From Lentisphaerota bacterium (GTDB lineage Bacteria; Verrucomicrobiota; Lentisphaeria; Victivallales; Victivallaceae), in the NCBI GenBank assembly GCA_015061525.1, contig SUWK01000004.1:1-64000 (forward strand): a stretch of 64,000 nucleotides of DNA. Reading direction: 5' to 3'. A program made the translations under genes and the position numbers. Numbering within the stretch: the first letter of the stretch is position 1; each line of letters opens with the position of its first letter. The notes beneath the pieces were generated by a model. The model was not told where the DNA came from and did not search any database. It saw only the letters and a program-made list of their open reading frames with translations. Below, piece by piece: positions 1 to 64,000 of the stretch.

Positions 1-677
1 TCCATTAAGAATTTTTGCAAATTATTGATAATGCAAGTTTCCAATTGAGTTTCAAGATAGTCGCAGTCAGGAGACATTCCGAGAAATTCAGCGACAACGG
101 GATTTTTTATAAATTCCAACTTGTCTGCTTGATAATCTGCGGTCAGAGTTTTCATTTCAGACTTGACCGCATCAGGAGTTGTGGTTTGTAGCAGACGATA
201 ATAATATTGGCTGGAGATATTGCGCTGCAAAGTTTTTACAGACCATGCCTCGGTTGCGGCTTCTGCTGCATACCACTTTCTCGCGGCTTCATCATTGACT
301 TGCAACAGCACACGAAAGTGCGTCCAGGATAATCTTTCCAATTTTGGACTTGCCGAGTCCAAAATCTGCGGGAAGTATTTGTAAAATCGGACAAATTTGT
401 ATAACGTACTGTAATCAAATCCCTTGCCATATATTGCCGTAAGTTCGTCTGCAAGAGAAAATATAACTTTAGCACCATATTCGGCACGATTTTCATTTTG
501 GAGTTCCTCTTCGGCGATTCGTTTGCCAAGCAGCCAGTTTCGTTTGACCAAAGCAAAATTCACTGCTTTGTAAGCATAATCTTGAGCCGTATCAATAATG
601 ATTTTTGCGTCCTGCAAAAGATTTTCAGATTTTATGTAGTTTATTTCATTCCCGCCTGGCTTTATTAATTTTGTCAT
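1..677 (-). CDS. DUF1016/YhcG-type PDDEXK nuclease-family protein, N-terminal part (gene runs off the window start)
   Basis: Manual minus-strand translation from ATG at 677: MTKLIKPGGNEINYIKSENLLQDAKIIIDTAQDYAYKAVNFALVKRNWLLGKRIAEEELQNENRAE..., typical DUF1016 N-domain. Not in the ORF track because it is open at the window edge. Confidence 0.85.
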   Translation of the reverse strand, partial: MTKLIKPGGNEINYIKSENLLQDAKIIIDTAQDYAYKAVNFALVKRNWLLGKRIAEEELQNENRAEYGAKVIFSLADELTAIYGKGFDYSTLYKFVRFYKYFPQILDSASPKLERLSWTHFRVLLQVNDEAARKWYAAEAATEAWSVKTLQRNISSQYYYRLLQTTTPDAVKSEMKTLTADYQADKLEFIKNPVVAEFLGMSPDCDYLETQLETCIINNLQKFLM

Positions 678-875
678 AGTGACCTCCGTACAAACTCATA
701 TCTTCATGAGTAATATATCACGATTTTATTTTCTTTTCAAATGACAAATATCTTAAAAAATATTCTTATTCCTCACTGCTGACATACGAAAAAGAAGCCA
801 GGCTGAATCCATGCGATCAAGCTGAATAACGCAACGACAATGCCGTTCCGCAAAGATATTTTTCTTTCCAGTTGC

Positions 876-2285
876 TCATTTTCCGGACTCCAATTTTTTC
901 AAAACTTTCCGGGCTTTGGGGTAGCCGAGTTCGGCGGATTTGTGCAAGTATTTTAACGCAAGTTGACGGTTCTTGCGGACTCCGCGCCCATTGGTATAGC
1001 ATTTATACAGGGCGTAGTACGCTGACGGATGTTCCTGCTTCGCAGATTTACGGAAAAGTTTAACAGCCATTTTTTCATCAGATTCGATACCGTCATATCC
1101 ATTCAAATAGCGCAGGGCAAGATTGTATAATGCCATATCATCGTTCAAGTCAGCGGCTTTTTTCAGCCACATAATGCGCTCTGCATCCGAAATTTCAACG
1201 CCGTAATCAACTACGGCAAGTTGATTCATTGCCCATAAATCTCCAGCCACAGCTGCTTTCTTGTTCCAGAAAAATGCCTGTTGTAAATCGCGCTTGACAC
1301 CTCTTCCGTAAAAATAGCAGTTGCCTAAATTATACATTGCATCAACGTAGGGTTCTTCTGACTCCGAAGCAAGCTTGAAATATTCAAAGGCTTTGCCCAA
1401 ATCCCGCTTCACTCCTTTACCATCCTTGTAGCGGTTTCCCAATCGGTAATATGCTTTGCCATAACCAAGTTCAGCAGCTCGTAAGTAATATTTGATTGCC
1501 GTTTTGTGGCATTTTTTCACGCCATCGCCAAAAGTATAACATTCTGCCAAATTATACAATGCCACGGCATCGTCTTGTTCCGCAGAAAGTTTATACCACT
1601 TTACAGCTGCAGTATGATCCTGTTTTACCCCGGTTCCATCTGCATAACAGACGCCAAGATTGCATTGAGATTCGGCATCACCTTGCTCTGCTGCCAACAT
1701 ATAATACTTTGCAGCAAGACGCATATTTTTTCTGGTCCCGATTGCGTTGTCGTAACAACGGGCAAGATTGAATTGCGCACTCACTAATCCGGCAGCCGCA
1801 GCAATTTTATAGAAATCAACTGCCAGGGTCGGATTCTTTTCTGTTCCAATACCTTCTTCGCAGCAATGACCAAGGCGATTCACCGCAAGCGAGTTTCCCA
1901 TATTCCCGGCTTTGCGGTACAATTCCACTGCCTTGACCGGATCTGTATCAACGCCAATTCCTTCTTCGTAAAAAATACCAAGTTGGCAAATGGCGTCTTG
2001 ATCATCTTGTTCAGCGGATTTTTCATACCAGTAAAAAGCCTTGACATAATCAATTTCAGTACCACTTCCGCATTGGTAACACATAGCTAAATTGAATTGT
2101 CCGGTTGCATCGCCGGCTTCAGCAGAACGGGTGTACCAATAGAAGGCTTTTTCGTGGTCAACTTCCACACCTTCGCCTTCATCATAACTCCATGCCAAGT
2201 CGCATTGAGCATCCGCATCACCGGCTTCAGCGGCACGGATAAGTTCTGCAATATGTTTTTCAGTTTCCGGATCGTGATTCAGCAT
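876..2285 (-). CDS. Sel1-like repeat (SLR/TPR-like) protein
   Basis: Many ~36-aa repeats of type A..G.a.aq.nLg.cY..G.Gv..d...A..wy.kaAe; start placed at MLNHDPETEKH rather than the upstream M that overlaps dxs. Confidence 0.9.
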   Translation of the reverse strand: MLNHDPETEKHIAELIRAAEAGDADAQCDLAWSYDEGEGVEVDHEKAFYWYTRSAEAGDATGQFNLAMCYQCGSGTEIDYVKAFYWYEKSAEQDDQDAICQLGIFYEEGIGVDTDPVKAVELYRKAGNMGNSLAVNRLGHCCEEGIGTEKNPTLAVDFYKIAAAAGLVSAQFNLARCYDNAIGTRKNMRLAAKYYMLAAEQGDAESQCNLGVCYADGTGVKQDHTAAVKWYKLSAEQDDAVALYNLAECYTFGDGVKKCHKTAIKYYLRAAELGYGKAYYRLGNRYKDGKGVKRDLGKAFEYFKLASESEEPYVDAMYNLGNCYFYGRGVKRDLQQAFFWNKKAAVAGDLWAMNQLAVVDYGVEISDAERIMWLKKAADLNDDMALYNLALRYLNGYDGIESDEKMAVKLFRKSAKQEHPSAYYALYKCYTNGRGVRKNRQLALKYLHKSAELGYPKARKVLKKLESGK

Positions 2286-2313
2286 ATCGCAACTCCTTGA
2301 AAGGTGTAGGTTT

Positions 2314-4170
2314 TTATGAAACGACACTGTTTTCGGCACCAATTTTTTCTGCGATCGCGGCGGCGGTCAAGCCGTATTTTTCGCGGAGTTTGCCGACTTC
2401 TCCATGACCGATTATCTCATCATCGGGCCAACCGAAACCGATAATGGGAGCGTGGGCGATTCCGGCACAGCTTTCTGTCAAAGCAGAATACAAGCCGCCG
2501 GAAATAGAATGGTTTTCGATCGTGTACTGGCGGAATTTTGCCAAACTGCGGGCAAGCGTTTTATCAAACGGTTTCAGGAAGCGGGCATCGATCACGGTCG
2601 CATGAATCCCGGATTTTTCCAGAATATCGGCAGTTTCCAGTGCGGTGACAAGTTCCGCTCCGAAACTCCAGATGACGACTGCGTTTTCATCATTGCTCTG
2701 CCGGACGATCGCCGCTTTGCCAAATTCAAGCTCCGGAAATTCCGGGAAATCATACGCTTTGACGCCTCCTCTCGGATAGCGGATGACGGCAGGATGTTTC
2801 AAGTTGAGAGCAAATTCAAGATATTTTTCAACTTCCATGCAAGTCGCCGGAGCCATAACCGTCAAACCGGGAATGCTCCGCAGAAAACTGCAATTGTATA
2901 TGCCGTGATGAGTCGCACCATCTTCCACCGCCCCTGCCCGGTCGGCAGCGATCACCAGCGGAACTTTCGCCAGTACGCCGTCATGGTAGACACCATCCAG
3001 CGCCCGCTGTAAAAAGGTGTCATAAATGGCACAAACCGGACGTTTGCCGTTGGCGGCAAGTGAAGAAGCAAAAGTTACAGCGTGTTCTTCAGCGATCCCG
3101 GTATCGTAGGTGCGTTCCGGAAACTTTTCCGCAAAGTTTTTCAATCCGGTCCCCTCGAGCATCGCCGCTGAAACGGCAACTATTTCCGGATCAGCTTCAC
3201 CGAGTTTCACCATCGCATTGCCGAAGGCTTTGGAAAATCCGGGCGAGGATTCCGGCAGAGTTCCCTTTTCCGGGTCGCATCCGGCAATGCCGTGGTAACG
3301 GGTGGGATCAGCTTCAGCGAAACTGCACCCTGCCCCCTTGGAAGTTACCGCATGAAGCACCACCGGTCCGCCGGATTCTTTGAGTTGGGAAAGAACCGAA
3401 ATCAATTTCCTTAAATCATGCCCGTCCACCGGGCCGATATAACGCAACCCAAGTGTCTCAAAAAAGTTTCCCCCGGGCGGCATCAGCAATCTTTTGATGC
3501 GGTAAACGCTCCTGCGCACCAGCTGAAACAGTTTCGGACGGCGCACCAGACGGCTTTTGAAACGGTAACGGAACCGGTTGTAGAAACTGCCGGAAATAAC
3601 GCGCCCCAGATAACGGGACAAAGCTCCGACATTGCGGGAGATCGACATCTGATTGTCATTGATTATCAAAATAAGCCGTTCTTTGCCCCGGGTCGTTGAA
3701 ATATTGTTCAACGCTTCAAGGGTTCCCCCGCACCCGACACAGCCGTCACCGACAACGGCGATCACCCGCGCGCTGGAATCACTCTGCGCGGCGGCGGCAC
3801 CGAGAGCCAGAGAAAGAGCCGTTCCGGCGTGTCCGGCCGGAGCCGGATCATAGGGGGATTCCTCCGGAGCAGGGAAACCGGAAATGCCGCCGATCTTCCG
3901 CAATGAAGCAAACTTTTCCCGCCGTCCGGTGAGGATTTTATGGGCATAAGATTGGTGCCCGACATCAAAAAATATCTTCTCTTCCGGAGTGTTGAATACC
4001 CGGTGCAGAGCTATCGTCAGTTCCACTGCGCCGCAGTTGGAAGCAAGATGTCCACCGTTTTCGGCAACGGTGGAAATGATCATCTGCCGCAGCTCATCAG
4101 CAACAGTAAACAGTTCTGCTTCCGGCAGCTGCCGCAAATCAGCAGGAGAATTTATCTGATCAAGGATCAC
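2314..4170 (-). CDS. dxs: 1-deoxy-D-xylulose-5-phosphate synthase
   Basis: Full-length protein with TPP motif VVGDGCVGCGGTLEALNN and GATHHGIYNCSFLRSIPGLTVMAP region typical of DXS. Confidence 0.95.
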   Translation of the reverse strand: MILDQINSPADLRQLPEAELFTVADELRQMIISTVAENGGHLASNCGAVELTIALHRVFNTPEEKIFFDVGHQSYAHKILTGRREKFASLRKIGGISGFPAPEESPYDPAPAGHAGTALSLALGAAAAQSDSSARVIAVVGDGCVGCGGTLEALNNISTTRGKERLILIINDNQMSISRNVGALSRYLGRVISGSFYNRFRYRFKSRLVRRPKLFQLVRRSVYRIKRLLMPPGGNFFETLGLRYIGPVDGHDLRKLISVLSQLKESGGPVVLHAVTSKGAGCSFAEADPTRYHGIAGCDPEKGTLPESSPGFSKAFGNAMVKLGEADPEIVAVSAAMLEGTGLKNFAEKFPERTYDTGIAEEHAVTFASSLAANGKRPVCAIYDTFLQRALDGVYHDGVLAKVPLVIAADRAGAVEDGATHHGIYNCSFLRSIPGLTVMAPATCMEVEKYLEFALNLKHPAVIRYPRGGVKAYDFPEFPELEFGKAAIVRQSNDENAVVIWSFGAELVTALETADILEKSGIHATVIDARFLKPFDKTLARSLAKFRQYTIENHSISGGLYSALTESCAGIAHAPIIGFGWPDDEIIGHGEVGKLREKYGLTAAAIAEKIGAENSVVS

Positions 4171-4177
4171 AGCAAAA

Positions 4178-4873
4178 TTACTTCTTTTTGGTCAATCCGC
4201 CAAAACGGCGGTCACGGGAGGCGAAGTTTTCCAGAGCCTTTGCCAGTTCCTCTTTGCCGAAGTCCGGCCAGTAGACCGGAGTAACGTAGAGTTCAGAGTA
4301 GGAAAGCTGCCACAAAAGGAAGTTGCTGATACGCATTTCTCCACTGGTACGGATCATCATATCCGGATCGGGAATGTCCGGGGCATAGAGGTAATTGCGG
4401 AACTCTTCTTCAGTCAGGGGTTCATCGCTTTTCCGCTCTTTGAGCATCTTATTCATCGCATCGATCATCTCGGCGCGGCCGCCGTAGCTCAACGCGATAT
4501 TCAAAGTGAAACCGTCATTTTTTGCCGTGGCATCGATAGCTTTCTGTAAAGCGGTGCGGGAAATCAGCGGCAAATCGGAAGTACGGCCGATGGTGCGCAA
4601 ACGAACATTGTTTTTCATCATTTCAGGGAGCATATCGGTAGTAAATTCCCGGATCAGCTCCATAAGCACGCGAACTTCGTCAGCCGGACGCTTCCAGTTT
4701 TCGGTACTGAAGGCGTAAACCGTCAGATACTTGATCCCGAATTCTCTGGCAGCCTCCACGACTTTTGCGATATTTTTCGCTCCGGCGCGATGCCCGTCGC
4801 TGCGGGTAAGCCCGCGTTCCTGTGCCCAGCGTCCGTTGCCATCCATAATAATTGCCAAATGTTGTACCGGCAT
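4178..4873 (-). CDS. uppS: Isoprenyl transferase (undecaprenyl diphosphate synthase)
   Basis: HLAIIMDGNGRWAQERGLTRSDGHRAGAKN and the IRTSGEMRISNFLLWQLSYSELY motif. Confidence 0.96.
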   Translation of the reverse strand: MPVQHLAIIMDGNGRWAQERGLTRSDGHRAGAKNIAKVVEAAREFGIKYLTVYAFSTENWKRPADEVRVLMELIREFTTDMLPEMMKNNVRLRTIGRTSDLPLISRTALQKAIDATAKNDGFTLNIALSYGGRAEMIDAMNKMLKERKSDEPLTEEEFRNYLYAPDIPDPDMMIRTSGEMRISNFLLWQLSYSELYVTPVYWPDFGKEELAKALENFASRDRRFGGLTKKK

Positions 4874-5093
4874 GATTTTTCTCCATAGTTTTGATTATTG
4901 AAATAAATCTTCCGCGTAAAATACCACACAAATTTTAATTTGTCAAGGGAAAATATTGTCAACTGCTGCAGCTTTTGTCTTTATCGGCAGAAAAATCAGT
5001 TTTTTTGCTTCATCATACTTGCAAAAACAGCAATACAGTGTTATATTCTCCTGATGATAGAAATGTTCAACACCAAACTATACAGGTCAGATT

Positions 5094-5636
5094 ATGGCAA
5101 TTACACCGAAACTCACGGTTCTCTTTGAGAAGCTCCGCGGTCAGACATTTGAGCTGGACAAGGATACCCTCTCCATCGGCCGTAAAGATGAAATGGATAT
5201 CACCCTTAAAGACGGCAGTGTCAGCGGACATCATGCCGATATTTTCCGCACAGAACAGGATGGAGAAGTCAAATACCTCCTCCGCGACAACGGCAGTACC
5301 AACGGAACCAAGGTCAACAACCAGCCGGTCACTGAACATGTACTCTGTAATTCCGACTTGATCACCTTCGGCAATGTCGAAGTCCTCTTTGACGGAGAAC
5401 AGAATGCCGCAGACGGCACTTCGGAATTCACTCACCTGACTCATACCATCGACATCAGTTCACTGGAAAAAAACACTACTGCTCCGCAGGTACTGACCAA
5501 CTTCAATCCGTTGAGTGTCAAAGAAGCGCAAAAAGAAGCCATGTTCAAGCGCAGTCTGCTGATCACTCTCGGACTGATTGCGATCGGTCTGTTTTCTCTG
5601 GTAGTTCTGGTGCTGGTGAAGATCCTCTCCAAGTAA
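5094..5636 (+). CDS. FHA-domain protein with C-terminal transmembrane helix
   Basis: SIGRKDEMDITLKDGSVSGHHADIF...DNGSTNGTKVN forkhead-associated motif; hydrophobic C-terminus. Confidence 0.85.
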   Translation: MAITPKLTVLFEKLRGQTFELDKDTLSIGRKDEMDITLKDGSVSGHHADIFRTEQDGEVKYLLRDNGSTNGTKVNNQPVTEHVLCNSDLITFGNVEVLFDGEQNAADGTSEFTHLTHTIDISSLEKNTTAPQVLTNFNPLSVKEAQKEAMFKRSLLITLGLIAIGLFSLVVLVLVKILSK

Positions 5637-5719
5637 ACAAAAGATTTTTCCGCACAAGTTTACTGCACTGGATAATTCCCGTACTGAATTTCATTTACTT
5701 TCAAACCATCTTCTGATAT

Positions 5720-7753
5720 ATGAAACAGGATCAATCCAATAGCAAAGATTTTCCGCAGCAGCAGCCCGGATCGAAAAAAACTCCGCCGCGCAGCAACGCT
5801 TATGTTGCCGTGTGGGTGGTGATCTTCATCATCCTCGGCATACTGTTGTTTTTTAAAGACCACAACAACATCCAGAGCCGGGAAATAACCCAGTCCCAGT
5901 TTGAAAAATTCGTTTTTGAAGACAATGCGGTTGCGACCGCCCGTCTCACTCCGGACGGCGACGGGATTTTCAAGGTCGAAGGTGAATTTAAAACCGGTCA
6001 GAAACCGGTCAACTCTCCGGAAGCCTACAGCTGCCGGATTTTGATGAACAACAATCTTGCCGAAAAACTGCCCGGATTCTGCAAAATGGAGATAAAAACC
6101 GACAATGCCGGTTTCTGGAACTTCATTCTTGCCAGCATCCTGCCGGTGATCCTCATTATCGTGGTCATCTACTTTATCTCCATGAGACAGATGCGGATGA
6201 ACGGCAGAGGTGCGATGGATTTCGGCCGCAGTAAAGCGCGGATGATCCCGCCCAATGAACTCAATGTCCACTTTTCCGATGTCGCCGGAGCCGATGAAGC
6301 CAAAGAGGAGATTATGGAGATCGTTGAATATCTCCGCGATCCGCTGCGCTTCCAGTTGGTCGGCGGACGCATTCCCAAAGGCTGTCTTTTAGTCGGAAGT
6401 CCAGGTACCGGAAAAACTTTGATGGCAAAGGCGGTCGCCTGCGAAGCCGGTGTTCCATTCTTCTCCATCAGCGGTTCCGACTTCGTGGAGATGTTCGTCG
6501 GTGTCGGTGCCAGCCGAGTCCGCGATATGTTTGAACAGGCAAGAAAAAATATGCCCTGCCTGATTTTTATCGATGAAATCGATGCCGTTGGCCGTTCCCG
6601 CTTCTCCGGCTGGGGCGGCGGTCACGATGAAAGAGAACAGACCCTCAACGCCATGCTCGTTGAGATGGATGGACTGGAGAGCAGCAACGGAGTCATCGTT
6701 CTTGCCGCGACCAACCGTCCCGATGTCCTCGATCCGGCATTGCTGCGTCCCGGACGCTTCGACCGTCAGGTGGTAATGGATCTGCCTGACATCCGCGGCA
6801 GACGGCAGATACTTGATGTCCATGTCAAAAAAATCAAAACCGCTCCCGATGTCGATCTCGATGTGGTCGCCCGTGCCACCCCCGGATTCAGCGGCGCTGA
6901 ACTGGCAAATCTGTGCAATGAAGCCGCCCTTCTTGCCGCACGGCGCGGCCACGAAGAGGTCATTCAAGCCGATATGGAAGAGGCCCGCGACAAGGTCAGT
7001 TACGGTACCGAACGCCGCAGCCGCAAAATCAATGACCGGGAACGCCGCGTTACCGCCTTCCACGAAGCCGGTCACACGCTGGTCGCATTGCACAATGAAT
7101 ACTGCGTACCGGTTCATAAAGTCACCATAATCCCGCGCGGACAGGCTGCTCTCGGTGCAACCTTTATGATACCCAAAGAAGACACCTATTTGCGCACCAG
7201 ACGCGAACTTATGGCTGACATGGATATGAGCATCGGCGGCAGAGTCGCCGAAGAGATCATTTTTGATGATATTTCCACCGGAGCATCGGCGGACATCCAG
7301 CACATGACCGCCATTGCACGGCGCATGGTCTGTATGTTCGGCATGAGCGAAAAACTCGGCAATGTCAAGCTGGGCGATTTCACCAGTCACCCGCATTTGC
7401 GTATCGACGGTCCGCCGCCGGAAGGTATTTCCAACGAAACCGAACGCGAAATCGACCTCGAAGTACGCCGCCTCATCAATGAAGCGACCGACCGTACCCG
7501 GAATATCTTGAGTACACACCGCGATCAATTGGAAAAAATCGCTGAAGCTCTCTTGGAAAAAGAGACCCTTTCCATCGCCGAACTGTATGATCTGCTCGGC
7601 ATGAAGCAGGAGGAATCTGTGGAAAACGCTGATAAAGCATCCGATGCTCCGGCATCCGATGCCCCTGAAACTTGTCAGGAGGAGTCAGCAGAGTTTTCCC
7701 AAGGTACAACTGAAACTGTCAGCGACAGTGATGGAAACAATTCCGATGCTTGA
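5720..7753 (+). CDS. ftsH: ATP-dependent zinc metalloprotease FtsH
   Basis: Walker A GSPGTGKT, Walker [37 protein letters not shown] zinc motif. Confidence 0.97.
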
Positions 7754-8048
7754 AAATTGCATCAGTGAAGTCGCTTGCGGTGTACGGATAAAACTTCACG
7801 TACACCCGGGCGCCAAGCGCAACGGAATATCCGGTTTCTTCGGAGATTCGATCAAGTTTGATCTGCAAACCCCGCCGGTTGACGGCAAGGCAAATGCGGC
7901 ACTGCTTAAAATTCTGGCAAAAATGCTCAAATGCTCCAAAAGTTCGATCGATCTTGTCTCCGGAGAAAGCTCCCGTGATAAAATTTTGGAAATCAGAGGG
8001 TTCAATAAAGACTCCCTCATCAAAATATTGAATGATAACACATTATGA
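7731..8048 (+). CDS. DUF167/YggU family protein
   Basis: VRIKLHVHPGAKRNGISGF...PPVDGKANAALLKILAK...SGESSRDKILEI; start METIPML overlaps ftsH stop. Confidence 0.88.
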   Translation: METIPMLENCISEVACGVRIKLHVHPGAKRNGISGFFGDSIKFDLQTPPVDGKANAALLKILAKMLKCSKSSIDLVSGESSRDKILEIRGFNKDSLIKILNDNTL

Positions 8049-9262
8049 AAGAGAAACAGAAAGTTGTAATTTTTCTTGCCGACGGAATGGCGGATGATCC
8101 GCAGGAATCCCTCAATGGCAAAACGCCGCTCGAATTTGCAAACACCCCCGGCATGGATGAGATCGCCCGTACCGGCATCAACGGTTCATTTCGCACCCTG
8201 CCCCCCGGCTTGCCCACCTCATCGGATGTGGCGAACATGTCGGTTCTGGGGTTTCAGCCGGAACACAACTACCCCGGACGCGGTCCCATTGAAGCAGTAA
8301 GTCAGGGTATTGAACTTGCCCCCGGAGATGTGGCATGGCGGTGCAATCTGGTCTATGTTTCAGATGACGGGATTTTGAAAGATTATTCAGCCGGACACAT
8401 CAGCGATGCCGATGCGGCAGAATTGATGGCAGCATTGAAAGCGGAATTTGATTCACCGCAAGTAACCTTTCACAGCGGAGTGAGCTACCGCAATCTTCTG
8501 GTGCTTCACGGCAGAGAATTTTCTGCTGATGTCGATTACTTCAAGCCGGATTCATCACAGGATCTGCCGCTTGCCGGGCTCCGTCTCTCCCCGGCAAAAG
8601 ATACCGCTGAAGCCCGGCATACGGTGGATTTTCTGATCGATCTGGAAGAACGCGCTGCCAGATTTCTTGCCGGTCATCCGCTCAATGCCGGAAAATCCGC
8701 CCCCGCCAACCGGATCTGGCCGTGGAGCCCTGGATACCGTCCGGAAATCGCGGACTTTTCCAAACTTTACTGCGGCAGAACCGGAGCGGTCATCAGCGCA
8801 GTCGATGTGATCAAAGGCATCGGGATTTGCAGCAATATGGAAGTCATCGAAGTTCCCGGCGCGACCGGATTTCTTGACACCAATTATGCCGGCAAGGTCA
8901 ATGCCGCATTGGAAGCATTGAAAAAACATGATCTGGTCTATCTCCACGTTGAAGCAATCGACGAATGTTCCCACATGGGCGATTTGAAGCTCAAACTTCA
9001 GGCGATCGAAGAATTCGATGCAAAAATAGTTATGCCGGTATTGGAAGCTCTCCGCGGAAAGAATGTGAATTTTGCCGTCCTGCCCGACCATCCGGTTCCG
9101 GTAAAACTGCGTCAGCACACCACCACGCCGGTGCCGCTGGCGATCTGCGGTCCGGAGTTCAAAGCGGACAATATCACTTCGTTCAGCGAACAATTGTCCC
9201 CCAAAGGTGAACTTGGACTGTTGAGCAGAGATGAACTTGTCCGCAAACTGCTGGGAATTTGA
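8045..9262 (+). CDS. apgM: Cofactor-independent phosphoglycerate mutase, ApgM-type
   Basis: VVIFLADGMADDPQESLNGKTPLEFANTPGMDEIARTG and PTSSDVANMSVLGF motifs. Confidence 0.9.
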   Translation: MKEKQKVVIFLADGMADDPQESLNGKTPLEFANTPGMDEIARTGINGSFRTLPPGLPTSSDVANMSVLGFQPEHNYPGRGPIEAVSQGIELAPGDVAWRCNLVYVSDDGILKDYSAGHISDADAAELMAALKAEFDSPQVTFHSGVSYRNLLVLHGREFSADVDYFKPDSSQDLPLAGLRLSPAKDTAEARHTVDFLIDLEERAARFLAGHPLNAGKSAPANRIWPWSPGYRPEIADFSKLYCGRTGAVISAVDVIKGIGICSNMEVIEVPGATGFLDTNYAGKVNAALEALKKHDLVYLHVEAIDECSHMGDLKLKLQAIEEFDAKIVMPVLEALRGKNVNFAVLPDHPVPVKLRQHTTTPVPLAICGPEFKADNITSFSEQLSPKGELGLLSRDELVRKLLGI

Positions 9263-9265
9263 AAA

Positions 9266-9745
9266 ATGGGGCAAATTCCGGTCTCCGCACTTGAAAAAGC
9301 GATGAAAATATTGGACCGCCGCGCCTGTTCGGCAGCGGAACTGCGTTCAAAACTGTTTCAGGCGGGATTTCCGGAAGATGAGGTCAGCTGCGCGGTGGAA
9401 GAGTGTAAACGCCGCCGCTTTATCGACGATACTCTGCTTGCAGAGGACTATACTACCTTACTTCGGATGCGCAACACCGGCAGCCGGGTGATAAGACAGA
9501 AGCTCGTCAGGCGGGGCTTGGCAGCGGAGATCATTGATTCAGCGTTGCCGGAGGAAAATTCCCCGGCGGCGGAACGCGAAGCTGCCCTCCGGGCATTGGA
9601 TTACAAATGGCGGCTGCTGTCACGGGAAAGTGATTTGCGCAAAAAGCGGGAAAAAGCATTCCGTTACCTTGCCGGACGCGGTTTTCCCTCCGGTTTGATT
9701 TTTGATTTGCTCAATGAAAAATGCCGCAGCAATGAAGAATATTAA
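9266..9745 (+). CDS. recX: Regulatory protein RecX
   Basis: Length and repeats: AMKILDRRACSAAELRSKLFQAGFPEDEVSCAVEECKRRRFIDDTLLAEDY. Confidence 0.8.
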   Translation: MGQIPVSALEKAMKILDRRACSAAELRSKLFQAGFPEDEVSCAVEECKRRRFIDDTLLAEDYTTLLRMRNTGSRVIRQKLVRRGLAAEIIDSALPEENSPAAEREAALRALDYKWRLLSRESDLRKKREKAFRYLAGRGFPSGLIFDLLNEKCRSNEEY

Positions 9746-9822
9746 AAAAATTCTTGAACAGCAATCAAATTGGTGATATATTATATTATATTACAATTGT
9801 TTTTTAACAGGGGAAATGAAAT

Positions 9823-11271
9823 ATGAAATTGTTTTTGCTCGGTTTACTGATTCTGGTTTGCGGTTACTTTCTCTATGGGAAAATAATTGAAAAGATCTTC
9901 GGACCGGATGACCGGGAGGTCCCGGCAAAGAAAAATTATGACGGATTGGACTATCTGGTATTGCCGGATTGGAAAAATAAACTCATTCAACTGCTCAATA
10001 TCGCCGGTGTAGGCCCGGTGATCGGGGTTATCATCGGCATAAAATTCGGAGAGATCGTCTTTCTGCTCATCCCGATCGGCTGTATCCTTGCCGGAGCTGT
10101 TCACGACTTCACTGCCGGAATGATGTCATTGCGCAATGAAGGAGCCAATCTCACCGGATTGATAAAACTCACCACCGGCAAAAAGGTCTATATCATATTT
10201 TCCCTGTTTCTGATCATCGCATTGCTGCTGGTCGTGGCAGTATTCATCACCACTCCGGCGCAGCTGCTTGCCGGTCTTTTGCAGTGTAAATACGGTCTTA
10301 TCGGCAGTGTTATTGCCATATTCATCTACTATGTTGCGGCAACCTTGTTTCCGGTGGACAAGATCATCGGCAGAGTTTATCCGCTTTTCGGCGGCTTGCT
10401 GTTGCTTGGAACGGTGATACTTTTCGGCAAACTGATGTACGAAAGTTTTGCCGATTCCTCGCTGCTGGTCGAAAGCACCGGCTTCAAACAGGGCAAATTC
10501 ACCAGTCCGGTCATACCGATGCTTTTTGTTACGATCGCCTGCGGAATACTTTCCGGATTCCATGCGACACAGGCGCCGATCGTGGCACGAACGATGTCCA
10601 GTGAACATCAGGCGCGCGGAGTCTTTTTCGGCATGATGACCCTCGAAGGCTTCATCGCCATGGTCTGGTCAGCAGGTGCGATGGCGGTCTATAACCGCGC
10701 GCCGGAATGGATGGGTAAAAATGCCACGATGGTACTGCACAAAATAACCTCTGACTTCCTCGGCAGCAATCTGGCACTCGTAGTTGTTTTGAGTGTGATA
10801 ATCCTTGCCATTACCAGCGGAGATACGGCGATGCGCAGTTTGCGTCTCAGTCTGGCGGAAATGTTCAGACTCAATCAGAAACCGATCACCAACCGCCTTT
10901 TGATAACAGTCCCGCTGATTGTGGTTGTCTCCCTGCTTCTGGTGTGGAGCAACGTCAACAGCAAAAGTTTCAATATGCTGTGGAACTATTTTGCCTGGAG
11001 CAATCAGGTGATGGCGGTATTCACCTTTATCGCCGGAACGGTCTATCTTGCTTCGCGCAATAAACCAAGCATGGTTACAGCTTTGCCGGGAATGTTCATC
11101 ACTTTTGTTGTGACCAGCTACATTTTGTGGATTTCTCCGGAACACGGAGGACCGGTCGGATTCGGACTGGAACTTCCCTATGCTTACATGGCAGCCGGTT
11201 TCGTCGCAATCGTAGTTTTTGTCTGGGCAATCATGCACGGCAAAGAGAATTCCGGAAAATTTGAAAAATAA
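9823..11271 (+). CDS. CstA-like carbon starvation/peptide carrier (short form)
   Basis: Multi-pass protein; GPVIGVIIG, GAVHDFTAGMMSLRNEG, FHATQAPIVARTM resemble the CstA family. Confidence 0.85.
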   Translation: MKLFLLGLLILVCGYFLYGKIIEKIFGPDDREVPAKKNYDGLDYLVLPDWKNKLIQLLNIAGVGPVIGVIIGIKFGEIVFLLIPIGCILAGAVHDFTAGMMSLRNEGANLTGLIKLTTGKKVYIIFSLFLIIALLLVVAVFITTPAQLLAGLLQCKYGLIGSVIAIFIYYVAATLFPVDKIIGRVYPLFGGLLLLGTVILFGKLMYESFADSSLLVESTGFKQGKFTSPVIPMLFVTIACGILSGFHATQAPIVARTMSSEHQARGVFFGMMTLEGFIAMVWSAGAMAVYNRAPEWMGKNATMVLHKITSDFLGSNLALVVVLSVIILAITSGDTAMRSLRLSLAEMFRLNQKPITNRLLITVPLIVVVSLLLVWSNVNSKSFNMLWNYFAWSNQVMAVFTFIAGTVYLASRNKPSMVTALPGMFITFVVTSYILWISPEHGGPVGFGLELPYAYMAAGFVAIVVFVWAIMHGKENSGKFEK

Positions 11272-11282
11272 CAGTTGATACA

Positions 11283-12611
11283 ATGAAAGAATCTGCCGCA
11301 TCTGACAACAGCTCTCTCAGGAAGGCACTCCGCCGCCGCTGGTTTCCTTTATGGAAAATCGACGGTTATATTTTCCGTGAATTTATGATCAAATACACCA
11401 TCCTGCTTCTGGTGTTCATCATCCTTTTTGTCTTGAATGACATCTACCGGGATATTTCCGACTTCTTTGATGCCAAAGCCGACTGGCGGGAGGTGGTGAT
11501 GTATCTCATTTATAAAATGCCGGGCAATATCCGTTTCATATTGCCTATATCCATGCTGTTGGGATGTATGTGGACGATGGCGACTTTCGGCAAGAATCTG
11601 GAAGTGACAGCGATGCGGGCATCCGGATTGTCATTGTTCCGCTGCGGTTGGGCAATATTTTTCATGGGGTTGGTCGTCAGCGCTGTGAATATCTATTTCA
11701 ATGAGACATTGGTTCCGGAGACCAGTGTCAAAGCTGAAAGACTGTTTGATGCCAGTGCGGACAAACGGCGTTATGTCCATTCGCTGTTGGCGTACCGCAG
11801 TGATGACGGAAAGCGCAGATGGCTCTTTCAGCTTTTCTCCGGCGGCAGAAAATATCAGAATGTCACCGTAAAAACCGTCTGGAACAACGCAATGATCGAT
11901 GCGATACTCGGCACGTACGGCAGCGATAAATATGAAAAAACTTTGAAGTCCATGCTGGATGAAAAACGTTATCAGGAATTGGCATCCCTTGCACCGGAAG
12001 AACGTAAAGAGCGGATATTCAAACTTTTGAACGGCCGGAAACTTGACCTCACCATTCCGGAAGCGGAATACGATTATGAGACAAACTGCTGGCACTTTTA
12101 CAAAGGCAGATTTTTAAGCTATGATACCAATGAAGAAACCATGTTCAAAGCCAGCAGCGGTACGACTGCCATGCACAAAGATATCGGATTTGAAAAATTG
12201 ATATTCCCGAAAGCTGCCATTGATGAAAGCCCGCAGGATATAATCAATTCGGTAAAGGAAAAAGATGATCTCTCCACCCCGGTCATCTGGCAGGTACTCA
12301 AGCGCAACCCCAATATGCCGAAACAGGTGCGCTGTATTTATGAGACGGTATTCTTTTACCGGATAGCATTCCCGTGGGCAAGTTTTCTGGCGGTATTTCT
12401 CGGCATACCGCTTGCGGCAAAAAATGAACGTACCGGCAGTATGCTGGCAATAATTTCGGCAATAGTTCTGATTGTCGTTTATATCGTTGTTGCCCAACTG
12501 TTTCTGATGCTTGGCAAAAGCGGTGCCGTCAACCCGGTCTTTGCCGGATTGGCCCCGACCATCGCCTTTATCACCGCCGGAGCCTGGCGGCTGATTTCTG
12601 ACCGGAATTGA
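11283..12611 (+). CDS. LptF/LptG (YjgP/YjgQ) family LPS export permease
   Basis: IDGYIFREFMIKYTILLLVF... N-terminus, central periplasmic domain, C-terminal TM block FPWASFLAVFLGIPLAAKNERTGSML. Confidence 0.85.
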   Translation: MKESAASDNSSLRKALRRRWFPLWKIDGYIFREFMIKYTILLLVFIILFVLNDIYRDISDFFDAKADWREVVMYLIYKMPGNIRFILPISMLLGCMWTMATFGKNLEVTAMRASGLSLFRCGWAIFFMGLVVSAVNIYFNETLVPETSVKAERLFDASADKRRYVHSLLAYRSDDGKRRWLFQLFSGGRKYQNVTVKTVWNNAMIDAILGTYGSDKYEKTLKSMLDEKRYQELASLAPEERKERIFKLLNGRKLDLTIPEAEYDYETNCWHFYKGRFLSYDTNEETMFKASSGTTAMHKDIGFEKLIFPKAAIDESPQDIINSVKEKDDLSTPVIWQVLKRNPNMPKQVRCIYETVFFYRIAFPWASFLAVFLGIPLAAKNERTGSMLAIISAIVLIVVYIVVAQLFLMLGKSGAVNPVFAGLAPTIAFITAGAWRLISDRN

Positions 12612-13450
12612 ATATGTTTAAGATCATCGACACCCACTTCCATCTGCCAAGTGCGGAAGAAAAAAGTTTTGAAGCGTTTGAAGAACAGTTTCAAAACGAT
12701 GTCAGCCGTGCGGCAGAAGCGTTATCTTTGAATAAAGAAGATTTTTCCTTTGCATTCGTAGCCGCGGGGGGCGATCACACCGAAAGCTGCCGGGCAAAAG
12801 AGTACGCCGCATTGCATGACAATGTCCGTTACTCCTGCGGTGTCCATCCGCATCAGGCAGAGAACTATTTGGCAGATCCGCAGGATTTCAGCATATTCAA
12901 AAACGATCCGAAACTTTGTGCTATCGGTGAAATCGGTCTGGATTATTTTTATGAAAAATCTCCGGTTATTGAACAACGTCAGGTCTTTGAAGAGTTTCTC
13001 CAACTGGCACTGGATTGGGATCTGCCCGCGATGCTCCATATCCGGGATAAAGAGGGTGGATTTGAAGCCGGAAACGATGCGTTGGAGCGTTTGAGCAGAT
13101 TTGCGGCAAAAGGCGGCAGATTTGTCATCCATTGCTGTACGATTCCGGAAGAAAAAATCGACAGTTTTCTGGATTTGGGGGCAATGATCGGAGTGACCGG
13201 CATGATCACATTCAAACGGGCGGAAAATGTCCGCAGTATGCTGAAAAAAGTCCCTGCGGAACGTCTGCTGCTGGAAACCGATTCTCCATATCTTGCTCCC
13301 ATACCGTTCCGGGGCGGAGAAAATTCACCGGGCTTGCTTCCGCTGGCGGCACAGATGCTTGCCGTGGAACGCGATATGAGTCTGGCTGAATTATGTGAAC
13401 TCACCACCGGCAATGCCGAAAAGTTTTATTTCAGTACCAAACAGGATTGA
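12608..13450 (+). CDS. tatD: TatD family metal-dependent hydrolase
   Basis: IIDTHFHL, CGVHPHQAENY, IGEIGLDYFYE, LLETDSPYLAP motifs. Confidence 0.92.
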   Translation: MNMFKIIDTHFHLPSAEEKSFEAFEEQFQNDVSRAAEALSLNKEDFSFAFVAAGGDHTESCRAKEYAALHDNVRYSCGVHPHQAENYLADPQDFSIFKNDPKLCAIGEIGLDYFYEKSPVIEQRQVFEEFLQLALDWDLPAMLHIRDKEGGFEAGNDALERLSRFAAKGGRFVIHCCTIPEEKIDSFLDLGAMIGVTGMITFKRAENVRSMLKKVPAERLLLETDSPYLAPIPFRGGENSPGLLPLAAQMLAVERDMSLAELCELTTGNAEKFYFSTKQD

Positions 13451-13456
13451 CGATTT

Positions 13457-14011
13457 ATGAGCGTGGAACGGTTTATTTTTGAAATGATTTCCGGGTCGGT
13501 AATATTTGCGGCTCTGGGTTGCGGATTTTTCCTTGCTTCAGAAAAAACGATTTCCCGATTGGAAAAACTCTGCCGTAACAAAGTTATCGGTCTTGTGATT
13601 GCACTGCCGGCACTTATATCATGTATCCCGCATGCACAGATCGTGGCGCCGGGTATATTGCAGAATCCGGCAGTATTATGGCTTCTGGCACTTGCAATAC
13701 CGGTATTGAGTTATTTTTATATTGATTTTTATGCGGCACGTGCCATTGGCGGAGCGATCATAATTCTGGCATACGATCTCATCCACGTTGCCTATGAAGA
13801 GGCATTTGCCGGAGCCGCAGTGTTTACGATAGCAGCATGGATATTCGGCTTTGCCGGAATATGGATCTCGGGCAAACCGTGTGCCTTGCGCGACTGGTTC
13901 AGACTGGCGGCGCGCAAAAACAGTTTCAAAATCGCATCTGCGGCGGCAGCATTCTTCTGTGCGGTGCTTTTCCTTGCGGCACTTTTCATCGGATTCGGCA
14001 GACTGCAATGA
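13457..14011 (+). CDS. Hypothetical integral membrane protein
   Basis: 184 aa, multiple hydrophobic segments; ATGA overlap with the next gene supports translation. Confidence 0.7.
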   Translation: MSVERFIFEMISGSVIFAALGCGFFLASEKTISRLEKLCRNKVIGLVIALPALISCIPHAQIVAPGILQNPAVLWLLALAIPVLSYFYIDFYAARAIGGAIIILAYDLIHVAYEEAFAGAAVFTIAAWIFGFAGIWISGKPCALRDWFRLAARKNSFKIASAAAAFFCAVLFLAALFIGFGRLQ

Positions 14012-14889
14012 GTGTATGTGAGCTTTGCCCGCGCCGGTGCGGGATCGACCGGAGCATGACCCCGGGTTACTGCGGCATGACCGATGAAATAAAAATCGCC
14101 CGTGCCGGACTGCACTTTTGGGAAGAACCGGTCATAAGCGGAGACAAAGGTTCGGGAACCGTATTTTTTTCCGGATGCAATCTGCGCTGTGTATTCTGTC
14201 AGAATTACAACATCAGCAGCGGCGGAAACGGTAAACCGGTCACAGTTGAACGGCTGAAAGAGATCTATCAGGAATTGGTTGCCAAAGGCGCGCACAATAT
14301 CAATCTGGTAACGCCTGGGCATTATATTGAACCGATCATCAAATCATTGGAAAAATCCCCCGGAGTACCGGTAGTTTGGAACTCAAACGGATATGATTCC
14401 GTTGAAAGTTTGCGAAAACTGGAAGGCAAAGTGCAAATATTTTTGCCGGATTTGAAATATGCCGATAATAACGCGGCAAAGAAATACAGCGGAGCGGCAG
14501 ACTATTTTGAAACTGCATGCGCGGCAATTGATGAAATGTACCGTCAGACCGGAGATTTTGAATTTGATGCTGACGGAATGTTGAAAAAAGGGGTGATAAT
14601 CCGTCATCTGATTTTGCCGGGATCGATCGAAAACAGTTTAAAAGTAATCGACTATGTCAGCAAACGCTTTTCTCCGGGGCAGGTGCTTTTCGGATTGATG
14701 CGTCAGTATATTCCCTGCGGGATGGTTTCTGAAGAAAAATTTCCGGAAATCAACCGGAAAGTGACTGATGAAGAGTACCAGATCGTGGAAGATGCACTGT
14801 TTGCTTCCGGTATCGAAGACGGTTATGTACAGGATGAAAGCTCCGCAAGTGAAGCGTTTATCCCGGATTTTGATAATACGGGAGTGTAG
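14008..14889 (+). CDS. Radical SAM protein of the PflX/COG1313 type
   Basis: CELCPRRCGIDR...GYCG and CNLRCVFCQNYNIS; start chosen at the ATGA overlap at 14008 (ORF track start at 13837 is too early). Confidence 0.85.
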   Translation: MSVCELCPRRCGIDRSMTPGYCGMTDEIKIARAGLHFWEEPVISGDKGSGTVFFSGCNLRCVFCQNYNISSGGNGKPVTVERLKEIYQELVAKGAHNINLVTPGHYIEPIIKSLEKSPGVPVVWNSNGYDSVESLRKLEGKVQIFLPDLKYADNNAAKKYSGAADYFETACAAIDEMYRQTGDFEFDADGMLKKGVIIRHLILPGSIENSLKVIDYVSKRFSPGQVLFGLMRQYIPCGMVSEEKFPEINRKVTDEEYQIVEDALFASGIEDGYVQDESSASEAFIPDFDNTGV

Positions 14890-14904
14890 AACGGCGGATA
14901 ACGG

Positions 14905-15339
14905 GCGGCAAACGTGCCGCTGCGGGGTGTCGCGCCCTCCCGTTGGTCGTGCTTGATCGATTTAAGCCGCGACTGCGGCGTACAACTACCTCACGCCTGC
15001 CGGGCTTTCAGCCCGGCGACAGGCGCAAACTCCAGCAGCTCAAGGCGCGTTATCGCACAGCAGGGCGTGTTTTGTCAAGGCGGCGGCGAGGGCGTGGGCT
15101 CACGCCCTCAACCGAGCCGACGTCCGCAGACAAGGCGCGCTCCTGTCAAGCAAAATCAAACACTACCTCACGCCTGTCCGGCATCAGCCGGACGACAGGC
15201 GCAAACTCCAGCAGCTCAAGGCGCGTTATCGCACAGCAGGGCGTGTTTTGTCAAGGCGGCGGCGAGGGCGTGGGCTCACGCCCTCAACCGAGCCGACGTC
15301 CGCAGACAAGGCGCGCTCCTGCAAAGCGAGAACGCGCCG
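14905..15339. repeat. Interspersed GC-rich repeat R1 (copy a) with internal tandem duplication (177-bp offset)
   Basis: Begins gcggcaaacgtgccgctgcg(g/a)ggtgtcgcgccc, ends gcaaagcgagaacgc; internal copies about 14985-15145 and 15162-15325; same ends found at 33665-33941. Confidence 0.85.
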
Positions 15340-15352
15340 ATCTTTTTACTTT

Positions 15353-18031
15353 TTACTTCCCGGGGCGCAGATGATCGAGATAACGGCCGATGCGGAAGGT
15401 ACGGACGATAAAAGGATTCTGCCGGGTGATATCACGGATGGATTCGATGAATTTTTTCTGCTTGGCTTTGTAGTCGGCAGAGTCACGATCTTTGGCGAGA
15501 TAAAGTTCGCGGTGCATCATGCCGAGGGTCATGCCATGCTGGAGAAATTCGACGCGGGCAAGCGATTCGGGATCATCTTTGACCAGAGCTTTGGCACGAT
15601 CAAGACAATCCTGCAGCTCTTTGGCGCGGGCATCGGTGACCAGATCAAAGAGTTTGCCGCGTTTAATTGCCTGTTCATCGGAGATTTTTTCAAGCAGCAG
15701 ATGATATTTTTTGATTTCGGGAGCGGCTTTGCCGAAACCGGATTTGCAGAAATCGTCGAAGATGGTTTCAAAATCGACCTTTTCATAGTTGAGCTGTGCT
15801 TTGGCGGCGGCGTAGTAGGTGAAGCCTTTGAATGCCCAGATACCTTCAAAGCAGTCGATATCGTTGCCGACGAGATTGTTGGCTTTCATAAGTTCGATAT
15901 CGTTGAACATCTTGCGTCCGAAGTTCTGCGGCATCAGGTGGTTGCGATAGCCCCAGAACGCGTTGGGGCGCCACAGAAGCGGGTTGCCGAAACGGCTCCA
16001 GGCGGCGATGGTTTTCAAACCTTTCTGACGGCCGTCTTCATTGGTGTAGTTGCACGCCACACTGAAAAGGATAAGCGACGGATGCGGTTTCAGCTTGACC
16101 GGACGGTCGGCGTAAGCGGAATAAGCGTAGAAGCAGAATTGCTTGCCGGGAACCTCTTTGAGGATCTCTTCCACGACCTGATTGGTGAAGTGGAGGACAC
16201 GGTCGCTCAAGGCGACATATTTGATCTTTTTGCGAACCGGGACGAAAACAGACATTTCGATCGGCATGGAGTTCACGGGATCAAGTTTGCGGCACTCTTC
16301 ACACAGACAGAAACTGGTATAACCGCCGTCGTTGAAGCAGAGAGAAACGGCTTCTTTGTAAGGATATTTTTTGAAGATGGCGATTTTCTCTTTGGCGATG
16401 ACCTTGGGCAGATCTTTATTGGAGTGGCACAAGCGGGGACGTTCGCCCTGTTTGCGGGAACCGTCCGGCTGAACGGCGAAGTATTCCGGATGCTTTTTCC
16501 CGTAATCTTTGTACAAATGACCGTAAGCGTGTCCCCAGTCCAGAATACGCTCTTCTTTGGGCGGTTTCCAACCGAGACGTTTTTCATCATCGTTGAAGCC
16601 GTGCCAGTGGAGATATTCGCGGTTGAATGGAGCATCTTTGCCGTATTTCTGCTCAAGAGCGAGCAATTCCTCCGCTGAAATACCGAAAATACCGCCGGTA
16701 GCAGCATAGTTGCCCTGCAAAAGGGTAAAAGAACGGGTGGAACGCGCCATGTAGAGCTTGGCGGTTTCATTGATATCGATTTCAGGAGCGATGATCACAC
16801 TCTTTTTGGGAATGACCTTGCCGGAAACTCCCGGCCAGAGATAGCGGATGCCCATGGATTCAAGGAACAAACTCAAAGCGTGGGAAGCACCTTTGACCGG
16901 ACCGCCGACAAAAAGGTGGTTGCCTTTGCGTTTGATAACTACCGTATCGCGGGAAGAGTGGGCAGGTTTGAGACCGAATTTTTCAGCGGCGGCACCATCA
17001 CCGATGATGACCGCATTCTGTTTGGCATCGGGATATTTATCCACGATTTTAAAATCTTTACCGCTCATTTTATCGAGGTGATATTTGAGTTCCAATGCGA
17101 GATTTTTGATCTCCTGATTGTCAGTTGCCGGATAGATGACCGCCATGGTCTTGCTGTCACACAGAACCAAGCCCGGTTTGTACTTGGGGAAACCGGAACG
17201 CAAAGCCGGTTTGTTTTTAAAGGAGTCTTCCAGTTTGAGATTGCCTGGTGCGCCGAGCGGTTTATCGCCCCAACTGCTGAGTTTTGAATTGACTTCCACC
17301 TCTTTGACACTGTTCAAAGCCTTAAAATACAACTCTTTAAGGACTTCAACAGCGTTGCCTTCCGGGGTGAAGATAAAGTTGCCGACATCATCGGGATAAC
17401 CGAGAGATTTTTTGTTTTTATTGAAATAGGATTTCAGACGCATCAGCGAGGGGGATATCCACCAGACCTGTCCTTTGCCGACGGAATAGCGTGTAGCGGC
17501 GGCAATTTTTTTACCATCCGGCATGACATACCATGCCAGAACTTCAGTTTTGGGATCGAGCTTGGAGGCACCGCCGCCCATGCCGAGCTGCCAATCCGGA
17601 AGAATATTGGTACTGCTGCCAACAGTCACACCTTTAGCTTTGTCGACATTGACAAATTCGCTGAATCCGAATATCTGCGAACCGGATTTGGAAAATTCTT
17701 TTTTCCCCATCATATCCAGCGGGATATAGCAGTTGACGATCAATGTGCCGCCGTCATTGAGATACGCCATCAATTGTTCGCGGCTTTCCGGCGTAATGAG
17801 CAGCGGTTTGATCTTCTCATATTTGATCAGATTTCCGATGTAGACGGCGCTGAAATTTTTATATTCAGCTATTGGAACCGTACCGACTTTGCACACCCAC
17901 GGATTTTTGGAACAAACGTCAGCCAACATAACTTTGGTATCATACTTGTAACCGCCGACCGACAACGGGCGCGGAGCTGCAGCCAGAATCATTCCGGCAA
18001 ATACAGCCATCAGCAAACTTGACCTTTTCAT
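15353..18031 (-). CDS. Secreted DUF4838-family (GH67/GH20-like fold) protein, large form
   Basis: Signal peptide MKRSSLLMAVFAGMILAAAP; paralogous to 18829-21483 and 48145-50910; CLCEECRKLDPVN motif. Confidence 0.8.
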   Translation of the reverse strand: MKRSSLLMAVFAGMILAAAPRPLSVGGYKYDTKVMLADVCSKNPWVCKVGTVPIAEYKNFSAVYIGNLIKYEKIKPLLITPESREQLMAYLNDGGTLIVNCYIPLDMMGKKEFSKSGSQIFGFSEFVNVDKAKGVTVGSSTNILPDWQLGMGGGASKLDPKTEVLAWYVMPDGKKIAAATRYSVGKGQVWWISPSLMRLKSYFNKNKKSLGYPDDVGNFIFTPEGNAVEVLKELYFKALNSVKEVEVNSKLSSWGDKPLGAPGNLKLEDSFKNKPALRSGFPKYKPGLVLCDSKTMAVIYPATDNQEIKNLALELKYHLDKMSGKDFKIVDKYPDAKQNAVIIGDGAAAEKFGLKPAHSSRDTVVIKRKGNHLFVGGPVKGASHALSLFLESMGIRYLWPGVSGKVIPKKSVIIAPEIDINETAKLYMARSTRSFTLLQGNYAATGGIFGISAEELLALEQKYGKDAPFNREYLHWHGFNDDEKRLGWKPPKEERILDWGHAYGHLYKDYGKKHPEYFAVQPDGSRKQGERPRLCHSNKDLPKVIAKEKIAIFKKYPYKEAVSLCFNDGGYTSFCLCEECRKLDPVNSMPIEMSVFVPVRKKIKYVALSDRVLHFTNQVVEEILKEVPGKQFCFYAYSAYADRPVKLKPHPSLILFSVACNYTNEDGRQKGLKTIAAWSRFGNPLLWRPNAFWGYRNHLMPQNFGRKMFNDIELMKANNLVGNDIDCFEGIWAFKGFTYYAAAKAQLNYEKVDFETIFDDFCKSGFGKAAPEIKKYHLLLEKISDEQAIKRGKLFDLVTDARAKELQDCLDRAKALVKDDPESLARVEFLQHGMTLGMMHRELYLAKDRDSADYKAKQKKFIESIRDITRQNPFIVRTFRIGRYLDHLRPGK

Positions 18032-18050
18032 AAATCATTCTCCCTTTTAG

Positions 18051-18799
18051 TTAATTCACTGCCGGGTCATTCGCCCGCCAGAAATAATGAAATTTTTTCT
18101 TTGTCGCGTTATCTTTGGAATTACGGTCTTCCGCCACTGGAATATCCCGTACCCTGATCGTCCCGATATGTCCATCCAAATATGCTATATTTGCCGTTTT
18201 ATTGTGACGGAATCCGACAGTTGTGGTAAATTCGCTGGTGTTGATTCGGGTGACAGTTCCTGATTTCGGGTTCGGAGAATCCAATCCGGCGGCTTCGGTT
18301 ATCAGCGGCGCCTGGCTCGGCCGTTTGAATTTATTGGCTTTGTTGGCATCCGTCAGCGCCCCATAATAGTAAAAGAACCTTGACCATGCAATATGACTGT
18401 CGGATGATGTTCCAAACAGCCTGCCGGGGCAACCGGAAAAAACCAGATTGGTTTTGGAATAGTTGTAGTTGGAATAACGTGAAACCAACTGGTAATAGTA
18501 TTTATACGGATAAGGCATGGAGTCTCTTTTTATCCACGGCAAATAGTCGTTGAAATCACTGATATAAAACAAATGCAGTTGAGTGAACTGTTTCATATTA
18601 CTGCCGCAACTTGCCGCCCTGCCGCGGTTGCGGGCGTTCTGCAAAGCGGGAAGCAGAATTGCTGCCAGAATTGCGATGATGGCGATGACCACAAGCAGTT
18701 CAATAAGAGTAAAGCGGTACGCTTTACTCCCGCCATGGCGGGAGTAAAGCGGTACGCTTTACTCCCGCCATGGCGGGGAGTTTCAGAAATATTTTTCAT
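18051..18799 (-). pseudogene. Type IV pseudopilin-like protein (prepilin-type H-X9-DG class); start codon out of frame because of a 35-bp tandem duplication
   Basis: ATG at 18799 ([19 protein letters not shown]) is joined to [24 protein letters not shown] only if one of the two exact 35-bp units (18708-18742, 18743-18777) is removed; C-terminal [12 protein letters not shown]. Confidence 0.75.
18708..18777. repeat. Exact tandem duplication of a 35-bp unit made of two hairpins
   Basis: agtaaagcggtacgctttactcccgccatggcggg repeated twice without mismatch. Confidence 0.95.
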
Positions 18800-18828
18800 A
18801 TACGATCTTTTCCTTTCTATTCAGATGA

Positions 18829-21483
18829 TTATCTCAAATACGGACTGTAAAAACCGATTTTTTCCGGATTGACTGCTGCCGGATCAGTGAGCGCATATTC
18901 CCGGATGATACGGATGAATTCTTTGCGTAAAGCGGGAAATTCCGGAGAATTGTTTTTCTTGGCGAAGTGAAGTTTACGGCAGACTTTGCCGACATTCAGA
19001 CCTTTTTCCAGAAAGTTGATGCGGGTGATGACTTCATCATCGCCTTTGGCAAGATCACGTGCCTTATCCAGCAGTTTCCCGAGGGAAACAAGATCATTTT
19101 CAGAAACAAGTTCGATGTAATGGGTATTGGTTTCAGCGGCTTTGTTGAAAAGCGTCTCCAGTAAATTGAAATACTCTTTTACCGCAGGAGCGGCGGCATT
19201 GAAGCCTTTTTCGCAAAAATCATTGAAAATGGTATCGTAATCAACGCCCGCATAGTTCCATTGCGCCTTGCCGAATGCGTAATAAACCAGAGTCTTGCAT
19301 GCCCACTGCATTTCAAAGTCATCGAGGTCGTCACCGATGATATTGTTGGCTTTAAAGAGTTCAAGGTCGTTGAAAAGTTTTCTGGCAAAGTTCTGCGGTA
19401 TCACCACATCCCGGAAACCGGAGAGTGCATTGGGGCGCCACAGCATCGGATTGCCGAAGTGGGTCCAGGCGGCAACGGTTTTCAACGCTTTCTGCCGGTA
19501 GGCTTCGCTGGTGTATCTGCCGGCAACGCTGAAAAGAATAAGCGACGGATGCGGTTTGACTTTGACCGGCGGTTTTTCGTATTCAGCATAGGCATACAAG
19601 GTAAACTTTTTTCCGGGAACCTCTTTTAAAACGCCTTCAGCGATGCGGTTGCTGAAAGTCAGCACCCGGTCGGCAAATGAGACATATTCGATACGTTTGC
19701 GCACCGGGGCAAAAACCAGCATGGATGCCTTATGCGCATTGACCGGGTCAAGTTTGCGGCAGTTTGAACACATGCACATACTGGAGTGACCACCGTCATT
19801 CAGACAGAGCGAAACCGCCTTTTTTTCCGGATAAGCCTTGAACTGCGCCACCTTTTCAGCGACGATGAGTTTTACCAGTTCTTCATTGGAGTGGCACAGC
19901 CGGGGCCGGGCGGGCTGCTTGCGGCTGCCGTCGGGCTGCAGAGCAAAACATTGCGGATATTTTTTACCGTAAACTTTAAAGAGGTGGTTGAATGCATGTC
20001 CCCATTCATAGATTTTTTTGGTTTTATGATCATATCCGAAACGGCGGGGATCTTCATTGACACCGTGCCACTGGAAATAGCCCCGGTTGTATTTACCGTC
20101 ACGGGAATATTTCGCCCATATCTTTTCCATTTCTTCGGAAGTGAAGCCGAACTTCTTGATCGATCCCGCCCAGCGGTCACGGAAACCGTTGTCACGAACC
20201 GAACGGACCATATAGAATTTGGCAACATGATTTATATCCATTTCCGGAGCAATGATCTCTTTTTTGCGGGGAATAACCTTGCCGCTCACCCCCGGCCAGA
20301 GGTAGCGGCAGCCGAGAACTTCGAGGAAAACGGTCACCGCCTGCGAAATACCGCAGCTGATGCCGCCGACAAAAAGGTGATTGCCTTTGCGGCGGATCAT
20401 GATGGTGTCGCGGTCGGGAACAGAAATTTTAAAACCGAATTTTGCGGCGGCAGTTTCCGGACCGCCGAGGATGACCGCTTTCTGACTTGCATCGGGATAC
20501 GCGGTGACGATCTTGAAATCTTTACCGCTCATTTTGTCCAGATGAAACTTCACTTCCCGTGCCAGAGCTCCGGTCTCCTTTCCGGCGGAATAAATGACCG
20601 CCTGACCTTTGCTGTCGCACAGCACAAGTCCCGGCTTGTACTCCGGGAAACCGGAACGCAGAATCGGTTTGTTTTCAAAAGTGTCGTTGAGTTTCATATT
20701 TCCCGGTGCGCCGAGCGGCTTGGTTCCCCAATCCTGTGCGCTTTTATTGACGGAGATACCGGAAGCACTGTTGAATGCCCGGTTGTAGATGCCTTCCAGA
20801 GACTCCACCGCTTCACCGGCGCGGGAGGCGATAAAGTTGCCCTGATCATCCGGCACCCCGAGACTGATTTTCCTTTTGCTGTAATATTCTTTGAGACGGT
20901 TCAACGGAACGCTGATCCACCAGAGCTGCCCTTTACCGAACTTTTTGCGAACGACCGCAGGAAGAGTTTTGCCGTTTTCCAGAACGAAAGATGCCAGGAC
21001 TTCAGCTTCCGGAGCAAGCCGGTTTGCCGCGACAGAACCGCCGTGCTGCCAGTCATAAAGCTCTTTACCATCCCCAAGTTTCACTCCGGAGATCTTATCT
21101 TTGCAGGAAAAAGTCTCCTTGAAACCGAAAAGTTTCACCATCTCTTTGCGGTTCTTTTTATTCAGCAGACTGCGGGGCATGTCTCCGCTGGTGATGATGA
21201 TACCGCCGTCATTGAGGTAATCCAGAACATTTTTACGGGCGGCAGGAGTATTCCACATGACTTCTTCCGGAGCTTTTTTAAGCTGTTCACCCAGAAAAAC
21301 CGCGCTGTATTTCTTGTAATCACAGGTTTCCGGAGTTACCGATTCGCCGATCCAGCAGTTTTTGTTGACGATCTCCCCCATGATGCGGCGCGATTCATAG
21401 CGGTAACCGCCGACAGCGACCGGACGGGCGGCAAAGAGCACCGCCGCACAACAGCACAGAATAAATCCGGACAAACGTTTCAT
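18829..21483 (-). CDS. Secreted DUF4838-family protein, large form
   Basis: MKRLSGFILCCCAAVLFAARP signal peptide with SD GAGGAAG; end-to-end similarity with the 15353 gene product. Confidence 0.8.
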   Translation of the reverse strand: MKRLSGFILCCCAAVLFAARPVAVGGYRYESRRIMGEIVNKNCWIGESVTPETCDYKKYSAVFLGEQLKKAPEEVMWNTPAARKNVLDYLNDGGIIITSGDMPRSLLNKKNRKEMVKLFGFKETFSCKDKISGVKLGDGKELYDWQHGGSVAANRLAPEAEVLASFVLENGKTLPAVVRKKFGKGQLWWISVPLNRLKEYYSKRKISLGVPDDQGNFIASRAGEAVESLEGIYNRAFNSASGISVNKSAQDWGTKPLGAPGNMKLNDTFENKPILRSGFPEYKPGLVLCDSKGQAVIYSAGKETGALAREVKFHLDKMSGKDFKIVTAYPDASQKAVILGGPETAAAKFGFKISVPDRDTIMIRRKGNHLFVGGISCGISQAVTVFLEVLGCRYLWPGVSGKVIPRKKEIIAPEMDINHVAKFYMVRSVRDNGFRDRWAGSIKKFGFTSEEMEKIWAKYSRDGKYNRGYFQWHGVNEDPRRFGYDHKTKKIYEWGHAFNHLFKVYGKKYPQCFALQPDGSRKQPARPRLCHSNEELVKLIVAEKVAQFKAYPEKKAVSLCLNDGGHSSMCMCSNCRKLDPVNAHKASMLVFAPVRKRIEYVSFADRVLTFSNRIAEGVLKEVPGKKFTLYAYAEYEKPPVKVKPHPSLILFSVAGRYTSEAYRQKALKTVAAWTHFGNPMLWRPNALSGFRDVVIPQNFARKLFNDLELFKANNIIGDDLDDFEMQWACKTLVYYAFGKAQWNYAGVDYDTIFNDFCEKGFNAAAPAVKEYFNLLETLFNKAAETNTHYIELVSENDLVSLGKLLDKARDLAKGDDEVITRINFLEKGLNVGKVCRKLHFAKKNNSPEFPALRKEFIRIIREYALTDPAAVNPEKIGFYSPYLR

Positions 21484-21571
21484 TTTCTTCCTCCATGTAA
21501 AAGTTGCAATAATAATGATGATGACAGAACTTCGGAACATCCATTAATATAAAGCAACTGTTTATTCTTCC

Positions 21572-21611
21572 ATGTTCAAAATGCGCAATAATTTGCTTAA
21601 AATGCTCAAAA
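21572..21611. promoter_or_regulatory. Putative AraC-type operator (21-bp direct-repeat period)
   Basis: atgttcaaaatgcgcaataatttgcttaaaatgctcaaaa, matches 62601-62640 at 33 of 40 positions. Confidence 0.55.
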
Positions 21612-21809
21612 CACATCATCTGCGCCGAAGTACACAGATATATCCATAATTTACCATCACATTCTGCTTTTGTCAAGCGACAATATTTTTCTGTACGGGA
21701 CGCAGCGGTAAAAAAATAGATTTTTTTGAACAGCCCCTTGAAAAAATCTTCATGACATGTATATTATCGTCAGACCATTGAAAAGCAACCTTACAAAGAG
21801 AGTTTCATT

Positions 21810-23030
21810 ATGAAAAAAGTAGCTTTTGTTGGCGCCAGTATGCGCGCCGCCGCCTTTGTCAATGTATTGAAAAAACATTTTTCCAACGATTACACGATTG
21901 CCGCAGTCATGGACATCGATCCGGGAAAAATGAAAGGTTTTCTCAAGATCCACTCCCTCGATGTCCCGACCTACACCGATTTCGATAAAATGTGCGCTGA
22001 AATCGCCCCCGATATGGTCATCGTTTCAACCATTGATGTCGCTCATGCCGATTATGTCATAAAATGCCTCGACCGCAAGATCGCCTGTGTCTCCGAAAAA
22101 CCGCTTTGCATCAGCGCCGGACAGTGCAAGGCGATCAAAGCTGCACAGGAGCGCAACCCCGAAGTTTTCGCAGTGACCAGCCACAACGCCCGCTACACCC
22201 CGATAACTTTGAAAATGAAAGAGCTCATCACCAATGGAACCATCGGCAAGGTAATGCGCATGGAATATACCGAAATGCTTGACCGCTTCCATGGCAAAAG
22301 CTACTTCCAGCGCTGGAACTCCCGCCGTAAAAACTCCAACGGTCTGCAGCTTCACAAGAGCTGCCACCACTTTGACAAGATGAACTTCCTGCTGGATTCT
22401 TACGCCACCGAAGTCACTTCAAGCGGAACATTGACCGCTTACGGCAAAGATGCCCCGCACAAGTTCCGGGGCGAAAACTGCCACACCTGTCCCCATGCTT
22501 CAGAGTGTCCGGATTTCAAAAAATACAATGCCGAACTTTTTGATTCCGAGATGTACACTCCTGACATGTGTATCTATTCCCCGGAGATCGACATCGAAGA
22601 CAACTACTGCGCCGGAATAAAATTCGCCAACGGCGTATTCTGTACCTATTCACTCTGCGCCCACGCCCAGTACGAGGGCGAAATCATCATCGTCGAAGGC
22701 GAAACCGGCCGTCTCGAAGCCCGCCGGGTCTACTTCCGTGAACGGGTTATAAATGAAAGCAATGTCCATGATGACAAACTCCTCTGGGATACCAGTTTGA
22801 AACTTTACCGCTACCGTCAGTCCGAATGCGAAGAGATCGAAGTATTTGAAGGCGAAGGCGGTCACGGAGGAGCTGATCTTGGTATCTTCAAAGAGATTTT
22901 CAGCATCCCCCCCTCCCCCACCGTGCCAAAACTGGAAGAAGGTATTCAGGCAGTTCTCACCGGATGTGCGCTGGTCGAAAGCATGCAGACCGGACGCAAA
23001 TGCATGGTTCAGGAACAGATGGCAGAATAA
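21810..23030 (+). CDS. Gfo/Idh/MocA family oxidoreductase
   Basis: KVAFVGASMRAAAFVNVLKKHF...DMVIVSTIDVAHADYVIKCLDRKIACVSEKPLC. Confidence 0.9.
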   Translation: MKKVAFVGASMRAAAFVNVLKKHFSNDYTIAAVMDIDPGKMKGFLKIHSLDVPTYTDFDKMCAEIAPDMVIVSTIDVAHADYVIKCLDRKIACVSEKPLCISAGQCKAIKAAQERNPEVFAVTSHNARYTPITLKMKELITNGTIGKVMRMEYTEMLDRFHGKSYFQRWNSRRKNSNGLQLHKSCHHFDKMNFLLDSYATEVTSSGTLTAYGKDAPHKFRGENCHTCPHASECPDFKKYNAELFDSEMYTPDMCIYSPEIDIEDNYCAGIKFANGVFCTYSLCAHAQYEGEIIIVEGETGRLEARRVYFRERVINESNVHDDKLLWDTSLKLYRYRQSECEEIEVFEGEGGHGGADLGIFKEIFSIPPSPTVPKLEEGIQAVLTGCALVESMQTGRKCMVQEQMAE

Positions 23031-23281
23031 TTTGCCGAAACTGCAGAATATAAAAACTGCTTGCTCAACGATCCGGAAAAATCAGAAAACGATGTTTTTT
23101 CAGAATTTTCCGGATATTTGTGTTTTTTGTTATTGTCCCAAATTTTGTGAAACTTTTATGTTAATTTGTAATGATAATCGTTATTGTACAAAAAATATAC
23201 TGCAAAAACAGTAATTTGTCAAACAATAAAACGGTTTGATTGCAGTCGGCGGATGCAGTGTGATGCAAGGTCGATGGTAAA

Positions 23282-23360
23282 TCAAGGCGATGGTGAGGGA
23301 GTGTACTCAGGTACTCGACCGAACCGGAGTCCGAAGATTTGCCAAGAGATTGCGCGCAAT
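23282..23360. repeat. Degenerate R1-like repeat segment
   Basis: tcaaggcgatggtgagggagtgtactcaggtactcgaccgaaccggagtccgaagatttgcc parallels tcaaggcggcggcgagggcgtgggctcacgccctcaaccgagccgacgtccgcagacaaggc at 15075-15135. Confidence 0.55.
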
Positions 23361-23501
23361 GCGCCGCCGCAGGTTATATTTTTCGCAAAAAATGAGACAA
23401 AACCTATTTTTTCAGAAAAAACAATTTGCCAAATTGCAATTATGGAATTATATTTATAAAAAGTATTGTTGTATTGCAAGTATTTGAGGAGTTTTGCAAC
23501 T

Positions 23502-24386
23502 ATGTTGAGCGGTTCGTTTTGGCCCAGTATCTGTGCATTTGCCGGTGTCCTGTTCGCGGCGATCGCGATAATAGACTTCACAACATACGTAGCAGCACGT
23601 TACCGCGAACGTTATCTGGAAGAGGCCCGCACCGAACTTGATGACATCCTGATCCAGATCCCGGCCTCGCGGGTATTGGATATCAGTATCGCCTTCAGTG
23701 CCGTGGGCGTGGTCGTTTCCACGCTGGTGATGACCTTGTCCGCCGAAAAGATATCGGTTCAAACGCTGATAGTCGTTGCGCTCACTTCGGCTTGCGTACT
23801 CTTTCCGGTGCCCCGTTTCATTTTGCGGTATTTGAAAATACGCCGGCTGAATAAGTTCAGCACCCAGCTCGAAGATGCACTCAATATGATCTCCGGCGCT
23901 CTCAAAGCCGGATTCAGTATCAATCAGGCTCTGGAGGAGGTCGCCGATCAGGACATCCATCCGCTTTCCGTGGAGTTCCGTTTGCTCACCCAGGAGATCC
24001 GTTTGGGAGTTTCCCTCGAACAGGCGCTGGACAACATGTCCCGCCGTCTGGAATCAGAAGACTTTGAGCTTGTCGCAGTTGCCATTTCAACTGCCCGCAA
24101 GACCGGCGGTGAATTGACCAGCACCCTCTCCCGGGTCGCAGGATTGATCCGGGAACGGGTCCGCATCGCCCAGAAAGTTCGTGCGCTTACCGCGATGGGG
24201 CGGCTTCAGGCAATAATGATCGGTCTGATGCCATATTTGCTGCTGCTCGGTATGTATCATGTCAGTCCGACACTGATAAATTCATTTTTCTCAACTCCGG
24301 CAGGTATCATCGGTCTGATCCTGGTGACCATCATGGATGTGGCAGGATTTCTGTGGATCAGAAAGATCACCAAAATCGAGGTGTAA
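23502..24386 (+). CDS. TadB-like type II secretion F-domain protein
   Basis: LEDALNMISGALKAGFSINQALEEVA...ARKTGGELTSTLSRVAGLIRERVRI; start MLSGSF after SD tgagga. Confidence 0.85.
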   Translation: MLSGSFWPSICAFAGVLFAAIAIIDFTTYVAARYRERYLEEARTELDDILIQIPASRVLDISIAFSAVGVVVSTLVMTLSAEKISVQTLIVVALTSACVLFPVPRFILRYLKIRRLNKFSTQLEDALNMISGALKAGFSINQALEEVADQDIHPLSVEFRLLTQEIRLGVSLEQALDNMSRRLESEDFELVAVAISTARKTGGELTSTLSRVAGLIRERVRIAQKVRALTAMGRLQAIMIGLMPYLLLLGMYHVSPTLINSFFSTPAGIIGLILVTIMDVAGFLWIRKITKIEV

Positions 24387-24390
24387 AATC

Positions 24391-25263
24391 ATGAGCAGTA
24401 CATTGAGTCTTATAACCGCATTGCTGTGGGGCGGATGCATTGGCATATCAAGCTGGATATTTCTGTACACATTCAGCAAGATAAGATTGGAAAAAAACCG
24501 GGAAATGTTCAAACCGGTCCCGTTGTTGTTCCGCTTGTTCATGCCTTTTTTGCCGATTGTGCGTCCGCTGGTCAATGAAAAACTTTTCGGAACAGTCATG
24601 CTCAGCGATGAAAACCGTTTACAGATGGCCGGATACGATGAAGTCATACCGCCTGGGGATTTTGTCGGTTTGCGGATAATTTTTTTCATACTCGGGATCG
24701 TTTTCCTTTTCATCGGTGCCGGTGCCGGAAATATGATGATGTGCGTAATCATCGCAGTTCTTTTTGTCTTTTTCCCGACCATGTGGCTCTCCGGTGTCAT
24801 CAAAAAACGGCACACTTCGATCATGAAAGCTCTGCCGAACGTACTTGATTTGCTCACATTATCGGTCGAATCCGGACGCGATCTGCTCTCCTCTCTGCGG
24901 GATATTCTGGAACGGCGCAAGATGGACCCGCTCGGTGAAGAGTTGATGCGGACATTTCAGGAGATCCAGCTCGGCAGAAAACGTACCGAAGCTCTGCGCG
25001 CTTTGAGCAAACGGGTCAAACAGGTGGATCTTTCCGCAACGATAAATGCCATCGTACAGGCAGAGGAATACGGTGTTAGTATCGGACAATTGCTCCGGAT
25101 CCAGGGGGATATGCAGCGCAACAAACGTTTTGCCATGGCTGAAAAACTGGCAAACGAATCCAGCGTAAAAATCATCATTCCGGTGGTTATTTGTATTCTT
25201 CCGGCAGTATTTGTCATCCTGATGGGACCGCTGGCAATGAATGCGATACGGATGTTCCAGTGA
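24391..25263 (+). CDS. TadC-like type II secretion F-domain protein
   Basis: LPNVLDLLTLSVESGRDLLSSLRDILER...VQAEEYGVSIGQLLRIQGDMQRNKR. Confidence 0.85.
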   Translation: MSSTLSLITALLWGGCIGISSWIFLYTFSKIRLEKNREMFKPVPLLFRLFMPFLPIVRPLVNEKLFGTVMLSDENRLQMAGYDEVIPPGDFVGLRIIFFILGIVFLFIGAGAGNMMMCVIIAVLFVFFPTMWLSGVIKKRHTSIMKALPNVLDLLTLSVESGRDLLSSLRDILERRKMDPLGEELMRTFQEIQLGRKRTEALRALSKRVKQVDLSATINAIVQAEEYGVSIGQLLRIQGDMQRNKRFAMAEKLANESSVKIIIPVVICILPAVFVILMGPLAMNAIRMFQ

Positions 25264-25613
25264 TGTTCAAAAAACTGTCAAGGAAAAGTGATGGAGCTGT
25301 TCTGGCAGAAAATGCTTTTTTTGCCGGGACATGGTTCGACCGTCTCCGCGGCATGATCGGACGGAAGTTTGCCGCTGCGCCTTTTGATGCCATGGTGTTT
25401 GAACGCTGCAATGCCATCCATTGCTGCTGGATGCAGGAAGCGATAGATGTATTGTTTGTAACACCGGAACTGGAGGTCATAAAAGTTTGTCACGGCGTGA
25501 AACCGTGGCGTTTCGCCCGGACTTCCGGGAAGAATGCCGATACGATCGAACTGCCGGCAGGAACACTGCAGCAGTTTGCCGTAAAAGCCGGTGACCATCT
25601 GGAATGGAAGTGA
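25263..25613 (+). CDS. DUF192 family protein
   Basis: AFFAGTWFDRLRGMIGRK...NAIHCCWMQEAIDVLFVTPELEVIKV. Confidence 0.85.
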   Translation: MFKKLSRKSDGAVLAENAFFAGTWFDRLRGMIGRKFAAAPFDAMVFERCNAIHCCWMQEAIDVLFVTPELEVIKVCHGVKPWRFARTSGKNADTIELPAGTLQQFAVKAGDHLEWK

Positions 25614-25680
25614 ATATGGGGTGACCGTACTGCGGAAAACTCCTTTTAAAAGAGGAATATGAAAGGATTTTTTTAACAAA

Positions 25681-27135
25681 ATGAAAATACAATTTATCAA
25701 CGGTGAACGTGCCGGCGAGACAGTGGATTTTCAGGAAACCGAAATCTCGATCGGACGTGAAGATGGCAATACCATCCAGCTGCTTACCGGCGGCGTGTCA
25801 CGCTATCATGCCCAAATCAGCAAAAAGGAGGACGGCAACTGGATAGTTTGCGATCTTGACAGTACCAACGGAGTGAAGCTCGATGGTATAAATGTTGTCG
25901 GTGAACAGATTTTGATCCCGGGCTCAATGCTGGTCATAGGAGAGCAGCAGTTGCTTATCCTTGAAACTGGTCCAATGAGTAAGGTCAATTTTTTCTCCGC
26001 CGGTCAATCATTTGATACCGTTTGTGATACCCAACTGGACGAACCGGCAAAACCGGTTCCGCCTCAAACTTCCGGAAAAAATCGCGTTCCTTCCATATCC
26101 AGCGAAAAACTGCTTGCCGATCTGAAATCTGCCGGCAACGGTCTGTTCGGCCGCAATGACAAAACTTCACAAACGCCCGTATCGCAAAAAAACAGTGATT
26201 TGCCGGAAGGAGCACCCAAACGTTCAAAAATGCTTTTCAACGTCATATTTTATGCGGCGTTGATCATCTGTGTCGCCTGTGTTGCCAAAATGTTTCTGGA
26301 CAAAAAAAGTGTTATAACTCCCGATCGCAATCCTTCAGATACCTACGCAGCAGAGGATGCCGTGGTCTACTTTGAACGCATCAACTACGATCCCGTTGCC
26401 AAGTCCGCATTCCGGTTTGAAATGAAAATTGAAAACGGCAAAATGACCTGCCTCCTTGATGACATCGCCGGATACCGGCACTTCAAACGGGAAATCGACC
26501 TTGCCGGAAATTATGAAACGGAACTCGAAGTTTTGCTTCAGAAATTGAAAAAAAGCGGAATTTTACAAATCAAGCCCAAAAACGTTTCCACCGTCAATCC
26601 GGAACGGGACCGCATCCATTTGATACTGGTCAGCGGTACCCAGCTCGCCGATTACAAATGTACCAGCAGCGAAAGCGGAGTTGAATTTGACAAATGCGAT
26701 CAGGCGATCCGGGACTTTCTCAACGGGTTCGGTCTGATAACCATCGCCCAGAACAGGGAAGAACTGGAAACTGAAGCAAAAAATCACCTCCGCAACGCCA
26801 AAGATAAACAGGCAAACTACATCAGTGATTTGAGTCTGCTGCGCGAAGCCGCCCGGGAATATGAAGCGGCAATAAGCTGTTATGAGCAGTTCACCCCGGC
26901 GCCTCCGGAATTGAAAGAAGCCAGAACCGGTTTCAATGCTGTAAATGCATTGCGCACCATGAAACTCAAAGAATGCAACAACGAATTCAAACGCTGTCAC
27001 CGCCGTATGGATTATTCCGGCATGGCCAGAGCCTGTCAGGATATTATGAAAATAGCCGGTGAAAAATCCAAAGCATACCGGGAGGCAGCAGAGATGCTGC
27101 GCAGCGTAAAACGTGCCATGGATAAGAGAAGGTGA
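25681..27135 (+). CDS. FHA-domain membrane protein
   Basis: ISIGREDGNTIQLLTGGVSRYHAQI...DLDSTNGVKLDG; central TM segment. Confidence 0.85.
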   Translation: MKIQFINGERAGETVDFQETEISIGREDGNTIQLLTGGVSRYHAQISKKEDGNWIVCDLDSTNGVKLDGINVVGEQILIPGSMLVIGEQQLLILETGPMSKVNFFSAGQSFDTVCDTQLDEPAKPVPPQTSGKNRVPSISSEKLLADLKSAGNGLFGRNDKTSQTPVSQKNSDLPEGAPKRSKMLFNVIFYAALIICVACVAKMFLDKKSVITPDRNPSDTYAAEDAVVYFERINYDPVAKSAFRFEMKIENGKMTCLLDDIAGYRHFKREIDLAGNYETELEVLLQKLKKSGILQIKPKNVSTVNPERDRIHLILVSGTQLADYKCTSSESGVEFDKCDQAIRDFLNGFGLITIAQNREELETEAKNHLRNAKDKQANYISDLSLLREAAREYEAAISCYEQFTPAPPELKEARTGFNAVNALRTMKLKECNNEFKRCHRRMDYSGMARACQDIMKIAGEKSKAYREAAEMLRSVKRAMDKRR

Positions 27136-27141
27136 TTTGAT

Positions 27142-28488
27142 ATGAAAAATACAGTTTCACACATAATATGCACCCTTTTGGCAGCCTCTATACTGCTTTC
27201 GATGACGGGATGCAATAAAAAGCAAAGTTCAAATTCGGTCAAAATAACTTTTTCCGGCCCCCAAGGTATGACTATGAGTTACCGCGGCAAAGAGATGAAT
27301 GGGCTCACCCGGAAAGTAGTTCCCGGCACCTACATCTTTAAATTTTCCGCTCCGGGTCACAAAACCATTTGGAAGAGCTGTACGATCAGTTCTGCCGACA
27401 ACAATTCAACGCTGCCGGTATCTCTCGAACCGGAACGTTCCGTGATCCTTGTAACATGTTCGACCGATGATTCCGGACGGGATTCAAACGTTTCATTGTC
27501 GCTCAACGGGATCGAACAGGGTGCAACGCCGTGCCTTATCACCGGGTTGCCCATAGGAGAACACCTTCTGGAATTCTCCCACCCCGGTCATGCGACAAAA
27601 AATCTCCGGATAAAGATCGACAGCGCCCGCCCGCAGCCGGTGATAAAAGAGCGGCTCACATCAAACAGCGGCACCATGCAGGTCGTCGGTACCCCATCCG
27701 GTTCAATGCTTTATGTCAATGAAAAACCGGCAGGTCCGATCCCGTATCAGGCGAAATACGCTGCCGGAACCTATCTGCTGGAACTCCGCGCCCCCGGATA
27801 CATCGCTCAAACCAAAGAGCTCACCGTCAATGCAAATAAAACAGTAAAGACCTCATTTGCGTTACAGCCGGAACCCAGTTCGATCTTCATTGAAACCGAA
27901 CCATCCAACGCCGTCTGTGTGGTTCGCGGAGAAAAGCGCGGTACGACTCCTATAAAAATCAACAATCTTCAGCCCGGCAACTACAAGATCGAAGTCAGTC
28001 TGCCCGGTTATGAAACCATTGAAGAGATGGTCGAGGTAAAAGCCGGCAGCCATGAAAAACTCAAAATAACTCTGGAAAGCGGTCTCGGTCAGGCCCGCCT
28101 CAACATCCGCCCCGCCGGAGTCGATGTACTGGTCAACGGCAAGGTGATCGGCCGGACAGAAAAAGGCACCAGTACCTTGAACGATGTAAAACCGATATTG
28201 CTGTCAAATCTGGAACCCGGGAACTACACCTGCATCATTTCCCATCCCTTTGCCAAGCCGCGCAAGCAGAAAAAATTTGTCTTCAGAGTAAGCAAAAACA
28301 AAACTACCGAATGCCCGGTCGTCGAACTCTGGGTCCCGGATCATGAACTGACGTACAGAAACGGGGTTCAGGATATGGTAAAAATGATCCGGATATCAGA
28401 AAACGAAGTTGAATTTGAACTTATGCCGGGAATGATCGTTACCGAAAGACGCAGCAATGTCAGTATCCGCAAACTCGCGCCGAGATGA
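27142..28488 (+). CDS. PEGA-domain lipoprotein
   Basis: Lipobox-like MTGCNKK; repeated PxGs.lyvn.k..G..P......G.y.l.....GY. Confidence 0.85.
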   Translation: MKNTVSHIICTLLAASILLSMTGCNKKQSSNSVKITFSGPQGMTMSYRGKEMNGLTRKVVPGTYIFKFSAPGHKTIWKSCTISSADNNSTLPVSLEPERSVILVTCSTDDSGRDSNVSLSLNGIEQGATPCLITGLPIGEHLLEFSHPGHATKNLRIKIDSARPQPVIKERLTSNSGTMQVVGTPSGSMLYVNEKPAGPIPYQAKYAAGTYLLELRAPGYIAQTKELTVNANKTVKTSFALQPEPSSIFIETEPSNAVCVVRGEKRGTTPIKINNLQPGNYKIEVSLPGYETIEEMVEVKAGSHEKLKITLESGLGQARLNIRPAGVDVLVNGKVIGRTEKGTSTLNDVKPILLSNLEPGNYTCIISHPFAKPRKQKKFVFRVSKNKTTECPVVELWVPDHELTYRNGVQDMVKMIRISENEVEFELMPGMIVTERRSNVSIRKLAPR

Positions 28489-30118
28489 TCAACTCCCCGA
28501 AGCTTTGTTGATCGAAAACCGGACAAACCAGTTTCAGAGCATAGTTTGGCCGTTGGCGTTTTTTATCCTGTTTTTCGCCTTTTGGATCGGGGGCAGAGAG
28601 CTTTTCCGTCAGGAAGGGTTGTATGCCTGTTGCGCCCGGGAATTCATCCCGGGGACTCCGCTCACGGCACACGGGATCGTACAAAAAGATGTGCCGCCAT
28701 TGTATCCGGTATTGGTTCATCTGCTGAATAAAACCGGAATATCCATGGAGTGTGCATTGCGCCTGCTTTCCATAACCATGCTCGGAGCGTGGAGTATTCT
28801 GGCGGCGGCAGTTGCCGCCAGACGCCGTAATCTCCGTGCCGGAGTGGTAACATTTCTCTGCTGTTGCGGGACAATATTCGCCATGGGAAAAGGAATAGAC
28901 GGCACGCCGGCAACCATGTCCGCATTCTTTTTGCTGGCAGGACAATTATGTTTTTTCCATTTCGGCAACCGTCTGGCAAGCTGGAACAAAGCATGGCTGA
29001 GCGCTTCACTGCTGTGGATACTGGCATTGCTCTCCGGAGGACCGATCGTTCTTTTATATTGTTTTGTTCCGATACTGTTTCTCCGCCGTCCGCTTTCAGT
29101 AAGCAGTAAATTCAATACGCCGGGATTTTTTGTTGCCTGTGCATTGTTTGTACTGACAGCAATTCTGTGGATAGTTGGAACGGGGAACAATAACCTTGAT
29201 CTTTTACCGGATGAATTTTCCAGTTGGGATAATTTCAAACGTCTGCTGACCTTCCCGCTTCTTCTGCCGGTCAGGTTTTTCCCCTGGTCATTATTGATGT
29301 GGATGCCGTTTTGCGCCGCGCTGCAGGCGGTTGATCAAACGCCGGTATTCAGCAGATATTTGCGGACTTTATTTGCAGTATCAATAGTACTGATGTGGAT
29401 ACTGCCGCTGCGTCCTGCCAGTGAACTGTTTTTCGTGACCGGGCCGTTGGCAATCATGACCGGATTGAATTATGAGCTGGGAATACGCCGTTACCGCAAG
29501 TGGTTTATCAACGCACTCTGGGGATTTGAAATACTCATCTTTGCGGCGGCATTGATAATGGCACTGCTTTTGCTCCCCAATAAATGGTTGACCGTATTGC
29601 CATTTGTCGATCCCGGGAAACTGATTTACCGGGCAGAATATGCTATTGTCATTTTTGCGACACTGATTTTGCTGACAATTCATGCAATATTCTTTCACAT
29701 ACACCGCCGCCGGTATCCGATCTGGCACATGATTTTCAAAATGACGGTATGTTGTGCGGTATTCTGCAATATACTCATACTGCCGGATTATATCACCGAA
29801 CGCCGCTGGCGTACCTTGGGGCAGGATATTTCTGCAGCCCTGCCAGCTGAAGCAAAAACTGAAACCTTGTATAAATTCGACATCAACGGTATGTATTGCG
29901 GACTCTTTTACGCCGGAGTTCCGGTGCAGAAAATAAAGACTCTGGAAGAACTTCCTGCCGGAAAAACGGTCTATCTGCTCGCCTCCGGATTCCCCCGGCA
30001 CTTCGGCTGGCGGTGGTCTCCGCTGCTGCCGCCGGACTACCGGTTTGAAGGAGAACACCTCACCATGTGGCGCGGAGTTCCCGTCCCGCCGGATGAAGAA
30101 GAGGATATCGAACAGTGA
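28457..30118 (+). CDS. Polytopic membrane protein, possibly an ArnT/GT39-like glycosyltransferase
   Basis: Many TM helices; GGRELFRQEGLYACCAREFI...PPLYPVLVHLLNK resembles the GT39/ArnT first loop. Start uncertain. Confidence 0.6.
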   Translation: MSVSANSRRDDQLPEALLIENRTNQFQSIVWPLAFFILFFAFWIGGRELFRQEGLYACCAREFIPGTPLTAHGIVQKDVPPLYPVLVHLLNKTGISMECALRLLSITMLGAWSILAAAVAARRRNLRAGVVTFLCCCGTIFAMGKGIDGTPATMSAFFLLAGQLCFFHFGNRLASWNKAWLSASLLWILALLSGGPIVLLYCFVPILFLRRPLSVSSKFNTPGFFVACALFVLTAILWIVGTGNNNLDLLPDEFSSWDNFKRLLTFPLLLPVRFFPWSLLMWMPFCAALQAVDQTPVFSRYLRTLFAVSIVLMWILPLRPASELFFVTGPLAIMTGLNYELGIRRYRKWFINALWGFEILIFAAALIMALLLLPNKWLTVLPFVDPGKLIYRAEYAIVIFATLILLTIHAIFFHIHRRRYPIWHMIFKMTVCCAVFCNILILPDYITERRWRTLGQDISAALPAEAKTETLYKFDINGMYCGLFYAGVPVQKIKTLEELPAGKTVYLLASGFPRHFGWRWSPLLPPDYRFEGEHLTMWRGVPVPPDEEEDIEQ

Positions 30119-31188
30119 GCAAGCGTGTGTTGGTCGCCATGTCAGGCGGAGTTGATTCCACCGTTGCCGCCTATTTAATGAAACTGCAGAATTGCGATAT
30201 TACAGCGGTAAATTTGCAAATGCATCCCGATACGCCGGTCGATGAAACATTGATCGAAAGCTGCCGGATGCTGAATATCCCGCTGATCATAAGAAATTGC
30301 CAACAGGAATTTTTTGAAAAAGTCCTGCTGCCGGGGGCAAAGGAATATGCTTCGGGACGAACCCCGAACCCCTGCTGCGAATGCAATGCCGCCTTGAAGT
30401 TCCACGAGCTGTTTGCCGCCGCAAATGAACTGGGAATAGATACCGTGGTCACCGGACATTACGCGGCACTTGTTTATGATAACGGCATCGTAAAACTCGG
30501 CAGTGCCAAAGACCGCAGCAAAGACCAGAGTTACTTCCTCTACCGCCTGACACAAGCGGAACTGGCGCGCTGCTGTTTCCCGCTGGGGCAAATGACCAAA
30601 ACTGAAGTCAGAGGATTTGCCGCCGAAGCAAAATTGATTTGCGCTTCACGTCCGGACAGTCAGGATGCCTGTTTCCAGATACCCGGCGAATGCTGCGGCG
30701 ACACCTTGAGCCGCTTGTGCCGTATCCGCGGCAAACAGGGCCGTTTCATCTATCAGGGCAAAACAGTCGGCAGACACACCGGTATCCACCGCTACACTAT
30801 CGGGCAGCGGCAGGGACTGGGCGTGGCATTGGGAGTTCCCGCATATATAAAGAGCATCAACGCCCGGAAAGGCGACATAGAGTTATGTACAAATCCGGCG
30901 GAATTGGAGTGTTCCATTTTCCGCATCACCAGAGCCAACTGGCAGCACATCCCCTCTGCCCCGGATCAACGCATGGAAGTAAAAGTGCGCTACCGCACCA
31001 AAAGTGCCGGCGGCTTCTATCAAGCCGAAACGGAAACCTCCGGCATCGTTACTCTTGAAGCTCCGCAACGCGCCGTAACCCCCGGTCAGGCGGCAGTATT
31101 TTACGATTCAGATGGTTTCCTCTGCGGCGGCGGAGTGATCGAACTTCTGTCTTCAGAAGCAGTTTTAGAAAACTCACAGCCGCAGTAA
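30115..31188 (+). CDS. mnmA: tRNA-specific 2-thiouridylase MnmA
   Basis: VLVAMSGGVDSTVAAYLM, GRTPNPCCECN, KDQSYFLYRL, GQRQGLGVA. Confidence 0.95.
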   Translation: MSKRVLVAMSGGVDSTVAAYLMKLQNCDITAVNLQMHPDTPVDETLIESCRMLNIPLIIRNCQQEFFEKVLLPGAKEYASGRTPNPCCECNAALKFHELFAAANELGIDTVVTGHYAALVYDNGIVKLGSAKDRSKDQSYFLYRLTQAELARCCFPLGQMTKTEVRGFAAEAKLICASRPDSQDACFQIPGECCGDTLSRLCRIRGKQGRFIYQGKTVGRHTGIHRYTIGQRQGLGVALGVPAYIKSINARKGDIELCTNPAELECSIFRITRANWQHIPSAPDQRMEVKVRYRTKSAGGFYQAETETSGIVTLEAPQRAVTPGQAAVFYDSDGFLCGGGVIELLSSEAVLENSQPQ

Positions 31189-31682
31189 TTCTGCCGGTAG
31201 AATTCCAGTTCGGCGGCGAGCCGGGTCCCGGCAAGATAACCGTTTTTCTTTTTGAAATCAAGCGGAATAAAATGGTTCCACATTTTGCCGCAATCAAAAA
31301 TCTTTTTACTGGATTTGCGGGGACTTACGGTCAATGTGGTGGCAAAGCTGCAATCGTGTTTCTCTGCCGCCACTGCCGCCCGGGAAAGCGAATACGCAAA
31401 ACACCTTTCGCATCGGGAACCGCCTTCGGGCTGATCTTCAAATCCGCGGACAGCGTTCAGCCATGCACCGTGGTCATAGGGATCGGCTTCGACCGGGATA
31501 TTGAAATATTCTCCGAGTTTCAAGACACACTCCAACCGGCGGAGGTATTCGGCTTCACTGTCCAGATTGCTGTTGGAAAAATAGAGAATTTCCGGCGTCA
31601 AATCCGCTTCAATTACAAACGGATGGCGCACACATCCTCCGGCGCACGGCGCACAGCAGCAATGAAGAAGCAAATTTTTCAT
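31101..31682 (-). CDS. queH: Epoxyqueuosine reductase QueH (DUF208)
   Basis: MKNLLLHCCCAPCAGGC..., RCERCFAYSLSRAA, FATTLTVSPRKSSKKI, NYCGCEFS. Confidence 0.9.
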   Translation of the reverse strand: MKNLLLHCCCAPCAGGCVRHPFVIEADLTPEILYFSNSNLDSEAEYLRRLECVLKLGEYFNIPVEADPYDHGAWLNAVRGFEDQPEGGSRCERCFAYSLSRAAVAAEKHDCSFATTLTVSPRKSSKKIFDCGKMWNHFIPLDFKKKNGYLAGTRLAAELEFYRQNYCGCEFSKTASEDRSSITPPPQRKPSES

Positions 31683-31833
31683 ATTATTTTCCCTGAATTG
31701 ATCTTTTGTCATCCGTTTAAAATAACCTTTTTTTCACTTTTGTCAAAGAATATCGCCATGTTTATTTGAAAAATATTCATTCAGAGTATATTTTATTAAG
31801 AAAACATAATTATAAGGGAGGGGAACCAGAAAA

Positions 31834-32307
31834 ATGAACGACTCAAAAAATCAGGAATTCCGGAGCGATCTCATCAGTGTCGGTGAACGTCTCCGCGACA
31901 TCTGCGCCGCCAGAGTTCCGGCAAATCTCGGCCGTTACACCGGCAGCCAGCTGCGGATGATCAACCGGATCTATGAATTGACCCGTCAGTGCCCGGAAGG
32001 TATCCAGTTGAAAAAACTTGCTCAAGTGCTCAAAATCACCCCAGCCGCCACGTCGGAAATGGTCGAGACACTCGTAAAACGCGGCGCACTGGAGCGGCGG
32101 GTTTCCCCCAGCGACCGGCGGGCAATGGCGTTGCGGCTGGCTCCGGAACTGGAAGATTTGTTCCAGATGTCAGTCAACCATCTCGACAGTCATTTGCAAC
32201 GTTTTTTCGCCGGACTGACTGACGGAGAAGCCGCCGTGGCAAGTTCAGTAATACATAAACTCAATATCTTTTTAAGTGCAGCCGTACAGCAGGAGAAAGA
32301 GCAATGA
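31834..32307 (+). CDS. MarR-family transcriptional regulator
   Basis: Winged-helix pattern GIQLKKLAQVLKITPAATSEMVETLVKRGALERRVSPSDRRAMALRL. Confidence 0.88.
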   Translation: MNDSKNQEFRSDLISVGERLRDICAARVPANLGRYTGSQLRMINRIYELTRQCPEGIQLKKLAQVLKITPAATSEMVETLVKRGALERRVSPSDRRAMALRLAPELEDLFQMSVNHLDSHLQRFFAGLTDGEAAVASSVIHKLNIFLSAAVQQEKEQ

Positions 32308-32771
32308 TCATCTTTTCAGTATCCGCATTGGAAAAAGCTCCGGTGACATTGCGCGGCACCGAGAGCATCGAATTTTTTGAACTGGACGAAAACGATTCAC
32401 TGACCGTTTCAAAAGAACTCCAATATGAACTTACCGGCAGTAAAGTTTCCGGCGGCATATTGATCCATGGCAAATGCACAACCGCCGTCTCCGGCATCTG
32501 CGGCCGCTGCCTTGAGGAAATCGAAAAGCCCGTCGACGCTGTCATCGACCTCTTCTTTGACCCGGAAGAGATCCCCGAAGAACTGGATGTTTCTGAAGAT
32601 GTCCGCGAAGAAGTCCTTCTGGCTTTCCCGATGAACCTCCTCTGCTCAAACGATTGCGAAGGACTCTGCCGTAACTGCGGCGGCAACCTCAACCGCAACG
32701 AATGTACCTGCAACGGCAACTCCTCCTCCGGTGACTTCCGCTGGAGCGCTCTTGACTCGCTCAAGCTGTGA
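32304..32771 (+). CDS. YceD/DUF177 family protein
   Basis: CGRCLEEIEKPVD...LLCSNDCEGLCRNCGGNLNRNECTC. Confidence 0.88.
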   Translation: MIIFSVSALEKAPVTLRGTESIEFFELDENDSLTVSKELQYELTGSKVSGGILIHGKCTTAVSGICGRCLEEIEKPVDAVIDLFFDPEEIPEELDVSEDVREEVLLAFPMNLLCSNDCEGLCRNCGGNLNRNECTCNGNSSSGDFRWSALDSLKL

Positions 32772-32775
32772 GTCT

Positions 32776-32833
32776 TTGGGGGAGGGAAAAACCTCTCTTT
32801 TCCCGGGAAAAGAGAGGTTTTTCCCTCCCCCAA
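32776..32833. repeat. 58-bp perfect palindrome (repeat family R2)
   Basis: ttgggggagggaaaaacctctcttttccc / gggaaaagagaggtttttccctcccccaa are exact reverse complements. Confidence 0.95.
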
Positions 32834-32869
32834 GCCCCCACCCTTTTCCAGAGAAAAGCGAGGTATGTT

Positions 32870-33421
32870 GCCGCTCCGTTGTCGCGGCAGCAAGTACAGC
32901 CCAGAGAGCGATAAAGAACGGATTGTCGTTTTACACTATAAAACTTATCACATCCGAACTCGCGCAAGCGAGCACTTCATGTTTGCCGAATGGCAAACGC
33001 TTCACATTGCGAAGCAATGCTTCACGCAGGATTTATCCTGCTCTTCACGTTGATTTGCATTCCGCAAATCAACACCTACGCCGCTCCGTTGTCGCGGCAG
33101 CAAGTACAGCCCAGAGAGCGATAAAGAACGGATTGTCGTTTTACACTATAAAACTTATCACATCCGAACTCGCGAAGCGAGCACTTCATGTTTGCCGAAT
33201 GGCAAACGCTTCACATTGCGAAGCAATGCTTCACGCAGGATTTATCCTGCTCTTCACGTTGATTTGCGGCAACGCAAATCAACACCAAGCCCCCACCCTT
33301 TTCCAGAGAAAAGCGGAGTATGTTTTGCTCCCGCCTTGTCCCGCCATAGCCCTGGGCGACGGCGGACGGTCGCAAAACTTATCACATCCGAACTCGCGAA
33401 GCGAGCACTTCATGTTTGCCG
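32870..33421. repeat. Hairpin-array repeat: two ~207-bp copies (32870-33076, 33080-33286) plus a truncated third (33374-33421)
   Basis: Near-identical copies containing ctcgcgcaagcgag, gtttgccgaatggcaaac, attgcgaagcaat, gcaggatttatcctgc, gatttgc..gcaaatc separated by CTTCAC/CTTCAT. Confidence 0.92.
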
Positions 33422-33513
33422 CAGGCTGAAAGCAGTTTTTTGAATTGCAGTTGATTTGAAAAATCAAAAAAATATATTACTTTGGTAATTGCAGATACAG
33501 AAAGGAGTTTGCT

Positions 33514-33651
33514 ATGGCTGTATTAATTTATATTCTCATTGCGTTGGCAGTTTTTCTCATTGCCAGAGAGCTTTGGTGCTGGTATTGGAAAATAAATGCC
33601 GTACTGGAAAAACTTGACGAAATCTCACAAAAACTCGACAAAATAAAGTAA
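33514..33651 (+). CDS. 45-aa single-TM small protein
   Basis: MAVLIYILIALAVFLIARELWCWYWKINAVLEKLDEISQKLDKIK with SD aaaggag; below the ORF track size cut-off. Confidence 0.7.
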   Translation: MAVLIYILIALAVFLIARELWCWYWKINAVLEKLDEISQKLDKIK

Positions 33652-33664
33652 CCGCCGTCAGGCG

Positions 33665-33941
33665 GCGGCAAACGTGCCGCTGCGAGGTGTCGCGCCCTTC
33701 CCGTTGGTCGGGCTTGATCGATGAACAAAAAAATACGCCGCGACAGCGGCGCGACTCAAACACTACCTTGCCTGTCGCGCCGGAGGCACGACAAAAGGCA
33801 CAACAGCCAGCGGGCATCGCTCAGGGGCGTTATCGCACAGCCGGGCGGGTTTTGCAAGCGAGAAGCGAGGGGAGTGAACTTGCGTTCTCGACCCGAGCGG
33901 CGAGCGCAGCAAGGCGCGCTCCGGCAAAGCGAGAACGCCCC
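33665..33941. repeat. Interspersed repeat R1 (copy c)
   Basis: Same termini and internal blocks as 14905-15339, without the internal tandem duplication. Confidence 0.85.
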
Positions 33942-33944
33942 GTG

Positions 33945-35792
33945 TCACTCCGGGAAATCCGGGGGGATCAGGAGGATGCGCAAAACGCGTTCAAGAGTCT
34001 GCTTGAAAATCGGAGCAGAAACCGTCCCGCCGCCGAGATTTTTTCCTCTGGGCTGATCGACCGTCACCACCATTACCAGTTCCGGATTGCGTGCCGGAAC
34101 GAAACCGGCAAAACTGGTGAAATATGCGCCGGGGACATAGCCGCGTTTGGGGATATGTTTACGGGCGGTTCCGGTTTTTCCGGCGACTTCATAACCGGGG
34201 ATGGCGGCGCGTTTACCTGTACCGTCTTTGGCGGTGACGGTACAGAGCATATCGACGAGCTGTTTGTGGGCTTCGGAGTTTTCAAAGACCGGAACCGGAA
34301 CGGCGCGGGGATGGATGATATCTTTGCCGTTTTCGGTATCGCGGTAACGGTCGATGATGTTGAGTTTGGGCAGCTTGCCGGTAGCGATGGCACAGTAACC
34401 GCGCAATAATTGAAGCATGGTAATATTGGTCGTATAGCCGATCGGGACACGGGTTGAATCGACTTTAGCGCGCGGCAGCTGCGGTACATATCCGCGTGAT
34501 TCGCGAACAAAAGGTAATCCGGTACGCTGACCGAAACCGAAGATCCGCCGCACCTCATTGAGCCGGAGATCGCCCAGTTTCAGTCCGACCTTGGCGGCGC
34601 CGACATTACTGGATTTTTTCAATATTTCCCCGGTAGTGAGCATACCGTAGCGGCCGACGTCTCTCAATACTTTTCCGGCATACAGCCAGCTGCCGTTTTC
34701 GCAATCGAATTGTTCGGATGGGGTAACAACTCCCCAGTCCAGAGCTTTGCCGACGAAAAATGGTTTGAATACGGAACCGGGTTCATAGGTTTCGGTGGCG
34801 AAGCGGGTTCCGGTCTGATTTTTCACAAAGGTCGAACGGTCGGACGGGTTCCAGGTCGGCCGCTGGGCAAGCGCGAGGATATCGCCGGTACGCGGATCGG
34901 CGATGGCGGCATAGATATTATCGGGGTTCCATTTGGCAAAAGCGGCATCGAGTTCTTCTTCCAGTATCGCCTGAATATTTTCTCTTATGGTGAGGTAGAC
35001 ATCCTTGCCGTCACTGGCTTCACTCAAAGATTGTTCGCCGTATGAAAGCACACCGCCGCGGCGGGCGCGTTCAAAGCGGTGCATACCATCGGTGCTTTGC
35101 ATACTCTTATTGAGAGCGCGTTCGATGCCGCCTTTAGCCTGTTCTTTATCGTTGACCACATCGGTATAGCCGAGCAGATCGGCGGCAAGAGTTCCTTTGG
35201 GATGGTTGCGGACATAAATGTTTTTGAAACTGAAGGTCGGCAATATCCGGGAAAGTTTTGCTTCTGCAAGTTTTGCTTTGAGCAAATCGGCGGTCTTTTT
35301 CTCTGCTTCGCGTTCCAGAAGGATGTATTGATTGCGCTTCTGCCTGACCGTACCATCTTTGGCAATGACAGTATGAAACGGTTCAAGCGCCCGGTAGTAT
35401 TCCATGAACGGCTTGTGGAAAACCTGTGAAAATATCAAAGCAAGTTTCCGCCGCCGCTGTTCGCGCAGAGCCGGAGCTTTGGCACGGACTTCGGGTTTAT
35501 TGGACTTATCATACTTATCAAAAGCATCGTGGATGGCAGCATGAGGAGAAAAAGCGATGGAGATCCGCGGCATATTGGCGACGAGCAAATTTCCGTCTGC
35601 ATCAAAAATTTCACCGCGCTTACCGATGATTTTAACTTTGGCGAGATATTTTATCCGCGCTTTTTCTTTCAACTCCTTATGCCGGGTGATCTGCAGATGG
35701 TATGCCCGCCAGACAAAACAGCAAAAAACCGGCACCCAGAGCGATGCCAATACGATCATACGGAAGCGGACATTTTTCAGCAATGGAGCCAA
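33945..35792 (-). CDS. ftsI: Penicillin-binding protein, FtsI/PBP2-type transpeptidase
   Basis: SVFKPFFVGKALD, KKSSNVGAAKVG, VAGKTGTARK (SxxK, SxN, KTG motifs) in an mraZ-rsmH cluster. Confidence 0.9.
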   Translation of the reverse strand: MAPLLKNVRFRMIVLASLWVPVFCCFVWRAYHLQITRHKELKEKARIKYLAKVKIIGKRGEIFDADGNLLVANMPRISIAFSPHAAIHDAFDKYDKSNKPEVRAKAPALREQRRRKLALIFSQVFHKPFMEYYRALEPFHTVIAKDGTVRQKRNQYILLEREAEKKTADLLKAKLAEAKLSRILPTFSFKNIYVRNHPKGTLAADLLGYTDVVNDKEQAKGGIERALNKSMQSTDGMHRFERARRGGVLSYGEQSLSEASDGKDVYLTIRENIQAILEEELDAAFAKWNPDNIYAAIADPRTGDILALAQRPTWNPSDRSTFVKNQTGTRFATETYEPGSVFKPFFVGKALDWGVVTPSEQFDCENGSWLYAGKVLRDVGRYGMLTTGEILKKSSNVGAAKVGLKLGDLRLNEVRRIFGFGQRTGLPFVRESRGYVPQLPRAKVDSTRVPIGYTTNITMLQLLRGYCAIATGKLPKLNIIDRYRDTENGKDIIHPRAVPVPVFENSEAHKQLVDMLCTVTAKDGTGKRAAIPGYEVAGKTGTARKHIPKRGYVPGAYFTSFAGFVPARNPELVMVVTVDQPRGKNLGGGTVSAPIFKQTLERVLRILLIPPDFPE

Positions 35793-35825
35793 GATCTACT
35801 CTCCTGCGGCAAAAATTCACTGCAT

Positions 35826-36290
35826 TCAGAAATGGCGGAAACTGTTCACACGGGGAAGATTTCCGGCAACAGAAACCGGTGCCGGAGCAGGAAATTTGAC
35901 CAGAGAAGCCTGAAGCGGAGTGAGTATCTCCATATTGATCTGCCGCACCTGCCGGTGTTCGACAATGACCAGCGGCAAACGGAACTGACGGACTTTCTGC
36001 GTGATATGAGCATAGCTGGAGAGACGGGAATTTTCGTTGCTCAACATTTTCAGACTCCGGTGAGTTTCGGCAATTTCCTGTCTGGTAAGTTCGATCTGCC
36101 GGGAAGTGTTGCGGATGTCACGAACCAGAGACATATAGTAGAGGAAAATTCCGACGGTAAGAGCGACCAGAGTACCCACACAGCAAATGGCGTTGAGAAA
36201 GCAGATAAAACTTCTGCCTGCGGCGGCGGCCTCAACAGCAGAATTCCGGCGTGTTTTGTTTTTTGTCATTGTTCCACGGTAAACTTTCAT
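35826..36290 (-). CDS. ftsL: FtsL-like small bitopic protein
   Basis: Position between rsmH and ftsI, one TM helix followed by a coiled-coil-like segment; start MKVYRGT with SD ggagg. Confidence 0.65.
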   Translation of the reverse strand: MKVYRGTMTKNKTRRNSAVEAAAAGRSFICFLNAICCVGTLVALTVGIFLYYMSLVRDIRNTSRQIELTRQEIAETHRSLKMLSNENSRLSSYAHITQKVRQFRLPLVIVEHRQVRQINMEILTPLQASLVKFPAPAPVSVAGNLPRVNSFRHF

Positions 36291-36330
36291 AATATTCCCT
36301 CCCTGCAGTATATCAAAAAAATCAAATATT

Positions 36331-37284
36331 TTACACTCTTTCAGCCACCCGCAGTTTGGCGCACGCGGCACGCGGGTTTTCTTTCAATTCATCATTTGCG
36401 GCACACACCGCTTTTTTAGTCACACACTTCAAAGTTGCCTTATGATTGCAGCAGCAGACCGGCAGCCTGGGCGGACAGATACATTCAGTGCTTTCTTCAC
36501 GGAAGAAGTTTTTAACGATACGGTCTTCCAGTGAATGAAAACTTATCACGGCGATCCTGCCGCCGATATTCAGCAATCCGGGCGATGATTCCAGAGCGGT
36601 CTCCAACTGGCGCAACTCATCGTTGACGGCGATGCGTACCGCCTGAAACAGCAAGGTCGGATGCGGCAGTTTTCCCGGACGCGAACGCCCCATTACCTGA
36701 TCGGCTATCGCCACCAGATCGGCGGTACGGGCAAACGGTTCACTTTCCCGTCTGGCGATAACAGCGGCGGCAAGTTTTCCGGCGCAGGTCAATTCACCAT
36801 AGTTGCGGAAAGCATGGATAAGCTCATTTTCGCTTGCTTTATTCAACCAGCGGCCGGCAGTAAGAGCACTGCGGCGATCCATACGCATATCCAGCGGTCC
36901 ATCCTGCCGCCATGAAAATCCGCGTTCGGCGCAGTCAAGCTGCGGTGAGGAAACACCTATATCAAGCAAAATACCATCCACATCATCCCAACCGTGTTCA
37001 ACAGCGATCGCGGCAAGTTCAGCATAATTGCCGCGCACCAGAGTCACCCGGCCGGAAGCAAATTCCAGTTTTTTCTTTGCCGCTGCCAGAGCCAGATCAT
37101 CACGGTCGATACCGAGCAGTTCCAGTTTGGGATAGCGTTCAAGCAGCAGACTGCTGTGCCCTCCCCCGCCGATGGTGCCGTCGATCAGACGCATCCGGCG
37201 ATCCGGATCAAAGGTAAGATGTTCCACGACCTCGCGGTACAGCACCGGGAGGTGATGAAATCGGACATTATTTTCCATACTCAT
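36331..37284 (-). CDS. rsmH: 16S rRNA (cytosine1402-N4)-methyltransferase RsmH
   Basis: HLPVLYREVVEHL, IDGTIGGGGHSSLLLE, ILLDIGVSSPQLD, ISFHSLEDRIVKNFF. Confidence 0.96.
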   Translation of the reverse strand: MSMENNVRFHHLPVLYREVVEHLTFDPDRRMRLIDGTIGGGGHSSLLLERYPKLELLGIDRDDLALAAAKKKLEFASGRVTLVRGNYAELAAIAVEHGWDDVDGILLDIGVSSPQLDCAERGFSWRQDGPLDMRMDRRSALTAGRWLNKASENELIHAFRNYGELTCAGKLAAAVIARRESEPFARTADLVAIADQVMGRSRPGKLPHPTLLFQAVRIAVNDELRQLETALESSPGLLNIGGRIAVISFHSLEDRIVKNFFREESTECICPPRLPVCCCNHKATLKCVTKKAVCAANDELKENPRAACAKLRVAERV

Positions 37285-37775
37285 TTACCCAGCACCCCCT
37301 GAAGCAGTCCGGCGAAGTCATCTCCGGCTTCGCAGACCTGTTGGATTTCATTGAGGTAGTCGTCCGGATTTTCCGGCAGCAGCCAGTTTTCCGGGGCGCA
37401 AATACGGATATGAGTGACCGCACCGATAAGTTTCAGCTTGCGGTCGACACCGATGGAGATCAGTTTCTCCTTGTCAAGAGCGATCCGTCCCTGCTTATCA
37501 CAACGGCAGCGGCGGGATTCCGAACCGAGATAAGCGAGGGCCATCTGCATTTTAGGATTGGCGATGGCGAGTTTGGCAGCCTTGCTGCAAAACTCCATAA
37601 AGGTTTGAACGGGAAGCAGAAGCAGGGCTTTACTGCGGGCGGGGATCATCACCAGTTCGGTCTCGCGGTCTTTGTCGCGCCAGTCACTGGGCAGGCAGAC
37701 GCGCCCCTGCGCATCAAGCGCATGGTCGTAATTCCCGACAAAGAGGCCGGGGAAGAAATTTTCTGCCGTATTCAA
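37281..37775 (-). CDS. mraZ: Transcriptional regulator MraZ (TTG start)
   Basis: GNYDHALDAQGRVCLPSDWR...CDKQGRIALDKEKL AbrB-like repeats upstream of rsmH. Confidence 0.92.
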   Translation of the reverse strand: MNTAENFFPGLFVGNYDHALDAQGRVCLPSDWRDKDRETELVMIPARSKALLLLPVQTFMEFCSKAAKLAIANPKMQMALAYLGSESRRCRCDKQGRIALDKEKLISIGVDRKLKLIGAVTHIRICAPENWLLPENPDDYLNEIQQVCEAGDDFAGLLQGVLGK

Positions 37776-37783
37776 GGTAGCTA

Positions 37784-37818
37784 CTCCTTTTTATCCCTTT
37801 TTTACCCTACATCTACCT
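37784..37818 (-). promoter_or_regulatory. Putative MraZ operator: AGG(G) boxes with an exact 10-bp period
   Basis: Minus strand reads aggtagatgt agggtaaaaa agggataaaa aggag immediately upstream of mraZ. Confidence 0.6.
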
Positions 37819-37958
37819 AATGTATCCATTTTTTTCAAAATGTCAACCTTTTTTCTAAAAAAAATGCAAATTTTTCCAAAAATTTTCAAAAAACGGGATT
37901 TGTAAAGATTTCCGAATGGTGCTATTTTACAACGGAAAACAAAAACAGAGGAGCTGTT

Positions 37959-38336
37959 ATGAAATTGAAAAAATTGATTCTGTCCGGCGGGATCGCCACG
38001 GTTTTATGCATGGCATCCGGCGGCTGCAGCGGAGCTGGAAGCAACGATCAGAAATCCTTGCCGGCAGGAGCAGTGCTGATCGATGTCCGGAGTGTGGAGG
38101 AGTTCAATGCCGGACACCTTGCCGGAGCGGTGAATATTCCGCACACGGAAATTGCAGAAAAGATTTCCGGTGTCGCAAAAGAGAAGTCAACACCGCTTTA
38201 TCTTTACTGCCGCAGCGGCCGCCGGGTGGGAATTGCCATGGAAGAATTGAGCAAACTCGGCTACACAAAAATGGTCAACCTCGGCGGAGCAGAAGAAGCC
38301 TCACAAAAACTGAACCGCCCGCTCGTAACCGGGTAA
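37959..38336 (+). CDS. Rhodanese-like domain lipoprotein
   Basis: Lipobox ASGGCSG; VLIDVRSVEEFNAGHLAGAVNIPH...LYLYCRSGRRVGIAMEELSKLGY. Confidence 0.9.
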   Translation: MKLKKLILSGGIATVLCMASGGCSGAGSNDQKSLPAGAVLIDVRSVEEFNAGHLAGAVNIPHTEIAEKISGVAKEKSTPLYLYCRSGRRVGIAMEELSKLGYTKMVNLGGAEEASQKLNRPLVTG

Positions 38337-38349
38337 AGATCTCGCCACA

Positions 38350-39231
38350 TCATAATTCGCTCCAGCGACGGCGGTATTCGATGGGGGAGATATTAAAATG
38401 TTTGCGGAAAGTTTGACAGAAGTGATTGGAACTGCGGAATCCGCACGCCGGAGCCAATTCTTCCAGCGGCATAGTCGTATTGATCAACTTTACCACCGCC
38501 TTTTGCAAACGGTATCGCAATAAATATTGGTACGGAGATATTCCGGTGGCTTTCAAAAAAATCACCCGGAACTGGACGTCGTGCAAGTTCACAGCTGCGG
38601 CAATTTCAGGTACACCGATATTTTCAGAAAAGTGCATCCGCAAAAAGTGCAGAGCCGCCCCGATCCTCGGATCGGCATTTTCAACCTTCTCCACTGCATC
38701 GATCTGCCCGGATGCTGCAAGTTCAATAAACATCTGCCGCAAAGTATCACGGGCATATCTCAACGCCTCTTCCTGGCGAAAATTGCACATCGCCACAGCA
38801 CGCATCAATGCAGAAAAAAAGTAATCACTATGCTCAATAGAAAACATCGAACACGCACAGCTCCCCGGCAGATGATTTCCCTGAAAAAGCGGATAGAGCA
38901 TATGGACAATAAACACCTTGCCGCTTGAGCATCCGTCAGCGAAACGAAACGCGTGCATCCTGCCCGCCGGCACAAACAGCAAATTACCCGGTTCCAACTG
39001 AAACTCACCGTCATCAGTACGGCAGACAAATCTGCCGGAATAGACCGCCCAGAGCATCGTATCGTCGATACGGCGTTCATCGACCTGCCACGGCAACCCG
39101 ATCTGCCACAGAGAAACTTTCAAAATTGTCGGCATTGAAGATTCCAGTATCCCACTCATAACATTAGCTGTTTCAGCACTTATAAGATGCTTCAACCTAT
39201 CCTTTTTCTCATTGCCGTATTTTGTAGCCAT
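38350..39231 (-). CDS. AraC-family transcriptional regulator
   Basis: Cupin-like N-domain; HTH IGVPEIAAAVNLHDVQFRVIFLKATGISPYQYLLRYRLQKAVVKL...ACGFRSSNHFCQTFRKHFNISPIEYRR. Confidence 0.92.
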   Translation of the reverse strand: MATKYGNEKKDRLKHLISAETANVMSGILESSMPTILKVSLWQIGLPWQVDERRIDDTMLWAVYSGRFVCRTDDGEFQLEPGNLLFVPAGRMHAFRFADGCSSGKVFIVHMLYPLFQGNHLPGSCACSMFSIEHSDYFFSALMRAVAMCNFRQEEALRYARDTLRQMFIELAASGQIDAVEKVENADPRIGAALHFLRMHFSENIGVPEIAAAVNLHDVQFRVIFLKATGISPYQYLLRYRLQKAVVKLINTTMPLEELAPACGFRSSNHFCQTFRKHFNISPIEYRRRWSEL

Positions 39232-39337
39232 CGTCGTTTTTCGATATTTATCACTTTTTTTTACAATTGCTTTTTCATAATGTACGTGTTATAGTAGGTT
39301 TTGTCAAGAGCAACAACATATTTCATAAGGATTTACC

Positions 39338-40504
39338 ATGTATTTACAAACACCGCTCATGATCTCATCACCGGACGAAACCTATGCTTTAAAGCACCGT
39401 TTATGGCAAGGGTGTCCGTCACTTTTAAGAACTCCGAAAGGACGGCTTTATGCAGCCTGGTACTCCGGCGGCGCCGGGGAACCGGACAAAGACAATTACA
39501 ATCTTATCATACGCAGTGACGACGACGGATGGACCTGGAGTGAACCGCTGACGGTCTGGCCCGGCGAAAGCGAAAAGCACTATATTTCCATCGACATCCA
39601 GCTGTGGCTTGATCCGCAAAACCGGATGTGGGTATTCATCACCCAGAGATATCTGCTGGACAATATGCTCTTGACCGATCCGGGGCATCTGGCAACGTGG
39701 GCGTTTATCTGCGACGATCCCGATGCGGACGAATTGGTATTCAGTGAGCCGAAGTACATTGCAAATGGTTTCACCCGCACCCAGCCGACGGTACTTTCCA
39801 ACGGTGATTGGCTGCTTTGCGCCTACGACTGGTGCAGTGAAAATTACCGTTACAGCCGTTCAAAAGATCATGGTGAAACGTGGGAACGATGTGAAGCCGG
39901 ACGGAAATTCGGGATTGCCTTTGACGAAGGCATGATTCTTGAACGTAAAGATAAAACTCTTGCCTATTATGCCCGCACGGCGGAAAAACTTCTTGCATGG
40001 AGTGTCTCCGATGACTTGGAAGGCAGCCATTGGAAAGACGGCGAATATATCCCGATTTTAAGCGGCTGCAGCCGCTTTTTCATCAAACGTCTGCGTTCCG
40101 GCCGCGTGCTGCTCATCCACAACGATTCCCAGCTCCGCCGCACTGATCTGTGCGCCAAGCTCTCCGAAGATGACGGCAAAACCTGGCCATACTCTTTGCA
40201 TTTGGACGAAGCACAGGACAAAGCGCACCATGTGACCTATCCGGATGCCGTCGAAACTGAAGACGGCTATATCCAGATGCTTTATGATTGCGGGCGCAGT
40301 ACATTCAAAGAGATCCGCATGGCACAATTTACTGAAGAAGATATTATCGCCGGAGAATTGCTTGATCACGGCTCCTACTTGCGCCGCATCATCAGCAAAG
40401 CTCCCGGACGTACCGATAAAGATTATGCCGAAAAGAAACAGAATGAACGGGAAATTTGGAGCAAAGAGGTCTTTGCCAAAGTCATTCCGGAATATTTGAA
40501 ATAA
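39338..40504 (+). CDS. Sialidase/BNR-repeat family protein (GH33-like)
   Basis: Asp-box-like SDDDGWTWSEP, SKDHGETWER, SEDDGKTWPY. Confidence 0.8.
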   Translation: MYLQTPLMISSPDETYALKHRLWQGCPSLLRTPKGRLYAAWYSGGAGEPDKDNYNLIIRSDDDGWTWSEPLTVWPGESEKHYISIDIQLWLDPQNRMWVFITQRYLLDNMLLTDPGHLATWAFICDDPDADELVFSEPKYIANGFTRTQPTVLSNGDWLLCAYDWCSENYRYSRSKDHGETWERCEAGRKFGIAFDEGMILERKDKTLAYYARTAEKLLAWSVSDDLEGSHWKDGEYIPILSGCSRFFIKRLRSGRVLLIHNDSQLRRTDLCAKLSEDDGKTWPYSLHLDEAQDKAHHVTYPDAVETEDGYIQMLYDCGRSTFKEIRMAQFTEEDIIAGELLDHGSYLRRIISKAPGRTDKDYAEKKQNEREIWSKEVFAKVIPEYLK

Positions 40505-40537
40505 GTAATTGTAACCAATAAAGAAAGGCTCTGATCT

Positions 40538-41524
40538 ATGAAAAGAAACACAAACAATACTCTTTTTACTCTGATTGAACTTTTGGTGAATACTTCTATC
40601 CCGCCAATGCGTTTTTTCAAATGCGGCGACCAACGGGAGCGGCGGAATACTTCGCTTTTCTTGAAAAAGGGTGAGGGTTTGGGAGAGGGGAAAAACCTCT
40701 TTTCCCGTGAAAAGAAGTTTTTCCCCTCTCCCATAAAACCTTTCACTTTAATCGAACTGCTGGTTACTGTTGCACAACAGAACTGTTTTTCAAAAATAAA
40801 AAAATACACATCCTTACGCCCGGCAGGGCGCACTTCACGCATTTTTTGCGGGAGCAAAAAATGCTCTTCACACCTTCACATCTTCACTCAATCAGCGTTC
40901 ACGCTGATTGAACTATTGGTCGTTATCGCCATCATCGCCATTCTTGCTGCAATGCTCCTCCCGGCGCTGCAGAGCGCGCGCGCCCGTGCCATGACCACCA
41001 ACTGCGTTTCCATGCGCAAACAGGTCGGTTCATGGCTTCAAATGTATACGGATACCTTTGACGGCTGGCTGGTTCCGGCAGACTGGGGCGACCAGGGTAA
41101 AAATGAACGCTGGTACAGCGCACTCTATCAGTCCAATATCACAAAGTGGAACCGCCTTGATCAATATTTCGGCTGTCCCGCCCGCCCCGGAACCGCCGGA
41201 ACACCGACCGATGGCGCCTCCATCGCCTACAACCGCCGCCTCGGCGATATGCTCAACGGTATGTTTAAAATCTCCTCCTGCAAACGTCCTGCCAAAAAAT
41301 TCACCATTGCCGACTCGCTGTCCGGCTATGTTTTTGACGAAGAGCGCCGCGTATCCCGATTATTCGACTCCACAAAACCCTCCAAAGAAGGCTTTGCCCC
41401 GAACCACAACCGCCGCAACGGCACGATGCTCTATCTTGACGGACACGCTGAAGCAATGGAACTGGTCAACCGCGATTTGCCCACTGCCGCCGGGTACTGG
41501 TTCCCGATGCGCGATGAACTTTAA
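40538..41524 (+). CDS. Type IV pseudopilin-like protein with three successive TLIELLV motifs
   Basis: [12 protein letters not shown] (40568 region), [10 protein letters not shown] (40743), [28 protein letters not shown] (40903); C-terminal H-X10-DG ([13 protein letters not shown]). Confidence 0.8.
40681..40732. repeat. R2-type near-palindrome inside the pseudopilin ORF
   Basis: gggagaggggaaaaacctcttttcccg...tgaaaagaagtttttcccctctccc; flanks resemble 32832-32880 in reverse orientation. Confidence 0.85.
40817..40911. repeat. Hairpin/CTTCAC array inside the pseudopilin ORF
   Basis: cgcccggcagggcg-CACTTCAC-gcattttttgcgggagcaaaaaatgc-TCTTCACACCTTCACATCTTCAC-tcaatcagcgttcacgctgattga. Confidence 0.85.
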
Positions 41525-41541
41525 AAAAACAGAGGATGAAG

Positions 41542-43773
41542 ATGGGAAAAATATTTTACATTTTATTGACGGCATGGTTCTGTTGCGCGCTTTCAGCGAC
41601 GGAGTACAAAAGCTGTGAACTGAATATTGAAACGGTCAAGGGACAGGAAAAAGCCGCATCCGAACTTTTGTATCACTGGCAAAAGATCGCCGGAAACAAA
41701 GTGGCTTCCGCACCGGAAGCATTGAAAGTGGTTATCGGCCGCCAACCACCGAAAAAACGCGCGCCCAAAAAAGGAGAATCCAACTGGTTTTTCACCAAAG
41801 GCACCCTCTACATCTGGGGAGACGACAACGGCAGCCGCAACGGTACTCTCTTTGCAGTGTACGATTTTCTGGAAAAGAAGCTTGGTGTCCGCTGGATATT
41901 CCCCGGCAAAGATGGAATTTACGCTCCAGTACAGAAAACCATCAAACTCGAAGAACGCGAAAGATCCAGCCGTCGTCCGGCATTTTTGTGGACAACTCTC
42001 CGCGGTTACTTCTGGAGAGCTCGCGCAAAGCAAAGCGGTATTGCGCTTCCCCCGGAGCTTATCCTGACGGAAAAAGAGCTTGCCCGCCGCAATAGCGACA
42101 ACAAACTCTTTATGCTTCGTATGCGCCACGGCAGAGTCGCCAAAGTCCGTTACGGCCACGCCTTCGGGAAATGGGCGGAACGCTTCGGCGAAACTCATCC
42201 GGAGTACTTCGGTATGGATGCCTACGGCAAACACCGTCCGGCAGCCAAACGCCCTGACCGCTCCAAACTCTGCCTCACCAATCCCGCTGTTCAGGAGCAG
42301 ATCATCGCCGATTGGAAAGCCGCCGGAATGCCGAAATACTGGAACGTCTGTCCCAACGACGGCAGTCTCGGTTTCTGCCGCTGTCCCAAGTGCATGGCGC
42401 TTGACACCAGAACTCCGGAAGAAAGCTTCTACGATCATCTCACCGACCGCTATCTCTGGTTCTGGAACCAGCTGATTGCCAAAATGCGCCCATTGCGGCA
42501 GGATGTGGTACTGGTCACCTACGTTTACAGTTACTACCGCTTTCCGCCGCGCCGTGAAAAGGTGGAATATCCCGACAACCTCCTGTGCGGTCTGGTTCCG
42601 TCCATACTGGAAGACAATGCCGAGCTGTTCTCTCAATGGCAGAAAGCAGGCTTGAAACACTGCTTCCTGCGTCCGAATGATTTGTGCAGTTATTCTGCGG
42701 CTATCCGCGGCTGGGAAAAGGTGATTTACGATAAATTTCAGCAAACGCGGACGTTCAACATCTCCGGCGTTGACTATGATTCAAGCTTCGGCAGAGCTGC
42801 ACTTGATCTGGAAGGCTATGTGGTTGCCCGCATGATCACCGCGCCGGAAAAGAGCTTTGAGGAAATATATACCGAATACTGCGATGCTTTCGGTCCGGCA
42901 TCTTCTGCCGTACGCAAGGTTTACGACAACATCCGCCAGGCCGGAGAAGCAGCGCTGAAACTGGAGATGAATCGCATAGAAAACAAACGTCTGCTCGACG
43001 ATTCTCTGCTCAAGTTCAACACCCGGAAACTGTCCGGAGTCTACCGTTCCGCCCTTGCAATGCTTCAAAATCTTCCGGAGAAATCCATCACACTGGACAA
43101 CCGCCCGAAGCTTGAACGGCTGAAACTCGCGCTGGAACACTCTATTCTGGCACATGAATTCACATCCGCCGCTTCCGGAAACGATCAGAATTTTTTGGAA
43201 AAATGCGCGGAAAAATTGCTGGCGTTCCGCATAAAAAACAGTCGTTCTCTCTATGATCTCTGGCGTTATGTATTCTACGGTACTGAACGTAAAATCTGGC
43301 AGCGCACCCGTTGCGGAACGGCGTTCTTGAAAAAAAATCCTCAAAAATCAGCCGATTTGGCAAGCTATTGGCGCAGTTCATTCGATACTCCGGCGCTGGA
43401 CAACTGGAGTGCAAAAGAGGCATTTGACGGATTTTCAGATAAGGAAGCTTCCTTCGACCGCTTCAGCATCTCAGTCAAAAAAGGCAATAAAAAAGTAAGC
43501 TTGCTTTCCCGGGAAGTTCCGGTAACTCCCGGTGCAAAATACAGGATTTCATTCGATGCCAAGTCAAGCGGCAAAACAGCTTTTGAACTCAAAGTCACCG
43601 GCGATGGAAAAAATTTGGCAGAACTCAAACTTGAAGCAGGTTCAAAAAACTGGAAAAGCGCAAGTACCGAATTGACGGTCCCCGCAAACTGCAACTGTGT
43701 TTCAATGCAACTGCTGCGAGGAAAAACCACCGCACAAAGCTGGATCGACAATATCGAATTCACCCGGCTGTAA
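41542..43773 (+). CDS. Secreted DUF4838-family protein with C-terminal carbohydrate-binding-like domain
   Basis: Signal peptide MGKIFYILLTAWFCCALSA; KLGVRWIFPGKDGIY, ETHPEYFGMDAYGKHRP, CRCPKCMALD; C-terminal beta-sandwich-like region. The start could also be 41536. Confidence 0.8.
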   Translation: MGKIFYILLTAWFCCALSATEYKSCELNIETVKGQEKAASELLYHWQKIAGNKVASAPEALKVVIGRQPPKKRAPKKGESNWFFTKGTLYIWGDDNGSRNGTLFAVYDFLEKKLGVRWIFPGKDGIYAPVQKTIKLEERERSSRRPAFLWTTLRGYFWRARAKQSGIALPPELILTEKELARRNSDNKLFMLRMRHGRVAKVRYGHAFGKWAERFGETHPEYFGMDAYGKHRPAAKRPDRSKLCLTNPAVQEQIIADWKAAGMPKYWNVCPNDGSLGFCRCPKCMALDTRTPEESFYDHLTDRYLWFWNQLIAKMRPLRQDVVLVTYVYSYYRFPPRREKVEYPDNLLCGLVPSILEDNAELFSQWQKAGLKHCFLRPNDLCSYSAAIRGWEKVIYDKFQQTRTFNISGVDYDSSFGRAALDLEGYVVARMITAPEKSFEEIYTEYCDAFGPASSAVRKVYDNIRQAGEAALKLEMNRIENKRLLDDSLLKFNTRKLSGVYRSALAMLQNLPEKSITLDNRPKLERLKLALEHSILAHEFTSAASGNDQNFLEKCAEKLLAFRIKNSRSLYDLWRYVFYGTERKIWQRTRCGTAFLKKNPQKSADLASYWRSSFDTPALDNWSAKEAFDGFSDKEASFDRFSISVKKGNKKVSLLSREVPVTPGAKYRISFDAKSSGKTAFELKVTGDGKNLAELKLEAGSKNWKSASTELTVPANCNCVSMQLLRGKTTAQSWIDNIEFTRL

Positions 43774-43781
43774 AACCGTAC

Positions 43782-43820
43782 AAACAAAACGGCGGAAGGA
43801 TATCTTCCGCCGTTTTGTTT
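43782..43820. terminator. Bidirectional rho-independent terminator between convergent genes
   Basis: aaacaaaacggcggaag gatat cttccgccgttttgttt with A/T tracts on both sides. Confidence 0.9.
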
Positions 43821-43836
43821 TAAACGTTTAAAGGTG

Positions 43837-44592
43837 TTATTTTCCTTTTTTGTTCCGTATAACTTTGATGCTCACGCCGGAGGCGGAAGCAGCAGGTTTG
43901 TGATCTTTTTTCAATGGGTAATGTGCCAATAAGCCGGGGATTTTACCCGGTTGGTCATGGGTAAGCAGACGGTTCAGATCATCGGTCGTAAGCGCCCGGT
44001 CAAATACGGTGACATCTTCAATGGCGCACCGGATGTTGTGCCGTTTGCCCATGCCGCCGAAATTCATCACATATTCCGGAGCGGCGTAGCCCATAGGAAG
44101 AATAACCTTTTTATGCTGACTGGCGATATTGTTCCGGTTGATATATACGACAAAATCACCGTCACAGTAAATGAGTGTCACCCGGACAAACTCATCGACC
44201 GGCACCTGACTGTTTTCGGCACGCCAGAAAACATTGTAGCGGGCGATCTCCGGCTTGGCAACTCCCGGAACTTTGGCGGCAGCCTGAAATCCGGCATAGC
44301 CGCCGGTCGGGAACGATTTCATCTGAAAAAAAGCCTTTATCGAAGTCAGCCCTTCGGCGGGGTCAGGCTTGGCATCCAGAGTGAACAGCACCCTGCCGCG
44401 GTTCTTGACGTTTTCGGGGATGACCATATCCTTTTTTGCCATCTTCACTTTGAAACTCACCGTAAAAACCGGCCGCATCATCGTATTCTGCCACTTAAGC
44501 TGAATAAATTCCCGTTTGCCGCTCAATTCAACCGCGCCGAGAACAAACGCCGCCGCAAGCAAAGACAGACACAAAAAGTTTTTCATCATCAT
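43837..44592 (-). CDS. Secreted LamG/concanavalin-like domain protein
   Basis: Signal peptide MMMKNFLCLSLLAAAFVLGA; IEDVTVFDRALTTDDLNRLL...GLLAHYPL LamG-like signature. Confidence 0.7.
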   Translation of the reverse strand: MMMKNFLCLSLLAAAFVLGAVELSGKREFIQLKWQNTMMRPVFTVSFKVKMAKKDMVIPENVKNRGRVLFTLDAKPDPAEGLTSIKAFFQMKSFPTGGYAGFQAAAKVPGVAKPEIARYNVFWRAENSQVPVDEFVRVTLIYCDGDFVVYINRNNIASQHKKVILPMGYAAPEYVMNFGGMGKRHNIRCAIEDVTVFDRALTTDDLNRLLTHDQPGKIPGLLAHYPLKKDHKPAASASGVSIKVIRNKKGK

Positions 44593-44593
44593 A

Positions 44594-46936
44594 TTACCGT
44601 TTGACATAGACCGTTCCGAAAGCGGATTCATTGGCAAATGAGCCGTCAGACCAGCTGGAAACTTCTTTTTCATTGCTCACAGCATCAAAGACCGTCCGAC
44701 CGACATTCATCCGCACCTTGAAATCTTTCACGGAATCAGAATATCCCAATTCCGCCAGCGGTATGGCGATAACCATCTGCCACCTGTTTCCGGACTTCTG
44801 TGCGGAAACGGCCGCATTGCAGCTCCACTTGACATCACTCAAGCGGCCGTCCCACAATTCGCCCTCCGGAGTGATGACCAATTGATAGTAACCGTCATTT
44901 GATTTCTGCGGTCCGGCACTGATAAAGAGTTCAAAAGAGGAGTTACCGCGCCAGTTGCGGTTGTCCCTGCCCCATTTGATGCCGGAAACTTTCACATTTT
45001 TCTGATCGGATTCGGCGGCGATGATCAGTTTATCTCCCTGCACGGCACAGTAGACCGAAGCCGGATATGCCGAAGGGATAACTTTATTTTCCTTGCGCAG
45101 ACGGACATTCATGTTATTAAAAAATCCTTTGTTGGCAAGAGCGTGTTTTTTCACCTCTTCAAAGGAGATTTTTCCTTTGAATAAAGTTGCTGTCATCTCC
45201 CGTTTGGGAACGTTGTAACGGCGGGAATATTCGCCGTTGATCAACTCTGCTTCGCGGGCGATGCGTTCAATAAAAAGTTTATTTCCGGATTTGCGGACAG
45301 CGGCTCCGGCAAGGGCAAGCTGTTTTTTGATATATTCCATATCCCCCTGCTGAAAGAGCATCGCCGGGAAATTGGTATCGTATTTGTTCCAGATATACGG
45401 AGAAGGATCACTCTCCCAGCGTTGAGCGATACGGCGGTTGATGTTGCGCATGAATTCAGCAGCCGGTCCGTAATAAAAATTGTAGTAATCAGCTTCCAGA
45501 GTTTCCATATCAGCATGCGGGTCCCAGAGCAGACGGCCGAGGATATGAAACACCTTTTTCATACCGTGCCAGTAGGTGCGGCACATCTCTGAACCGTTTT
45601 TCTGCTTGTACTTTTTCAGCAGTTCCGGTGCAGTTCCCGGACGTGCGCCGTCAACGATACATTCGGTATGGTAGCCGTTGACTCCTATTGAAAGATAATA
45701 CTGCAAATCCTGCTGAAGTATTTTCAACAGCGGCACATCAAAAGCCGGACTGCCGCCGAATTTGACATAATCGCGGATATAGAGCGGATTGCCGAACTTT
45801 TTCCATTCCAGAATGAGTTTGTTCCAGCGGGCGTTGACCGAAGACGCCGGATCATTTATCCGGTGTTTGTAATCTCTGCGATAGGTACACAAACTGATAA
45901 AGAGATTGGGGTGGAGCTTTTTGAGTTTCGGCGGTTCGACTGCAGTAAGATAGGCGTAGACGAAAATCTGCACATCGGGATAACGCTTGCAGAATTTTTC
46001 GGCAATAATGTTGCAGAAGCGGAAATAGCGGGTGGAATAGACTCCGCGTTTGTATTCATCGGGGTCATCCATGGCGCGCTCCTCCGGAGAATCCCCCCAG
46101 CCCATGCCGTCATTCATGCCCATGGCGATCATGGTGGTTTCAGGATATTTCTCCATATAGTCGAACATCCGCTTGACCACGAGATCCTGAAGCTCTTTAT
46201 TACCGACGTTGATCATCCGTTTGGTGGAATAGTTCCACTTTTCAAACTTCTGCCGTTTGCCGTCGATGAGCGGGAAATATTCCGGATGCTGATCAAAATC
46301 TTTGTTGTTTATCCAGTAATAAAAGGCGTGTCCGGTATGCTTGATGTCATAACCGCGGCGGATGAGTTCGCTTCTCTGACCGTTTTCTTTCATGTGGAAA
46401 GGGCGGAAATTGTAACAGTTCATCATCTCCCAGTCCAAAAAATCCGCCTGTAACCCTTTGTAGGCAAAACCTGCGACTCCGCGCAAACTGTATGCCGGAT
46501 TGCTCATCCATGCGCCGGGGGTCAGATCAACTTTTTTTCCCGGAGTACCGTTATCCAGCGGGCGCACCCGGCGGTAGAAACCGGCGCGTTTTTCCAGAAA
46601 ATCACACGCGGCGTAGATCGCGGCGCGTTCCACATTGCCGATGAGATAAACTTTATTTGCTTCAATGACCACGGCAAAACCGTCATCTTTCAGCGTTTTA
46701 CCGCTGAAAAATTTCTTAAAAACCGCGGACAGATTTTTGTCGGCGACGGTTCCGGCAATGACTTCGATCTTTTCAAAATTGTCCGGCAGAGCAGCTTCTC
46801 CCTCGGCAAGGACTTTTTTCAGAACTTCGACCACGCCCTGATACTGGAATTTTACCGGCTTAAAAACAAAAACATCTGCACCGCTCAAAGCGATGCAGAA
46901 TGCGGACAACAACAGAAAAAAACAAATTCTTTTCAC
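44594..46936 (-). CDS. Secreted DUF4838-family protein with C-terminal CBM9-like domain
   Basis: Signal peptide MKRICFFLLLSAFCIALSGA; DFLEKRAGFYRRVRPLDNGT, QHPEYFPLIDGKRQKF; C-terminal DFKVRMNVGRTVFDAVSNEKEVSSWSDGSFANESAFGTV. Confidence 0.8.
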   Translation of the reverse strand: MKRICFFLLLSAFCIALSGADVFVFKPVKFQYQGVVEVLKKVLAEGEAALPDNFEKIEVIAGTVADKNLSAVFKKFFSGKTLKDDGFAVVIEANKVYLIGNVERAAIYAACDFLEKRAGFYRRVRPLDNGTPGKKVDLTPGAWMSNPAYSLRGVAGFAYKGLQADFLDWEMMNCYNFRPFHMKENGQRSELIRRGYDIKHTGHAFYYWINNKDFDQHPEYFPLIDGKRQKFEKWNYSTKRMINVGNKELQDLVVKRMFDYMEKYPETTMIAMGMNDGMGWGDSPEERAMDDPDEYKRGVYSTRYFRFCNIIAEKFCKRYPDVQIFVYAYLTAVEPPKLKKLHPNLFISLCTYRRDYKHRINDPASSVNARWNKLILEWKKFGNPLYIRDYVKFGGSPAFDVPLLKILQQDLQYYLSIGVNGYHTECIVDGARPGTAPELLKKYKQKNGSEMCRTYWHGMKKVFHILGRLLWDPHADMETLEADYYNFYYGPAAEFMRNINRRIAQRWESDPSPYIWNKYDTNFPAMLFQQGDMEYIKKQLALAGAAVRKSGNKLFIERIAREAELINGEYSRRYNVPKREMTATLFKGKISFEEVKKHALANKGFFNNMNVRLRKENKVIPSAYPASVYCAVQGDKLIIAAESDQKNVKVSGIKWGRDNRNWRGNSSFELFISAGPQKSNDGYYQLVITPEGELWDGRLSDVKWSCNAAVSAQKSGNRWQMVIAIPLAELGYSDSVKDFKVRMNVGRTVFDAVSNEKEVSSWSDGSFANESAFGTVYVKR

Positions 46937-46959
46937 GATGACCTCAATAATTTAAAATA

Positions 46960-47718
46960 TCAGCGGGTAATCGTCTTATAAGCATTTTTCTGACTGAAAT
47001 ATCCCATGTAAGTTGCTCCGCCGGCCTTATCGGCATAGCCTTCACCGCCGGTAAGTTTAACATGTTCAGTATACTTTGAATGCAGCAGATTTGCATCCAG
47101 ACTCTCGACGTGTCCGTCAATAAAATGGGTGTTGTTGGTGTTATTGTGTTTGGTCCAGAAGTGACCGTCAGATTGGGTTCCGTTGCGGGGATCAAGGACT
47201 GACTTCTGATTGACAACACCACTGTCGCCCAAAGCACCGGTATCGCTGAAAATGATCGACTTATTGGGAAGTTTGCGCAAAAACAACGTACGACCCTGAA
47301 AATGTGTACCCTGGGTAAAATACCGTTTATACAACCGCATAATACCATAGGAATACCACTTACCGGGATTGGGATTACCCAGACCGGGACACGCTTTGAT
47401 CTGCAGATATTTGTATTCTTCAGAGTTGTTGGTCTTGGCAAAATAGCCCTCTTTGATCAAAAGGAAATACCATGGGCTGTCTGAATCATTTCCGATAGTG
47501 TACATTCCATCCCAGTCATTGCCATAGAGCTGCACCATGGTACCGATCTGCTTCAAATTGGATGTACACTGGCTGGAAATTCCGCGCGCCCGGGCTTTCT
47601 GCAAAGTGGGCAGCAAAATCGCAGCAAGAATAGCGATGATCGCGATAACAACGAGAAGTTCAATAAGGGTAAAGCAGTCCTGCTTTACCCGCCTGCAGGC
47701 GAGACAAACATTTGACAT
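46960..47718 (-). CDS. Type IV pseudopilin-like protein (H-X9-DG class)
   Basis: [61 protein letters not shown] ggag. Confidence 0.85.
47667..47701. repeat. Paired hairpins directly before FTLIELL codons
   Basis: gggtaaagcag-tc-ctgctttaccc followed by cgcctgcaggcg. Confidence 0.9.
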
Positions 47719-47797
47719 AACAACATTCTCCATAAAAATTTTCAAAAAACCTCTGCTGTCTAATTTAGCATTGGGATGCATGTTTTACAAATTTAAC

Positions 47798-47839
47798 ATG
47801 TACGGAATCTTATCAAAGATGTATGGAATCTCATCACCA
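47798..47839. promoter_or_regulatory. Putative operator: two 21-bp direct repeats
   Basis: atgtacggaatcttatcaaag / atgtatggaatctcatcacca upstream of the 47718 pseudopilin-DUF4838-LamG operon. Confidence 0.5.
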
Positions 47840-48144
47840 CATAAATCTGATGCAAACACCTCATCCACTTTCTCCGGCATTGCATTACAGTTTGCAGATA
47901 CCGTTTTTATGGCTTACCCGAAGTGAAAATGGATCTGAAACATCTGATTTACAAACGTTGTATCATTTCTTATGAAACAATAAAAACAAATGATGGCTGT
48001 ATCAGTATTGTGACAGACTGTAACGATACTGAAAAATCCACCTCGTTTTCAAAAATTTTAACGCATTTTTTTGACAAATAAAAAAAATATGCTATCTTAA
48101 GTTCTAAATCATCTAAACAACCCAATAAAAAAGAAAGGCCCATC

Positions 48145-50910
48145 ATGAAAAAACTTATATGTTTCGCAGCGTTGCTGTGCTGTGCGCTGGCTTTGCCCGG
48201 AGCTGAACTCAATCCGGTCGCTCTGGTCGGCTACAAGTGGGACATCAACGAACTGAACTCCTCGATCCTCTATTCCGCCCGGGTCGATACGGTACGCTTC
48301 GTCAACAAATGGCTGCCACCTGCCGAATATGGTAAATTTTCCGCTGTCTACATCGGAGAAAGATTGCGCGGTCTGGGCAAAAATGACAACTGGAACGATC
48401 CGCAGGCGATAAAAGATGTGCTTGCGTACCTCAATAACGGCGGTGTCATTATCACTTCCGGGATCACTCCGGCAGATCTGCTCGACTCCGGTAAATTCCC
48501 GAAAGAATTTGCATCGATTTTCGGTTTTGCCCGTTTGTTCAAGCCGGACAAAACCAAAGGCATGAAGGTCAAAGGTGAAAAAATGATCTTCCCGCTCAAC
48601 CCGACCAGAGCTGCAGCCAAGCCTGCTGCAACGCTCCAAGTCATCGGAAGTCTGCTTGGAGATAACGGAAAAGAATATCCTGTTATCACCAGTTTTGCTG
48701 TCGGCAAAGGTAAAGTGATCTGGATCGCCCCCTGTTACGGCTTGTTTTTGCGGACATGCAAAAAAACCGGAGCAGTGATGGGATTTCCCGATGACAGAGG
48801 AGATTATATCTTGAGCGACGAGGGAAAAATCCGCGAAATGCTCATCAAGTTATACACCGATACCTTCCTCGCCATTCCCCAAGTCAAACTCCTGCCTCCG
48901 CTGGAAAAATGGGACAACAAACCGCTCGGTGCCCCCGGCAACCTCACCTATACCGGGAAGTTCAAAAATCAGGCAAATCTCAAAAACAAAGCTCCGGTTC
49001 TCAAGCCGGGCGTCCCGCTGTGCAAAGAGGGCAAACTTGCCGTAATTTATACTCCAGCCAAAGACAAACGTTTCGCCAGACTTGCCGGAGAATTGAAGTA
49101 CCATCTGGATAAAATGACCGGAAAATCTTTTACCATCACCTCCAGACTTCCGGCAGCTTCTCAAAATGCCATCATCTTCGCCGATGAAACAGTCGCCGCC
49201 AAATACGGTATCGACATCAAAAAACTCGAACAGGACACCATGCTGCTTGCCAGAAAAGGCAATCATCAAATCGTAAGCGGTAAAGAGTGCGGTATCTCCC
49301 AGGCGTTGACCGTCCTGCTTGAATCCATCGGCTGCCGCTATCTGTGGCCGGGTGCTGACGGAAAGATCATCCCCAAAAAAGCTGAACTCATCCTGCCCGA
49401 ACTCAACAAGTGCTACACCCCGAAACTGCGGGTCCGCAATATCCGTGAAAGACTTCATGTCAACAACCGGGTGCTGGCGCATTTGTTCACTTTTGGTGTA
49501 TCCGATAAAGATTATCACGAACGCTATAAAGCTATTGAAATCGATGCCCCGGGCAACCGCAAATACTTTGAATGGCACGGCTTGAACGATTCAGCCAAAA
49601 CCACCGGCTGGGTACAGGGACCGGAACAAACTTATGAATGGGGGCACTCATTCAACGACTTCCATCTTCGACACGGACGGAAGAATCCGGACTTCTTTGC
49701 CTTGCAGCCGGACGGCAAACGTTACGCAATGGAGCGTCCCCGCCTCTGCCACTCGAACCCGAAACTTCTGGATCAGATCGCCGCTGACCGCATTGCCAAA
49801 TTCCGCAAATACCCCCACAAAGTCGCCCTTTCCCTATGTCTGAGCGACGGCGGTTACAGCAGCATGTGTCTGTGCGAAAACTGCCGCAAAATGGATCCGG
49901 TGAACGCCCCTCCCCGTGATCTGGGAATATTCAAACCGACTCGCGGTCGCGTTCCTTATGTTGAATTCACCGACCGCGTCCTTGCCTTCAGCAACGCCAT
50001 CGTGGAAAAAGTCCACAAAGTTCTGCCGGGCAAAAAATTCGCAATATATGCTTACAGCCGTTATGTCAAACCTCCGGTCAGAGTCAAACCGCATCCGGAT
50101 CTCATCATCCTGACCGTCGACGGTCTTTATGTCAGCGATGCCAGCCGGGCGGCAATGCACAAATCCATCGCATCCTGGGCGAGTTTCGGCAATCCGCTGC
50201 TCTGGCGGCCCAATGCGCTCCAGGGACACCGCTACATGACCCTGCCCCAAAACCACGCCCGCCGGATGTTCAACGATGTCGAACTGTATAAAGCCAACGG
50301 CCTGATCGGCACCGACTTTGACGGTCTGGAAAAAAGCTGGTCATGCAAAGCATGGATCTACTATGCCCTCAGCAAGGCGCACTGGAACTGCGACCAGCTC
50401 GATTACGATGTCATAATGAATGACTTCTGCGAAGCCGGTTTCGGCCCTGCCGCCCCCCATGTCAAAGCTTATCTGGACAAACTGGAAGCTCTTTCTGATG
50501 CCGCCGCCGCCCGTAACAAAACCCTCCGTCACAGTACAGACTACGCCTACGTTGTCGATGCAAAAGCCGTGGCTGAACTCAATGCATTTCTGGCAAAAGC
50601 CGCTGAAGCCGCTGAAAAAACTCCGGAATATCTCAAGCGGGTAAAATTCCTTCAGGAAGGAATGAAATACGCTGATCTCAACAACAAACTCACCGTCACC
50701 AAAGGTAAAGATCCCAAAGCGTATGCAAAATATCAGCAGGAGCTGATAGCTCTGGTCAAAGCTCACGTGCTGCTCGACCCGCGGATCATCGGTGCTCCTG
50801 ACACCGGAGCATACAACTCCCACCTCCCCCGTCAGGCAAGAATAAACGGTAATCTGGCTGCGGAAAAATATATTCAGGAAAATAAACTTTTCCACTTGAT
50901 CAGACGCTGA
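48145..50910 (+). CDS. Secreted DUF4838-family protein, large form
   Basis: Signal peptide MKKLICFAALLCCALALPGA; SD aagaaagg; full-length similarity with the 15353 and 18829 products. Confidence 0.8.
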   Translation: MKKLICFAALLCCALALPGAELNPVALVGYKWDINELNSSILYSARVDTVRFVNKWLPPAEYGKFSAVYIGERLRGLGKNDNWNDPQAIKDVLAYLNNGGVIITSGITPADLLDSGKFPKEFASIFGFARLFKPDKTKGMKVKGEKMIFPLNPTRAAAKPAATLQVIGSLLGDNGKEYPVITSFAVGKGKVIWIAPCYGLFLRTCKKTGAVMGFPDDRGDYILSDEGKIREMLIKLYTDTFLAIPQVKLLPPLEKWDNKPLGAPGNLTYTGKFKNQANLKNKAPVLKPGVPLCKEGKLAVIYTPAKDKRFARLAGELKYHLDKMTGKSFTITSRLPAASQNAIIFADETVAAKYGIDIKKLEQDTMLLARKGNHQIVSGKECGISQALTVLLESIGCRYLWPGADGKIIPKKAELILPELNKCYTPKLRVRNIRERLHVNNRVLAHLFTFGVSDKDYHERYKAIEIDAPGNRKYFEWHGLNDSAKTTGWVQGPEQTYEWGHSFNDFHLRHGRKNPDFFALQPDGKRYAMERPRLCHSNPKLLDQIAADRIAKFRKYPHKVALSLCLSDGGYSSMCLCENCRKMDPVNAPPRDLGIFKPTRGRVPYVEFTDRVLAFSNAIVEKVHKVLPGKKFAIYAYSRYVKPPVRVKPHPDLIILTVDGLYVSDASRAAMHKSIASWASFGNPLLWRPNALQGHRYMTLPQNHARRMFNDVELYKANGLIGTDFDGLEKSWSCKAWIYYALSKAHWNCDQLDYDVIMNDFCEAGFGPAAPHVKAYLDKLEALSDAAAARNKTLRHSTDYAYVVDAKAVAELNAFLAKAAEAAEKTPEYLKRVKFLQEGMKYADLNNKLTVTKGKDPKAYAKYQQELIALVKAHVLLDPRIIGAPDTGAYNSHLPRQARINGNLAAEKYIQENKLFHLIRR

Positions 50911-50931
50911 AAAAAAACAGTAAAACGCTTC

Positions 50932-50966
50932 CGGCGGTCAGTAAATCCACTGACCGCCGTTTTTTC
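50932..50966 (+). terminator. Rho-independent terminator
   Basis: cggcggtcagt aaatcc actgaccgccg tttttt. Confidence 0.9.
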
Positions 50967-51039
50967 TGCTTGAATAACAACCGGATAATGATTATATTAG
51001 TATCAAGACAGATCGTAACAACATTATTCAGGAACAATT

Positions 51040-51927
51040 ATGAATAAAAAAATTCTTTTGTTTTTTATATTTTCCTTTACCGCAATAATGCTCAACGCCG
51101 GAAATAAAGAGTGCTCGACCTGTGGCAGATCCGGCAATCTCCGCATCTTTTTCGGGAAAGAATTTTTTTGTTCAAAAAAATGTATCCCGGAAAAATTCTA
51201 TTGTTCGATCTGCGGTGAACTTCCTAAAGGCAAATACCATTATTTTACCGATCTCAACGGCAGAACACACCATTACTGTCACCCCTGCTTTCAAAACAAT
51301 CCCCGCTGTTCCGCCTGCAACCGTCCGCATGAAAGCAATTCCGCAAACAGTATCTGCCAAGACTGTAAAAATGGAATGATAACCTACAATAAAGCGTGGA
51401 GCATAATGCAGAAACTGCGCCGGGAACTCGCAGCTGACTACGGTTATGATGCAAAGCACAAAATCTCGTTGAAACTGGTCGATAAAAACACAATGGTACG
51501 CACCAGCGGTTCAAAATCCGCAATCGGCTACACCCAATATAAGATCCGTTACAAAACTCACAAAAACAAGCGGGGTGCCACCCGGACAACCGATATCCGG
51601 CATGAATGCAATATCTTTTTACTCAAAACCCTCAATGAGAAAAAAGCTCACGCAGTTCTGGTTCACGAACTCACCCACGACTATCTGTTTCACCATCTGG
51701 GCAAACCTGTCAACAGCAAAGTCAATGAAGGTATCTGTGAAGCAATGGCAGGAGCATGGCTGATGAAACACGGAGAAACAGAGCTTTTTGAACAGATGAA
51801 AAAAAATCCCGACCCTACTTACGGGGCGGGATTCAGATCACTTTATCCGCAACTTCAGCGTTACGGATTCAAAAACATGCTTGAACGCAACAGAAATGCG
51901 TTCAAGCCGTTCATCAGAAAACGTTAG
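51040..51927 (+). CDS. Secreted DA1-like zinc metallopeptidase with LIM-like zinc-finger region
   Basis: Signal peptide MNKKILLFFIFSFTAIMLNAG; CxxC/HHYCHPC/CxxC clusters; VLVHELTHDYLFHHLGKPVNSKVNEGICEAMAGAWL resembles the DA1 peptidase core. Confidence 0.75.
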   Translation: MNKKILLFFIFSFTAIMLNAGNKECSTCGRSGNLRIFFGKEFFCSKKCIPEKFYCSICGELPKGKYHYFTDLNGRTHHYCHPCFQNNPRCSACNRPHESNSANSICQDCKNGMITYNKAWSIMQKLRRELAADYGYDAKHKISLKLVDKNTMVRTSGSKSAIGYTQYKIRYKTHKNKRGATRTTDIRHECNIFLLKTLNEKKAHAVLVHELTHDYLFHHLGKPVNSKVNEGICEAMAGAWLMKHGETELFEQMKKNPDPTYGAGFRSLYPQLQRYGFKNMLERNRNAFKPFIRKR

Positions 51928-53123
51928 CAGCTCACCAATTTCTGGGTGGTCTTGGCGATCATCAGCTCTTCATCGGTCGGCATGACGATAGCTTTGATTT
52001 TGCTGTCGGCACTTGAAATAACACCGGCTTTGCCGCGGAAAGTGTTGTTGGCTTCTTCGTCGAGGTAAATACCCAACGGAGCAAGCTGTTCAACGACCAT
52101 CTTGCGGATCTCATTGGAAAATTCACCGATACCGCCGGTGAAAACGACCGCCTGGACTTTACCGGCAACCATGAAATAGGAACCGATGTATTTCACGATG
52201 CGGCGGACGAACATCTTGACTGCCAATTTGGCGCGTTCATTGCCGGAATCAGCAGCCGCGAGCATATCGCGCATATCACCGGTACCGATACCGCCGACAC
52301 CGAAAAGACCGGACTTCTTGTTGAGGATGGTATCGACTTCCGCCGGAGTGGAACCGAGGTCGATCATACGGACGACCGCTGCCGGATCGATGTCACCGGA
52401 ACGGGTTCCCATCATCAGACCTTCAAGCGGGGTCAAGCCCATAGTGGTATCGACAACTTTACCGCCTTTGATCGCCGCCATGGAGCAGCCGTTGCCGAGG
52501 TGGCAGGTGATGATATCGGTGTTTTCGACATCCTGATTGAGGAACTTGGCAGCGGCAAGGGTCACATAGTGGTGGCTGGTGCCGTGGAAACCGTATTTAC
52601 GGATGCCGTATTTTTCATAGTATTCATAAGGAATGGCGTAGAGGTAGGCTTCCGGAGCCATGGTCTGGTGGAACTGGGTATCGAAAACGCCGACATTGGG
52701 CACTCCGGGCATCGCCTTTTCGCAGGCTTCGATACCGGCGAGGTTGGCGGGGTTGTGGAGCGGTCCGAGGGGAAAGCATTCGCGGACGATGGCTTTGACC
52801 TTTTCATCGACGATAACGGGGGCGGTGATCTTTTCGCCGCCGTGAAGGACACGGTGACCGATGGCGCTGATTTCAGAAAGGGATTTGATGACACCGATTT
52901 CGGGATCGACCAGCTTTTTGCAGATTTCTGTAAACGCTTCGACGTGATCTTTGACCGGAATCTCCTGCTCGAACTTGAAGCCGTCCGGGCGCTTGAAAAT
53001 AAGGTTGGGCCCGATGGTGCCGAGACGTTCAAAAACACCCTTGGCAAGAACGGTTTCGTTTTCCATCGAATAAAGCGTGAACTTCATCGAACTGCTACCG
53101 GCATTGATAACCAGAATCTTCAT
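51924..53123 (-). CDS. ackA: Acetate kinase
   Basis: MKILVINAGSSSMKFTLYS, RVLHGGEKI, FDTQFHQTM, YGFHGTSHHYV, VFTGGIGE. Confidence 0.97.
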   Translation of the reverse strand: MKILVINAGSSSMKFTLYSMENETVLAKGVFERLGTIGPNLIFKRPDGFKFEQEIPVKDHVEAFTEICKKLVDPEIGVIKSLSEISAIGHRVLHGGEKITAPVIVDEKVKAIVRECFPLGPLHNPANLAGIEACEKAMPGVPNVGVFDTQFHQTMAPEAYLYAIPYEYYEKYGIRKYGFHGTSHHYVTLAAAKFLNQDVENTDIITCHLGNGCSMAAIKGGKVVDTTMGLTPLEGLMMGTRSGDIDPAAVVRMIDLGSTPAEVDTILNKKSGLFGVGGIGTGDMRDMLAAADSGNERAKLAVKMFVRRIVKYIGSYFMVAGKVQAVVFTGGIGEFSNEIRKMVVEQLAPLGIYLDEEANNTFRGKAGVISSADSKIKAIVMPTDEELMIAKTTQKLVSC

Positions 53124-53214
53124 AATAACTCCTTTTTCTGTAAGACCATTTTTGTGTTCAGAAATAATCTTATAATATAACACAAAAACAACACTTTGTC
53201 AAGGTTATACTGCT

Positions 53215-54708
53215 TCAAAATTCCTGAATCGGATGGACTCCCGGAGTCAACTGATACTGACACCAGCCGGTCTTGATATATTCACCGGCCTCCATATCCC
53301 AATCGACCTGCCGGGTATGCTGCGCCAGAGCCAGCCGGTTGGAAAGAGTATCTTCCGGAAGTGTTTCCGGATTCCAGGCAGCAGCGGCGGCGGCGCAGTG
53401 AATGGCAGTTTCCCTGCGGTCATGGAAGATATGCCAGGTGGTTTCAAGCATACCGGCAAGTTTTCTTTCTGCCGCCATTTTCCCCTGTCTCACGATGCCC
53501 TGCCAGTTGAGCCACGGGCAGACCAGCACATCAAAATTTTCCTGTTTGAAAAATTTTGCCACCGGCCAGTCGGGATCGGCATCTTCCGGAAGTGTTTCCG
53601 GATCGCGGTACTGCCAGTCGGCAATTATGATGTCGCGGGGAAGTTCTCTGTACAACTCACCGAGCTGATGTTCCGGCAGACCGCAGGCGGTATAGCCTTT
53701 CCAGCGGGGATCACCTTTGGTAATAAGCATGTCGTGCCACATGATGAGCCGCGTATTGCGTTGGGCAAGGAGATCATGGAAATAACAGATGTGTTCTTTG
53801 ACCAGAGATTTCAACTCTTTACGCCGGCAGTCCCGGCAGGTGGCGATATTGTCCGCCTCATCGCAACCGATATGGAAGAACGGCGGACCGTCGAAAAATT
53901 CACAGAGTTCCAACACCAGACCGGTCAAAACTTTGCGGGTTTCCGGATTGGTAAGGCACCAGCTCCACCCCTCCGGTTCAAAAAGCGGCTGAAGTTTCGG
54001 CTCATAACTCAACACCGCGTGTTTGCCGGTGATGGAACGGCTCGCTGAAGCATGTCCGAGCAAATTCAATTGCGGGACAAGGGTTATTCCCAGTTCTTTT
54101 CCCAGAGTGATCAGACGTTTCAAGGCGGCTTTGTCCAATTGTTTATCTTTCCAGACAAATTCCGGATGGCTTTCAAAGGGAAAAACGCCCCACGGCTCTA
54201 TGACCGCATAATTGAATTTGTGATATGCGGCAATGCGGAGCTGTTTTTCAATATCCCAGAGCGGAGTTTCCGGAAAAATGCACAGATGGATACCCCGGAA
54301 CGCGAGTGCCGGAAAATCATCGATATCACATTGGACAAGGAAATACCCGGAAACTCTCTCTGTTCCGCGCTGAACTTCCGCCAGCTGCCGGAGCGTTTTC
54401 ATGGCATTGAGCAGTGCAGTCTTGCCGTTGGCAGAGATTTCCAGAATATTTTCTGAAATATTGATTTTATAACTTTCGTCACAATTCAGCGTTTCCGGGA
54501 GAGTTTCAAGGCGGATCTCCGGCACGCTCTGCCAGTATGCAGAAAAAAGTTTCCCGGCAAGAGCGGCACAATTTTCGGCATCGCGCGGCAGCTTGAGAGT
54601 AACCATGCAATTGTCGCAGATAAGAAATTCATTCCCGTCCCGGAATTCAATTTTCTGCGGCCGGGGGATCAGCCGGTCGGTAAGGATTTTTATTTCACGA
54701 TCCGTCAT
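53215..54708 (-). CDS. GH20-family beta-N-acetylhexosaminidase-like protein
   Basis: FPALAFRGIHLCIFP, PQLNLLGHA, FFHIGCDEADN (H-x-G-x-D-E). Confidence 0.8.
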   Translation of the reverse strand: MTDREIKILTDRLIPRPQKIEFRDGNEFLICDNCMVTLKLPRDAENCAALAGKLFSAYWQSVPEIRLETLPETLNCDESYKINISENILEISANGKTALLNAMKTLRQLAEVQRGTERVSGYFLVQCDIDDFPALAFRGIHLCIFPETPLWDIEKQLRIAAYHKFNYAVIEPWGVFPFESHPEFVWKDKQLDKAALKRLITLGKELGITLVPQLNLLGHASASRSITGKHAVLSYEPKLQPLFEPEGWSWCLTNPETRKVLTGLVLELCEFFDGPPFFHIGCDEADNIATCRDCRRKELKSLVKEHICYFHDLLAQRNTRLIMWHDMLITKGDPRWKGYTACGLPEHQLGELYRELPRDIIIADWQYRDPETLPEDADPDWPVAKFFKQENFDVLVCPWLNWQGIVRQGKMAAERKLAGMLETTWHIFHDRRETAIHCAAAAAAWNPETLPEDTLSNRLALAQHTRQVDWDMEAGEYIKTGWCQYQLTPGVHPIQEF

Positions 54709-54717
54709 AACGGCACC

Positions 54718-55794
54718 TCATATTTTTACAGTTGAACCGCTTTTGATACTTTCATAACAAGCATTCATGCAGGCGATGGTTTCGCGATGCCACTTCAAAT
54801 TTATTTTCGGCTGCTTATGATTGCGGATGCAATCGACAAATTCATCAATGAGTCCGATCCATTCATCGAAGTAGGTATACTGAACGGTATAACGGTCATT
54901 GGGTGCGCCGTTGTGATAGACATTGGGACCGAAGCAATCGCACTGGATCATACCTTTTTCGCCGGTGATGGTGACATTGACCTCCATGCGTTTTGGGAAG
55001 CGTTCCCATCCGGGGCCCGGCACTTTGAGCCGCTCTTCAAGGCGTGACCATGAAGGGTCAAAAAGGAATGCGGTACCATCTTTCATCTTTCCGGCTGCGA
55101 GCACCATGTCTTCCACTTCCAGCTCTTTGCGGAGATTCGGGGCGGCCTGGGCGAAAACTGAATCAAAACTTGAACCGGTCAGCCAGCGGATCAAGTCAAA
55201 GATGTGCGGATGGTCACACAATGCCCCTCCCCGGAAACGGTGATCGTCACCAGACAATGGCACGCGCTTGCCGTAACTTGCCTCCGGACTGCCCTGCCAC
55301 GGGAATGCCCAGACCGGAGAGAGAGTGATATTGGTCGCCTGGATCGAAAGCAGTTTGCCAAGCGCGCCTTCAGAAATCAGCTTCTGCAGCCGTTTCACCA
55401 CCGGATTGTAGTGCATTTCAAGTTCGATCTGGCAGACGATACCGGCCTTATCGACCATATCGATCATGGCATCATACTCATCCATATCGAATGAGGGTAT
55501 TTTCATGGAAAGAATATGGATACCGCGTTTGGCACAGAATTCCATATCCTTATAGTGCTGATCATTGGCAGAAGCGATGACGATGGCTTCTATGTCCGGG
55601 TGTTCGGCGATCATTTTCTCCGGATCGGGATAACATGGAACTCCGGTATTGTATAACTCATAAACCTTTTGAGCATCTTCATCCTGCGCGCAGGAGGCGA
55701 CCCAATCCAGTTTCTGATTTTCGAGCAGAGTCTGATAATATTTTCTGGTATGCCCGTGGGTCATGCCCATCATGGCGATTTTTACCGGTTCCAT
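54718..55794 (-). CDS. Gfo/Idh/MocA family oxidoreductase
   Basis: VKIAMMGMTHGHTRKYYQTLLENQ...CAKRGIHILSMKIPSFDM; GALCDHPHIFDLIRWLTG. Confidence 0.88.
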   Translation of the reverse strand: MEPVKIAMMGMTHGHTRKYYQTLLENQKLDWVASCAQDEDAQKVYELYNTGVPCYPDPEKMIAEHPDIEAIVIASANDQHYKDMEFCAKRGIHILSMKIPSFDMDEYDAMIDMVDKAGIVCQIELEMHYNPVVKRLQKLISEGALGKLLSIQATNITLSPVWAFPWQGSPEASYGKRVPLSGDDHRFRGGALCDHPHIFDLIRWLTGSSFDSVFAQAAPNLRKELEVEDMVLAAGKMKDGTAFLFDPSWSRLEERLKVPGPGWERFPKRMEVNVTITGEKGMIQCDCFGPNVYHNGAPNDRYTVQYTYFDEWIGLIDEFVDCIRNHKQPKINLKWHRETIACMNACYESIKSGSTVKI

Positions 55795-55796
55795 CT

Positions 55797-56516
55797 TTAA
55801 AATCCTCCTTCCACATTGACAGGGAGATTGTTTGAAATACTTTCAAGCGCACAGTCAGCCAGTTTTACCGAACGGCGCGCCGCAGCGCTCCAGAGTTCCG
55901 GCAGCGAAGCATCTTTCAAAACTGCGTAAGCGGCACGGACGATCCAGATCGCATCGTCCGGCAAACCGAAAAGTTCGGTATCGACATCGGTGAAAGTGGT
56001 TTCTCCGTCCGTATTCCACAAATAAATGGAGTGCTGCGGAACTTGAGTATCCACTCCGCGGTCACATCCGACTCCGCGGCGGGCGATGATCTCGTGCCGG
56101 TCAACGTTTTTGGTATTGACCGGCAGATTAATTCCGCATTCGATACTGGCACTGATACCGTTGGCAAAACGGACGATACAGTTGCAGACCTTTTTACCGT
56201 CGCCGCCGGCGAAAATGCGGACGACCGGAGAATCAGCGAGATATTCGGCGAGATCAAGTTCGGCAGCCAGAAGTTTTTTCAGATCACCGCCGGCAGTGAA
56301 TTTGGCAAAACGCAAAGTTGAAACCTCTTCCAAAGTTGCGGAATCGATCATCTTTTTAAGTTCGATGATACGCCGTTCCACGCGGTGCGGAAGCAAAGGG
56401 AATGTTCCGGAAGTTGTTTCAACACAGAAGTAATCGCTTCCGGCAACGACAGTTCCGGCGGGAAAACCGTATTTGTCCCGCAGAAACTCCAGAGATTCAT
56501 TCATTCGGGTAATCAT
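55797..56516 (-). CDS. Uncharacterised protein resembling the C-terminal half of a Gfo/Idh/MocA oxidoreductase
   Basis: C-terminus WIVRAAYAVLKDASLPELWSAAARRSVKLADCALESISNNLPVNVEG; no N-terminal Rossmann GxGxxG. Confidence 0.55.
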   Translation of the reverse strand: MITRMNESLEFLRDKYGFPAGTVVAGSDYFCVETTSGTFPLLPHRVERRIIELKKMIDSATLEEVSTLRFAKFTAGGDLKKLLAAELDLAEYLADSPVVRIFAGGDGKKVCNCIVRFANGISASIECGINLPVNTKNVDRHEIIARRGVGCDRGVDTQVPQHSIYLWNTDGETTFTDVDTELFGLPDDAIWIVRAAYAVLKDASLPELWSAAARRSVKLADCALESISNNLPVNVEGGF

Positions 56517-56517
56517 T

Positions 56518-57276
56518 TCAAAGACTCTTGATCAGGGGTTTATATTTCTTGAGATAAGCGGCATTCTTTTCGTCACCGCCGGGTGCGTTGGCACTGTTCC
56601 AGACCGGCGGAGTGATGCCGCGTTCGACACACTGACGGACCGTTTCTATTTCCAGCAAGTGGGCGATGGTGAAGTCCACCACATTGGAAACCGGTGCGAT
56701 GGGAGTGTCAAATCCCGGCACATTGACTATGGCATCTCCGACCGGATTGTAATCGTCGATGCACACGTCGGCAAAGTCAAAAAGGTTTTTACCGGAAGAA
56801 TGGCGGATGAAATGGTCGGCAGGCATCTCGTTCTGCCAGTAACTGCTGGCGACGGCGATGATTTTGCCGCCCCGTTTTTTGATTTCCATAGCGGCATCGA
56901 TGGTGGCGGGATTGATGCCGATGTTGTGAAAGATTATGACCAGATCATCCGGTTTGATATCATAATATTTGATGATGGAGGCGCCGAAGTTTTCCGTGCG
57001 TTCCAGTTCCAAATATTTGAGAGCCTGATTGAAAACCGAAAGTGCAGTTTCCATCAGCGGATCGATATTGGCAAGACCTCCGGCGCGGAAGAACATCTCG
57101 CCCATTGCAAGCGTGGTATGTCCACCGCCGGCATAGATGTGGATAAGTTTATCTTCCGCGATGGCATCCGCCATAAGTTTGGCGGCACGTTGGATATTTT
57201 CCGCCTGATTGTCCAGTACCTGCTGAATATTGGCAAACGCTTTTGCCACATATCCGAAATCATTTAATTTTGCCAT
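56518..57276 (-). CDS. SIS-domain sugar isomerase-like protein
   Basis: LIHIYAGGGHTTLAMGEMFFRAGGLANIDP...DLVIIFHNIGINPATIDAAMEIKKRGGKIIAVAS. Confidence 0.85.
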   Translation of the reverse strand: MAKLNDFGYVAKAFANIQQVLDNQAENIQRAAKLMADAIAEDKLIHIYAGGGHTTLAMGEMFFRAGGLANIDPLMETALSVFNQALKYLELERTENFGASIIKYYDIKPDDLVIIFHNIGINPATIDAAMEIKKRGGKIIAVASSYWQNEMPADHFIRHSSGKNLFDFADVCIDDYNPVGDAIVNVPGFDTPIAPVSNVVDFTIAHLLEIETVRQCVERGITPPVWNSANAPGGDEKNAAYLKKYKPLIKSL

Positions 57277-57307
57277 TTATCATTCTCCTTGTTTGAAGTT
57301 TTATTTA

Positions 57308-59110
57308 TTATGCCGGGACATTTGAATCAAGTGCGTGTTTGCAGCAGTTTTGGGCAAATTTTGCCAAACGGTCAGCTGCGGCAGCACCGTCAAGCAATGC
57401 CGTATTATCATTAAAAAGCTGAATGATTTTTTGTTCAAGTTCGTATTGCAGATGGTAATCCTGTCTGCGCCTGGCAGTTTCCGCACCGGATGCCAGCACT
57501 GTATATTCGATCCAGAGCCGCAAACGGGCGATGTTTTTTTCCGGAAGCTGAAGATTCAACGCATCAAATTCATCAAGCAGTTTTTTTGAAAAATCCCGTA
57601 CCCCATGGTCCAGATCTGAAGTGATCCGATCGATCAATCCGGCGGCAACTCCCAGCATCACAGCACTTTGGGCAGATATAAGCTGATTTATATCACATTC
57701 CGGATCCCACAGAACCCGGCTGTGAAAACTGTACAATCTGCCGTCGGGCCAAAAGGCAGGGTAGGGACAGGAACAGTCATAGTATACCTGCATACCGTCA
57801 GCGATAAAGCGGCGCAATTCGTCGGCAACCAGTTCCGGCGCCGGATAACGCAGATAGCGGCTGCGGTCGATGCCCTCTTTGTAATCTGTAAACAGCAGCT
57901 GATAATAAGCAAAAATATTGGCGGAACTGTTGCGGGATCTCATTGCTTTGATCCAATCATTCCACAGCGGACCGTATTCGCGGTCATCGACTGGACATAC
58001 CGGGTCGGCTTCGGGATAATTTTTGCCCAGACCGTTTTTTACCGGTTCCAGACCGCTGTCGTAAAAGCGGTGATGATAGTGGCGCAGATAGGGACAGAAA
58101 ATGGTGTAGGTGCGGGAAAGATCTGCCATTTCCTGCGGCAGAGTCAGAAGCGAACAGTATGCCAGAAGTTCCAGATAGACCGGACGCGGAGAAAGTTTCA
58201 GCACTGCATCCGCCAGTCTCCGAACCTGATCAAAGGGGGTGATTTTTTTACATTCCGGGCATTGGCACCAGTTGTTTACTCCGTCGTGCGGCCAGAGCGC
58301 AAAAACCTTGATTTCCGGATGTTTTCCGATGTATTCCGCAATATTTTTTGCGATATAGTTTACCGCTTCCGGGTTGGAGAAGCAGGGCTGCAGCGGACCT
58401 TGAGAAAATTTATTCGGCATATCAGGCATGGAAATTTTGCTGCTCAGCCGTCTTTCTCCGTAGCGCATACCGAAATATTCCGGATGGGTTTCAAACAGTG
58501 ATTCTGCGATAAAGTTGTTCATCGCGTGGCCGCCGATATTGAGTTCAACGGCGCACAGATGTGCCAATTCGATCAATTCTTCGCAGTTTTCAGCTCCCTC
58601 CCACCGCCAGACGTGGATCATGGTGCAATTCCATTGATTGCGCGCCATCCAGCGGAGCATTTTGATAAAAAACGGTCTTTCGGTATCAGGGTAAAGTCCA
58701 TTCATCCCGCGGAATGCGACCTTGGGCATTGAAGCGGCACTTTCCGGGACGATGGGACCGAAACTGATTTCATCATCGTTTACATTGTTCCATTGAACTC
58801 CGGTCGTTTGGCGCAGCCAGGAATAAAAACCGTAAAGCACCCCGGGGTAACCGCCGCCGGAAATAAGGATTTTACCATCACAGTTTTCAATGGTGTAACT
58901 TTGGGCTTTGCGGAAATCTTCGGCGTATTCGGCAAAACTCCGTTCATCCGGGAGCAGGGGTGATGACGCATTGCTGTGCAGGATCAAACCGGTTTCAATG
59001 AACTGTATATTATGTTTTGCTGCCGCTTGAAGCACCAGAGCGAGTTCAGCGTTTATAAAGTTTGTTTCTGCTGCGGTGAGGTTTGATTGTATGATTTTTA
59101 CAATGCTCAT
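57308..59110 (-). CDS. DUF4838-family protein, apparently cytoplasmic
   Basis: GVLYGFYSWLRQTTGVQW, FETHPEYFGMRYGERRL, ALWPHDGVNNWCQCPECKK; no obvious signal peptide. Confidence 0.75.
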   Translation of the reverse strand: MSIVKIIQSNLTAAETNFINAELALVLQAAAKHNIQFIETGLILHSNASSPLLPDERSFAEYAEDFRKAQSYTIENCDGKILISGGGYPGVLYGFYSWLRQTTGVQWNNVNDDEISFGPIVPESAASMPKVAFRGMNGLYPDTERPFFIKMLRWMARNQWNCTMIHVWRWEGAENCEELIELAHLCAVELNIGGHAMNNFIAESLFETHPEYFGMRYGERRLSSKISMPDMPNKFSQGPLQPCFSNPEAVNYIAKNIAEYIGKHPEIKVFALWPHDGVNNWCQCPECKKITPFDQVRRLADAVLKLSPRPVYLELLAYCSLLTLPQEMADLSRTYTIFCPYLRHYHHRFYDSGLEPVKNGLGKNYPEADPVCPVDDREYGPLWNDWIKAMRSRNSSANIFAYYQLLFTDYKEGIDRSRYLRYPAPELVADELRRFIADGMQVYYDCSCPYPAFWPDGRLYSFHSRVLWDPECDINQLISAQSAVMLGVAAGLIDRITSDLDHGVRDFSKKLLDEFDALNLQLPEKNIARLRLWIEYTVLASGAETARRRQDYHLQYELEQKIIQLFNDNTALLDGAAAADRLAKFAQNCCKHALDSNVPA

Positions 59111-59125
59111 TTTTTTGTCCTGATC

Positions 59126-61471
59126 TCATTGTTTGAATTGTGCGGTCAACTTATCAGCTGCTTCTGAAGCAAGCTTGTCATATTGAATAAACACTTCACT
59201 GATTTCTGCCAGAGCTTCCAGCGTTTCGGGAAGTTTTTGCTCATACGCGGCGTGGTCGATCACGGTGAGCGGGGTTTTGTAAAATTTATCCTGAACGGCG
59301 GTATGTTTCGCCTTGATGTCGGGGAGAGTTTTGAAGTCGATCGCAGTTCTGTCATCCGTTTCAAGGTGCATTACAAACGGAGCAAAAATAAAATAGAATT
59401 CATCGATACACAGCGGCATCAATTCATAGATATAACTGCGGCAATAGGCGTTTTCAGCATTGGCTTTGAGTGTTTTTTCAAAATCCGGGTTACATTCGTA
59501 TTTGCTTTGCAGATCGCATAATGAATCATAAAGCGAATAGTCGCTGCTTACTCCCAGTACACGCTGCAGCTGTGTATAAAGTTCTCTTATCAGCTGGAGC
59601 GATTTTAAGACTTTTGCAGCAGCAACTTCTCCCCGGCACCACCGGTTGTAATCGACCGTAAAACGGCAGTATGCGCCGGTGTGCAGACGCCCCGCCGTTG
59701 AACGGATTATATCGAGCAGGTCGCGCCGGACAAAATTATCAGCTTTGCCGAAGTCAACTTTGGCGATTGTACGGAAAAGTTCCGGCATAGCGGCAAATTC
59801 AGAAACGTGATCATCAACAAACTTTTTTTGAACTTCCAGCTGATCTTCTGTTGTGTTGCCGAGAATGCCGCAATAAGCATATTCAAAGGGGCGCAAATGG
59901 ATTTCGCCGCTCAAAGATTTGCGGGTGAAGCCGCGCATTTTGATCATCGGCTGGAATTTCTGCCAGATTTCCAGCATTGCCGGCAGATCTTTTTTGCCGT
60001 ATCTGTCAGCGGCAAATTTGGGCAGAAAAGCGGCAAGTTCCCGGTTTTCTCTGACTGGATTCCAGGAGTTTGCGCCCAGATATTCCAGCATAAGCGTATC
60101 GGAGTGCGAACACTCCGGCCAGAGTATCATTCCCTGACACATTTTGTCATTGGCGGCAGTTTCCAAACGTTCGGCGATGATGTCATAAAAGCCGCGAATA
60201 TCATTGCTCGGTTCATAGGCGTGAAAAATGCCGAATATCCACGGAAATTTACCGATAACGTCCCAGTTGGTAAAATTGTTTACTTCATCATCGGTTTCAG
60301 ATGTGTAGTCAAGGATTATGGTGTTGCGCGGATCCAATTCTTTGAACAGCGAACGCACCTCTTCCGGTTTCCACAGCAGCCAGAAATCCCACGAAGCCAG
60401 CAGCAGCGGTGCATCGGGATATTTTTCCCTCAGTTTATTGATCAATCTCCGGTAGGTATAGAGTTTCAGCTGATGGTTGGCATCGCGGTCAGAGAAGCAG
60501 TTGCGTTCACCCAGCCCGATGGTGTGAAATATCTTTGCTTCGCCGTATTCCCGGATATGGGTTTCGGTCAGATGAAAATAGTTATCCAGATTTTTTTCCT
60601 GCCGTATATCCCAGACCAGTCCGGTAGGTTCACTGTAAGCTCTGGTCGCCTGCGGCAAAAAATCCGGCTTGACTGCTTCAAGAAAATCTTTTGGCGTCCG
60701 GCTGTACCAGTGAGTCATCGTACCGAAATCTTCAGGGTGGAGCAAACCGCGTTCTCTGCCGTAAGCAAGTATCGCTTTGCGCAGTTCGCCGCGGTGCTGC
60801 AGACTCCAGAAGAGATCGCGGTCATCGTAGGAACGTTCCCGGGATTCCGGGACTTTGTATTCGGGATATTTGGCAAATTCCGGAAATGCCTTTTGAAACA
60901 GATCATCCATCCCGATACGGAGCATATACAAATTGAACCGTTTTTTCAGGCACCAGTCCAGTTCCCGCTTCCACTCTTCCAAATTCCAGTGTTCCGCTTG
61001 AAAACGGTTCAAGCTGCGGTGGGCAAAGTAACGCAGACCGCGATAGTGAAAACGGGGCGTTTCAGCAATATTCCAGTCGGCAAGCGAAATCTCCTGTCCG
61101 GCGGGGATGCGGTCGCCGTCCCAGAAGTAGCGGCAGCCCTGCAGTTCAAAAAAATGGTATACCGCATAGAAATATGCCCGCTTGCAGCCGGCGGCAAAAA
61201 AGAGCAGATTTCTGCCGTTTCCCCGCACTGAAACGATTTTGTAACTATCGCTTCCGGTAACAATATTCAACTCCGGCAGGGTGCCGTCAAGAATTTTGTC
61301 GTGAGTATAGCTGTTAACTGCATCTGATCCCAGAATGACCATATCTTCGCCGGCTGCCGGGACGGCAGTGATAACTGCTTTGCTGCCGGTGATTTGTTCA
61401 TAATATTTTTTGAACTCCTGCGCCGGCAGCTGAAAAAAGTCATTCGCGTCTGCAATCAGAATTCTCAACAT
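59126..61471 (-). CDS. Putative glycoside hydrolase (GH89/GH67-like alpha-N-acetylglucosaminidase-type fold)
   Basis: YHFFELQGCRYFWDGDRIP, FHYRGLRYFAHRSLNRFQAEHWNLEEWKRELDWCLKKRFNLYML, then a GH89-like barrel; assignment tentative. Confidence 0.5.
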   Translation of the reverse strand: MLRILIADANDFFQLPAQEFKKYYEQITGSKAVITAVPAAGEDMVILGSDAVNSYTHDKILDGTLPELNIVTGSDSYKIVSVRGNGRNLLFFAAGCKRAYFYAVYHFFELQGCRYFWDGDRIPAGQEISLADWNIAETPRFHYRGLRYFAHRSLNRFQAEHWNLEEWKRELDWCLKKRFNLYMLRIGMDDLFQKAFPEFAKYPEYKVPESRERSYDDRDLFWSLQHRGELRKAILAYGRERGLLHPEDFGTMTHWYSRTPKDFLEAVKPDFLPQATRAYSEPTGLVWDIRQEKNLDNYFHLTETHIREYGEAKIFHTIGLGERNCFSDRDANHQLKLYTYRRLINKLREKYPDAPLLLASWDFWLLWKPEEVRSLFKELDPRNTIILDYTSETDDEVNNFTNWDVIGKFPWIFGIFHAYEPSNDIRGFYDIIAERLETAANDKMCQGMILWPECSHSDTLMLEYLGANSWNPVRENRELAAFLPKFAADRYGKKDLPAMLEIWQKFQPMIKMRGFTRKSLSGEIHLRPFEYAYCGILGNTTEDQLEVQKKFVDDHVSEFAAMPELFRTIAKVDFGKADNFVRRDLLDIIRSTAGRLHTGAYCRFTVDYNRWCRGEVAAAKVLKSLQLIRELYTQLQRVLGVSSDYSLYDSLCDLQSKYECNPDFEKTLKANAENAYCRSYIYELMPLCIDEFYFIFAPFVMHLETDDRTAIDFKTLPDIKAKHTAVQDKFYKTPLTVIDHAAYEQKLPETLEALAEISEVFIQYDKLASEAADKLTAQFKQ

Positions 61472-61492
61472 ATCTGAAGACCCTGCGGAATT

Positions 61493-62530
61493 TTACTTTT
61501 TGAGAACGCGTTTGTAATTTTCGCCGATGGTATCCCACAATTTCAAGGCATCAGGAGCACCGACAACGGTTCCGTAACCGCCGCGATAGGTCCAGGCGGC
61601 GATGCGGTCGACTCCGGCTTTTTCAGCGATATCCACCCATTTGCTGATCTGTTCCCATTCCTTGGGCTGCTTGTAGTATCCCATGAACCAGCGTTCCGCT
61701 TTTTTGCCGTATTTACGGGCGACGGCGACCGTGCGTTCGGTGATATCCCGGAAGAAATCCTCCGGCAGTGCCCAGTTGACGATGGTGGTCGAAAATACGT
61801 CAAAATATGGACAGCCTGCCACCATATCCCAGTTGTCGTAGCCGCGGTATTCGGAAACATAATATCCGTTCTGCGTAGCGTGAACACAACAGGTTATTTC
61901 CAGTTCCGGCTTCAGCTCTTTGAGAGCTTTGGAAGTTTCACTCAACACCACCAATGCTTCCCGCCAGCGGAAAAGTTTCACATCGTTGGTCATATAACGC
62001 GGCATGGGATAACCGTAGTAATCTTCAAAGCGCTTGCGGCAGACCGGGCAGTAACAGGTCCAATCATCCGCCACCCCGCCGGTGATTGAAGCAATGCCCT
62101 TGGGGAATGCGTAGTGCGGTTCATCCCAGAAGAAACCATCGGCATCGGTTTCCCGGGCCAGCGTGAGGCAGAAGTTTTTGAAGTAATCGCGGTAACTGTT
62201 GGTGTTGAAACAGGCGTAGGGAAGTTTTTCGCCGGTAAGTGCGGAAACCTGACGGTTCTCCACATTGTCCTGCAGAAACTTTGAAACTTGTTCACCGCCG
62301 AAGTATTTACCATTGCCCCAGGGATCAATGATGACTTTCAAACCGAGTTCGTGCGCTTTGTCCACGATTTTGGGAATATTGGGACGCCAGAAGTCAAAAT
62401 CAAATTCTGTGACCGCCAGAATAACGGCACTGCAGCCGTGGGAGATCATCTCTTTGAAATCAGTTTCGGCATGTTCCACATAGTTCAAGCCGTAGTAACT
62501 GACCGCAGTTTGGGTAATAGCCATAGACAT
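61493..62530 (-). CDS. Putative TIM-barrel glycosidase-like protein
   Basis: VIIDPWGNGKYFGG, DADGFFWDEPHYAFPKG, CYCPVCRKRFEDYYG; start MSMAITQ with SD agaaagg. Confidence 0.6.
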   Translation of the reverse strand: MSMAITQTAVSYYGLNYVEHAETDFKEMISHGCSAVILAVTEFDFDFWRPNIPKIVDKAHELGLKVIIDPWGNGKYFGGEQVSKFLQDNVENRQVSALTGEKLPYACFNTNSYRDYFKNFCLTLARETDADGFFWDEPHYAFPKGIASITGGVADDWTCYCPVCRKRFEDYYGYPMPRYMTNDVKLFRWREALVVLSETSKALKELKPELEITCCVHATQNGYYVSEYRGYDNWDMVAGCPYFDVFSTTIVNWALPEDFFRDITERTVAVARKYGKKAERWFMGYYKQPKEWEQISKWVDIAEKAGVDRIAAWTYRGGYGTVVGAPDALKLWDTIGENYKRVLKK

Positions 62531-62600
62531 TTTCCTTTCTGTATTGATTGATCGAAGTTGCTTCCATGTTTTTAATATAAGACGTTTTTTAAACTTTGCC

Positions 62601-62640
62601 ATGATGAAAATGAGCTAAAATTTGTTCAAAATGCTCAAAA
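62601..62640. promoter_or_regulatory. Putative AraC-type operator (21-bp direct-repeat period)
   Basis: atgatgaaaatgagctaaaatttgttcaaaatgctcaaaa in the divergent region next to the araC gene; matched at 21572-21611. Confidence 0.6.
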
Positions 62641-62739
62641 AACGGATTATATTGAAAAAAAATACGTTTTTTTATGAATAAAGCAACTTGCAATATTTTC
62701 TCTGACCGTCTATATTAAAACCGTCAGGAGAACAAAAGC

Positions 62740-63579
62740 ATGAATATCGATCAAATCCGCGAAAATGCAAAAAAGCTGAAGGAACCGGATAATCTTTACA
62801 AAGGATTGACATTGGCGGAAGATTTTGAACTTCCGGACAATATTCTGCTTTTTTATCACGACTTCTGCGCCGCCGCACCGAACGCCCACAACCGTTACAC
62901 GATGGTCTTTCCACTGGCAAAAATGCACTATTTTGTGGACAATCAGGAATATGATATCGATTCCGGAGATTTACTTTTCATCCCGCCCTACTCCCTGCGT
63001 TTTCTGTCTGCTCAATCCAGTGGGTATCAACGTCTGTTCATTACATTTCAACTTAAAAGGCCGCAAAGTTACCTGCCGGAAAAATGTCTGAATAAACTCT
63101 CGGATGCCGCGATGGGCTTTCTGCAGAAAATATTTGACAACTTCAACTCCGGCAACGCTCCGGAACTGGCACTGAACCTCTGGGGTTTTCTGACCAATCT
63201 TGCTCCGGGCAGACAATCCGGTCAGGCTTCAACATTAAGCCCGGAGATCGCACGCGCGGTGGCTTTCATCATCGACAATCTGCATACTGCGCCGGATACT
63301 CCGTCAATTGCAGCCAAAGTCAATATGAGCGTCAGCAATCTCCGCCGCCGTTTTCATAAGGAAACCGGAGTGTCCATACATCATTATATTTCGCAGCAGC
63401 GTCTGGATTTTGCCCGCTGCTACCTGCAAAAAAGTTTTATGAGGATCGAAGAGATCGCCGGTAGATGCGGTTTTCTCTCCGCCTCAAGTTTCAGCCATTT
63501 TTTTATTACCAACACAGGGATGTCTCCTCTGAACTACCGGAAAAATTTTCAGATAAACCACAAAGATGATTCCGATTAA
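62740..63579 (+). CDS. AraC-family transcriptional regulator
   Basis: SIAAKVNMSVSNLRRRFHKETGVSIHHYISQQRLDFARCYL...IAGRCGFLSASSFSHFFITNTGMSPLNYRKNF. Confidence 0.92.
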   Translation: MNIDQIRENAKKLKEPDNLYKGLTLAEDFELPDNILLFYHDFCAAAPNAHNRYTMVFPLAKMHYFVDNQEYDIDSGDLLFIPPYSLRFLSAQSSGYQRLFITFQLKRPQSYLPEKCLNKLSDAAMGFLQKIFDNFNSGNAPELALNLWGFLTNLAPGRQSGQASTLSPEIARAVAFIIDNLHTAPDTPSIAAKVNMSVSNLRRRFHKETGVSIHHYISQQRLDFARCYLQKSFMRIEEIAGRCGFLSASSFSHFFITNTGMSPLNYRKNFQINHKDDSD

Positions 63580-63645
63580 TTGCAGCAATTGAAAACAAGC
63601 AGTGATATATTATAACCAAGCCAACATGAAATCAGGTGAAATATT

Positions 63646-64000
63646 ATGAAAAAATTTTTGTTTACATTATCTCTTGTCTTCTGCGGATATCTTCTTTCAG
63701 CAGCTCCGATGTTTCAGAATCAACAATCGTCATGGCAGATCATAATACCGCAAAAAGCAGATTCAACTCTTAACTTTGCGGCGCAGGAATTGCAGGAGCA
63801 TCTGTATAAGATCTCCGGAGCAAAACTTGCCATCAAACGTTCCAAAACTATTCCGGACTCCGGAGCGATCGTGATCGCAACACCGGAATATTTCAAACTT
63901 CCCGGCGATACCGGTAATTTTCCTTCCGGCAGAAACGGCAATGACTCCCTGCGGGTGAAAACAGCAAACGGCAATCTCTACCTCACCGGAAACGTCTCCC
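63646..64000 (+). CDS. Secreted GH67-N/DUF4838-like protein, 5' part only
   Basis: Manual translation: MKKFLFTLSLVFCGYLLSAAPMFQNQQSSWQIIIPQKADSTLNFAAQELQEHLYKISGAKLAIKRSKTIPDSGAIVIATPEYF...; open at window end, so absent from the ORF track. Confidence 0.75.
   Translation, partial: MKKFLFTLSLVFCGYLLSAAPMFQNQQSSWQIIIPQKADSTLNFAAQELQEHLYKISGAKLAIKRSKTIPDSGAIVIATPEYFKLPGDTGNFPSGRNGNDSLRVKTANGNLYLTGNVS

Follow-up and report, generated by a model that had tools for sequence, protein, structure and literature searches.

Organization of the two loci

The window, the whole 64,000-nt stretch of Lentisphaerota DNA that we analysed, carries a gene for a 279-amino-acid (aa) AraC-type regulator (62740-63579, plus strand) with a predicted β-rich (cupin-like) N-terminal domain and a C-terminal double helix-turn-helix (HTH). 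Divergent from it lies a glycan operon on the minus strand, in which, together with its continuation, the NAGLU, DUF4838, SIS, Gfo/Idh/MocA, GH20 and acetokinase genes were annotated by Pfam. The first operon gene, whose start codon may be at 62530 or at 62524 (the position favoured by relatives), encodes a TIM-barrel glycoside-hydrolase-like protein of 343 aa without a Pfam family (61496-62524), followed by a NAGLU-like (GH89-type) gene (59129-61471) and by genes for a DUF4838 protein, an SIS sugar isomerase, a 239-aa protein, a Gfo/Idh/MocA protein and a GH20 protein (53218-59110); an acetate/propionate kinase gene (51927-53183; Pfam acetokinase) comes after the operon. Between the regulator gene and the operon lies a 40-bp sequence with two half-sites at a 21-bp period, putative operator 1 (62601-62640), which reads on the plus strand, opposite to its target operon. 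A TATATT −10 box of the operon (62574-62579, minus strand) lies 21 bp from the operator's ATG, and its −35 hexamer, a poor match (ATGGCA), coincides with the edge of the operator. The regulator gene has a probable promoter of its own, TTGCAA-17-TATATT (62688-62716, plus strand), separate from operator 1. A gene for a 977-aa DUF4838-like protein begins at 63647 on the same strand, 67 nt downstream of the regulator gene, with which it may be co-transcribed.

The second locus centres on a gene for an 884-aa DUF4838 protein (18832-21483, minus strand), the N terminus of which, MKRLSGFILCCCAAVLFAA, looks by eye like a signal peptide. Putative operator 2 (21572-21611, plus strand) lies upstream of this gene, again with two half-sites at a 21-bp period, and a TATATT −10 box (21546-21551, minus strand) stands 20 bp from the operator's ATG, preceded by a poor −35 hexamer (CATGGA or ATGGAA). 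A prepilin-like gene (18054-18692) and a second DUF4838 gene, whose product is 52% identical to the 884-aa protein, occupy 15356-18692 on the minus strand and, judging from gene order and spacing, are a possible continuation of the second target operon. The leader-coding part of the prepilin-like gene contains, at 18707-18778 and just before a motif of 15-residue type, a tandem repeat of an approximately 35-bp unit, CCCGCCATGGCGGGAGTAAAGCGTACCGCTTTACT, which has two internal palindromes and occurs nowhere else in the genome; the length before that motif also varies in the prepilin-like genes of relatives.

The 343-aa protein, which matched no Pfam family above cutoff, is 87-93% identical in those genus relatives that have it and 90-92% identical in some members of another family of the order, against 37-55% identity for the regulator homologues. 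It contains a conserved DGFFWDEPHY motif, and its structural model is a TIM barrel like those of GH-A enzymes (mean pLDDT 78), which makes it a candidate for an unclassified glycoside-hydrolase-like family.

Two matching 40-bp sites

Gapless alignment of 62601-62640 with 21572-21611 gave 33 identities in 40 positions. Both sites contain two AAAATG half-sites exactly 21 bp apart (at 62607 and 62628 in operator 1, at 21578 and 21599 in operator 2), and their 13-bp end, AAAATGCTCAAAA, is identical. A preliminary description of this DNA had reported the alignment, the paired half-sites, the identical second half and similar distances to the start codons (about 71 and 89 nt), and our recount agreed with it on every one of these. 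From the composition of the two sites, the probability of at least 33 matches in 40 is 5e-11 per pair, and about 0.004 such pairs would be expected by chance between two 6-kb sets of AT-rich intergenic DNA on two strands; in 100,000 shuffles, 40-mers matched at 12.7 positions on average and at 27 at most. Setting aside a match to the same site shifted by one repeat, the next best match to either 40-mer in the window is 26/40. One 26/40 match, just upstream of a DUF4838 gene at 48145, was rejected: it runs in the opposite orientation to the real sites and lacks the repeat.

The pattern AAAATG-N15-AAAATG occurs in the window only at operators 1 and 2. A scan of the 2.83-Mb assembly that allowed up to 3 mismatches returned both operators with 0 mismatches and two other sites with 3, which does not exceed the two matches obtained with the control, the pattern read backwards; the genome scan for similar sites that the preliminary description had called for thus left only the two window sites as close matches. 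With an assembly that is about 90% complete, additional operator sites may have been missed. The flanks of the two sites are only 24-37% identical, which argues against a recent segmental copy.

Conservation at promoters of relatives

Genomes of the same genus and order contain orthologues of the regulator, at 48-60% identity, as well as homologues that are more distant. Its nearest named homologues in the genome_contigs collection are from Lentisphaeria metagenome-assembled genomes (MAGs), mostly of ruminant gut, and are largely the same loci as those of the genus search; two apparently non-gut MAGs appear among the more distant ones. The 21-bp direct repeat recurs at promoters linked to the regulator homologues. 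In a self-match test run without any consensus over 16 regions, offset 21 had the highest summed score of all offsets from 10 to 42 (187, followed by 166; mean 154), a signal of the pooled regions, several of which are individually non-significant and some of which (G010, G024, G041, G050 and others) have no strong repeat standing alone. In one genome (G011) araC and the 343-aa gene share a strand, with araC upstream, instead of being divergent, and the operator is still at the target promoter, which indicates that it serves the target and not the regulator gene; in these sequences, the predicted operator goes with the target promoter rather than with araC. In G012, G027 and G010 the regulator stands divergent to a gene for a protein of 806-813 aa that has no confident Pfam assignment (L039:7436-9853, L041:4992-7430).

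We searched with two operator models. Model R1, trained on eight sites including both window sites, matched only these two in the window's genome (E = 7e-9 and 1e-8; next 0.125). Among sequences on which it had not been trained, it found an operator at the promoter of a NAGLU orthologue in G012 (E = 0.009), G027 (E = 0.009) and G013 (E = 0.002). The gene behind the match in G027 and G012 is a 47%-identical orthologue of the NAGLU gene of the window operon, and in all three genomes the NAGLU orthologue lies on a contig other than that of the regulator locus, yet the operator is present. Model R2 was built from the operators of relatives with both window sites left out, and its top two matches in the window's genome were 21571-21611 (E = 1.1e-6) and 62601-62641 (E = 4.6e-5; next 0.27); it is not wholly independent of R1, because the NAGLU sites of G012 and G013, first found with R1, are among those it was built from. 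In eight genus relatives taken as background R2 gave no comparable match (best E = 0.03); three of them (G001, G020 and G011) have more distant homologues with diverged operators that both models miss.

Several other cases were examined. G013 has the NAGLU operator and no regulator orthologue in its assembly, but contig C185 breaks off at base 33611, within a gene whose orthologues in G012 and G027 are divergent from the regulator; the G013 regulator would therefore lie just past the contig end, and G013 was dropped as a counter-example. Weak model matches in G016, G017 and G006 fall within coding sequence and are apparently due to chance. The 884-aa DUF4838 gene has homologues in two genomes only, at 37-38% identity; in the one homologue examined, that of G031, coding sequence lies just upstream and no operator is found there.

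Promoter layout and direction of control

All 16 promoters compared, of which two belong to a paralogous regulator, have a TATATT-like −10 box at 20-22 bp from the ATG of the operator; for each promoter we took the best hexamer among 12 positions, preferring 21 bp when hexamers tied, and in 12 of the 16 it is exactly TATATT. At this distance the operator extends into the −35 region. Its place there, the fixed distance to the −10 box and the poor −35 make up a layout that, judged from sequence, is the geometry of a class II AraC/XylS activator. It is this promoter geometry that suggests activation as the direction of control.

An operator overlapping the −35 region could also let the bound 62740 regulator exclude polymerase, so that it would repress both loci until a sugar releases it. 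We regard repression as unlikely. Both target −35 hexamers are poor (ATGGCA, and CATGGA or ATGGAA), as expected of activator-dependent promoters, compared with TTGCAA at the regulator's own promoter and TTGAAA at the neighbouring 21810 promoter, and the spacing equals that used in activation by AggR, an AraC/XylS activator that acts 21-22 bp upstream of the −10 box, over the −35 region (PMC6392122).

The regulator and its paralogues

The 62740 protein matches Pfam HTH_18 (E = 2e-21) and has the C-terminal double HTH of the AraC/XylS family; its predicted DNA-binding domain aligns with those of AdpA, AraC and MarA at 1.3-1.9 Å. The N-terminal domain gave no Pfam cupin match, and its β-rich model resembles the regulatory domains of AraC, BgaR and RhaR. 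The relative placement of the domains is uncertain in this model, the overall pTM of which is only 0.63.

The window's genome holds 35 AraC-type matches (E ≤ 0.001), and paralogues in the lineage use related 21-bp repeats, so one of them, rather than the 62740 regulator, might read the site at 21572. The comparison of operators makes this improbable: operator 2 agrees with the native operator of 62740 at 33/40 positions and with that of the nearest paralogue (G000:C63, about 37% identical), which has a repeat of its own in different letters, at 22/40. It is also closer to the 62740 operator than to any of 11 others compared, although that of G007 is near (32/40), and models R1 and R2 match no other promoter in the genome. 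Another possibility, that the similarity arose by chance among AT-rich promoters or that a functionless segment was copied, is favoured by the AT-rich half-sites and by the fair number of half-site-like sequences that stand alone (5 in the window, 2.0 expected), but the full sites are unique in the genome, their flanks are unrelated and a model built from relatives finds both, which leaves it barely credible.

A similar repeat, resembling an operator, is found at the start of a different AraC paralogue, which is 25% identical to the 62740 regulator and divergent from a prepilin-like gene (L186:5094-5134 in G031:C49, and G003:C66:11346-11386). The model matches on these two contigs were rejected as operators of the 62740 type, since they lie at the promoter of this other paralogue, with a similar layout.

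Many AraC regulators of the lineage may keep one promoter grammar, in which a direct repeat of 21 bp precedes a TATATT box by 20-22 bp and the half-site letters drift from paralogue to paralogue; we put this forward tentatively, as a proposal a little short of even chances. If this grammar were general, sequence alone would suffice to link each AraC regulator with its scattered targets, and a recognition code for the AraC family would be exposed.

Discussion

The 40-bp sequence is very probably the operator of the 62740 regulator, from which it would activate, in the class II manner, both the glycan operon (62524 to 53218) and the DUF4838 gene at 21483. The preliminary description had proposed an AraC-type operator with a two-turn direct repeat, through which the 62740 regulator controls both loci. 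These proposals gain support, at the level of sequence, from the recurrence of the 21-bp repeat at promoters linked to regulator homologues, from the ranking of both sites first by model R2 and from the constant promoter geometry, and further from the lack of any other similar site in the genome despite its 35 AraC-type matches and from the different operator of the nearest paralogue.

From the computed sites, their geometry, their conservation and their uniqueness in the genome, we infer binding, dimerization, activation over repression, and the ligand. A regulator dimer would occupy the two half-sites, two helical turns apart, and a sugar in the N-terminal domain would presumably switch it. 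The half-site nearer the gene would reach the −35 region; each promoter combines a good −10 box with a poor −35, which is consistent with recruitment of RNA polymerase by the bound regulator. The same activation would operate at the glycan operon and at the DUF4838 gene, so a product of the glycan could induce a probably exported DUF4838 protein and the intracellular enzymes together.

This arrangement has counterparts in known systems. As in E. coli AraC, the regulator has a predicted N-terminal regulatory and a C-terminal double-HTH domain, its gene stands divergent beside a sugar operon, and its half-sites form a direct repeat, as at araI1-I2. The half-sites of araI1-I2 are spaced 21 bp apart. 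Unlike the E. coli system, there are two separate target loci here, and neither a second, distant loop site nor an operator at the regulator's own promoter was found. XylS at Pm and MekR at PmekA likewise use two direct-repeat half-sites upstream of or over the −35, with a 21-bp period when the published letters are counted (PMC4514859). Those operators are read by a dimer, as would probably be the case here; by contrast, the letters of the half-sites differ, ours being TTGAACA- and GAGC-like on the target sense strand, and the effector here is probably a glycan product. At AggR-dependent promoters the site also overlaps the −35, 21-22 bp upstream of the −10 box compared with 20-22 bp here, but AggR acts from a single site and not from two half-sites (PMC6392122).

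A literature search found no paper on an AraC-family regulon of gut Lentisphaeria; the regulator-operator pair and its regulon are new as far as these searches go, and their kind is well known. The analysis gives a predicted regulator-operator pair and two-locus regulon in an uncultured gut Lentisphaeria bacterium. An operon of NAGLU/GH20 type that also encodes unclassified enzymes would thereby be linked to a DUF4838 protein that is probably exported, which hints at what the DUF4838 domain does. The fixed layout could help to pair further AraC regulators in this lineage with the genes they control.
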